Assembly (NCBI GenBank): GCA_027619595.1
Contig: JAQCHP010000030.1
Location: 1 to 41,674 of the forward strand
Direction: 5' to 3'
Length of the DNA stretch: 41,674 nucleotides
DNA from: Planctomycetota bacterium
GTDB taxonomy: Bacteria; Planctomycetota; Planctomycetia; Pirellulales; Pirellulaceae
Each line of letters begins with the position of its first letter. The stretch's first letter is position 1. The notes under the pieces are model-generated. The model was not told where the DNA came from. It ran no database searches and saw only the letters and a program-made list of their open reading frames with translations. A program made the position numbers and the translations under genes. Shown in pieces: positions 1-41,674 of this stretch.

Positions 1-213
1 CTTACCTACGTAGCACGAACGCAATCGATTTGACCCGTTTTACCCACGGATTCATCGGAAGAGCCTTTTATCCATGGAGATTTGGTCTCATGGGGATTGG
101 ACACGCGGTAACAATTACATCATTTATAACAAATACAAGTGCCGCCATGTGGCATCTCGGCAACCTACACTTGCATTACTTGCAAGTCTGTCATCTTATT
201 AGGTTACCACCGA

Positions 214-2148
214 ATGTCGTTTGCTGTCGCCGAACATTCATCCCAGCTCCAGGAAGATCGGCCGTTTACGACGGCAGGCACCGATCCTGCACGTATGGTA
301 GTGGCCATCCGCCGTGCCGCCGGTGGGTTGCGTCGTCTGTCCGACCAGTCGCTCGGTGACTTTACGGAATGTCTGCGGGAGAAGGCGTCGGCGGAAAGTC
401 GGCAATCGGACGACTTCCTCTGTGCTGCGTTCGCTGCCGCTTGGGAGGCGGTGCGACGAGTCCACGGCATCGAAATGTATGACGTGCAATTGATGGCCGG
501 TTTGGCGTTGGTCCGAGGAAACGTCGCCGAAATGCAAACCGGCGAAGGAAAGACGATCTCCGCCGTCGCGCCGGCCTATGCACGAACGGTGGCAGGGGAC
601 TCCGTGCACGTTGCGACGGTCAACGACTATTTGGCCGACCGCGATTTTAGGCAGGTAAAACCGGTATTTGACCTACTGAAACTGCGTGTCGGACTGCTCG
701 CACCCAACTCGCAGACGGAAGAAAAGCGAATTGCCTATCGCTGCGACGTTACCTATGGCCCCGGTTACGAATTTGGATTTGACTACTTGCGCGATCAGAT
801 TGCACGGCTCAACGTGCCGATCCCACGTCTTGGCGAACGACTGCGTGCGGATTTATCCCGGCAGCTTGGGAAATCTACGGGTGACGTGCAGTATCGTCGC
901 GACTTCGCCATGATCGACGAAGTCGACAGCGTTTTGTTAGATGAAGCGTATGTACCGTTGGTGATTAGCGGAGGAGCTGCAGAACTCGCCGAACCGCTGG
1001 AAGCGGTCGCTTACCATAGCGCACACCAACTTGCGAACCAATTGGCCCATTCTGTTGATTATCGCGTCGAAACCGCCCGTCGTTCGGTGCGGCTGACGCA
1101 GCTCGGTTGGGACAAGAGCCAAAGCTATTGGCGAGAGCATCGCGCGATGAGCTTGCTGCGGGCCTGGCACGTTTACGTCGAACAGGCCCTGCACGCGCGC
1201 TGCATTTTTCGCAAAGACGTCGACTATGTAGTTGCCAACTCCAAAGTGCAAATCGTGGATGCCAATACGGGGCGTGTTTTTTCTGATCGGTCCTGGCGAG
1301 ATGGGCTCCATCAAGCTGTCCAAGCTCAAGAAGGTCTACCGATTACGCGCGAGCAACCTTCGGTTGCTCAAATCTCGCGGCAGCGGTTCTATCGCCTGTA
1401 CCAGCAGATCTCTGGAATGACCGGAACGACTCAGGGGAGTGGCCGCGAGTTTCGGACCATCTATGGACTTCAGATTGCGCAAATTCCGTTGCGACGCCCT
1501 TGTCGGCGCCAAGTGCACCCGATCCGTGTCTTTGCCACGCAGGAGAGTAAATGGAAGGCGATCATCCAAGACGTCCTGCAGCGACACGCTACGGGGCAGC
1601 CCGTTCTGATTGGAACTCGCAATATCGAAAATAGCGAAGTGCTCGCCGCGTTGCTCGATTCGCATCGAATTCCCCACGTACTCTTGAATGGCAAACAAGA
1701 TTGTGACGAAGCGGAAGTGGTGGCTAAAGCGGGAAATGTGGGAGCCATTACAGTGGCTACGAACATGGCCGGTCGCGGTACAGATATACGTCTCGGGCCC
1801 GGGCGTCCCCAAGAATGTGGGCTCCACGTGATCGGCGAAGAGTGCCACGACTTATATCGCATTGATCGGCAATTGATGGGGCGCGCGGCGCGTCAGGGCG
1901 ATCCTGGCTCATGTCAATTCTTTGCGGCAGCGGAAGACTCACTGTTTACGGAACATTCGCCCTGGTTGTGCCGTCAAGTTGTTCGTGCCGCGGGAGCAAC
2001 TGGCGAGGTAGAAAAATCATTCGGCCAGGCGATTCGCCGCCTTCAGGACTCCTGCGCACAACGACAATTTCAATTGCGCAATGACTTGCTGCGGCAAGAC
2101 CGCTCATTAGACGAAATGTTGGATCGCATGACGAAAGAAGTATCATGA
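214..2148 (+). CDS. SecA-like preprotein translocase ATPase, C-terminally shortened
   Basis: This is a 644-residue DEAD-type motor of the SecA family. The helicase signatures are clear: Walker A MQTGEGKT (residues 107-114), VNDYLA just after it, YEFGFDYLRDQ, Walker B DEVDS (235-239), MTGTT before the second motor domain, NMAGRGTDI (517-525), and RQLMGRAARQGDPGS (552-566, arginine fingers). A preprotein-cross-linking-like region lies between Walker B and MTGTT. Housekeeping SecA is usually 830-1000 residues. Here only about 80 residues follow the last motor motif, ending in what looks like the start of the scaffold helix (QLRNDLL). The helical-wing domain and the C-terminal zinc linker are therefore missing. 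I chose the ATG at 214 because homology begins after it; the frame is open to 139. The stop overlaps the next gene by ATGA, so the two are probably translationally coupled. It is likely a specialised paralogue and not the general SecA. The family call is firm; the substrate is unknown. Confidence 0.9.
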   Translation: MSFAVAEHSSQLQEDRPFTTAGTDPARMVVAIRRAAGGLRRLSDQSLGDFTECLREKASAESRQSDDFLCAAFAAAWEAVRRVHGIEMYDVQLMAGLALVRGNVAEMQTGEGKTISAVAPAYARTVAGDSVHVATVNDYLADRDFRQVKPVFDLLKLRVGLLAPNSQTEEKRIAYRCDVTYGPGYEFGFDYLRDQIARLNVPIPRLGERLRADLSRQLGKSTGDVQYRRDFAMIDEVDSVLLDEAYVPLVISGGAAELAEPLEAVAYHSAHQLANQLAHSVDYRVETARRSVRLTQLGWDKSQSYWREHRAMSLLRAWHVYVEQALHARCIFRKDVDYVVANSKVQIVDANTGRVFSDRSWRDGLHQAVQAQEGLPITREQPSVAQISRQRFYRLYQQISGMTGTTQGSGREFRTIYGLQIAQIPLRRPCRRQVHPIRVFATQESKWKAIIQDVLQRHATGQPVLIGTRNIENSEVLAALLDSHRIPHVLLNGKQDCDEAEVVAKAGNVGAITVATNMAGRGTDIRLGPGRPQECGLHVIGEECHDLYRIDRQLMGRAARQGDPGSCQFFAAAEDSLFTEHSPWLCRQVVRAAGATGEVEKSFGQAIRRLQDSCAQRQFQLRNDLLRQDRSLDEMLDRMTKEVS

Positions 2149-4154
2149 AAGGCACTACGTCTGCAATTTTCACCGGTGGCGTCGATGGAATGCAACCTCA
2201 TGTTCCAGAGGCAGTGTATTTGTCGCATAGCGCAGTAAAATTCGCTGCCAACGGAAATCTTACGGCCTTTGCTAGTGCAATGGAGCAGTTGCAAAGACGC
2301 CTCTACGCTAAGTTTCAAGCTGAACGTGGCGAAGCGGCTCTGGCTGCGGTATTGCAGATGGCGCTCGAGCTTTGCCACGGGCATAGTATCGCGTATTATC
2401 GCCGCACGGCGGAAGGTCCTTTGACCCTGCAGCGTCAGGTTCGACGCCGCGATTTTATCGATTCCGAAAGACTGAGCGGAGAAATTGCGTGTCATGCCGA
2501 AAACGCGTGTCGTCACGAAGCACTACAATGCCTTGACCTAATTACCGCGCCCCAGTGGAAACTGGCGGTCACATCATTTCGTCGAAACGATACGTCCTTG
2601 GAAGTGGTGGCGTTGGTACTCAATCGCGATGCGGCCTCCGATCCAATGGTTGGTCCACTCTTGCATACGGTGACCTCCCTGATTCGAATTGATGCTTACC
2701 GCTCGGCGAGTCACGATGCAGAAATCGATGCGGCGAGTGCCTTCGCGATTGCTGAACTGTTGCCACGTATTGCGCAGTCGCCGTCAGTACAGGAAGCATC
2801 GGTACGACTTGCAACTGACTTACTTGAATGGTTGCCTGCCTCGCATTCTGCGGTCGCTGTTTCGAGTATGTCACCTACATCTCAGTGGAATATTAGCGTG
2901 GCCGGAGTCGTAGGTATCGACGAGCAGTCGCAAATCCAACAGGCACTTCGCAGTGTTTGTCACGAAACGCTACGAGCTAGGCAGGCGGTCGTATGGCGAG
3001 CGAACGGAACTGGGAGCGAAGCATGTTTAAGCGTTGCGCATGAACGGTTAGCCAAACTATCGAGTGCTGACTGGATAGTGAGCGTTCCCCTTGTTGTTAG
3101 TTGTCACGCAACACCTGTGAACGGTTTCACGAAGGTGAATTCACGTCGCCAGGAAGTGGGGCAGGCACGTCCTCGCGATATAATTCAAGGGGTTGTTGTG
3201 TTATGGGGAGGCGATGGCATTCCATTTGATGTTCGCACGGCGAATGCTTGTCAGGCGGTAGCCAACGACATGGCTAACATGCTGGATATCGTGCGAGAAC
3301 GCCAATCCCCATTGCGGCATCGAGTGCTTCGACGGCTCACACACCAGGTCTGGGGCTCCACGCGAAAGCGTTGGGGGACCGTTGCGGCGACGGTTTTACT
3401 GGCCGTGATGCATGTACCACGCCCGTATGCGGTACCGTGCGACGTCACGTTGCGGACCGTTGTGCGCCGTTTCGTTGCCGCGCCTTTCGACACACGATTG
3501 CAGGAATGTCTGGTTCGGCCTGGGGACATTGTAGACGCGGGCCAAACTCTGGCTGTGCTCGACGGCCGTGAAATGGAAATCGAATGCTCCCAACGCTACG
3601 CTGAGTATAACGCCGAAGCAAAGAAGCGCGACGTTGCCATGGCGGCCCAAGAGACCGCGGAAGCCCAACAGGCTCAGGCACAAATGGAACGACTCCAGTT
3701 GCAGATCGATCTGCTGGAAAAACAGTTGAACGAATTGTCGGTGCGCAGTCCGATCGAAGGCGTTGTCTTGCAGGGTGAACTACAGGACGCTACTGGGGCT
3801 CCGTTGAGCCGTGGTGACACACTGTTCGAAGTTGGTCCATTGGAACGGCTTAAAGCAGACGTGTTTGTTTCCGATGAAGATATTGCGTTCGTTACGCCAG
3901 GGTGTCGGGTGGAAGTCTATTTGAAGACCGGTAATTTGACATACCGCAGCACTTCATTGACGCACGTCGATCCAGCGGCACAGGTACATGAAGGTCAAAA
4001 TACGTTCCGGGCTGAAATGGAATTGTCCAACGCAACGGGCGATTTGCGACCAGGCATGTCCGGTCGCGCGCGGGTCCTGGGCCCCTGGAGGCCGTGGCTG
4101 TGGAATGTACTTCGACGTCCTTGGTTGCAAGTAACAACCATGTGGGGAGCTTAA
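2145..4154 (+). CDS. GAF-like/HlyD-type membrane adaptor protein
   Basis: This 669-residue protein has two parts. Residues about 30-395 look like two GAF-type sensory modules, judged by pattern only. A short basic stretch and one membrane segment near residues 408-423 (TVAATVLLAVM) follow. After this comes a periplasmic adaptor of the HlyD/RND membrane-fusion type: a lipoyl-like half (RPGDIVDAGQTLAVLDG), a Gln/Glu-rich coiled coil at about 485-530, the second lipoyl half (VRSPIEGVVLQG), and a beta-barrel part ending with RPGMSGRARV. HlyD proteins bridge an inner-membrane exporter to an outer-membrane duct. A cytoplasmic GAF-like head on one is unusual. The start overlaps the stop of the SecA-like gene (ATGA), and one base separates its stop from the M50 gene, so the three form an operon. 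The adaptor half is secure; the GAF assignment is tentative. Confidence 0.82.
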   Translation: MKGTTSAIFTGGVDGMQPHVPEAVYLSHSAVKFAANGNLTAFASAMEQLQRRLYAKFQAERGEAALAAVLQMALELCHGHSIAYYRRTAEGPLTLQRQVRRRDFIDSERLSGEIACHAENACRHEALQCLDLITAPQWKLAVTSFRRNDTSLEVVALVLNRDAASDPMVGPLLHTVTSLIRIDAYRSASHDAEIDAASAFAIAELLPRIAQSPSVQEASVRLATDLLEWLPASHSAVAVSSMSPTSQWNISVAGVVGIDEQSQIQQALRSVCHETLRARQAVVWRANGTGSEACLSVAHERLAKLSSADWIVSVPLVVSCHATPVNGFTKVNSRRQEVGQARPRDIIQGVVVLWGGDGIPFDVRTANACQAVANDMANMLDIVRERQSPLRHRVLRRLTHQVWGSTRKRWGTVAATVLLAVMHVPRPYAVPCDVTLRTVVRRFVAAPFDTRLQECLVRPGDIVDAGQTLAVLDGREMEIECSQRYAEYNAEAKKRDVAMAAQETAEAQQAQAQMERLQLQIDLLEKQLNELSVRSPIEGVVLQGELQDATGAPLSRGDTLFEVGPLERLKADVFVSDEDIAFVTPGCRVEVYLKTGNLTYRSTSLTHVDPAAQVHEGQNTFRAEMELSNATGDLRPGMSGRARVLGPWRPWLWNVLRRPWLQVTTMWGA

Positions 4155-4155
4155 C

Positions 4156-6333
4156 ATGGCCGAAAACAGCACGGTTGGCCAAGGCGATCATCGCGTACTG
4201 GGTTTGGGACAGGTTCAGCTCACGAGACGCCCCCACGTCCTGGCGTATCCCCAGACGACCAACCAGTCCGAAGCTTGTTTTGTGTTGGAGGACACCCTAC
4301 GCGGCAAGTATTTTCGGTTGGGCGCTGTTGAGTACAGTTTCTTCGTGAAACTCGACGGACAACGCACGATTCGGCAAATTGTGGCTGAGTTGGCGTCGGA
4401 ATATGGTAGCGAGGCCCTAAATGAGCAAGAAGCGTTTGGGATTGGCCGATGGTTCGTCGAGCAGGAGTTGGCAGAATCGCGTGCCTCTCGTTCGGCGGGG
4501 CAACAATGGAAGTGTCGTCAACAATGGCTGGGTCGGCGGTGGCTGGGTTGGAATCCACTTTTTGTGAAGACCCGACTCGGAAACCCGGACGATTGGTTGA
4601 CACGCATGGATCCACTTGGTCGCGGAATTTTTACGTGGCCGTGTTTTGCCGTGTGGCTATGCGTCGTTTTAGCTGCGCTCGTTCGGGTGAGTCTCCAGCA
4701 GGAACGACTCTCGCGCGACTCCGTGGGGATTCTCGCGCCACAGAATTGGCTCTTGTTGCTTACCGTTTGGGTCGTATTGAAGGTGATTCACGAGACATCG
4801 CATGGGTTGGCCTGTAAAAGATTTGGTGTACCCGTTCGTGAATGTGGTGTGATGTGGGTAATGTTTAGTCCCATGGCCTACGTGGATGCTACAGCCGCTT
4901 GGCGTTTGCCCGACAAATGGCAGCGGATTGTTGTCTCGTTGGCGGGAATGTATGCGGAAGGATTTGTAGCCGCCGTGGCCGCATGCATCTGGAGCTACTT
5001 GGACGTTGGGACGGCGGCACATGTGTGTTACCAGATCATGGTGGCAGCCGGAATCAGTACGCTGATATTCAATGCTAATCCGTTCATGCGGTTTGACGGA
5101 TATTTTGTGCTTTCAGATTGGTGGGAGGTACCCAATCTTAGTGTGCTGGCACAGCGATACTCTGGATATTTGTTTCGCAAGTACCTGCTTGGTGCGCGGG
5201 TGTCTCCACCCTCGATGCCACCCAGAAAAGCGGTTGGAATTAAGCTCTACAGTCTCATTGCGTGGTGGTGGCGAATTGCCATGATGCTGGGCATCATCAT
5301 TGCGGCGCAACGGCTATTTTGGGGGGCTGGAGTCCTGTTGGCGATCGGGACGACAGCATTGTGGTTGGGGGTACCGTTCATACGATGGAGCCTGCTGGTG
5401 TGGGAAGGGAAAGAAAAGATCCCGTCGCCGGTGCGTTTAGTGGCCAGTGTTGCGGTGGCCGTCTCGGTCGCCTGGGTCGTCTACGCGTGGTTGCCTTGGC
5501 CCGCAGGGGTATCCGCTCCCGCACTGATTGAAGGTCATCAGGACGTGGTTGTCCGGACTCGCACGCCGGGCTTCGTACGGGAGGTGTTGGTCGAAAATGA
5601 TCAAGCGGTTTTGGCGGGACAGGTGTTGTTTAAGCTTGAAAATCGAGAACTGGAGCAGGAAGTGGGCGATCTGCGCCTTCAAATCCAACAAGTTGGATCA
5701 CGACGTAGTGATTTTTTGGAACAGGCTGACCATGCTGCGGAACAGAGCCAACGGCGTTTTCAGGAAGCCCTGCAAAAAAGGCTGAACGAGCGTCAAAACG
5801 AACTCCAGGAACTGGTAGTCCGGGCGCCCCAAGATGGACGGGTCCTGGCTCCGCTCCTTGACGAGCGACTGGGAACGTTTGTGAAATCGGGTACCGAGGT
5901 GCTGCGTATTTGCGGGCCCGAAAAACAGGTGAGAATCTCCGTACATCAGGACGACTTGGAGCATTTTCGTGCCATGGTGGGCAAAGAGGTCCGGGTAGCG
6001 ACGCGCAGCGGAGCATCGCTAGGGGCGCGACTTACCGAAGTGCAACCACATGCCACCGCTCAAGTCCCTGACGTCGCCTTAACAGCGATTGCTGGCGGGC
6101 CGCTTCCCGTGCAACCCCGCGCTCGAACAGAAAAGAGTTCTTCCGACGCATCCGGAGCAGAGTACGACCTGTTAACTCCAAGATTTGTGGCCATCGCGCA
6201 GCTGTTACCCGAAACGAATCCGCCACCCCACGGTATGCTTGCCAGCGTGTCGTTCTTCACAGCCGACGAAACGGTCGGCCGGCATGTCATTCGATGGCTA
6301 CAGGTGTGGATCGACCAACGGGTGGGACGCTGA
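4156..6333 (+). CDS. PqqD-like / site-2 protease (M50) / HlyD fusion protein
   Basis: This is a 725-residue multi-domain membrane protein. The first roughly 110 residues resemble the PqqD-like peptide-binding fold (residues such as RGKYFRLG and DGQRTIRQIV). A polytopic M50 domain follows. Its zinc motif is HETSH at residues 212-216, and its third-ligand motif is NANPFMRFDG at 306-315 (Asp314), both as expected for an active site-2 protease. From about residue 440 a further membrane segment leads into a HlyD-like periplasmic arm with paired lipoyl halves (VLVENDQAVLAGQVLFKLENRE; VVRAPQDGRVLAPL) and a coiled coil between them. Such fusions are known in bacterial peptide-export or maturation loci. 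Here it completes the SecA-like/HlyD operon and may process or hand over the exported substrate in the membrane. No precursor peptide gene was recognised nearby. Domain calls are good; the role is inferred. Confidence 0.87.
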   Translation: MAENSTVGQGDHRVLGLGQVQLTRRPHVLAYPQTTNQSEACFVLEDTLRGKYFRLGAVEYSFFVKLDGQRTIRQIVAELASEYGSEALNEQEAFGIGRWFVEQELAESRASRSAGQQWKCRQQWLGRRWLGWNPLFVKTRLGNPDDWLTRMDPLGRGIFTWPCFAVWLCVVLAALVRVSLQQERLSRDSVGILAPQNWLLLLTVWVVLKVIHETSHGLACKRFGVPVRECGVMWVMFSPMAYVDATAAWRLPDKWQRIVVSLAGMYAEGFVAAVAACIWSYLDVGTAAHVCYQIMVAAGISTLIFNANPFMRFDGYFVLSDWWEVPNLSVLAQRYSGYLFRKYLLGARVSPPSMPPRKAVGIKLYSLIAWWWRIAMMLGIIIAAQRLFWGAGVLLAIGTTALWLGVPFIRWSLLVWEGKEKIPSPVRLVASVAVAVSVAWVVYAWLPWPAGVSAPALIEGHQDVVVRTRTPGFVREVLVENDQAVLAGQVLFKLENRELEQEVGDLRLQIQQVGSRRSDFLEQADHAAEQSQRRFQEALQKRLNERQNELQELVVRAPQDGRVLAPLLDERLGTFVKSGTEVLRICGPEKQVRISVHQDDLEHFRAMVGKEVRVATRSGASLGARLTEVQPHATAQVPDVALTAIAGGPLPVQPRARTEKSSSDASGAEYDLLTPRFVAIAQLLPETNPPPHGMLASVSFFTADETVGRHVIRWLQVWIDQRVGR

Positions 6334-6345
6334 CTTCTGCGACTA

Positions 6346-7392
6346 CTAGAGATCGCCTTCGCTTAACACAGTGGTAAATCCAGGAAAGGGGGTTGTCTGC
6401 GGTGGCAAATTCGGATTACGTGTGCCGTTTCCATTGGGTGTCATAATGTGAGCATAGACGCGGTAATTCATTTCACGACTGAGGAACCTACCGCTACCAT
6501 CGCAGAAAATCGCGTTAACTCCATCACGATGGCGGCTGGAGGGGCGCGCTGCTAAGACATTTTGAACGTACCCGTCGACTTCGATGCGAGTGTTAATAAA
6601 GCTGTTCACATTTCCGACTAGTTCAGCCACGTCCCAGATGACCCCCAGTCGCATTTCCAGTTCCTGCAAGGATCTTGCCGAAAGAGAAGAATTAGGATCA
6701 GGATCGTATGCGACTAACAGATCTTCAGCTAAATTTGGGCCTTGATAGTAGTTACTTTGTTTAATCAACCATTTCGAGGCGTTGACGTTTTCTGTGATGA
6801 GCAAGGTATTACTGGCACCATCTTTGCTCGACACGTAGGACATACTCACCTTATCTCCTCTTGCGTCGCCGTAGAGTAAATTATGGCAAACTCCATTCGG
6901 CGCTAAGTCAAATTTCCCCGGGGCTGAAGCGGGGTGAGGGTGCGTTGTTGGGACGCCTGAGTTACAGGCATAGCTGAGCCAAGGCTCGGTCTTGTTCGCC
7001 TGAGCCTCAGTCGGGCACGCAGCGATTTCCACGTAGGGAGGAGGAGGATCACCTTGCGCTATATTGCCTCGCGCTATCTTATAGTAGGCGTCCATAACGT
7101 CGTTGCGCCCAAGGTCCGGGAGGACTTTGGCGAACCAGGAGATCGCAAGCGGAAGGTTGGGGTCAGCTGGGTTAAGCAACTTTTCCGTGCGCCCTGGATA
7201 ATAATCCTTCTTCGTGGCGTGCGAGACCATCGCTGTGCCGATTTGCTTCATGTTATTCAAGCAAGTCGCTCGCCGAGCTGCCTCGCGAGCGGCTTCCACC
7301 GCTGGCACAACCAAAGCGGCCAAAAGGCCAATAATCGCAATTACAACGAGCAATTCCACCAGCGTAAACGCATTGCGTCGCTTCGCAGTCAT
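6346..7392 (-). CDS. DUF1559-type prepilin-like protein
   Basis: This 348-residue protein has a type IV pilin-like N-terminus: a short basic leader (TAKRRNA), then [24 protein letters not shown], in which cleavage and methylation would fall before the Phe. It continues with [19 protein letters not shown], the hallmark of the large planctomycete DUF1559 (pseudopilin-like) family, and ends with the usual [15 protein letters not shown] block. The ATG at 7392 is preceded by GGGAGAG six bases upstream, which decides it over the longer frame. It is presumably exported and membrane-inserted via a pseudopilin route; the biological role of the family is not settled. It converges on the M50 gene with only 12 bases between the stops and no evident terminator. 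Confidence 0.93.
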
Positions 7393-8065
7393 ACTAAGCT
7401 CTCCCGAATCGGTTAGGACGAGATGGCGATCGGTTGCCCCGTGTCTGTTCCACACAGCTTCGTCGCTTTTTCGCGTCAATTTGTCTTTTTGCCTTAGCCC
7501 CTGTGGCTGGTCGCTGATGGCAATTCCGCTCCCGCGCACCAACCCTGTGCCAATTGTCGCATGTTACTGCAAAAATGTCGAGTCGTCCCTTATCAGCCCA
7601 GGCCATTATCTCGTTTAAGGCAAGCCGAAGGCGTCCGGCCAACTGAAGTCCCTAAGTCGACGTCGACACGGTCCTGGCGAGCCACTAATTCATTTCTGAC
7701 GCGGTTCGGCACGCGGACGCTGCCCCGGCTATGAGGGCAACACGGCCTTGTGTCGCCCTCCGGGCTAATGGAAGACTCCCCTCCAGAATTGGGGACGTTG
7801 ACCGATTGTCGAAAGATGTCCCGCTGGAACAAATGCCGCCCCGAACATCGAAAGCAAAAGCCGTTGACACAAACCTTTTGCCGGACTGTGGTTATGATTC
7901 ATTGAACGGTATTGCCGTTAAACGAGACCCCCCCGCCAACCAAGGTTCCCGATTGCACGTAGTGGTGCGTATACTGGCGTACGAGACACTTGGGTAGATG
8001 TAAAACCAAATACCCCCATCTATGCAGAGGACCGGACCATCCCACAAGCAGAAAATCCATCTCCG
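7393..8065. other. Intergenic region between divergent genes
   Basis: This stretch of about 670 bases lies between the prepilin-like gene (minus) and the membrane protein gene (plus). It should carry promoters for both directions. No ORF in it has recognisable protein character, and I see no RNA gene. From 7922 the frame of the downstream gene is already open, so its right part may be coding (see the entry at 8066). A TTGACA at 7864 and a TATGAT at 7893 are 23 bases apart, too far for a standard sigma-70 promoter. Confidence 0.5.
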
Positions 8066-9115
8066 TTGCAATTTGTTCCGCGGCGAAAAAAAGGCTGGGG
8101 AGCGTGGCTGTCCGCTGGACTCGTCGTTTTAACCGCCACAGGGGCGTATTCGATTTTTGTGAGTGACAGGTCGGACCGACGCGAGCCGTGGACCGATTCG
8201 CTTTCACAGGAAGCGCCGCCCCCTTGGGGGGATGCTGACCCTCTCGACCCGCTGGCGACAGCTGCGACGGAGGTAGCTCCTAGTCGCGGTCCAGGCGCCG
8301 ATTTGGAGGATGGTACGGCACCACCCGAGGCGACGCCAGATATTGGTCCGGGAAAAGCTGAGACTCTGGATGCTGTTACTGACGGCGCCATTCCAGAAAC
8401 GCCCGTGGCGGAAACTTTGGAAAATTCGGTCGAAATCCAGGATGCGACCGTTGCTCCGAAGGACGAAACCCCGTCCAATCCAGATGGGCCAAGCGGTGTT
8501 GCGGTTACCGATCCGCAAACAACGTTCGCCGTTGCAACATCGATCGTGGTGCCCGCCAATTGGCCCGACTTTCCTGCACGCGTATCCTCCACGACGCTTC
8601 AACGATTGTCATCCATGCGTTCGGCCCTCGTGCGTCGTGAATTTGCCAAGTCGCAGGCACAACTGAATCGACCAGAAACCACCACCAAATCGACCGTCGA
8701 CTCCGAGTCGATGGCACGGATGGCACGAATCGTCTACGAGGCGGAAATCTTTTGGAAGGCGGTCGACGATGCGCTGAGTCGGGTTGCTCCCGGAGACACG
8801 TTGACGATCCCAGCGATCCAGTGGCAGGCCAAAGTCATCAGCAAGTCTACCGCCAGTCTCGTCTTGGAACGGGAAGATGGAAAACAGGGAGCGGTGTCGA
8901 CAATTCGCAGCGAAATGCGCAGTCCACTCGCCGGCGCCTTGGCGGAATGGGAACTTAAAGAAAGGGGGCCGGCCCGCTACTTGCCTTTGGCCGTATTCTG
9001 GAGCCTAGAACAGAATAAGCACCCTGAAATTGCCGCCGCCTATTGGCAACTCGCCATGAATGCGGGTCTTGCCGTCGACGCTGTAGACCCCAATATCGCA
9101 CAACAAACGAGGTGA
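8066..9115 (+). CDS. Hypothetical single-pass membrane protein
   Basis: The protein is about 349 residues from the TTG at 8066. A basic stretch (PRRKKGWG) is followed by one membrane segment (AWLSAGLVVLTATGAYSIF) near the N-terminus. Then comes a roughly 130-residue Pro/Asp/Glu/Thr-rich linker and a folded-looking C-terminal part of about 170 residues with GDTLTIPAIQWQAKVI in its middle. I recognise no family. The start is uncertain: the frame is open from a TAA at 7919 and contains no ATG or GTG before 8066. The stretch before the TTG (VDVKPNTPIYAEDRTIPQ) looks protein-like, and no Shine-Dalgarno sequence precedes the TTG. An ATT at 7952 does have AAGG six bases upstream, but this is weak evidence. 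The C-terminal half looks like a periplasmic domain with its function unassigned. It stands alone between divergent and convergent neighbours. Confidence 0.72.
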   Translation: MQFVPRRKKGWGAWLSAGLVVLTATGAYSIFVSDRSDRREPWTDSLSQEAPPPWGDADPLDPLATAATEVAPSRGPGADLEDGTAPPEATPDIGPGKAETLDAVTDGAIPETPVAETLENSVEIQDATVAPKDETPSNPDGPSGVAVTDPQTTFAVATSIVVPANWPDFPARVSSTTLQRLSSMRSALVRREFAKSQAQLNRPETTTKSTVDSESMARMARIVYEAEIFWKAVDDALSRVAPGDTLTIPAIQWQAKVISKSTASLVLEREDGKQGAVSTIRSEMRSPLAGALAEWELKERGPARYLPLAVFWSLEQNKHPEIAAAYWQLAMNAGLAVDAVDPNIAQQTR

Positions 9116-9139
9116 ACTCAAATCCGACCCAACATACAA

Positions 9140-9161
9140 AGAGATGCTCTCTCTTTTTTTT
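9140..9161 (+). terminator. Possible weak intrinsic terminator
   Basis: A short hairpin (AGAGA, loop TGC, TCTCT) is followed by a run of eight T (9154-9161), 25 bases after the stop of the membrane-protein gene. The stem is only 5 bp and not GC-rich, so this is a tentative call. The T-run sits in a roughly 50-base pyrimidine-rich tract separating two convergent genes. Confidence 0.35.
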
Positions 9162-9180
9162 CTGCTCTGTCTCTTTCTTT

Positions 9181-11340
9181 CTACTTTCTACTCTCTCCAT
9201 TGATGCTGCGAGTTTCACCGCGGGCGAAACTCGCAGCATCAATGGCCGCTTGGCTGACGTGCCAAAGGTCGTTGACAGGAATCAGCGGTGGTCCGCCCTG
9301 CCCAATCCGTTCGACAAATGCCTCCACTTCGGCACGATGTCCCTTATCTTGGCGAAACAGCCGTTTTTTCCGGAAATTCGAACAGCCGTATCCCTGCAGG
9401 ACCCGAAAATTATCGAGTTCCAGCACTTTTCCTTGCGAATAAACGGTCAGCTTTTCCTTGGGATATGAGCGGTGTCCATTGGCAAAGTAATGGATGGTCC
9501 CGATCGATCCGTCGGCAAACTTGAGACTGATGGAGATGTGATCGTCGCACGTGGTTGCGCCACTCTGTACGCCGACTTGCTGTGATTGTACTGTCGCGAT
9601 CGTTGATCCCGTGAGGAACGTTAGCAGGTCCAGCCAATGGCAGCCCTCCCCGATAATTCTTCCCCCGCCCACCATCGGATCATGGGCCCAATGGTCACTC
9701 GGAATAGCACCCGCATTGACCTGCATGATCAGGCACAACGGCCCTTGGCGTCCCTGCAACAAGCTGGCCAATTGCCGCACAAGAGGCGCGAAACGCCGAT
9801 TAAAACCGACGGCAAGCTGTAGCTGGTTGGCCTGGGAGTAAGCCTCTCTTACCAACGAGATCCCCTCCGTATCGATGGCCAACGGCTTTTCCACGAAGAC
9901 ATGCTTGCCAGCCGCGAGAGCTTCGGCGACCATCGACGCATGTTGATTGTGCCGAGTCGTAATGACGACCGTATTGATGCGATCGTTGTCCAGAATATGG
10001 CGATAGTTGCTCGTACTGGCAGAAATTCCAAACTTGCGCGCCGCATGGGTAGCCGTCAGGCCACTAGCGCTGGCAATACACTCCAGTTTTGCGGGTGTAT
10101 GGCAAAACGCCGGTAGCAGAACTCCTTTGGTAAACGAACCAGCCCCCACGAATCCGATGGTAACACGCCCCACGCGCGACGAATGGACGTTGTTGGGAAT
10201 GTTAATGTATTCGGTCCGCTGCGTCGCTGCGGTTTGCCCGTACTGCAGCACGATTCCCAACTGATTACGATCGCGACTCACCAGATCGTAAGCCCGTTGG
10301 GCTTCTGCGTGCGGAATTCGGCTCGTGATAAGCGACCCCACGTCCAGTTTCTGTTGCTCCATCAGTTCCAACGTGGACATGATGTTCCGTTGTTCGGTCC
10401 ACCGCACGAACCCGTACGGATAGTCCTGCCCGTCCTGTTCGTATGCCGCATCGTACCGTCCTGGTCCGTAGGAACACGATACCTGAAACGTAATCTCCTT
10501 CTCATAGAACGCGGCCCGATTCAGGTGCAGCCGAGTTGCGCCAACCTGGACCACGCGACCACGTTGTCGAGTCATTTCGGCGGCTTGATTGACGATGTTG
10601 TCTTCTTTTGCACTGGCGGCGATAATGACACCGTCGACCCCCTGATGTTGGGTCATCTGCAGTGCCGCCGTCACTGGATCGCTCCCGGCGGCGAGATTCA
10701 CAGTTTGTGCGCCGTATTGTTCCGCTTGGCTCAGACGTTGCGGATGCATGTCGATCGCCAGCACGCGCACGCCGTTTGCACGGAGCAATTGCACCGTCAG
10801 CAGTCCGACCAAACCGAGCCCAAACACAGCGACCGTCTCGCCCAAGTTGGGTTCTAATAAGCGGACACCTTGCAATGCGATGGACGCCAACACGGCGAAG
10901 CAGGCATTCTCGTCTGGTACCGATTCGGGGACCTTGGCGCATAAATTGCGAGGCACCAAGACAATTTCCGCATGGCCTCCGTTGCTCGCGACACGATCGC
11001 CGGGCTTGAGGTCGGTGATCCCCGCACCGACTTCCAATACGACTCCGGCATTGCAATAGCCAAGGGGGAGTGGTTCGTCTAACTTCGAGAACACCGCCTC
11101 CAATGTGGGGAGCAGACCGTCAGTACGAATTTTGTCGAGCACCTGCTTCACTCGGTCGGGCTGTTGTCGAGCCTTCGCGATCAAATTTGCTTTGCCAAAT
11201 TCCACCAGCATCCGTTCGGTGCCGGCGGAGATCACCGAGCAGCGACTAGCAATCAATACCTTGCCGCGCGATACTTGCGGGCACGGAATATCCAATAGCT
11301 CCAGCACTCCACTTCTGAGATTCTGAATGACCTGTTTCAC
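9181..11340 (-). CDS. Two-domain oxidoreductase (zinc-type dehydrogenase plus Gfo/Idh/MocA)
   Basis: This is a 719-residue fusion. The N-terminal half is a medium-chain dehydrogenase with GYCNAGVV, DRVASNGGHAE and the NAD-binding VFGLGLVGLLTVQLL. The C-terminal half, from about residue 390, is a Gfo/Idh/MocA oxidoreductase (IGFVGAGSFTKGVLLPAF; HVFVEKPLAID, with the EKP motif). Fusions of this type are typical of surface-polysaccharide clusters and often sit near heparinase-like and WecBC genes, as here. They probably oxidise or reduce a nucleotide-sugar intermediate, but the exact reaction is unknown. The start is GTG at 11340, supported by GGGAGGAA six to eight bases upstream. The C-terminus lies inside the perfect inverted repeat at 9197-9245. 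It is the last gene of the minus-strand cluster, 90 bases after wecC. Confidence 0.9.
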   Translation of the reverse strand: MKQVIQNLRSGVLELLDIPCPQVSRGKVLIASRCSVISAGTERMLVEFGKANLIAKARQQPDRVKQVLDKIRTDGLLPTLEAVFSKLDEPLPLGYCNAGVVLEVGAGITDLKPGDRVASNGGHAEIVLVPRNLCAKVPESVPDENACFAVLASIALQGVRLLEPNLGETVAVFGLGLVGLLTVQLLRANGVRVLAIDMHPQRLSQAEQYGAQTVNLAAGSDPVTAALQMTQHQGVDGVIIAASAKEDNIVNQAAEMTRQRGRVVQVGATRLHLNRAAFYEKEITFQVSCSYGPGRYDAAYEQDGQDYPYGFVRWTEQRNIMSTLELMEQQKLDVGSLITSRIPHAEAQRAYDLVSRDRNQLGIVLQYGQTAATQRTEYINIPNNVHSSRVGRVTIGFVGAGSFTKGVLLPAFCHTPAKLECIASASGLTATHAARKFGISASTSNYRHILDNDRINTVVITTRHNQHASMVAEALAAGKHVFVEKPLAIDTEGISLVREAYSQANQLQLAVGFNRRFAPLVRQLASLLQGRQGPLCLIMQVNAGAIPSDHWAHDPMVGGGRIIGEGCHWLDLLTFLTGSTIATVQSQQVGVQSGATTCDDHISISLKFADGSIGTIHYFANGHRSYPKEKLTVYSQGKVLELDNFRVLQGYGCSNFRKKRLFRQDKGHRAEVEAFVERIGQGGPPLIPVNDLWHVSQAAIDAASFARGETRSINGESRK
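9197..9245. repeat. Perfect 20-bp inverted repeat with 9-base loop
   Basis: The arms 9197-9216 and 9226-9245 are exact reverse complements, separated by 9217-9225. The repeat covers the last conserved codons of the two-domain oxidoreductase (IDAASF...ETRSIN) on the minus strand. Its transcript would form a very stable hairpin in either direction. On the minus strand the bases that follow are purine-rich (GGAGAGAGTAGAAAG), not a T-run, so it does not fit a standard intrinsic terminator. It may stabilise the 3' end of the polysaccharide operon transcript. Confidence 0.9.
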
Positions 11341-11430
11341 TGGCAGTTCCTCCCTGCAGCAACTGCAGTTCCTCGTACAGATCCAATTGTTGTGGGATGT
11401 TGGTGGCCCCGAAATTTGTGGGCGGCGCTT

Positions 11431-12681
11431 CTATCGCCAAGCTCCGCGCGTATCGACGACCACTTTTTCTTGCAGGAATCGCCGAGGAATCTCTCGGAAT
11501 GGGCGGTGATCCGTTAACAAGACAAGTATCTGAGATCGCTCGAGGACTTCGCCTAAGGGGAGCAACGGTAACTCGGAAAACTTGCTATGAGGTACAAACG
11601 GGTCGCAAACAAGAATCTGCCCTACATTTCGCTCGGCGAGCATCTGTACGATTTCTAGGGATGGACTCTCACGAATGTCATCCACATCGGCTTTATAGGC
11701 AATTCCCAAGCACCCAATGACCGGAGAGGCAAATGGTCGTGCCAAGCGTTCGATGTGTTCTACCAAATAGTGTGGCTTTGAGTTATTGACTTCGCGGGCG
11801 GTACGCATGAGGGGGGTGATATCAGGTGCTGCGTGCACGAGGAACCACGGATCGACGCTAATGCAGTGCCCACCTACGCCTGGACCCGGTGTGAGTATAT
11901 TCACGCGCGGGTGTCGGTTCGCCAGTTCGATCACTTCCCAGGCGTCGATGCCGAGTCGATCGGCCAAGATCGATAGCTCATTTGCAAAGGCAATGTTGAC
12001 GTCACGGTAGGAATTCTCGACGAGTTTTGTGACTTCGGCGGCCAAGGCGTTCGTCGCCAATACTTCGCCCTTAACGAACGATTCGTAAAATTGCTTTGCT
12101 CGCGCTGTGCATTCTGGTGTAATCCCACCGACGACGCGGTCGTTTTGCACCACTTCGAACAGTATTCGTCCGGGTAGTACGCGTTCCGGACAATGTGCTA
12201 CGAACACGTCGCGTCCAACGGTCAAATTGGCCGGTATCGCTTCTTGGAGGACAATATCTTCCGTCGTACGCGGTGGACTCGTCGATTCCAGAATCACCAA
12301 GTTTCCTGGTTTGATGTACGGCTTGAGGGCCTGGCCCGCCTGTTTTACGTAGCTCAAATCGGGGGATCGGTCGGGACGGATCGGAGTGGGCACGCAGATC
12401 ATAAAAATATCGGCCGGCTGAGGTGTCTTACCCGCTTTGAGCTGACCACTGTTGACGGCTGACCGCACCAAAATATCAAGGTCCGGCTCTTCGATGTGAA
12501 TTTTGCCTTGGTTAATTGTGTCAACGACGTCGGGCCGAACATCGACTCCGTGTACTTGAAACCCCTTTGTCGCGAGAACACTCGCCGTAGGCAAGCCAAT
12601 ATATCCCAACCCCATGACGCAGACCGTTGTCTTGCCCGGAGCGTAACGTGGTTCGAATGGATTTGTGGAATTTTCCGTCAT
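11431..12681 (-). CDS. wecC: UDP-N-acetyl-D-mannosamine dehydrogenase
   Basis: This enzyme oxidises UDP-ManNAc to UDP-ManNAcA in two NAD-dependent steps in the cytoplasm. It has 416 residues. The Rossmann motif is GLGYIG at 24-29, followed by CVPTP, ESTSPPRTTED, and the catalytic-cysteine motif GPGVGGHC (Cys273). The C-terminal UDP-binding part carries GIAYKADVDDIRESPS. The ATG at 12681 overlaps the wecB stop as ATGA; the longer frame begins with TTG at 12690 and is less likely. Pairing with wecB immediately upstream supports the ManNAcA pathway. Other UDP-sugar 6-dehydrogenases share the fold, so the precise substrate rests partly on this context. Confidence 0.9.
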   Translation of the reverse strand: MTENSTNPFEPRYAPGKTTVCVMGLGYIGLPTASVLATKGFQVHGVDVRPDVVDTINQGKIHIEEPDLDILVRSAVNSGQLKAGKTPQPADIFMICVPTPIRPDRSPDLSYVKQAGQALKPYIKPGNLVILESTSPPRTTEDIVLQEAIPANLTVGRDVFVAHCPERVLPGRILFEVVQNDRVVGGITPECTARAKQFYESFVKGEVLATNALAAEVTKLVENSYRDVNIAFANELSILADRLGIDAWEVIELANRHPRVNILTPGPGVGGHCISVDPWFLVHAAPDITPLMRTAREVNNSKPHYLVEHIERLARPFASPVIGCLGIAYKADVDDIRESPSLEIVQMLAERNVGQILVCDPFVPHSKFSELPLLPLGEVLERSQILVLLTDHRPFREIPRRFLQEKVVVDTRGAWR

Positions 12682-13802
12682 TTCTGCCAACCTTGTTGAA
12701 GCATGAGTTCGACGATTCTGGGAGCGGCGGACCCGTCTCCATAGGGGTTTTTATCAACTTGATGTTTCTGATATTCTGCGGAATCGGTCATGATGGCCAT
12801 GGTCCGTTCTGTGATTTTTTCGACCGACGTGCCCACAAGTTCTACGGCGCCAGCTGCCACCGCTTCAGGGCGTTCTGTGGTGTCCCTCATGACCAGCAGT
12901 GGCTTTTTGAGCGACGGTGCTTCTTCCTGAACGCCTCCGGAGTCGCTTAGGATCATGGTACTGCGATCCATCAGCCAGACAAACTCGGGGTACGGCGCGG
13001 GATCGACCAGATAGACGTGCGGCAACGTTCCCAAGAGTTCATGGACAGGGCCCTGCACATTGGGGTTGAGGTGCACGGGGTAAAGGAATGCCACGTCGGG
13101 TAGTCGTTCCGCCAAGGTACGAATCGATTGACAGATATTGCGAAACCCGTCGCCAAAATTCTCTCGACGATGGCCGGTAATCAGGATCATGCGCTGATCA
13201 CCCAAGAAATCGTACTTCTTCCGCCATTCGCTGCCCCGTGCACGTTCTCGCTTGACGGTCCACAGCAGCGCGTCGATGACCGTATTTCCGGTAACGTGAA
13301 TCGTCGATTCAGCGTACCCTTCCTTGCGCAATTGATCCGCGGCCTGCGGTGTTGGGGCGCAATGGATGGCAGTGACTAGGCTTGTTATGCGCCGATTGAG
13401 TTCCTCGGGCCAGGGCGCCCAAATGTTTCCCGTCCGCAATCCAGCCTCGACATGTACCACAGGCAATCGACGATAGAACGCCGCAATCGACGTGGCAAAT
13501 ACAGTCGTCGTATCACCTTGCACAACCACACAGTCAGGTTGCTCCCGAACAAGGACTGTATCCATTCGTTCAATACAAGCCGCGGTCAGCTCGGCCAACG
13601 ATTGGTTGGGTTTCATTAGGTCCAAATTAATATCGGATTGGATGCCAAAATAGTCGGTTACTTGTTGCAGCATCTCACGATGTTGACCGGTGAGGCAAAT
13701 CTTGGCGGCGATATCTTGTGGACGATCCTTACAAGCGGCGACGATCGGCGCCATCTTGATGGCTTCGGGTCGCGTTCCGAACACGAGCAACGGTTTTAGC
13801 AT
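12678..13802 (-). CDS. wecB: UDP-N-acetylglucosamine 2-epimerase (non-hydrolysing)
   Basis: It interconverts UDP-GlcNAc and UDP-ManNAc, supplying the substrate for WecC. The protein is 374 residues, normal for the family. It opens with LLVFGTRPEAIKMAP and carries QGDTTT, VEAGLRTG, TGHRREN and SDSGGVQEEAP, all family signatures. The ATG at 13802 gives the canonical N-terminus; the TTG at 13820 in the same frame is less plausible. It overlaps wecC by four bases. The 158 bases upstream, before the NeuD-like gene, hold nothing recognisable. Confidence 0.95.
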   Translation of the reverse strand: MLKPLLVFGTRPEAIKMAPIVAACKDRPQDIAAKICLTGQHREMLQQVTDYFGIQSDINLDLMKPNQSLAELTAACIERMDTVLVREQPDCVVVQGDTTTVFATSIAAFYRRLPVVHVEAGLRTGNIWAPWPEELNRRITSLVTAIHCAPTPQAADQLRKEGYAESTIHVTGNTVIDALLWTVKRERARGSEWRKKYDFLGDQRMILITGHRRENFGDGFRNICQSIRTLAERLPDVAFLYPVHLNPNVQGPVHELLGTLPHVYLVDPAPYPEFVWLMDRSTMILSDSGGVQEEAPSLKKPLLVMRDTTERPEAVAAGAVELVGTSVEKITERTMAIMTDSAEYQKHQVDKNPYGDGSAAPRIVELMLQQGWQK

Positions 13803-13960
13803 GACGAGGACCCGATACAAATGAGGCTGGCGGATCCGATCCCACGCAGAACCCAGTTACCAACGTTGTATCCGATACCATTTCGCCGGGCTGAAATGCT
13901 GTTGACGGGCGTAGATTGTTTGATGTTTGGCATAGACTTCAGTTTAACCGGTGAGCAGGG

Positions 13961-14611
13961 CTAAACCACCTTGAATTTACGCGTTTGCTTGCACGTTACG
14001 CCAAACACAAAGCTATTTGCGGAAACATCTTGCAGCACTGCTGAATTCGCACTAATCGTTGAATTCCTTCCTACGTGTCGTTCCGGCACAACTGTTGAAT
14101 GCGTACTCATGTATACTTCGTCGTCGAGCGTCGAGAAACCATTCACCGTCGCATAGGGCGCCAACAGACAGTAACGCCCAATATGGACGTCATGTCCCAC
14201 CGACGCGAATAGGCTCAAGTGAGCATATTCCTGCAGAACCGCTTGGTTGGATACGACGGCAAACGGATAAATGACAGCGCCCTTGCCGATCGTTGCCGAC
14301 GGGGACACAAGGGCTGTCGGATGAATGACCGAGACGAATTCGGCTCCACGGCTCAATAGAGATTCCACCGTGCGGCGTCGTGATGCCATATCGCCAATCG
14401 CGAGTACGAATCGATCGTCTTGAGCGGGCTGGTAGTGGTCCGGGTGCCCGATGACTTGTCCAACTTGACCGTAATCCGCCAACGCGTCCGACTTTTGATC
14501 GACAAAACCTTTGAAAGCGAATTCGTCCGGATGGAGACAAGATGTCAACCAATTGCGGGCTTCACGCCCAAACCCGCCAGCGCCAACGACAACGACTTGG
14601 TATCTTGCCAT
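13961..14611 (-). CDS. NeuD/PglD-like sugar O/N-acyltransferase (first copy in map order)
   Basis: This 216-residue protein has an N-terminal Rossmann-like nucleotide-sugar-binding part (VVVVGAGGFGREARNWL) and a C-terminal left-handed beta-helix built of hexapeptide repeats (SPSATIGKGAVIYPFAVV; SVGHDVHIGRYCLLAPYA). The layout is that of NeuD/PglD enzymes, which transfer an acyl group, usually acetyl, to a sugar amine or hydroxyl. The expected catalytic His is in GHDVHIG. The ATG at 14611 has AAGG seven bases upstream. It follows the FabG-like gene in transcription order, so its donor may be acyl-ACP and not acetyl-CoA; that is inference. Confidence 0.86.
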   Translation of the reverse strand: MARYQVVVVGAGGFGREARNWLTSCLHPDEFAFKGFVDQKSDALADYGQVGQVIGHPDHYQPAQDDRFVLAIGDMASRRRTVESLLSRGAEFVSVIHPTALVSPSATIGKGAVIYPFAVVSNQAVLQEYAHLSLFASVGHDVHIGRYCLLAPYATVNGFSTLDDEVYMSTHSTVVPERHVGRNSTISANSAVLQDVSANSFVFGVTCKQTRKFKVV

Positions 14612-14638
14612 AGGATTGCCTTTGAGAAAGCGTCGCGG

Positions 14639-15415
14639 CTAGGCCGTCGCGCCTCCGTCTACCGTAATAATTTGACCTGTAATAAATCTACTGTCTTCGG
14701 ACATTAAGAAGCGGACGACGGGAACAACGTCTTCCGGTGTGCCCAGCCGACCCAAGGGCGTGCGCCGTTCGATTTGTTTCCGCTGCGATTCCGCCAGCCC
14801 TTCGCTCATTTCGGTTTCCAGAAAACCTGGTGCGATGGCATTAACGCGAATATTTCGCGAACCTAGTTCGCGCGCCAGGGAGTGTGTCAGGCCGAATAGG
14901 CCGGCTTTCGTGGCACTGTAGGCAGCCAAACCTGAGAATCCGCTCAGACCCACAATCGACGAAATGTTGACAATGCCGCCTTTACGTTGGACCAGCATCT
15001 GTCGCGCTACCTCTCGGGTCAAGAGAAAGCAGCCTCCCAAGTTGATCTGGAGGAGTTGTTGGAAATCGGAGTCGGTCATGAGCGCAAATACACCGTCCCG
15101 AGCGATGGCTGCGTTGTTGACCAGAAAGTCAATTCGCCCGAATTTGTCGCGCACCGTACGGACATATGAACGGACCGCTTCTGCATGACCGGCGTCGAGT
15201 GTCTCAAAATAGAACCGACCCTGTAGCGCTGGATCTGCTTGCCAAGTTTCAATCCTGGCACTACTGCTTCGACTGAAAGAGCAAACGAAATAGCCATGGT
15301 CGAGTAAATCTTGCACGATACAAGCGCCCAGGCCGCGACTGCCACCCGAGACGATGACGACGCCTGTTGTCTCTGGTAACGTTTGCAAGCCAGCATTCAT
15401 GACGAGTTCGTTCAT
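14639..15415 (-). CDS. FabG-like short-chain dehydrogenase (3-oxoacyl-ACP reductase type)
   Basis: This is a 258-residue classical SDR. The cofactor motif is GGSRGLG (24-30), NNAA lies at 100-103, and the catalytic residues are Ser153, Tyr166 and Lys170 (YSATK). It ends with the usual GQIITVDGGA. FabG enzymes reduce 3-oxoacyl-ACP to 3-hydroxyacyl-ACP with NADPH. The gene overlaps the acyl carrier protein gene by ATGA, which strongly suggests an ACP-bound substrate. Lying inside a polysaccharide cluster, it probably makes a 3-hydroxyacyl group for sugar decoration and is not the housekeeping FabG. No ketosynthase is encoded nearby. The SDR call is certain; the substrate is inferred. Confidence 0.88.
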   Translation of the reverse strand: MNELVMNAGLQTLPETTGVVIVSGGSRGLGACIVQDLLDHGYFVCSFSRSSSARIETWQADPALQGRFYFETLDAGHAEAVRSYVRTVRDKFGRIDFLVNNAAIARDGVFALMTDSDFQQLLQINLGGCFLLTREVARQMLVQRKGGIVNISSIVGLSGFSGLAAYSATKAGLFGLTHSLARELGSRNIRVNAIAPGFLETEMSEGLAESQRKQIERRTPLGRLGTPEDVVPVVRFLMSEDSRFITGQIITVDGGATA

Positions 15416-15669
15416 CCGCTTAGGGAATCCTCGTAGAGGCGAACCAATTCGCTAAACGTCTGCACGCCCGTTCTCCCTTCGCGGAAAGGATCAATGCCCA
15501 GTTCGTGCTCCAACTGAACGACCGTTGCCGCCAGGTCGAGTGAGTCGAGTCCAATGTCGCGGACCAGCGCCTGATCGTCCTGGAAGTCTTGTCGCGCGCG
15601 GCCCGATTCTTCCAAAATCTGATTAATCGTTAATTCGATCTTGCGGCGGACAAGAGTGGTGTGCGTCAT
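15412..15669 (-). CDS. Acyl carrier protein
   Basis: This is an 85-residue acyl carrier protein. The phosphopantetheine attachment motif is GLDSLDLA with Ser43, in the usual helix-II position, followed by the acidic helix VVQLEHELGI. It carries acyl chains as thioesters in the cytoplasm. It directly precedes and overlaps the FabG-like gene and follows a NeuD-like acyltransferase gene, so it is probably dedicated to acylating a sugar of the polysaccharide made by this cluster. The housekeeping fatty-acid ACP is usually found next to fabD, fabG or fabF, which are not seen here. No strong Shine-Dalgarno precedes the ATG. Confidence 0.93.
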   Translation of the reverse strand: MTHTTLVRRKIELTINQILEESGRARQDFQDDQALVRDIGLDSLDLAATVVQLEHELGIDPFREGRTGVQTFSELVRLYEDSLSG

Positions 15670-15708
15670 TGGTAATCGCTTTCGAATAGAGTTTCCAACA
15701 CGCGTGTA

Positions 15709-16368
15709 CTACAAGTTAATAGGTGTACGAATCTTAATCACCTGGGCGGGACATCCAACCGCCGTCACAAAACTCGGGAGGCTTCGAATTACGGTCGCAC
15801 CAGCGCCAATGATCGCCCACGGCCCGATACTCAGATTTTCTAGTACGACCGCACCTGCCCCGATAAACGCTCCAAGTTCGACAGATACGTTTCCGCACAA
15901 TGTAGCATTCGGAGCAATCTGCGAAAAATCTCCCACGATGCAATTATGATCTACGGTTGCCCCCGTGTTAATAATTACGTGATTTCCGATGTTTGCCTCA
16001 GGCTGTACAATCCCCCCAGCAAATATTACCGTGCCTTCGCCCAATGGGACCGCCGGGTCGACAAACGAATGGGGATGAATGATGGTGGCCCATCGCAATT
16101 GTAATCGATCGACCACCGACTTACGTAAGCAAGCATCTCCGATGCCAATAATGGCGCGTCCCGGATAGCCCGTTAGCCGGTCGACCGGGCCCTGGATGGT
16201 GATTCCCATCATCTGCTTTCCCCATAAGCGGGGGTCGTCATCGAATACGGCCGATACCTTGTCGCGACAAGCACGAATGGTGCTCACGATGACCCGCGCA
16301 TGACCGCCGGCCCCCACAACCACGATACCACCCGGCTTAATCGATAGTTCGTCTGCCACAATCCCCAC
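15709..16368 (-). CDS. NeuD/PglD-like sugar acyltransferase (second copy in map order)
   Basis: This 219-residue protein has the same architecture as the NeuD-like protein at 13961-14611: a Rossmann-like N-terminus (IVVVGAGGHARVI), then hexapeptide repeats (IGNHVIINTGATVDHNCIVGD), with the family's catalytic His in VDHNC. It ends with GCPAQVIKIR, close to the GxPAK end of PglD/NeuD. It probably acylates an amino sugar on a nucleotide carrier. The start is unsettled: GTG at 16368 or GTG at 16359, the latter with GGAG better placed. The two NeuD-like proteins are clearly diverged from each other, so they are likely to act at different positions or with different acyl donors. Confidence 0.86.
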   Translation of the reverse strand: MGIVADELSIKPGGIVVVGAGGHARVIVSTIRACRDKVSAVFDDDPRLWGKQMMGITIQGPVDRLTGYPGRAIIGIGDACLRKSVVDRLQLRWATIIHPHSFVDPAVPLGEGTVIFAGGIVQPEANIGNHVIINTGATVDHNCIVGDFSQIAPNATLCGNVSVELGAFIGAGAVVLENLSIGPWAIIGAGATVIRSLPSFVTAVGCPAQVIKIRTPINL

Positions 16369-16452
16369 TCCGGGTCATTCCGATCGCAAAGGTCTGCAAT
16401 TATAGCACAAAATGGGGTTACCACCGGGACGCGGTAGGGTGGAGCAAGGACT

Positions 16453-17109
16453 CTATTGCTTCGAAGTCCCTGCGTCGGGGTCCCGATCCACGGTGCCCCA
16501 GAATTTGGGCATCGTCGAATGGCCCGAGGCGTTGATATCGGTAGGGCGAACGACGCGCCCGACGGTGCGGACCAGGATGATCGTATCCACCCACGCTGAA
16601 AGGTTGTCCACGTACCAAATATCGAACTCGAACTTTTCGTCCCAACTGATGGCGTTTCGGCCATTCACTTGGGCCCAACCCGTAATCCCGGGCCGAACCT
16701 CGTGCCGACGTGCTTGACGCTCGGTGTAACGATCCAAATATTCCACGAGCAGCGGTCGGGGCCCGACGAGACTCATGTCACCTCGAAACACATTCCATAG
16801 TTGTGGCAGCTCATCCAGGCTCAGACGCCGCATTGTATTGCCGAGCGGCGTGAGCCGTTTGTCATCCGGTAAGGGGTCCCCGTGTCTGTCGACCGCGTCA
16901 CGCATCGAACGAAATTTATTGAGTAAGAATACCTGGCCATCCCGGCCGCCGCGGGGCTGACGAAATAAAACAGGTGACCCCATATTTCGCCGAACCAGGA
17001 TGGCCAAAGCCACCATCACCGGACTTAATACAACCAGCAACAGTCCTGAGAATACGATATCAATCGCACGCTTCACCAAAGTTGGATAGATACCGTGTCG
17101 TTTGCTCAT
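16453..17109 (-). CDS. PglC-like phosphoglycosyl transferase (initiating sugar transferase)
   Basis: This 218-residue monotopic transferase moves a sugar phosphate from a UDP-sugar to undecaprenyl phosphate, the first membrane step of polymer assembly. Visible features are KRAIDIVFSGLLLVVLSPVM (the re-entrant membrane helix), KFRSM, the catalytic DELPQL (Asp99-Glu100), MSLVGPRPL, and PGITGWAQVNGRN, the last also seen in the small PglC subgroup. There is no N-terminal multi-span domain as in WbaP/WcaJ. The gene overlaps the upstream glycosyltransferase by ATGA. Its acceptor sugar cannot be told from sequence, but an acetylated diamino- or ManNAc-type sugar would fit the neighbours. Confidence 0.92.
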   Translation of the reverse strand: MSKRHGIYPTLVKRAIDIVFSGLLLVVLSPVMVALAILVRRNMGSPVLFRQPRGGRDGQVFLLNKFRSMRDAVDRHGDPLPDDKRLTPLGNTMRRLSLDELPQLWNVFRGDMSLVGPRPLLVEYLDRYTERQARRHEVRPGITGWAQVNGRNAISWDEKFEFDIWYVDNLSAWVDTIILVRTVGRVVRPTDINASGHSTMPKFWGTVDRDPDAGTSKQ

Positions 17110-18371
17110 GAGTTTCCACGGGTCAGCGGATCGGTCTTGGTGTGGGGGCTCATCGGTACGGCTAAGTCACAAAGCAATTGCTCCAAGATGGCGGCGTGCT
17201 GGGATCGTTGGAAGTGCTCTTGCACGTAATTCCGCGCGTTGGCTCCTAGACGCTTCGTCAAAGATGGATCGTCAAAAAGTCGCCGAATCGCATCGGCCAG
17301 GGCTCGCGCATCGCCTGGTGGAACACAAATGCCCCCTTCGGCTGACTCCATCACATCTCGAATGACACCGTCGATGGCGAGAATGGTGGGACGAGCGGCC
17401 GCCATATAGTCAAATACTTTATTGGGATACGTCGTGCGAAACATCGGAATGTCCTGCAACGTAGCCAAACAGACATCCGATCCGGCCAACACGTCCTTCA
17501 TCTGACTCTTGGGGAAACACCCCGCGAACGTCACGTTGGTAAGTCGTTTCGACTCAACTTCTGCCCGCAGCTTTTCCTCTTCTTTGCCACTCCCGACCAA
17601 CACAAACTGAATCGATGGAATGGACAGTAGTTGTTCGGCGGCACGCAGGATACAACCGATATCGTTGGCGAGGCCCAAGGCACCCGCATAAGTGGCCACA
17701 AATTTACCATCAAGTCCCAGGCCGGCGCGGAAAGTCTGTCCGGTACTCTCGTCCTGGAACATTTCAGGATCGACGCCGTTGGAAATGAAACTGATTTTAT
17801 TCCGCGGCACTCCTTTGCTCACCAGATAGTCTTCGTACGCCGGCGAATTAACAATAAAATGGGCGGCGCGGCGGTAGAGGAATAATTCCAGCTTTCTGGC
17901 AATCCAAATCAGGTAGGGATTGGTCAACACTTTCATGTCGATGGCAAATTCAGGCCAGAGATCTCGGATTTCAATCACGAGCGGTACTCGTTTGAGACGC
18001 GACACGACCCACGCGGAAATCAACTGAAATAACGGTGGCGACGTCCCCATCACAACGTCGGTCTTCCCCGACCGAAGGGCAGCCCAAGTGGACGTCATCA
18101 TGAAACTCACAAAAGCCACAATCCGCCAAACAAAACTTCGATGCAGAGACGGATAAACATAAGCACGAAGTATTCGGATCCCCGACTCACGGCTCTCATG
18201 GATCCAGTAAGGCGTTTTCACAACCGGTTTTCCCGTCAAATAGCCCATGTTGCCGGCGACAATCGTGCAGGCGTGTCCGCGTTGCGTTAGGTACGATAAC
18301 AATTCGAAGTGACGCGTACCTCCGGGGTGGTCGTGTGAGACAAAGCTTTGATGAATCAATAATACACGCAT
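17106..18371 (-). CDS. Glycosyltransferase family 4 (WcaI/WbuB-like)
   Basis: This 421-residue GT-B transferase starts with MRVLLIHQSFV and a glycine-rich acceptor loop (HPGGTRHFELL). EIRDLWPE is at about residue 140, SNGVD marks the domain junction, and VGSGKEEEKL and YPNKVFDYMAA form the nucleotide-sugar site. The common Glu in that last motif is Asp, as in many WbuB-like enzymes. Such proteins add an amino sugar, often FucNAc or a related residue, to a lipid-linked intermediate at the cytoplasmic face. The ATG at 18371 matches the family's N-terminus; the TTG at 18389 would add six residues. The gene is coupled to the PglC-like gene by a four-base overlap. Confidence 0.92.
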   Translation of the reverse strand: MRVLLIHQSFVSHDHPGGTRHFELLSYLTQRGHACTIVAGNMGYLTGKPVVKTPYWIHESRESGIRILRAYVYPSLHRSFVWRIVAFVSFMMTSTWAALRSGKTDVVMGTSPPLFQLISAWVVSRLKRVPLVIEIRDLWPEFAIDMKVLTNPYLIWIARKLELFLYRRAAHFIVNSPAYEDYLVSKGVPRNKISFISNGVDPEMFQDESTGQTFRAGLGLDGKFVATYAGALGLANDIGCILRAAEQLLSIPSIQFVLVGSGKEEEKLRAEVESKRLTNVTFAGCFPKSQMKDVLAGSDVCLATLQDIPMFRTTYPNKVFDYMAAARPTILAIDGVIRDVMESAEGGICVPPGDARALADAIRRLFDDPSLTKRLGANARNYVQEHFQRSQHAAILEQLLCDLAVPMSPHTKTDPLTRGNS

Positions 18372-18405
18372 GGTATCCGCAGCTCGCAACGTCGAAAATT
18401 ACAGT

Positions 18406-19686
18406 CTAAAGGGATGTCCCGTGGGGCTGTGGACTCCGGCACGCCAGAACGTCTTCAAAAACCCGCTCTAAACGCATTGCTAGTTTATGGCGAGCAAATT
18501 CAGATTCGGCAAGGCGTCTCGAATTGGCTCCCATCTGTTGACAACCATCAGGATCGTCGGCGAGCCGTTCCAATGCGTCGGCCAAATCGATGGGTCGTTC
18601 GGGGTCGACTCCATAGCCGCAGCCGTTTCCCTCGATCACTTCGCGTAGCCAACCGGGTACATTCACAATAACGGGCTTGCCAGCCGCCAAGCCATCAAAC
18701 ATCTTGTTGGGGGACCAAGTGTGTTCTTTGCTGGCCCGGTAAATTGTCATACATACGTTGCAAGCTGCGACAAGCTTGGCGACTGCGGACTTATCGGGAA
18801 TGGGGTCCGAGAAGACGAGGTTTTGCAGTCCATACTCCGCCGCCCGTTGTTCAAGCATACTCCTTTGGCCGCCACCACCGTGAAGAACGCACACGATATC
18901 TTTTCGTCCTCGATCCTGTAGGACACGGGCAGCTTCGACGACGTATTCCAACCCGTTGGCCATCCCCATGCCGCCGAAGTAAATCGCCGCGAATCGTTGC
19001 CCCAGCTGGAGCCGATCACGACCCCATTGTCGGTCCACTGCGGGTGAAAACAGGTCCAAATCGGCCGCATTGGGGATCACGGTAATCTTTTCGTCTGCGA
19101 TACCACTCCGCATGATGCCTGCCTTCATGCCCGGGGATAACGCGACAATATGCTGGGCCGCACGGTAGATTTTTCGCTCCATGCGTCGCATCCACCAGAT
19201 CGCCAGTGGATTCTTCAGGGCCCCCAAATTGATTAGCGCATCGGGCCAAAGGTCCCGGACTTCAAACACAAACGGTACCGAAAAGTAACGGCCTAGGCTA
19301 ATTCCCGCTAAGCCGATCGGCAGGGGCGTGTGGGAGGCAAATACGATGTCGGGTTTGGGCAATTTCTGGCCGACCTGGCCGGCCAAACGCGAAAAATGCA
19401 GGAAGGAAAGCATCCGACGGTAGCCGCCCTGGGCCGTAATCTTCAAGGGATTTGCGATGGCTGCCGCAATCGGTATGCAATGGATGCCATCGATTTCAAC
19501 TTCCGACCACAAGCGTCCCCGGGGGAGCGTTAGTCGCGGTTCATTGTCGATCCCCGAGCAGATCATATAGACTTCATGACCACGCGACGTGAGCACTTTC
19601 GCAAATTCATAGGACCGATTCCCGGTGAATCCGTGGTGCGTCGTAAAATGCTGGTGCATGTAAAGGATACGCAAGGGACTACCCAT
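18406..19686 (-). CDS. Glycosyltransferase family 4 (WbuB-like), second copy
   Basis: This 426-residue GT-B enzyme is similar in plan to the glycosyltransferase at 17106-18371: RILYMHQHFTTHHGFTGNRSYEF, EVRDLWPDALINLGAL, IPNAADLDLF, and the donor-site motif SPNKMFDGLAAGKPVI followed by REVIEGNGCG. It probably adds one residue of the repeat unit on the undecaprenyl carrier. The ATG at 19686 overlaps the end of the heparinase-like gene by eight bases. The two GT4 genes look like an old tandem duplication that has diverged. The exact donor and linkage are unknown. Confidence 0.92.
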   Translation of the reverse strand: MGSPLRILYMHQHFTTHHGFTGNRSYEFAKVLTSRGHEVYMICSGIDNEPRLTLPRGRLWSEVEIDGIHCIPIAAAIANPLKITAQGGYRRMLSFLHFSRLAGQVGQKLPKPDIVFASHTPLPIGLAGISLGRYFSVPFVFEVRDLWPDALINLGALKNPLAIWWMRRMERKIYRAAQHIVALSPGMKAGIMRSGIADEKITVIPNAADLDLFSPAVDRQWGRDRLQLGQRFAAIYFGGMGMANGLEYVVEAARVLQDRGRKDIVCVLHGGGGQRSMLEQRAAEYGLQNLVFSDPIPDKSAVAKLVAACNVCMTIYRASKEHTWSPNKMFDGLAAGKPVIVNVPGWLREVIEGNGCGYGVDPERPIDLADALERLADDPDGCQQMGANSRRLAESEFARHKLAMRLERVFEDVLACRSPQPHGTSL

Positions 19687-21952
19687 CCGTCGTGAGCTGC
19701 GGGGAGATGAACGGCGCCGTTGGCGAGCCCAAAACGACCGTATAGGTGGCCAGGGACGACTTTACCGACCACGTCTGCGAGTCCGTGTCATCGCCTTTGA
19801 CTTTCGCACGTGCAACACGCTGCAATTGGATACGGGAGCCGATCGCGATCGCCGTGACAACCCTACGGACTTTGCGCAGTCCGAACGTGCTTACATAAAC
19901 GGGAATCGCTTCCCTCTGGCCATAACTTCGGGAAGCGAATCCCTCGATGCTTCCCCTGAGGTCGCGCCCCTTGACAATTTCTTGCTGCTGGACATTCGCG
20001 TGTTCGGCTAGTCCGTCGTCGGTCCCGCAGTTGACGCACAGCCACGCGGGGCCAGACGACGTTTCAGCCCGCACGACTCCGGCCGATTCGACTTGCCAGT
20101 CCAAGTTCGCTAAATGCCACCGCTGAGTAACTCGGATCGGTACGTCGTTTCGTCGATCACGAGTTTGGGATCGGTGGCGTAGGTCGTCGACGATGAGCCA
20201 AATGTTTTCGGGCAGCGATGCCACCAAACGCCGATGTGTTGTTCGCCAGGGACGTTTTTCATAGTCAAAATGCGTTGCTTCCAGATGCGGTACATCCCCC
20301 GTCGCAACATAGCTGGTCAACTTTCCGCGAGGCCAAGGGAGCCACAAGAATCGGGATACGGATTGCAGCGGACCGTGTCCGTTGAGTTCAATTGTGTTGT
20401 GCGCACGAATTGATTTGAAATGAGTCTCTAGGTCCGGACGGTCCGGCATGTAATAGCGATGGGTACCGCAATCACGGATCAGATTCACTCCGTGGGACCA
20501 AAGATCGAGATGCAATTGATCGTAGTGAGCTGGGCGGTCGTTAAACGTATGGCAGCGCAACATGCACCACGATGCTTCAGCACGCAGCGTATAGTAGCCG
20601 CCAGACTTGAAGGTCGAGGACCGTTGTTGAGGCACGGTCACCGCCGAAGAACCCACCGATTCCGCTGGTGGACTCGCGGCCGGGCAGGGGTTTATAAATT
20701 CATTGCCGAAGAGCCACCGTGACTCCTCGTCCCACGGACCAGCGGTCAAGAGTCGACGACGATGTACCAGGAAGTATCCCGCTTGCACGACGGGCCGAAA
20801 GTCCCAAAACGGGCAATCGGTCAACGGAAGTACATAGGCGCCGTCATTATTGCCGTACTGCGGAACTTCACCCGACTTGTTGTCCAGCATCTGATAGAGG
20901 AACTCCACGCTCTTTCCCAGACGATGATAGACATCGGGAGGTAATGGATCGCCTTGAAGCTCAAGAATACGAGCCGACAAGATCGCCCCGTGGAGCATCA
21001 CTCGTTGGTAATTCAAGGAATGTTGAACGTAGCTGCCATCGTCGTAAACCTGCCGGCGCAGTTCTTGAATCAAGACTTTACGTCCCAGTAATCTCCAGCG
21101 GTCGGACTGTCGCAGTTCCGGAAACAGATGACTTATCACTAACAATCCGGCTGCTTCAGAAATGGCGTGATTATTTTTTTGCGATATGGCGTAGTCGATA
21201 TGGTGTTGGATGCGAAAACCGGTCGCCCAAGCCAGTCGAATGAAGTCACGCCAGTCTTGCGGTTCAGCACCTGTGGCGGAATTGGCCCAAAATCCGACTG
21301 CGAGCGCGATGAAACGGACGGCAGATTCCTGACCGCATTTCCAATGGAAACCTTCGAAGGGAGCACATTCGTCCATCCACGAACGGCACCATTGCCAAAA
21401 CACCGACCGCGCCAACGTACGCTCGTCGCGGGCCGCGGCGCGTGCGGTCTCAAACGCCCATCCAGCTCGAGCGGGCTCCCAGAGCCATCGTGGGTCGCCC
21501 TGTGACGGCAGGTAGTCCGGTATGTCGCACCAAATCGATCCCGGCTGGCTGCGGGTGCCATCAAATGGATTCTTATACCACGATATCTGCTCCGGGGACT
21601 CATAGTCGCAGAAGTAGTAGCACCGACCCCGCTCCAGAGTTTGAAGACGTGCTCGCAAGTCCGGAGTTCGTCGGGGTCCGGGCATCGTGTCGAGGTCCGC
21701 CACCGTTGGTGGCTGCCCTAGCGGAAACAGAAATTCCCGTAAATGCGACCGCTTCCACAAACAATATTCATCCCAGGAAGCGGCGATACCATCTCGCAAT
21801 ATCTCTGGCGGATTCAGCGAATCCCATGGTCGGGAAGCAAATGTCTTCCGTGATTTGCCTGACCAACGGTCAAAATAGACTCCGGCTCGCAAAACTGCGA
21901 TGCGTGGGCCGAAGTACCGTAGCAGATAGTATCCGATTTGGAGTCGATTCAA
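19679..21952 (-). CDS. Heparinase II/III family protein (polysaccharide lyase-like)
   Basis: This is a protein of about 757 residues with an alpha-toroid N-terminal half (NNHAISEAAGLLVISHLFPE; QVYDDGSYVQHSLNYQR) and a beta-sandwich C-terminal half containing DRPAHYDQLHLDLWSHG and the family's RDCGTHRY. These are the hallmarks of heparinase II/III-type uronan lyases, which eliminate at uronic-acid residues. In WecBC-containing clusters such a gene is a common companion, probably trimming or editing a ManNAcA-containing polymer. No signal peptide is evident at the N-terminus, so export is unclear. The frame's first start is TTG at 21952, with no ATG or GTG nearby, and I take it with reservation. 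It lies 29 bases after the epimerase stop. Confidence 0.88.
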   Translation of the reverse strand: MNRLQIGYYLLRYFGPRIAVLRAGVYFDRWSGKSRKTFASRPWDSLNPPEILRDGIAASWDEYCLWKRSHLREFLFPLGQPPTVADLDTMPGPRRTPDLRARLQTLERGRCYYFCDYESPEQISWYKNPFDGTRSQPGSIWCDIPDYLPSQGDPRWLWEPARAGWAFETARAAARDERTLARSVFWQWCRSWMDECAPFEGFHWKCGQESAVRFIALAVGFWANSATGAEPQDWRDFIRLAWATGFRIQHHIDYAISQKNNHAISEAAGLLVISHLFPELRQSDRWRLLGRKVLIQELRRQVYDDGSYVQHSLNYQRVMLHGAILSARILELQGDPLPPDVYHRLGKSVEFLYQMLDNKSGEVPQYGNNDGAYVLPLTDCPFWDFRPVVQAGYFLVHRRRLLTAGPWDEESRWLFGNEFINPCPAASPPAESVGSSAVTVPQQRSSTFKSGGYYTLRAEASWCMLRCHTFNDRPAHYDQLHLDLWSHGVNLIRDCGTHRYYMPDRPDLETHFKSIRAHNTIELNGHGPLQSVSRFLWLPWPRGKLTSYVATGDVPHLEATHFDYEKRPWRTTHRRLVASLPENIWLIVDDLRHRSQTRDRRNDVPIRVTQRWHLANLDWQVESAGVVRAETSSGPAWLCVNCGTDDGLAEHANVQQQEIVKGRDLRGSIEGFASRSYGQREAIPVYVSTFGLRKVRRVVTAIAIGSRIQLQRVARAKVKGDDTDSQTWSVKSSLATYTVVLGSPTAPFISPQLTTDG

Positions 21953-21981
21953 TCCGACAACCCGCGTGATCCAAGTAAGAT

Positions 21982-23547
21982 TTATTGCCCTGTGATGTCG
22001 TTGATGAGTTCACGTGCCCACGTGTCGCGGGCGAAACGCGACGAGCCCCCCGTGGTTAAGAACTTGACATTACTATATTGAGCTTCCCGGTAATCGGTCA
22101 CTTCGCCCGACGCGATGGCGTCCAAAACCTGTTGGATTCCCTGTTCCACCGTCCATTGTGGCGTGAAGTTCAATTCATTGCGGATCTTGCTGAAATCGAC
22201 GCGGTAGTTGCGTTTGTCCACGTCGTCGTCGTTAACGATCAACTCCGCATCCGGGACGCATTGGTGCACAATTTGGCCAATTTGTCGAATCGTGAAGTTT
22301 TGTTCGTTGGATCCGACATTGTAGATCTGGCCCCCTACCAGTTCGGTCGGAGCCGCCAGGATTCTGGCGACGGCCAGCGCCGCATCATCGACATGAATGA
22401 AGGGCCGCCATTGATCGCCGCCAAAGACCGTGATTTGTCCCTCTAACTTGGCCTTCGCGGCCAACACATTGACGACCAAGTCAAATCGGGTTCGTCCCGA
22501 CAGACCGTAGATCGTGGCGAATCGGACGATACTCGGGCGAAATTCATCGGTGACAAGGTTTTGCAACACCCTTTCCGAAGCCAGTTTCGTGTGACCGTAC
22601 AAGGAAATCGGTTTTACTTCAGATCGCTCATCCAATGTCTCGTCGCACGCACCATACACCGAACAGGTACTAGCGAAGATGAACCGTTCGATGCCTTGAT
22701 CGCGTGCGAGTTCAGCGATCATCCGCGTGGCGGAGAGGTTGACGTCGATGGTGAGGCTTTCATCTAGGCTACACGCAGGGTCACCCACAATCGCCCCCAA
22801 ATGAATCACACTCCCTACGCCTCGCATGCACTCAAGGACCTTCTGTACATCGCGGAAATCTTCTCGCACAATTTCGAGGTTCGGATGATTGGCAACCTTA
22901 GAAATTGCCGAGTCTCCGAAAAGTAGCATATCGAGCAGACGCACCTGATAACCGCTATCCAAAAGTTTGGGTAACAGTGCCGAGCCGATGTAGCCGCCAC
23001 CGCCAATCACCAAGACGCGACGTGACTCGAGATTACGTTCCCACGTTGCACGTTCGGGGGCCACTGTTTTTTGCCATAGTTCATTAAATATCCGGGCACC
23101 CACTGTCAAGACGATGGAATAGACCCAAGAAAGACCCAGTACCATACGCACTCCCGGCAAACTGACAATTTCGTTCACCAGAATGCCGTTGAACATGTAT
23201 GAAAAGAAGCCATACAGCAGATAACCAACACTGACTGCTTGAGTTACTACCAGTGCTTTGTATCGTCCCTGGTAAAAGCGACCGTAGGTGTAGAATCCAT
23301 TTAGCAAGAACAGCAAGATACATACGGTCGTCAGCGGCCAAACTGTATTGAAGAGGGCCATCAAGTAGTGCCCAAACAAGTTATCCAACGTTTGTTCGCT
23401 TGCCTCGTATTTGAGGATAATTAACCCAAACATCACGGTAGCGTAAGCCGCTACCTGTGCAGCAACGAGCAAACCGACGTCGGCCAGCACACGCAGCAGC
23501 ATGCCAGGCGTAAGCGACTTAAATGTGCGATGTGGAAGCGGTGCCAT
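21982..23547 (-). CDS. Membrane-anchored NAD-dependent sugar epimerase/dehydratase
   Basis: This 521-residue protein joins four predicted membrane helices (about 17-45, 67-87, 100-122 and 132-154) to an extended SDR domain from about residue 178. The dinucleotide motif is GGGGYIG, the catalytic Ser is in STCSVYG, and YGHTK supplies Tyr and Lys. The membrane part resembles the N-terminus of CapD/WbpM/PglF enzymes. The usual CoA-binding-like domain between the helices and the SDR is absent, and the SDR reads as GalE/WcaG-like. It probably modifies a nucleotide sugar at the membrane. ATG at 23547 is preferred over GTG at 23556 because GAGAAG sits eight bases before it. The specificity is unknown. 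Confidence 0.88.
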   Translation of the reverse strand: MAPLPHRTFKSLTPGMLLRVLADVGLLVAAQVAAYATVMFGLIILKYEASEQTLDNLFGHYLMALFNTVWPLTTVCILLFLLNGFYTYGRFYQGRYKALVVTQAVSVGYLLYGFFSYMFNGILVNEIVSLPGVRMVLGLSWVYSIVLTVGARIFNELWQKTVAPERATWERNLESRRVLVIGGGGYIGSALLPKLLDSGYQVRLLDMLLFGDSAISKVANHPNLEIVREDFRDVQKVLECMRGVGSVIHLGAIVGDPACSLDESLTIDVNLSATRMIAELARDQGIERFIFASTCSVYGACDETLDERSEVKPISLYGHTKLASERVLQNLVTDEFRPSIVRFATIYGLSGRTRFDLVVNVLAAKAKLEGQITVFGGDQWRPFIHVDDAALAVARILAAPTELVGGQIYNVGSNEQNFTIRQIGQIVHQCVPDAELIVNDDDVDKRNYRVDFSKIRNELNFTPQWTVEQGIQQVLDAIASGEVTDYREAQYSNVKFLTTGGSSRFARDTWARELINDITGQ

Positions 23548-23946
23548 ACGTATCACTTCTCTTTGTGGCTGAGAGACGGAAACGGGAGACCATAGTCATT
23601 ATGGCGAATTGACGATGAGACATGGGTCATCTGTGCCGGTGGCGGACAATGAACCGTAGCGTTTAGTTATAGCACGTCGGGGGCAAGTTGGGTGAGAGTG
23701 TCGGCGAGGCTTGAGTCGAGAATTCGCGTCCGGACGACGCGTCGTGGAATAGTTGCAACAATTGATTCAAGCGATGGAATTAGAGCAAATAACGCGATCG
23801 ATGGGGCCGAGACAGGTCGATCGGAATAGTCGGGCTCCCCAGGCCTGAGCGAAGTTGCGATTAAACACGTATTGGCTGGCTACTGTTTAAGTTGAATTCC
23901 GGTGGCCCTGCTGGCTTCACGCCGATCGCTCAATCTGACCAGTGGA
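23548..23946. other. Intergenic region upstream of the epimerase gene
   Basis: These 399 bases lie between the secreted-protein gene and the epimerase gene, both on the minus strand. No coding frame or RNA gene was recognised. It contains one candidate extended -10 element for the downstream operon. Its length suggests that the genes from the epimerase onward have their own promoter and are not simply co-transcribed with the two upstream genes. Confidence 0.5.
23666..23674 (-). promoter_or_regulatory. Candidate extended -10 promoter element
   Basis: On the minus strand this reads TGC-TATAAC, an extended -10 (TGn plus a near-consensus hexamer), about 120 bases upstream of the epimerase start. 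No convincing -35 is present at 17 bases. It would serve the polysaccharide genes downstream. The call is weak because such matches occur by chance. Confidence 0.3.
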
Positions 23947-24954
23947 TTACGACCGACGAAGTGGGTTCGATTTGCGATGCGATTTGGCTGAGCCCTGCTG
24001 CGATTCGACAACCGTCGGGACGATCGGCTCGATGATTTCAGATTCGGGCAGAGAGACGTCCTCGACAACTTCCTTTACATCTTCACGATCCCGTGAGATT
24101 CTTAATCGCAACGGATTGTTTCGCTGCGAAATCGGGTCGCTGACTGACGCCAGTTGGACTGCTTCGGATCGGTTCGCTCGGAGGGTAGTCGGCTCTTTTC
24201 TCCGCGGGGTAGCACGGGTGACGCTTGATTCCTCAGCGGAAGTTTTGGGAGATTTCACCGCGAGTAACTCAGGTTGCGAGTGATCCGGATGGAGTGTCAA
24301 GGGGGATTCACCCCTCAATGAGACGTCCGCAGCACCTGCCAGTAGATCGATCTCGGGCAAAGGTAAAGTCAGACTGCCAAGTCCATTAAACGGATCGACC
24401 TCCGTTGGTGGTTCCGTTGAGTCCGTTGTGGGGAAAGCTTCCGTCGGTTCGACGGGACCGGGAGAAGGAGTCATGGGGAGCGCACTGTCCGACCCATCGG
24501 ATGGTGTCAAATCTGTCGCAGGGTCTAATATCCCAGTTGGCGGATTCCCCGTCGGATCTGGGCTTCTGCGCGGATCGGGGGATATGGGCGATTCGCCGAC
24601 CATGTCACGTGGTACGCTCGAATTGCGGCTCGGCTGTGAAGGCGACGTGTTCTTCCGATCTTCGCGCACTTCGCGGTCACGCAACTCCTCTCCCTTTGTA
24701 GGAGGATCCGTCTTCGGCACTTCCTCCGAGACCGACCGCGTCGAGGCAGATCGTGATCCGGGCCATCGTGACCAATGGGTTTCGGTAAAACCGTACGTTC
24801 TTCGGCGGGGACAACAGCCACCGACGACTCCGCAACCTCCGCTGCATGTCGGCCCCGAACATGACCGTCCGGAAGGTTGGCTCCATACATTCTGCGCGCC
24901 AGCGGCGACCATCATTATGGCTACCCAGACTGTGATTAACCCGTTGCGAACCAT
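23947..24954 (-). CDS. Secreted Pro/Ser/Thr-rich low-complexity protein
   Basis: This 335-residue protein starts with a signal peptide (MVRNGLITVWVAIMMVAAGAQNVWSQ), followed by a short Cys/Gly cluster (CSGPTCSGGCGVVGGCC) and then a long disordered Pro-, Ser-, Thr-, Asp- and Glu-rich tail with many Arg/Lys in its last third. I recognise no domain. AGGA precedes the ATG by about eight bases. It sits 78 bases after the export lipoprotein gene, so the two are probably co-transcribed. It may be an envelope-anchored or matrix protein of the exported polysaccharide, but nothing in the sequence proves that. Low-complexity composition means distant relatives would be hard to detect. Confidence 0.72.
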   Translation of the reverse strand: MVRNGLITVWVAIMMVAAGAQNVWSQPSGRSCSGPTCSGGCGVVGGCCPRRRTYGFTETHWSRWPGSRSASTRSVSEEVPKTDPPTKGEELRDREVREDRKNTSPSQPSRNSSVPRDMVGESPISPDPRRSPDPTGNPPTGILDPATDLTPSDGSDSALPMTPSPGPVEPTEAFPTTDSTEPPTEVDPFNGLGSLTLPLPEIDLLAGAADVSLRGESPLTLHPDHSQPELLAVKSPKTSAEESSVTRATPRRKEPTTLRANRSEAVQLASVSDPISQRNNPLRLRISRDREDVKEVVEDVSLPESEIIEPIVPTVVESQQGSAKSHRKSNPLRRS

Positions 24955-25032
24955 TTTTGCATTCCTATCTTGAAACGTTGGTACGAGCCTGCCAAACCCT
25001 CGAAATCCTGGACTAGCTCAGAGAGCGGTGTT

Positions 25033-26139
25033 CTAGAACCCCCCAAATCTTTGCAGATTCTGGACGGTCTGAGACCCGAGCAACGAGAAGCCGAGCACCC
25101 GTTCGAAAGGTTGTGTCAGTTTTCCGACAAATCCGTCCACCGCCAACCAACGGTCCTCGGCGATAAAGAGCCGATCCCCTGGCAATAGCTGGTAGTTCGT
25201 GGCCGCACTGCCACCCTGTACCATCGAGTCCCAATCAATGGGCAGAATTTGATCGCAGCCAGCACCGGGATGCGTGGGACGAGCTATCCACATACGCCGA
25301 CTCGCCACGCGATCCAAGCCACCCACCGAGGCAATTGCGTCGAGCACCGTGTCATTACCTGTGATCGGTTGCCTCGTGACGCTGTCGCCGAAACCGGCGC
25401 CTTCACGTACGACGTAAAACGCTTTGCTGTTGTAGGCAAAGACATCGAGCGAGACTTCGGGTCTATCGAGGAATTTCGCCAGATATTGCTCAATCGCAGC
25501 CTTGGCTTCGGCCTTGGTCATGCCAGCCACATAAACGCTACCATAACTTCCCAACGTCACGGTTCCATCGGGACCAACCAAATGCTCATTCGCAATTTGT
25601 TCCTGCCCCGATAACTGCAAAATGGAGACCGACACCTGCGCATTGGGGATCTGACGATCGAGTTGCTTGGCAATGGCCGCCTGGGCCTCTGCCGGTGTCA
25701 GATCGACGACCCTCACCGCCCCATACGTCGGACCAAGATTTACCATACCGGTGGGCTCGATTTGGAACGACCCAGCGATGGGAGCCTCAGCGGGCGTTGG
25801 TAGTGCTTGGATTTGCAGGATGTCCAAGGTTTGAAGGAAATAGGGGGACTTCGGGACAAGACGGGTTGCGTTGAGAATGAGGACGTCAGGTGGCTCCAGC
25901 CGGTACTCGGGCAACGAGACCTTTGCCAATTCCGCCGGGGGGCGTAGAGGAGCGACTAGATTGCCGTTTTCATCCGGCACTAAAGTCCCTTCGTGGGGCA
26001 CCATGGAAAGTTCTTCTTCCTGCCACGGAAGTACCTGTGTGGATAGGGTCGTACAGCCGCACAGGGCCGCCATCCCTCCGTAGGCGATCGCTCGCCAACA
26101 CCAAACACCCACTACGTCAGCCAACGTCCGAGACTTCAT
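25033..26139 (-). CDS. Polysaccharide export outer-membrane lipoprotein (Wza-like)
   Basis: This 368-residue protein has a probable lipoprotein signal ending in AALCGC, with Cys as the acylation site. It then has a poly-export domain (YRLEPPDVLILN) and two SLBB-type ligand-binding repeats (FQIEPTGMVNLGPTYG...; VGPDGTVTLGSYGSVYVAG...). It ends with LLPGDRLFIAED and a short C-terminal helix. Wza-type proteins form the outer-membrane pore through which capsule or EPS leaves the cell. ATG at 26139 is preceded by GAGGGGA, a good ribosome site, and is chosen over the longer frame. It is the first gene of the minus-strand cluster and is divergent from the large TPR gene. The matching inner-membrane kinase (Wzc) is not in the window. 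Confidence 0.93.
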   Translation of the reverse strand: MKSRTLADVVGVWCWRAIAYGGMAALCGCTTLSTQVLPWQEEELSMVPHEGTLVPDENGNLVAPLRPPAELAKVSLPEYRLEPPDVLILNATRLVPKSPYFLQTLDILQIQALPTPAEAPIAGSFQIEPTGMVNLGPTYGAVRVVDLTPAEAQAAIAKQLDRQIPNAQVSVSILQLSGQEQIANEHLVGPDGTVTLGSYGSVYVAGMTKAEAKAAIEQYLAKFLDRPEVSLDVFAYNSKAFYVVREGAGFGDSVTRQPITGNDTVLDAIASVGGLDRVASRRMWIARPTHPGAGCDQILPIDWDSMVQGGSAATNYQLLPGDRLFIAEDRWLAVDGFVGKLTQPFERVLGFSLLGSQTVQNLQRFGGF

Positions 26140-26510
26140 GACGGTCCCCTCAAACAGGTGCCAAGCCAACGATGACCAGCACGGTTTATCTAACCGATTC
26201 AGATAGGATAATCGGCAAGGTCTTCCAGCTTCTTTGGCCGAACTGCACAGATTTATTGAAGTTAGTCTCCTGTTTTTCCTAGATTGCCAAGTTTTCAGGG
26301 CTGCTTGGCCGTGGAAGCGACTATATTTGAGGGCCGTCGCAATTTGTAGAGTCCCCTGCAGCGCGTGCGGGTGCCGGCGAACCCTCGCTAGCGAGGGTTC
26401 GTAGTACTAAGTTGCTTTTCGTTGACAGGTATCGGAGAGTCGTTAGGATGGTGTGGTCGGTGCCCCGAGGCAGTCGACTGCGTTTCGGACCGGTGTCATT
26501 GGATCATGAA
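26140..26510. promoter_or_regulatory. Divergent intergenic region with promoters
   Basis: These 371 bases separate the Wza-like gene (minus) from the large TPR gene (plus). Promoters for both must lie here. I could not assign convincing -35/-10 pairs. The main visible structure is the 24-bp palindrome at 26378-26401. An alternative ATG for the TPR gene occurs at 26448. Confidence 0.5.
26378..26401. repeat. Perfect 24-bp palindrome
   Basis: The halves 26378-26389 and 26390-26401 are exact reverse complements with no spacer (centre GCTAGC). No gene ends here, so it is not an obvious terminator. Its place between divergent genes is compatible with an operator for a dimeric regulator, or with a dispersed intergenic palindrome of the kind seen in planctomycete genomes. 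It lies 110 bases upstream of the chosen TPR-protein start. Confidence 0.85.
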
Positions 26511-29500
26511 ATGAAGAAAAAGCTAAATATCAAGTTCGTTGGCATTTTGGCCGTTGCCTGTGTCGTGGCCCTGGGGACCATCAAGTATGTCCATGACTTC
26601 CAGGTAGGGCGGCAGGCAGGTCGTTTGGCCGAACAAGCCGACAAGTCGCGGGCCGAAGGTGATTTGGAGCAGACTGTCGAGTCGTTGCAGCGATATCTCG
26701 CCTATCGCCCGCTCGACGCGAAACGTCGCACCGAGTTGGCCAAGACCTACATTGAGCTTCTGGAAGGGTCTGAAGTGCCAAGCCGAGCCGAGCGTAAGAG
26801 CGCGGTTCAGTTCATTGAACGGGCGTTGCCGACAGATCAGGACAATCCGGAATTGCATTGGGCCGCCGGCAAACTCTTTATGAAGTTTTTCAGGGTTGAC
26901 GACGCGATGACCCATTTGCTCAAAGTCGAAGCAGCCTATGCCGCTAATCCCGAACTCAATTTGGGTAACGACAAACTAGGGGATGTGCAATTAGCAATCG
27001 CTCAGTCATACGTTGGAAATGAGGACCGCGACCAAGCTGTTGATTACCTTAAGAAAACGCTGGGATATACGGCCGCTGTCGAAGAGTACGATCCAGCCAA
27101 TACGCCTGCATCGGCGACCTCTTCTGCGTTTGCTCTCTTGGCCGCATTGCTGGACAGCCATTTGCAGGACAGTCGCAGCGCACTTCTCGTAATTGATCAT
27201 ATGGTTGCCGCACGTCCTCAAGACTACAAGTCCCATTTAACGAGAGCGCAATATCTGAGCAGCCAAGGCGAACCTGAAAAATACGACACTCAGATCGAGC
27301 TTGACGTCGCCAAGGCGGAAGAACTAGCGCCGGACGAGACCGAGGTAGTTATCGTCACGGCGGAATTTGCTCTGAATCATGGGAACCACGAAAGGGCGTT
27401 TGCCATATTGGAAAAGGGACGTCAAAAGTTTCCCGACGACCGACGCATCTATGCGCTGCAAGCGAACGCCGCACGCATGACAGGAGATATGCCGGCGGCT
27501 ATCCAGTTTATCAACGACGGGCTGTCGCGCCTGGTGAACGATGTTGAGTTGCTCGTCACGCGTGCCGAACTGCAGGCCTTGCATCGAGATGGGCCGGGAC
27601 TCGATGCTACGATCGCAAAGCTCAAAGAGCGGGTCCGTCCAGAGTTGTTGGAGTTTTTCCAGGCCGAGCGACATTTCATACAAGGCGAGTACGCCATGGT
27701 CGCCGACATCTTGAAACGCGTACGATCGGTTTTGCCCGTGCGATTCGAAAACCGTGCCAGTTTCCTAGAGGTAACTGTTGCTAGTGCGTCGAATCACGAG
27801 GCTCCTGAAATCAGCAATTCGACCGGGTTGGACGTAAAGTACCAATACGCCGTAAATCTGGAAAATAGCGGTCAGGCCGAACAGGCCTTGGCGATGTTTC
27901 AGGCGATCTTAGCGGAAGTTGCCAAGAGCCAGCGGATTACGAAGGAAAATCGCGAAAAGTTTGCCGTGGATATTCGAACCCACATTCTGCAGAACCAAAT
28001 TGTCCTGCAACGGCGGTTGCCCGAAAGCGAACGGAAATGGGATGAAGTAGTCGCAATGACTAAGGAAATCTTGAAGAGCGACGTCTTGCCGCCCGTGCGA
28101 AAAGACGCATTGCAGCTAAGTATCCTGGTCAACGCTGGCGAGAAAGCGAAATCGCAGAAATTTGCGGAAGTCTGCTTGAAACGACACCCGGACGACTTGT
28201 CTATTTGGATTGTTGTCCTGCAGACGAAGGAAGACTTCGCATCCGCGAATCAATTTGTGGATGAAATGGAGGCTAAATTTAAGGACTCGGTAGCACTCCG
28301 TCTTCGTCGCGCGGGAATTATCGGGCGGTTCCGTCCCGCAGATGCAATCGAACGTCTGCAAGCACTCGACCGCAACACCGATCAATTCCCGCCAGATCAG
28401 GTGGCCAGCCTTCAGTATGTTATAGGCACCCAGTTTGCGATCTGTGGTGATGTCCCTCAGGCCTACGAAATGTGGAAGAGAGTTGCGGCGAGCCGTCCTG
28501 CCGATATGGACTTGCGAATGCGACTTCTGCGGTACTACCTGGAACGCGATATGCCAACCGAAGTTGATGTATGGACGCAGGAAATCTCGAAGTTGACCTC
28601 GGCGCAAAGTGATGAATCAAAATACATTACCGCACTCAAGGCGGTCATGGCAGCGCATCGGCTTAATTCCAAAAATGAACCTTTCAACGCAGAGGAACTT
28701 GCTAAAGCCAAGGAAATGGTGACAGAAGTCTTACGTGAGAGGCCCAAGTGGGAGGATATGCTGAAAATTGCCGCAGATATCGAACTCCTCACCGGCAACC
28801 TGCCCCGTGCTACCGAACTGTTGAAACAGCTTGCGGCGGTCAGGCCGGGGGACTCGTCGGTCACGGTACCACTCGTGCAACTTCTCGTTCGCAATAAGCA
28901 ATTTACCGAAGCAGCCGTCGTCTTGGGGCAATTGGGTGAAGCAGCACTGACGCCCGATCTCTTAAAGATGAAGGTAGGTGTCTTAGAGGAATTGGGAAGA
29001 TTCGAAGATGCTCTGTCCAGCATGCAACAACTGGTCAAGTTGAGTCCCGATGATCCCAAGCTTGAGTACTTTACCGGACGGTTGTTGTCGCGCGCAAAGG
29101 ACTATCCGAAAGCGGAGGCAGCATTTCGCTCGAGTTTGAAACGAGATCCCAAGAACGGCGAGGCCTGGGAAGAATTGGTTCGCGTGTTTGTGCTGCAAGA
29201 CCGCAAAGTGGAAGCCGAGAATGTATTGCTCGAGTCCCAATTGCAACTTCAAAACGATCCCACTTTAGCTAAGTATGTGAAGGCCCGCGGATCTGTCATC
29301 TTGGGAGACACGGAGGCAGCCGATCAGGCCTATCGGGAATTGGCTGTCTCTCGTCCGAAAGACTTATCTGTTTTGCAACTTGCGGCAACCCACTTTTTGA
29401 AAACCAATCGCCCTAATGTTGCTCGCGGTTATACCGATCGCATGTTGCGTGAGAAAGAAGCGTCGCCATTTAGCGAATGGGCAAGGCGAACGAACGCGGA

Positions 29501-30887
29501 GATCCTGGCAAATAACGGTCTGGGCCGGTACGCCGATTTTCTGAATGCCGTGGAATTGCTGCAAACGAATTCGCCAGATGGCCAATTAAAAGGCGAAGAC
29601 TTGCAGGTGTATCTGAAATTGGCTGCGAATCGTTCCGATACGGTGCACCAAGCCAAAGCATTAGAACTGATTCGCGGGGAAGAGAAGAGTCGCCAGCTCA
29701 CGGAGGTCGAACAATTTGCCAAAGCAAAACTGTTGCTTGCGCGTAACGATTGGGATGGCTACAAGGAATCGATGACCAAGATTCTGACGGTTGGAACACC
29801 CAACGCTGAGTACCTTCACCATTGGATTACGAATCTGCTAAATCGCAATGAATTGGCCTTAGCCCGTCAATGGTTCACGAACTACCCGGTTGGTACGCCT
29901 GGGCACGTTCCAATCGAGTTAGAACTCCTGGCCCGTGAGCGCCGAACGAATGATCTCTTGAGTAAGGTTCAAACACTCACTCCGCCGGATGCAAAATTGC
30001 GCGAGGGCAACAACGTTAATATTGTGTTGCAACTTGCCGGAATTCTGGAGGCTACATCCAAATACGATCCAAGTTTGCTGCAGTCAGCCGAAGGTCTACT
30101 CAAGAAGGTGGCCGGTCTGCAGCAAGATTATCAACTCGAGTTGATCAGTTTTCACGGACGACAATTTGACAAGTTAGAACTCGCTTTTCAAGAATGCGAA
30201 GCCCTCTTGGAAAAGGCAGACGAGGGGATCGCTGCGAAAATCGGACAGGTGGTCGTCAGATCTTTGCGAGCACATGGTGAGAAGCTGACACCCGATTCGG
30301 CGCCAATAAAGCGCGGAGCCGAGATGTTTGCGAAAATCAAACAGGCGATGCCGGAGTCGGCCGATGTGCAGTTGCTTGAAGCGGAAATGGCAGAGGTTCA
30401 ACATCAATCGGACGTGGCCCTTTCAATTTATCAGAGCCTGGAAAAACAATCTGGTTTGTCCGATGTCGTCCGGGCGCAAGTACTCAATAATCTTGCGTAC
30501 CGGCTGTATTTGGCCGGAAAAGGACAGGAGTCGATGCCCTACATCGACGAGGCCATTCAATTGCTGGGCAACCGGCCCGATCTGTTGGATACGCGGGCTG
30601 TTATTCACCTGGAATTAGGGCGCGTCGATGCGGCAGTGGCTGACCTACGAACAGCCACCGAACTCAGCGACATGCCATTAATTTGGCTTCATCTCGCTCA
30701 GGCGGAGCTACGTGCGGGGCACCAAGAACTGGCCGTCAAGGCGTTTGTTGCGTCGCGAGAACTTGGATTGCAGCCCGATTCACTGGATTCCGTCGATCGA
30801 AAGGTCTACGACGCGGTGTACGCTGAATTAGAGACGCAGCTTCCGCCAGCGACTGCCGCCACGAACCAACAGACCTCGGCGGGATAA
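26511..30887 (+). CDS. Large membrane-anchored TPR-repeat protein
   Basis: This 1458-residue protein starts with KKKLNIKFVGILAVACVVALGTIKYV, an N-terminal membrane anchor or uncleaved signal. The rest is almost entirely alpha-helical TPR-like repeats (for example the segments around AVESLQRYLAYRPLDAKRR, LVKLSPDDPKLEYFTGRLL and YRLYLAGKGQESMPYIDEA). TPR solenoids scaffold protein complexes; this one probably faces the periplasm. It is divergent from a Wza-like gene, and polysaccharide/exosortase loci often contain a long TPR protein (PrsT), which offers a possible analogy. The ATG at 26511 has GGAT upstream and gives a proper anchor; starts at 26412 (TTG) and 26448 (ATG) would add an unlikely leader. 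No enzyme domain is visible. Confidence 0.88.
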   Translation: MKKKLNIKFVGILAVACVVALGTIKYVHDFQVGRQAGRLAEQADKSRAEGDLEQTVESLQRYLAYRPLDAKRRTELAKTYIELLEGSEVPSRAERKSAVQFIERALPTDQDNPELHWAAGKLFMKFFRVDDAMTHLLKVEAAYAANPELNLGNDKLGDVQLAIAQSYVGNEDRDQAVDYLKKTLGYTAAVEEYDPANTPASATSSAFALLAALLDSHLQDSRSALLVIDHMVAARPQDYKSHLTRAQYLSSQGEPEKYDTQIELDVAKAEELAPDETEVVIVTAEFALNHGNHERAFAILEKGRQKFPDDRRIYALQANAARMTGDMPAAIQFINDGLSRLVNDVELLVTRAELQALHRDGPGLDATIAKLKERVRPELLEFFQAERHFIQGEYAMVADILKRVRSVLPVRFENRASFLEVTVASASNHEAPEISNSTGLDVKYQYAVNLENSGQAEQALAMFQAILAEVAKSQRITKENREKFAVDIRTHILQNQIVLQRRLPESERKWDEVVAMTKEILKSDVLPPVRKDALQLSILVNAGEKAKSQKFAEVCLKRHPDDLSIWIVVLQTKEDFASANQFVDEMEAKFKDSVALRLRRAGIIGRFRPADAIERLQALDRNTDQFPPDQVASLQYVIGTQFAICGDVPQAYEMWKRVAASRPADMDLRMRLLRYYLERDMPTEVDVWTQEISKLTSAQSDESKYITALKAVMAAHRLNSKNEPFNAEELAKAKEMVTEVLRERPKWEDMLKIAADIELLTGNLPRATELLKQLAAVRPGDSSVTVPLVQLLVRNKQFTEAAVVLGQLGEAALTPDLLKMKVGVLEELGRFEDALSSMQQLVKLSPDDPKLEYFTGRLLSRAKDYPKAEAAFRSSLKRDPKNGEAWEELVRVFVLQDRKVEAENVLLESQLQLQNDPTLAKYVKARGSVILGDTEAADQAYRELAVSRPKDLSVLQLAATHFLKTNRPNVARGYTDRMLREKEASPFSEWARRTNAEILANNGLGRYADFLNAVELLQTNSPDGQLKGEDLQVYLKLAANRSDTVHQAKALELIRGEEKSRQLTEVEQFAKAKLLLARNDWDGYKESMTKILTVGTPNAEYLHHWITNLLNRNELALARQWFTNYPVGTPGHVPIELELLARERRTNDLLSKVQTLTPPDAKLREGNNVNIVLQLAGILEATSKYDPSLLQSAEGLLKKVAGLQQDYQLELISFHGRQFDKLELAFQECEALLEKADEGIAAKIGQVVVRSLRAHGEKLTPDSAPIKRGAEMFAKIKQAMPESADVQLLEAEMAEVQHQSDVALSIYQSLEKQSGLSDVVRAQVLNNLAYRLYLAGKGQESMPYIDEAIQLLGNRPDLLDTRAVIHLELGRVDAAVADLRTATELSDMPLIWLHLAQAELRAGHQELAVKAFVASRELGLQPDSLDSVDRKVYDAVYAELETQLPPATAATNQQTSAG

Positions 30888-31024
30888 GTCGTCTTCCCAC
30901 AGCACATGCGTTTACGCGGTAGGTTTCCTGAGGGGAATTTGTATGGCGGGATCGATGACAGGGCACCGCCTAGTTCCGTAGATGTTATTTTTCCGACAAC
31001 AACATGCAATGGATATAAGTCACG

Positions 31025-31315
31025 ATGGACACGACGAGCGAAAATTGGTTGAAGTTCTTTGCGGGTTGGCCCTCCGAACTACCACGCAGAGGACTGGTCG
31101 TATCCAGCTATCAAGAACAGATTCCATTTGAAAATTTTCTCATCCGGGATGAGATTATCCTATTGGAACGCCGGTCTCCCGACGCACTGGGTGCACGCAA
31201 AGTATTGCTTCAATTGAACCAAATTTTGGCGGTTAAGATCGTCGATCCTGTGGGACTATCCGTCTTTGAAGCTGCAGGTTTTAGTGAACTCTGCTCGTCC
31301 GCTATGGCAAATTAG
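31025..31315 (+). CDS. Small hypothetical protein
   Basis: This is a 96-residue soluble protein with balanced composition and no signal peptide. A pattern such as GLVVSSYQEQIPFENFLIRDEIILLERRS followed by LLQLNQILAVKIVDP suggests a small beta-rich fold, perhaps RNA- or membrane-associated, but I recognise no family. It lies 137 bases after the TPR gene and 46 bases before the cysteine desulfurase gene on the same strand, so it may be co-transcribed with the latter. Confidence 0.7.
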   Translation: MDTTSENWLKFFAGWPSELPRRGLVVSSYQEQIPFENFLIRDEIILLERRSPDALGARKVLLQLNQILAVKIVDPVGLSVFEAAGFSELCSSAMAN

Positions 31316-31361
31316 GGCGGTCTTCGACCACCGATGGATTTGATAGTGGACCTGCCGTTCT

Positions 31362-32495
31362 ATGAAACTCATTTACCTGGATTACAACGCCACAACGCCG
31401 ATTCTAGCGCCGGTCCAGGAGGCCATGCGGCCGTTTCTGGAACGGCATTACGGGAATCCCTCAAGTAGTCACGCGATGGGGCGTGCATGCGCTGAAGCAG
31501 TCGCGGACGCAAGGGAGCAGGTCGCTGCCTTGGTCGGTGCTACCCCCGAGGAAATCGTTTTCACGTCGGGCGGGACCGAAAGTAACAACCTCGCGCTGCT
31601 GGGTAGTTTGCTCGATCTTCGTTTGCCCATCCATTTGATCGTCTCGGCGGTTGAGCACCCCGCGGTGATGGAACCGGCAAAGTATCTCGCTCGACGCGGA
31701 ATCGAATTGACCGTTGTTTCCTGCGATCGCTACGGCATGATCGATCCAGCGGCCGTGAAATCGGCCATTCGTCCGCACACGCGTTTGGTGAGCGTAATGC
31801 ATGCCAATAATGAGACCGGCACGATCCAACCGATAGCCGAGATTTCACGGATTTGCCGCGCGCGAGGGATTCAACTCCATTGTGATGCGGCTCAAAGCGT
31901 TGGCAAGTTGCCGATCGATGTACCAGGTCTGGGGATCGACCTGTTGTCGCTGGCGGGTCACAAGATGTATGCGCCCAAAGGGATCGGCGTGTTGTGTGTT
32001 CGCGAAGGTGTGCACTTGGAGCCGCTCTTGCGTGGGGCAGGGCACGAAAGTGGACTTCGGGCTGGAACCGAAAATGTGGCCTCCATTGTGGGTATCGGGC
32101 ATGCCGCCACCTTGTTGCGCACGCACCAACAAGATGGCGCGGAACGGTTGCAAAAGTTGCGAGATCAACTGCACGCACGATTGAAAGAAGGCGTGGGCGA
32201 CGAATTGCTCCTAATCGGGCACCCTACCGAACGGCTACCCAACACGCTGAACGTCGCGTTTCCGGGAGTCGTCGGTCGGGAATTACTCGCGCGCACACCG
32301 GACGTCTGCGCGTCCACGGGTAGCGCTTGCCACGGTGATCTACTTACGCAAAGTCCAACCATGGACGCAATGCAGATTCCCGCTCACCTCGGCAAAGGAG
32401 CAGTCAGGCTCAGTGTGGGATGGCCAACGTCGGAGAAAGATGTACTCGATGCGGCCGACGCATTGATTGCCAGTTGGGATACCCTTCGCGATTAG
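31362..32495 (+). CDS. Cysteine desulfurase (NifS/IscS family)
   Basis: This PLP enzyme of 377 residues removes sulfur from cysteine for Fe-S clusters, tRNA thiolation or other uses. Family marks are YLDYNATTP at the start, TSGGTESNNLAL, HANNETG, HCDAAQSVGK, the PLP lysine in AGHKMYAPKG (Lys201), and the sulfur-accepting cysteine in STGSAC (Cys323). It is class I by length and motif layout. No IscU, IscA or Fdx gene adjoins it, so it may be a stand-alone or NifS-like enzyme. The ATG at 31362 gives the canonical N-terminus. Confidence 0.95.
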   Translation: MKLIYLDYNATTPILAPVQEAMRPFLERHYGNPSSSHAMGRACAEAVADAREQVAALVGATPEEIVFTSGGTESNNLALLGSLLDLRLPIHLIVSAVEHPAVMEPAKYLARRGIELTVVSCDRYGMIDPAAVKSAIRPHTRLVSVMHANNETGTIQPIAEISRICRARGIQLHCDAAQSVGKLPIDVPGLGIDLLSLAGHKMYAPKGIGVLCVREGVHLEPLLRGAGHESGLRAGTENVASIVGIGHAATLLRTHQQDGAERLQKLRDQLHARLKEGVGDELLLIGHPTERLPNTLNVAFPGVVGRELLARTPDVCASTGSACHGDLLTQSPTMDAMQIPAHLGKGAVRLSVGWPTSEKDVLDAADALIASWDTLRD

Positions 32496-33189
32496 TGGGT
32501 GTCCGAAATTGCGTCGGTATGCCAGACCGATATAAGTTGCGTTGAACACCATTGCTGACACAGGTCACGCCCTCATTAGGCACTGGGGCCATAGGTCTAC
32601 ACCCAGCACGTGGGTCCCCCTATTTGGTACATAAGCCCGGTGGCCCCCGGGTTTCCGGGGATTTGATGGACGAAACGGCTTCTTGGGATAGATGGGCAAT
32701 AAGTTATGGCATCGAAAGAGCTTGCGGCGAAAATGTCCAGAAAACGAACGATTTTGACGTAATCCGTGCGGAGACTCGCGGAAGCACTTTCGGCCCGTTG
32801 CAACTCAACTGTGCGGCTGGCGACCACGAGAACGAACAATCACCCAGGACGCTAGACGCGGGAGACGGTGCAGCGTGTTAGAATTTGCGAGATTCAGAAG
32901 CACGTTCGCCTCAAAGCTCGACCTACGAGAATTTTCGAAAAGCGTGGATCCGACTCCGATTGCAGTAAGGAACTGGCTGATCCTATTGTTTTTTTGGATT
33001 TCTCGGCGAGCACGTAGAACTGCCAGATTGCCAACGGGCAGTAGCTAAGCAACCGAACATCCCAATACCATCGTTCCGTTACGATCGGCCACGAACCTTC
33101 GTACGTGGTCCCTTGTTCCCGTTGTCACCGCCAACCGCAATTGTCGCACGGTGGGACGAGTCTGATAGATTTGGATCTGAGGTTGGGAA
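32496..33189. other. Intergenic region, no gene recognised
   Basis: About 690 bases after the cysteine desulfurase gene contain no convincing coding frame; the longest open frames lack protein-like composition. A GC-rich 6-bp hairpin at 32645-32660 (CCCCGG, loop GTTT, CCGGGG) lies 150 bases past the stop and is followed by only a short T stretch, so its role as a terminator is doubtful. Confidence 0.5.
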
Positions 33190-33372
33190 ATGTCTGACGG
33201 ATCGAACGAACGCCGCATACAACGTGTTTTATTCGCTATTGGTCTGTTCGTTATCGGATATACTTTCGTGTACGGCGAGGCGAGGTTCATGGAACCACAA
33301 CTAGTCCCCTTGTTCGCATTGGCGTTGGGATTGGGACTCGCGATCTTCCTATGGATACGTAGTAAGAAGTAA
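33190..33372 (+). CDS. Small two-helix membrane protein
   Basis: This 60-residue protein has a short hydrophilic start, then two hydrophobic segments (VLFAIGLFVIGYTFVYG and LVPLFALALGLGLAIFLWI), and ends in a basic tail (RSKK). No family recognised. A GGGAA stretch precedes the ATG closely. The alternating hydrophobic and charged pattern is unlikely to be chance, but there is no context to suggest a role. Confidence 0.6.
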   Translation: MSDGSNERRIQRVLFAIGLFVIGYTFVYGEARFMEPQLVPLFALALGLGLAIFLWIRSKK

Positions 33373-33680
33373 TTCCCCCGCGCGATGTTCTAGGCGAGAG
33401 CCCAGTTCTTGCTTTCCTCCTCCCGCACGAACCTGTGCCGGTTCGGCCCGCGACTGCTAGGCTCGCGATATGCTCCGCCGCCTGCGCATCGCCATGTCGG
33501 AGTTCGTCGCCCTCGTGGCGGCGGTTCGTCACTGTCAACTACCGCCTGGGCGGCGCCGACGACGTGCGAACGCCGCTGTGCCCCAACCGGCAACGCTGGT
33601 GCTGATGTTTGCGGCGGCTGGTTTGAGTGCGCATCGAGGCCGGGCGGTCTATTTCAAGTGCCAGAAACTCATGAGCGCGC
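33373..33680. other. Intergenic region, no gene recognised
   Basis: About 310 bases between the small membrane protein and the PEP-CTERM gene. The part from about 33450 to 33660 is visibly richer in GC than its surroundings and has several open frames in both directions, none with recognisable protein features. It could be a decayed coding fragment, but I cannot name it. Confidence 0.45.
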
Positions 33681-33704
33681 AAAAGCCCGCGCGTCCCGCG
33701 GGCT
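33681..33704 (-). terminator. Intrinsic terminator of the PEP-CTERM gene
   Basis: On the minus strand an 8-bp GC-rich stem (AGCCCGCG and CGCGGGCT with a 5-base loop) is followed by TTT, 18 bases after the stop codon at 33722. Position and shape fit a factor-independent terminator, though the T-run is short. Confidence 0.7.
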
Positions 33705-33721
33705 CAGATTGCATTAAACCC

Positions 33722-34606
33722 TCAGCCAATGCTTCGGCGGCGCAGTGCCGCTAGAGCGACTCCTCCGAGAGTCACCAGTGCGAAGGTACCTGGCTCAGGT
33801 ACTGCGGTAATCGTGATTCTCGCGATACCTGTGCCGGTCAATTGGTTGAAATCAAATCCCGTCAGGTCAACACCACCAGCGTTTAGGAAGCCAGCAAATG
33901 GGTCGCCGGGGACGTTTTGGATTACCGTCGTTGCATCAAGAGGACCCAAGTCGGGTCCCCCTTGTCCAGCGGGCAAGCCACGCCCAGGGAACAAGGGATT
34001 ACCAGCCGAAAAGGCAAAGTCTTCTTCCTCCGTGCCGGCGTCGTTAACCGAGCCTGGGGTGCCGATGAGGAAGCTAATCGAGCCTTGCCCATCGTACAGG
34101 GACATCAAATCATGTGCGAGCGGATTGCCGTTGGCAACAAAGAAATCGTTTGTCGGAATCACCATCGCGCCATAAGAAAAGTAGCGATTGGAACCATCGA
34201 TGTCGATTGTGAAGAGCTGCGTAGCCATCCCGCCAGACTGAATCGGCGGTGGGCCTGAAGCGCTCGCCAACGTGCCGTCCACTCGGTCGGCTCCAGGTTG
34301 CGACGAGGCCACGGTCGCACTCTGATTCAAATTGTTGATATAGGTCCGGCCCGCCAAGAAATCAGCGCTGATTGCTGATGTATCTCCATCTTCGGCAATG
34401 CGTTCGAGCCCAGGCTGTGTACTCAACCCTTGGTTGTAGCTGTCAAAACTTCCATCATGAAAGCCAACCCAGAGCGGCGTAATCGCAACACTATTCGACG
34501 TAAGGTTCTCGACGGTCACGCGTACTTGGACCGCTTGCGCCGTGCAGGCCGTTGCCAGCAGAACCGAAAAAACACCCGCTAATCTCAAACTTTTGTAGCA
34601 ACTCAT
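33722..34606 (-). CDS. Spondin-like domain protein with PEP-CTERM sorting signal
   Basis: This is a 294-residue exported protein. The signal peptide (SLRLAGVFSVLLATACTAQA) is followed by a spondin N-type domain (VTVENLTSNSVAITPLWVGFHDGSFD; GLERIAEDGDTSAI). The C-terminus has the PEP-CTERM signature: VPEPGT, a hydrophobic segment FALVTLGGVALAAL, and an Arg-rich end (RRRS). PEP-CTERM proteins are cut by an exosortase and released or anchored in EPS-related surfaces. ATG at 34606 is supported by GAGGAG seven bases upstream; the frame extends further but without a plausible start. No exosortase gene is in the window. A terminator follows at 33681. Confidence 0.92.
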   Translation of the reverse strand: MSCYKSLRLAGVFSVLLATACTAQAVQVRVTVENLTSNSVAITPLWVGFHDGSFDSYNQGLSTQPGLERIAEDGDTSAISADFLAGRTYINNLNQSATVASSQPGADRVDGTLASASGPPPIQSGGMATQLFTIDIDGSNRYFSYGAMVIPTNDFFVANGNPLAHDLMSLYDGQGSISFLIGTPGSVNDAGTEEEDFAFSAGNPLFPGRGLPAGQGGPDLGPLDATTVIQNVPGDPFAGFLNAGGVDLTGFDFNQLTGTGIARITITAVPEPGTFALVTLGGVALAALRRRSIG

Positions 34607-35165
34607 CGTCCCACTCCTCTGTTGGTGAAAACTCGCCGCCGAGAAACAGTCTTGGTGCGAGCGGCAACACCGCACTAGGCGGCAACCCGACTCCCCAGCA
34701 CTCGACGGCACCAGCAAGTTAGACTTGGAAGACGCTGAGCGATTACAGCAAAAAATTGACCCCGCCGAAAAAAATCTGCAATTTGGCCATGCCGAAGAAC
34801 CGGCCGTCCTTCGCGTCGTCGTTGGGAACGACGACGCAGTTGTGTCTTCGCAGCCCTTTGGGCCCAGTGGTACCGAAGCCGTCACCAGGTGCCATTTGGC
34901 GACTCCATTATTGGGACGCTGGTTCCCAACAGCGTTTTTGGGCAAGTTGCCCGAACGAAAAGGATGAATGCCACCGGCCTATTTGTTCCCCGCAGTAATC
35001 CTTGGCCTGAAAAGCCCGCGTCGAACACGATGATTCACGTTCCTGCGCCGGCTTGCTGGCGAAATGAGGGCTAATCTGCACCTCAGATGACACCTCATGA
35101 TATGCTCGGTACCACCGGCTTTCATGCTCTACTCCGGTGTTCGCATCGGGACCGCCTGTCGGCAA
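34607..35165. other. Intergenic region with a perfect 11-bp hairpin
   Basis: About 560 bases between the PEP-CTERM gene start and the lpxA stop. At 34813-34837 an exact 11-bp inverted repeat encloses a GGG loop; neither side has a T-run, so it is not a clear terminator. Open frames here lack protein-like features. The promoter of the PEP-CTERM gene should be near 34640-34760, but I could not assign it. Confidence 0.5.
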
Positions 35166-36026
35166 CTAGGCGGCTCGACGCGCACCGGGCATTGCTTCCG
35201 GGTTTTCGTTGTCCGGCTGATAGATTCGCAGAGTGGCTGCTGCCGGCACAGCACGTTCCCGCACGAAACCGCGATGACTCGCTTGGATAAAGTTCGCCCA
35301 AATTGCGGCTGGGCCCTCCGGAAAACTCGACTGCAGCTGACGGAGGATTTCATCGGCTCGGTTCCCGCTGCGGAACACCACGCGATACGCATCTTTTAAA
35401 GTGCTGATCTCGCCAGGTGTAAAACCATTGCGACGAAGGCCTATGATGTTCAGGCCGACGATTTGGCTTGTACGACCGTCGACCGTAACGTACGGGAGGA
35501 CATCCTGCGTTACATGAGCCTGACCACCGATCATGGCATAGGCACCAATGCGACAGTGTTGATGCACTGCCGCGGCGCCCGATACGAAACAGGAATTGCC
35601 GACTTCGACGTGTCCCGCCAGCAAAGCATTGTTGGCCATGATTACTTGGTCGCCGAGGCAACAATCGTGTGCAACGTGACTGCCGGCCATCAGATAATTT
35701 CCTTGACCGATGATGGTGTCGTGATCGGGTGACATGGCCCCGTGGATGGTGACGAACTCCCGAATCACATTGTTTCGACCGATAACGAGTCCTCCCGTGG
35801 GGCCCGCGAGTCGCGCGTGTTGTGGGCAATTTCCCAAGGAAGCGCCGTTAAATATCTGAGTACCACTTCCAATGCCCGTTCTGCCACGTAGGACGACATG
35901 GCTGCCGATCACGCACTTCTCCGCCACACGCACTTCTCCCTCAAGAACGCAATACGGTCCGATTTCGACGTTCTCGCCAATTTCGACTTCGGGTGAGAGG
36001 ATGGCAGTGGGATGGATGTGCGACAT
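35166..36026 (-). CDS. lpxA: Acyl-ACP:UDP-N-acetylglucosamine O-acyltransferase
   Basis: LpxA performs the first step of lipid A synthesis, adding a 3-hydroxyacyl chain from ACP to O-3 of UDP-GlcNAc. The 286-residue protein has the hexapeptide beta-helix (HPTAILSPEVEIGENVEIGPYCVL...) and NVIREFVTIHGA. The catalytic base is in SHVAHDC (His120, matching E. coli His125), followed by GLNIIGLRRNGF and the helical C-terminus. ATG at 36026 gives the canonical start (MSHIHPTA), with AAGG upstream. The tail is some 20 residues longer than in E. coli. The usual neighbours (lpxD, fabZ, lpxB) are absent here. Confidence 0.95.
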   Translation of the reverse strand: MSHIHPTAILSPEVEIGENVEIGPYCVLEGEVRVAEKCVIGSHVVLRGRTGIGSGTQIFNGASLGNCPQHARLAGPTGGLVIGRNNVIREFVTIHGAMSPDHDTIIGQGNYLMAGSHVAHDCCLGDQVIMANNALLAGHVEVGNSCFVSGAAAVHQHCRIGAYAMIGGQAHVTQDVLPYVTVDGRTSQIVGLNIIGLRRNGFTPGEISTLKDAYRVVFRSGNRADEILRQLQSSFPEGPAAIWANFIQASHRGFVRERAVPAAATLRIYQPDNENPEAMPGARRAA

Positions 36027-36274
36027 AGGGTGGGCCTTTAAGCGGTCAGGGGTACTTATCCGAACGGGCGGGATAGGTGGATCGATTCGGCGCGGATCGG
36101 CTGACAAGTAGACGAGTTCTACTTGTGCTATCGGTTGTAGTAATTCCCGCAGTTCAGCCGAACATGCCGTAAGCAACGGATTTCTCGGGACGCCGCCCTG
36201 TCACCGGGATCAGTAACCATTATTCTGATGGAATCTTGCAAATATTTTTCTTCAGTACCTAGTGAGTTCGAGCA

Positions 36275-36610
36275 ATGCCTGACTTAGACGCCCTGTACCG
36301 TGACGCCGACCAGCTGAAGGATGAAGGCAAACTGCCAGAAGCAGTCGCCAAACTGGAGGAACTATTGTCCCTCGATAGCACCCATGTGCTAGCGCACCTG
36401 GCGCTCGCAGTATTGTATGGTCGTGTTGGGCAACACGACCTCGCAGTCGAAAAGGGTCGGCGGGCCTGCGAGTTGGAGCCAAAAGAATCGTTTAACTTTA
36501 CCGCCTTGAGCGTCACCTACCAGCGAGCGTGGCAGGCCACGCAACGAATGGAATACATACAATTAGCTGAAGACGCGAAGGCAAGGTCTCATCAACTCGA
36601 AGGCCACTAG
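36275..36610 (+). CDS. Small TPR-repeat protein
   Basis: This 111-residue helical protein has about two to three TPR units (AVAKLEELLSLDSTHVLAHLALAVLYGRVG; AVEKGRRACELEPKESFNFTAL). No signal peptide is present, so it is probably cytoplasmic. TPRs mediate protein contacts; the partner is unknown. It is transcribed away from lpxA, with 248 bases between the two starts. Confidence 0.82.
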   Translation: MPDLDALYRDADQLKDEGKLPEAVAKLEELLSLDSTHVLAHLALAVLYGRVGQHDLAVEKGRRACELEPKESFNFTALSVTYQRAWQATQRMEYIQLAEDAKARSHQLEGH

Positions 36611-36701
36611 GCGAAGCGACATTTTGCGGTTGATTGCACGGGAATTGATTCGGCTATCGACGGGTTCGGTCCATGGCCTTTTTGCGGGTCCAGCAGTACG
36701 A

Positions 36702-36739
36702 TCAAGAACCCTGCTGTGACTCAAGAACCCTGCCGTGAC
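36702..36739. repeat. Tandem 19-bp duplication
   Basis: Units 36702-36720 and 36721-36739 are head-to-tail copies differing at one base (CTGCTG versus CTGCCG). They lie in the 228-base gap after the small TPR gene, where the frr transcript from the other strand also ends. No function is evident. Confidence 0.85.
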
Positions 36740-36838
36740 TTCCGAAGAGTAGTCTGAGCTTCGTTGCCCATCCATGCCGCGACACTTTGCCGGGCCGGGT
36801 GGCGGAACGTCCGAGCGCCCATCACGACAAGCCAGATC

Positions 36839-37399
36839 TTAGTTATCCATTACCTCTTGTTCGCGAGACTTCGCCTGCTCGGTGGCCAGGGCCTCGAACT
36901 TCTTCGTCAGCTCTTGAACCGCTTCCTTGACAGAATCGCACTCGTCCTCTGTCATCGATTTATCTTTTTGTAACTGATCGGCGGCCTTGTTCGCGTCCCG
37001 ACGAACATTTCGGACCGACACCTTGGCCTCTTCCGTCAAGTCCTTGATGCGGGCAACCATTTTTTTGCGAACTTCCGTCGAGAGTGCGGGGATATTCAGC
37101 CGCACAACACGTCCGTCGTTTTGCGGCGTTAGCCCCAAGTCACTGGCGATAATGGCCTTTTCGATATCTTTGATGGTGCTTGGATCGTAGGGGCGAATCA
37201 CGATTTGTGTCGGCTCAGGTGCGCCGACGGAGGCAATTTGCTTCAGCGGCGTGGGCGACCCATAGACATCGACACGAACCGAATCAACGAGCCCCGGATT
37301 TGCCCGCCCAGTGCGGATTCCGGTAAGGCTATGCCGCAAGATATGGATCGCCTTTTTCATGCGTTCTTCGGCGTCGAGTAGAATCTCTTCTGCGCTCAC
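36839..37399 (-). CDS. frr: Ribosome recycling factor
   Basis: RRF splits post-termination ribosomes together with EF-G. The 186-residue protein has the standard length and motifs: LRTGRANP-like (SLTGIRTGRANPGLV), the YGSPTPL loop, and the C-terminal helix with VRRDANKAADQLQKD. The start is GTG at 37399, with GGAG eight bases before it. It follows pyrH with a 43-base gap, in the widely conserved rpsB-tsf-pyrH-frr order. Confidence 0.97.
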   Translation of the reverse strand: MSAEEILLDAEERMKKAIHILRHSLTGIRTGRANPGLVDSVRVDVYGSPTPLKQIASVGAPEPTQIVIRPYDPSTIKDIEKAIIASDLGLTPQNDGRVVRLNIPALSTEVRKKMVARIKDLTEEAKVSVRNVRRDANKAADQLQKDKSMTEDECDSVKEAVQELTKKFEALATEQAKSREQEVMDN

Positions 37400-37442
37400 G
37401 ATAATTTCTCCGAATTCACCTTATGCCCTATCGAGTGACGAG

Positions 37443-38222
37443 CTATTCCACGACGAGATTTTCGTCCATAGGTTTGCTACTAATCAAAGTGCCAATGGTT
37501 TCGCCACGAATTGCCCGTTCGATGTTTCCGTCCACCCGATAGTTGAACACGATGACCGGCAAGTCATGTTCCATGCACTGCGTGATGGCAGTTTGATCCA
37601 TGACGCGCAAGTTCCGTTGATGAAAAACTCGGTAATTTAACTGACGGTAAAGAACTGCATGGGGGTTCTTTTCCGGATCGTCGCTAAACACTCCATCGAC
37701 ACGCGTCGCTTTGAGGACGACGTCGGCTTCAAGTTCTAGCGCACGTTGGGCAGCCGCCGTGTCGGTTGTCACAAAGGGACTGCCAGTTCCGGCAGCCAAG
37801 ATGACCACTCGCCCCTTTTCCAGGTGTCTTTTCGCGCGCCGGCGGATATACGGTTCGGCTACGCCATCCATTCGAATTGCGGTCATCAAGCGAGTATTGG
37901 AGCCGCGGGATTCGAGCGCATCTTGCAGGGCCAAGCCATTGATGACGGTGGCGAGCATGCCCATGTAGTGAGCGGTCGCTTCCTGGATCCGCGAATTGGC
38001 GCCTTTGAATTGGGCTCCCCGTAAGATATTGCCGCCGCCGATCACAACCGCCATCTGGCAACCCGAGCAGCAAGCGCGGTGTACCTGTTCGGCAATCCGC
38101 TCCACCTCCACCATGCTGATGCCACGCTCGCCGCGCGTCGCGAAACTCTCGCCCGATAGTTTCAAAACGACACGCCGAAATCCCTTGCCGTCCGGCCCGG
38201 AATCGGAACTTGGACTTTCCAT
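37443..38222 (-). CDS. pyrH: UMP kinase
   Basis: PyrH phosphorylates UMP to UDP. This 259-residue amino-acid-kinase fold has [20 protein letters not shown], the bacterial UMPK segment [10 protein letters not shown], and [15 protein letters not shown]. Two ATGs occur close together: the one at 38231 is only one base from GGGAGG, whereas the ATG at 38222 is about ten bases from it, so I prefer 38222. The N-terminus carries a short Ser/Pro/Gly extension before the kinase fold. It lies between tsf and frr. Confidence 0.96.
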
Positions 38223-38313
38223 GCGTGACATGCCTCCCCAGGAGTCGTTTCAATTCGGTTGCGCAGCTCAGTTACGCAGCCTAAGGATCGCAATTTGGTC
38301 GGGTATTCGCCGA

Positions 38314-39156
38314 CTAGGCAGGTTCGTTGCCGTCGGTCAATTCCCAATGGACGAACCGTTGGATGGTCAGTTTATTTTGCGTGGCAAAGTCCTTGACGGC
38401 AGTCTTGTTGTCTTTTACGAAAGCTTGTTCTAGTAACACGGTTTCTGCAAAGAAGGTGCGCATCCTACCATCGACCATTTTTTCGATGATCGATTCCGGC
38501 TTTCCGTCGTTTCGTGCTGCGGCTGCTAGAATCTCTCGTTCTTTGGCGATCAACGTGGGGTCTAATTCTTCCGCACGCAATGCCTTGGGACGCATGGCGG
38601 CAATGTGCATGCAAATGTCTCGTGCAGCGGCAGTATTGTCACCTTGTACGCTCAGCAGCACACCGGCGACCGTTCCAGCGTTGTGCGAATATCCAGCGCA
38701 AGGGCCTTCGAGACGGATCAAGCGACCAATATTGAGGATCTCGCGAATACGATTGAATAAATCGTCCTTGACGTCGCCGAGACTCTTGCCAGGCTGGCTG
38801 GGGCAGGGCTGGGCGAGCAATTCTTCGGCCGTCTTGACTCCAGGGGCAGTAGCCAATTGTTGAGCCAAATCGTTTGCAAACTGAATAAATTCTTCGTTTT
38901 GCGTTACGGGCGCACTTTCGCAGCGGAGTTCCACCATGGCACCCGCCGGGGCACTGAGGCTCGCAAAAATGCCCATTCGGCCAAACGCGGTGTCGCGACC
39001 GCTGCGCCGGGATTCGGTCTTTTTCCCTTGCTCCCGCAGCCACTGTTTGGCACCTTCCAGATCGCCGTTCGATTCCTGCAAAGCCTGCTTGCATTCCATC
39101 ATCGGGAGGCCAGTTAGCTCGCGGAGCTGCTTGACAGCCTGTGCGGTAATACTCAT
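38314..39156 (-). CDS. tsf: Translation elongation factor Ts
   Basis: EF-Ts exchanges GDP for GTP on EF-Tu. The 280-residue protein begins with a UBA-like domain (VKQLRELTGLPMMECKQALQE) and a KTESRR linker, followed by two core subdomains with DICMHIAAMRP. GAGGAA before the ATG supports the start. It is shorter than the more common roughly 290-300 residue forms but complete. It sits between rpsB and pyrH. Confidence 0.97.
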   Translation of the reverse strand: MSITAQAVKQLRELTGLPMMECKQALQESNGDLEGAKQWLREQGKKTESRRSGRDTAFGRMGIFASLSAPAGAMVELRCESAPVTQNEEFIQFANDLAQQLATAPGVKTAEELLAQPCPSQPGKSLGDVKDDLFNRIREILNIGRLIRLEGPCAGYSHNAGTVAGVLLSVQGDNTAAARDICMHIAAMRPKALRAEELDPTLIAKEREILAAAARNDGKPESIIEKMVDGRMRTFFAETVLLEQAFVKDNKTAVKDFATQNKLTIQRFVHWELTDGNEPA

Positions 39157-39500
39157 GTCACGATTCCTCTAATCGAATTCAAAAATGTTGTGCTGCAAAT
39201 TTGAACTGCAGCCAGGTAATTGGTGGTCGTTTTTGCCCGTGTTTCCGCGGCCCCGTGTTTCCGCGGCACTCTATCCGTTGGTGTCGATTTCCGTCAGCGT
39301 CGATATTTTGCGTTATGAGTCAGTTCAATCACTGGCAGTTCACTGACTGCCGGCATCTGCCCTATTGTGGGTAGTGCCACTTAACGCGAAATGACTACAG
39401 CCTGTCCGGCACGCGCGTCAACACCACGCTCGCTACGGAAACGCAGCGTGTTGCCAGTTGTTTCGCTAAGTGGGCGTGTCGCTAAGTGACGCTCTTGTGG
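39157..39500. other. rpsB-tsf intergenic region with short repeats
   Basis: These 344 bases are long for this normally tight gene pair. They contain a perfect tandem pair of a 16-base unit (39236-39251 and 39252-39267, beginning CCCGTGTTTCCGCGG) and a 10-base direct repeat TCGCTAAGTG at 39463 and 39479, also with a period of 16. No ORF or terminator was recognised; a promoter for tsf may lie here. Confidence 0.55.
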
Positions 39501-40235
39501 TTATGCGGACCCGGCACGGATGCTGGATTCACTCTTACCTGCACTAGCAGCGGTCACAGAGCCGCCCTCGGCTACCGCGTCGGCCAGATGTCGCACAATG
39601 ATCTCGATCGACCGAATGCCATCGTCGTTTCCGGGGATGGGAAGGTCCACCATGTCCGGGTCGCAATCACTGTCAATCAGCGCTACAGTAGCGATTCCCA
39701 ACGATTGTGCCTCTCGGATCGCGTTTTTTTCCTTGTTAGGATCGACGATCACGAGCACTTCTGGCAAACGCGTGAGGGTTCTCAGGCCATTGAGATTTCG
39801 ATACATCTTGCGGAATTCGCGATTCAGAGCCGACTGCGCCTTCTTGGAATACGAGTCGATTTCCACACCAGCTCGAATCCGCTCTAGTTCCTCAAGTCGT
39901 CCCAATCGGCTACGGATCGTGCGAAAATTTGTCAGGGTTCCGCCTAGCCATCGTTCGCTAACAAACGGCATACGGCAACGGATCGACTCACGCTCGATCG
40001 GCTCGGCCGCCTGACGCTTGGTGCCAACAAAGAGCACCTGACCGCCCGCTGCTGATACTTGCCGCAGATATTTCTTCGCACGCAACAGACCACGGATGGT
40101 CTCTCGTACGTCCAAAATATGGATCAAGTTCTTACGGCCGTAGATATACGGGGCCATCTTCGGGTTCCAGCGACTGGAACGATGTCCGAAATGAACCCCA
40201 GCTTCAATTAGGTCTTGTACCAGTGTCTCTGCCAC
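39501..40235 (-). CDS. rpsB: 30S ribosomal protein S2
   Basis: S2 binds the head-platform junction of the 30S subunit together with S1. The 244-residue protein has [47 protein letters not shown], and [21 protein letters not shown]. The start is GTG at 40235, with GGAGG nine bases upstream. It is the first gene of the translation block and lies 143 bases after the TPR gene stop. Confidence 0.97.
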
Positions 40236-40378
40236 TCAGGCGCACCTCCAGGCGGTGGAATCCGGCCAAATAATGGGTAATTCCACAATCTAGCGATTCG
40301 GAGGCGACGGGTCAATTGGTGGTCCGCCACCTGGGTACATTTCTTGCTACCACAGGCAGGCAGAAGGAGGATGCAACG

Positions 40379-41674
40379 CTATTGACCGACAAATTGAAAC
40401 GATTGGGCTGCGTCCGAGCGAATTCCCAGTTTTTCGAAGGCCACGTCTCGACGACGGTACGATTCTTTGTCGTGGGGATTCCGCCGGATTAGCTCTTCAA
40501 AATCATCTGCGGCGCGGCGGTAGAGCCCCAAATGCAGATAGGCCAAGCCACGGTTCTTGTAGGCGGCGATATAGTCGGGGCGGATTCGAATGGCATCCGA
40601 ATAAGAGTCAATTGCGCGGGAGAATTCTTCGCGTTCCGCATGTACAATGCCCTGCCAAAAATGCCCGCGAGGGTCAGTTGCTTCGGCCGCTTCCCGGAAA
40701 TCGAGGAAGGCCATTTCGCGGTCTCCCAAGCGATACCAGACGATTCCACGGCGTACGACAGCATCCGACGGAGGAGTTCCCTCATTCGCGAGCGACCTTG
40801 ACAACGCGGCCTGTGGGGTACGGATGGCTCGGTTGAACTCGACCAATGCTGCGTCCATATTTCCCAACATACTTTCGGCGATTGCCACATGGTACCCGGC
40901 TCGGGCACGCAGAAAGATATCTTCAGGGTCGAGTTCCATCGCACTGCGACAGTCGGTGATCACTTGCTGGAATTGCTCATCGGCCTCTGGTCCCGTGAGC
41001 TCATGTGCCAAGGCTGAGCGTGACTTGGCCCGCAGCAGGAGCACGTCTTTTAGTTTGATCGGTAGTTCGTCGTCGACTTCTCGAGATTGCGCCTCTTTGC
41101 GGGCCGCTTCTTTGGGGCTCTCGATGTTGACATAACGGTCGAAGAGATCGATGGATTGCCGGTAGTCGTCGAGGATCTTACTAGTAATTCCCTCGGGGTC
41201 GTCGGAGTCACGGGCTGCACGCGATTGCAGGGTTTGGCCAAGTTCGGCCAGGAATTTGGAATTGTCGGGGGCGTACTCGACCGCTTTTTGTAGGTCAATT
41301 ACACCGTAGTCCACATTTCCCAACGCTAAATTAACGGTTCCTCGCTCGTAATAGCTTTCGGCATGGTCGTTGCGCAATTCTACGGCGGCATCCAAGTGAT
41401 CCAAGGCGTCTCGCATTTCTTCCATGCCGTCCGAGACCTGATTTCTTGCTTGTTGGCGTGCAAATTCTGCGAGTCCCTTACCGACTTGGAACAGGTATTC
41501 GGGATTATTCGGGTCGATCGATGTGGCCTCTTTCAGTTGTTCGATTGCGGCGGATGGATCTTCGCCAACTTTGAGCATGATTTCGCCGACCCGCGCGAAT
41601 TCGCGAGCCCGCGTAGCTGCGTCGGACCGGCTCGCGAAAAGTTGCGCATTGGCGGCATAACGCAGCGCGTTTTC
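40379..41674 (-). CDS. TPR-repeat protein, N-terminus beyond the window edge
   Basis: The frame is open through the right edge of the window (E-N-A-L-R-Y... before the first Met at 41578), so at least 431 residues are encoded and the true start lies outside. The protein is made of TPR-like repeats (AIEQLKEATSIDPNNPEYLFQVGKGLAEF; LDAAVELRNDHAESYYERG; AIDSYSDAIRIRPDYIAAYKNRGLAYLHLG), which fold as helical pairs for protein binding. The stop precedes rpsB by 143 bases on the same strand. The partner and location are unknown. Confidence 0.88.
   Translation of the reverse strand, partial: ENALRYAANAQLFASRSDAATRAREFARVGEIMLKVGEDPSAAIEQLKEATSIDPNNPEYLFQVGKGLAEFARQQARNQVSDGMEEMRDALDHLDAAVELRNDHAESYYERGTVNLALGNVDYGVIDLQKAVEYAPDNSKFLAELGQTLQSRAARDSDDPEGITSKILDDYRQSIDLFDRYVNIESPKEAARKEAQSREVDDELPIKLKDVLLLRAKSRSALAHELTGPEADEQFQQVITDCRSAMELDPEDIFLRARAGYHVAIAESMLGNMDAALVEFNRAIRTPQAALSRSLANEGTPPSDAVVRRGIVWYRLGDREMAFLDFREAAEATDPRGHFWQGIVHAEREEFSRAIDSYSDAIRIRPDYIAAYKNRGLAYLHLGLYRRAADDFEELIRRNPHDKESYRRRDVAFEKLGIRSDAAQSFQFVGQ

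Follow-up and report, generated by a model that had tools for sequence, protein, structure and literature searches.

A candidate acyl-delivery cassette of acyl carrier protein, FabG-like reductase and NeuD-family transferase in a planctomycete polysaccharide cluster

The viosamine island of Pseudomonas syringae is responsible for the D-Quip4N(3-hydroxy-1-oxobutyl)2Me on flagellin, and mutants in vioA, vioB, vioT or vioR, the last of which encodes a FabG-like protein, lose 3-hydroxybutyryl-viosamine from flagellin (PMC3927599). The island proteins VioR, VioB, VioS and VioT comprise 253, 213, 338 and 1173 residues, respectively (PMC3927599). In Pseudomonas viridiflava (locus L074) we found the gene order acp, KAS III, FabG-like reductase (254 aa), NeuD (approximately 214 aa) and a second KAS III (343 aa), with a 1172-aa glycosyltransferase on the opposite strand. 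Since gene order and sizes match those of the P. syringae island, we regard L074 as a viosamine island. For enterobacterial flagellin islands harboring ACP, FabG, CaiC and NeuD genes a lipo-sugar component was suggested, the acyl group being left undetermined (PMC4875605). In our literature search, carrier-dependent NeuD enzymes were not the subject of any study other than the cited precedents, and the standard family model, TIGR03570, names NeuD genes acetyltransferases.

The window, as we call the whole stretch of 41,674 nt that was analysed, contains a polysaccharide cluster in which an acyl carrier protein (ACP) gene and a short-chain dehydrogenase/reductase (SDR) gene lie between two NeuD-like genes. 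The features of this cluster are as follows:

15709..16368, minus strand: NeuD1, PglD/PerB-like sugar N-acetyl/acyltransferase (PglD_N and hexapeptide; GGH motif; TIGR03570 206 bits, above the cut-off of 160.8)
15412..15669, minus strand: dedicated ACP, 85 aa (PF00550 26.6 bits, cut-off 20.8; phosphopantetheine Ser in GLDSLDLA)
14639..15415, minus strand: FabG-like 3-oxoacyl-ACP reductase (SDR), 258 aa (FabG model 252 bits, cut-off 297.75)
13961..14611, minus strand: NeuD2, NeuD/VioB-family sugar acyltransferase of a carrier-linked clade (TIGR03570 154 bits, just below the curated cut-off of 160.8; GGF motif; catalytic His kept)
12678..13820, minus strand: WecB, UDP-GlcNAc 2-epimerase (TIGR00236 462 bits, cut-off 210)
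11431..12690, minus strand: WecC, UDP-ManNAc dehydrogenase (NF008286 512 bits, cut-off 459)
9181..11340, minus strand: bi-domain oxidoreductase (Zn-ADH-like and Gfo/Idh/MocA), downstream of WecC
16453..17109, minus strand: initiating polyprenyl-phosphate sugar phosphotransferase (Bac_transf; PF02397 214 bits)
17106..18389, minus strand: GT4-type glycosyltransferase
18406..19686, minus strand: GT4-type glycosyltransferase
19679..21952, minus strand: heparinase II/III-like protein
21982..23556, minus strand: NAD-dependent epimerase (GalE-like) with a hydrophobic N-terminal region (PF01370 152 bits)
25033-26169: polysaccharide export gene

In the direction of transcription the order is NeuD1, ACP, FabG-like SDR, NeuD2, WecB and WecC, and the stop of the ACP gene overlaps the start of the SDR gene by 4 nt (ATGA at 15415-15412). 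The genes are where the original prediction had placed them and lie on the minus strand. Upstream (5') of NeuD1 lie the genes for the epimerase, the heparinase-like protein, the two GT4 enzymes and the initiating sugar phosphotransferase, while WecC is followed by the bi-domain oxidoreductase. Scans for promoters and terminators gave no more matches than chance. The bi-domain oxidoreductase gene has at its 3' end (9197-9245) an inverted repeat of 23 nt, near-perfect and with a loop of 3 nt, which perhaps marks the end of an operon. The stretch 139-6333 of the window may encode a separate export system with a SecA paralogue of its own: a 669-aa SecA-like product comes first, then an HlyD-type protein and a membrane protein of the M50 peptidase/HlyD type.

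Neither a sugar aminotransferase (VioA/DegT) nor a 4,6-dehydratase, and neither a KAS III, an acyl ligase nor an FkbH gene, was detected in the window cluster; four strong DegT genes are present elsewhere in the genome. The epimerase was considered as the missing 4,6-dehydratase and rejected, its best family matches being GalE-type and its active-site stretch reading TCSVYG. Dehydratases such as RmlB carry a TDE motif at this stretch.

We consider it fairly probable that ACP, SDR and NeuD2 work together as a small cassette for acyl delivery. Once phosphopantetheinylated, the private ACP would be charged with a short beta-ketoacyl unit. This would most likely be acetoacetyl, which a core VioS-like KAS III would form from acetyl-CoA and malonyl-ACP. 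The FabG-like SDR would convert acetoacetyl-ACP to 3-hydroxybutyryl-ACP, and NeuD2 would move the 3-hydroxybutyryl group to a sugar nucleotide destined for the surface polysaccharide. As for NeuD1, it would be a second, PglD/PerB-like transferase, probably an ordinary N-acetyltransferase and possibly ACP-fed too.

That no ketosynthase is encoded nearby, and that general fatty-acid synthesis may supply the chain, was part of the original prediction. Indeed, the window harbours no KAS III. The genome has three, and the one at G000:C272:39925-40971 (L171:8926-9972), which shares 45% identity with Pseudomonas VioS and 30% with E. coli FabH, is a plausible source. It stands alone, and most of the 117 relatives encode a homologue with 58-71% identity to it, so we regard it as a core gene and rejected it as a hidden dedicated member of the cassette. 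We infer that a general initiating synthase is likely to provide the beta-ketoacyl unit, which is close to the initial guess. A further KAS III homologue and an ACP are found approximately 5 kb apart at G000:C6:48656 and 53388 (L173).

The two transferases, which the original prediction treated as equivalent, turned out to be different. In a tree of 134 NeuD-family proteins, in which the VioB among the reference acetyltransferases is that of A. baumannii (7txp), NeuD2 falls into a carrier-linked clade of 97 sequences (SH-aLRT 94) that includes the VioB of P. viridiflava L074, to which it is 34% identical. NeuD1 lies outside this clade and groups with perosamine (PerB) and pilin-glycan (PglB) acetyltransferases, matching a perosamine N-acetyltransferase with 134 bits. 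The motif GGF is present in 96/97 members of the NeuD2 clade and GGH in 27/37 of the others, which are acetyltransferases, although the GGF figure is partly due to ascertainment, since the wider NeuD2 sample was fetched partly by GGF-containing patterns. Among the relatives retrieved by plain protein similarity (loci L035-L054, 20 in all), 19 carry GGF as well. In the column of NeuD2 Tyr153 the clade has mostly His or Tyr and the other proteins mostly Gly. The AF2 model of NeuD2 (pLDDT 92) matches PerB, PglB, VioB and PglD in a fold search. Kinship to the acyl-ACP enzymes LpxA/LpxD was rejected on this placement, and the modelled fold alone does not discriminate between a CoA and an ACP donor.

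For 80/97 genes of the NeuD2 clade, but for only 4/22 other NeuDs, there is a gene for ACP, KAS III, ANL ligase or FkbH within 6 kb (Fisher 1.8e-8, which ignores relatedness; the controls are weak matches in relatives, and the contrast is not phylogenetically balanced). ACPs were detected in these neighbourhoods with an iterated profile, and 76 of its 81 matches show the DS-x motif. KAS III is located beside 41 of the 97 genes, a ligase without KAS III beside 22, FkbH alone beside two and ACP alone beside 15; the remaining 17 have no such gene, some of them lying at contig ends. An SDR is present in 35/41 of the cases with KAS III, in 21/22 of those with a ligase and in neither of the two with FkbH alone. 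Thus, the SDR tracks KAS III or ligase and not FkbH alone, as would be expected of an SDR whose substrate is the acyl chain. FkbH proteins are glyceryl loaders, and the FkbH-like homologues in the compared loci are weak Pfam matches.

The loaders of this family appear exchangeable. We put forward as a tentative but plausible proposal that the NeuD2 clade represents widespread carrier-dependent sugar acyltransferases, in which the loader swapped in beside the ACP-transferase pair would set the acyl group (3-hydroxybutyryl with KAS III and SDR, free acids with an ANL ligase, glyceryl with FkbH), PglD-ACP fusions would be the channelled form, and the window would show the system in its minimal state, with the chain coming from core fatty-acid synthesis. 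This clade-level pattern is more interesting than the window cluster itself. If the rule holds, a short motif and a neighbouring loader would predict 3-hydroxyacyl, glyceryl and other groups versus acetyl on surface glycans, planctomycetes included.

The same variety raises the question of whether the ACP in the window carries another acyl group (glyceryl, aminoacyl or a longer 3-hydroxyacyl) for transfer by NeuD2, the SDR reducing a different ACP-bound ketone. In relatives the ACP/NeuD2 pair adjoins FkbH-like genes (L044, L047) or ANL ligases (L043, L046, L049, L050) and not KAS III, and VexE of the Vi antigen transfers a long beta-hydroxyacyl group from ACP to UDP-GlcNAc (PMC9597891). However, neither FkbH nor ligase is found near the window cassette, VexE belongs to the unrelated LPLAT family, and the nearest characterised pathway, the viosamine island, adds 3-hydroxybutyryl. 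We therefore consider another acyl group unlikely and 3-hydroxybutyryl the better candidate.

The occurrence of the same cassette in relatives, proposed as a check in the original prediction, was confirmed: ACP-SDR-NeuD2-WecB-WecC is kept in five related genomes (L037, L038, L039, L040 and L042), in all of them without NeuD1. Further, among 117 related genomes the ACP subfamily is present in 16/22 with a strong NeuD2 match versus 2/95 without one (Fisher 5e-13, the related genomes not being independent). Because of the recurrence in five genomes and the co-occurrence of ACP and NeuD2, the gene arrangement is not due to chance. The bi-domain oxidoreductase adjoins WecC in L037, L045 and L052-L054, and the syntenic loci L045 and L052 contain a linked DegT aminotransferase. 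In genome G051 an ACP-SDR pair is located on another contig (L174), away from NeuD2. The loci L052, L053 and L054 share the downstream block NeuD2-WecB-WecC-bi-domain oxidoreductase, with the heparinase opposite, but differ from the window in having one or two SDRs along with two ACPs, a KAS III and an ANL ligase. At L044:5664-8450 (plus strand) and L047:5860-9249 (plus strand), ACP-NeuD2 is followed by an FkbH-like protein without an SDR, possibly for a glyceryl-type acyl group; L044 also contains a PylC-like ATP-grasp and a HAD gene.

NeuD1-like proteins with a fused C-terminal ACP are encoded at four loci:

L035:2312-3235, minus strand: PglD-like transferase with C-terminal ACP (genome G061; close homologue of NeuD1, 308 aa)
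L043:277-1188, plus strand: PglD-like transferase with C-terminal ACP
L046:12365-13276, minus strand: PglD-like transferase with C-terminal ACP
L152:7458-8408, plus strand: PglD-like transferase with C-terminal ACP

These fusions tie NeuD1 to ACP too and, together with the position of NeuD1 immediately upstream of the ACP gene, would suit a scenario in which NeuD1 is the ACP-dependent transferase and NeuD2 acts on another group, or in which both use the ACP. This is rather improbable, since ACP-SDR-NeuD2 is kept without NeuD1 in the five relatives, NeuD1 groups with PerB-type acetyltransferases, and L043 and L046 retain NeuD2 besides the fusion. The AF2 model of a NeuD1-ACP fusion was poor (pLDDT 58) and was left unused, and the column of what we take to be PglD His134 does not separate ACP-linked from other NeuD1s.

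The prediction of a dedicated ACP and ketoreductase was borne out, both being distinct from the housekeeping AcpP/FabG pair of the genome. The ACP domain scores above the PF00550 cut-off with the phosphopantetheine Ser in a DSL motif, and in an alignment with 13 relatives LDSLDLA and DPF are invariant, the subfamily signature being GxDPFR. Among further PP-binding genes in the genome there is an AcpP-like ACP beside a FabG-like gene at G000:C253. The AcpP stretch at C253 has 64% identity with E. coli AcpP and can be aligned with the window ACP over 27 residues only. The C253 FabG shows 48% identity to E. coli FabG and 43% to the window SDR; judged by sequence, it is likely the housekeeping FabG, and the window SDR is FabG-like. 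The latter scores below the cut-off of the FabG equivalog model TIGR01830 (252 versus 297.75 bits), and its best solved relatives are MupS (4yxf), followed by FabGs. It keeps the catalytic Ser-Tyr-Lys (S138/Y151/K155) as well as the counterparts of both R129 and R172 of E. coli FabG, arginines which are not general among the 57 SDRs of the compared loci. In E. coli FabG, both residues were reportedly named as ACP contacts. With 27% identity to Pseudomonas VioR, the window SDR is closer to housekeeping FabG and, by this comparison, is not a VioR orthologue. Similarly, the window ACP gave no BLAST match to the viosamine-island ACP and belongs to a different subfamily. SDRs are common in polysaccharide clusters and ACP-NeuD2 loci without SDR exist (L044, L045, L047), but a sugar-reducing SDR with an incidental ACP and two ordinary acetyl-CoA-dependent NeuDs is very improbable, given the similarity to MupS and FabG, the kept FabG catalytic residues, the overlap with the ACP gene and the tracking of acyl-loading genes by such SDRs.

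Several findings speak against the delivery of 3-hydroxybutyryl by ACP, SDR and NeuD2: there is no linked KAS III, ligase, FkbH, aminotransferase or 4,6-dehydratase, the NeuD2 fold is closest to acetyl-CoA enzymes, the SDR has only the low identity to VioR given above, and near NeuD2 homologues in L041 and L048 have no ACP nearby. Nevertheless, the polysaccharide probably carries a 3-hydroxyacyl group and not only acetyl, because a private ACP and reductase sit with a NeuD that is closer to the 3-hydroxybutyrate-adding enzyme of Pseudomonas than to ordinary acetyltransferases. The idea that a 3-hydroxyacyl group is made on the carrier and moved to an amino sugar gains partial support. What speaks for it is the observed gene content with its subfamilies and its linkage in the genomes (the dedicated ACP and reductase, the VioB-type NeuD2), the precedent of the published vioR and vioB mutants, and the core KAS III as a plausible source of the chain; the acyl group and its loading, the donor of NeuD2, the linkage (N- or O-) and the acceptor, for which an amino sugar was proposed, are predicted. 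An acyl-ACP donor for an enzyme of the PglD fold could be tested on NeuD2.

Among the known systems, the enterobacterial flagellin glycosylation islands resemble the window in gene content, with fatty-acid-type genes in a glycan cluster, and differ in being flagellin islands. VexE resembles the proposed cassette in acylating a UDP-sugar from a beta-hydroxyacyl-ACP (PMC9597891), but it has an unrelated LPLAT fold, prefers C12-C14 chains, acts on O-6 of GlcNAc and serves a lipid anchor. PglD, PerB, PglB-ATD and A. baumannii VioB have the fold and the catalytic His in common with NeuD2, and NeuD1 belongs in their group; their structures were solved with acetyl-CoA or CoA, and they show GGH where the NeuD2 clade has GGF. 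The P. syringae viosamine island (vioA, vioM, vioT, vioS, vioB, vioR, acp) also combines a NeuD of the same clade with an adjoining FabG-like reductase and ACP. Unlike this flagellin island, the window is a polysaccharide cluster with WecB/WecC and an extra PglD-like NeuD1, it lacks a linked KAS III (VioS), aminotransferase and methyltransferase, and its ACP and SDR are of different subfamilies. On these sequence comparisons, the window is best described as a planctomycete variant of the viosamine-island type of acyl-sugar pathway with a reduced set of linked genes.
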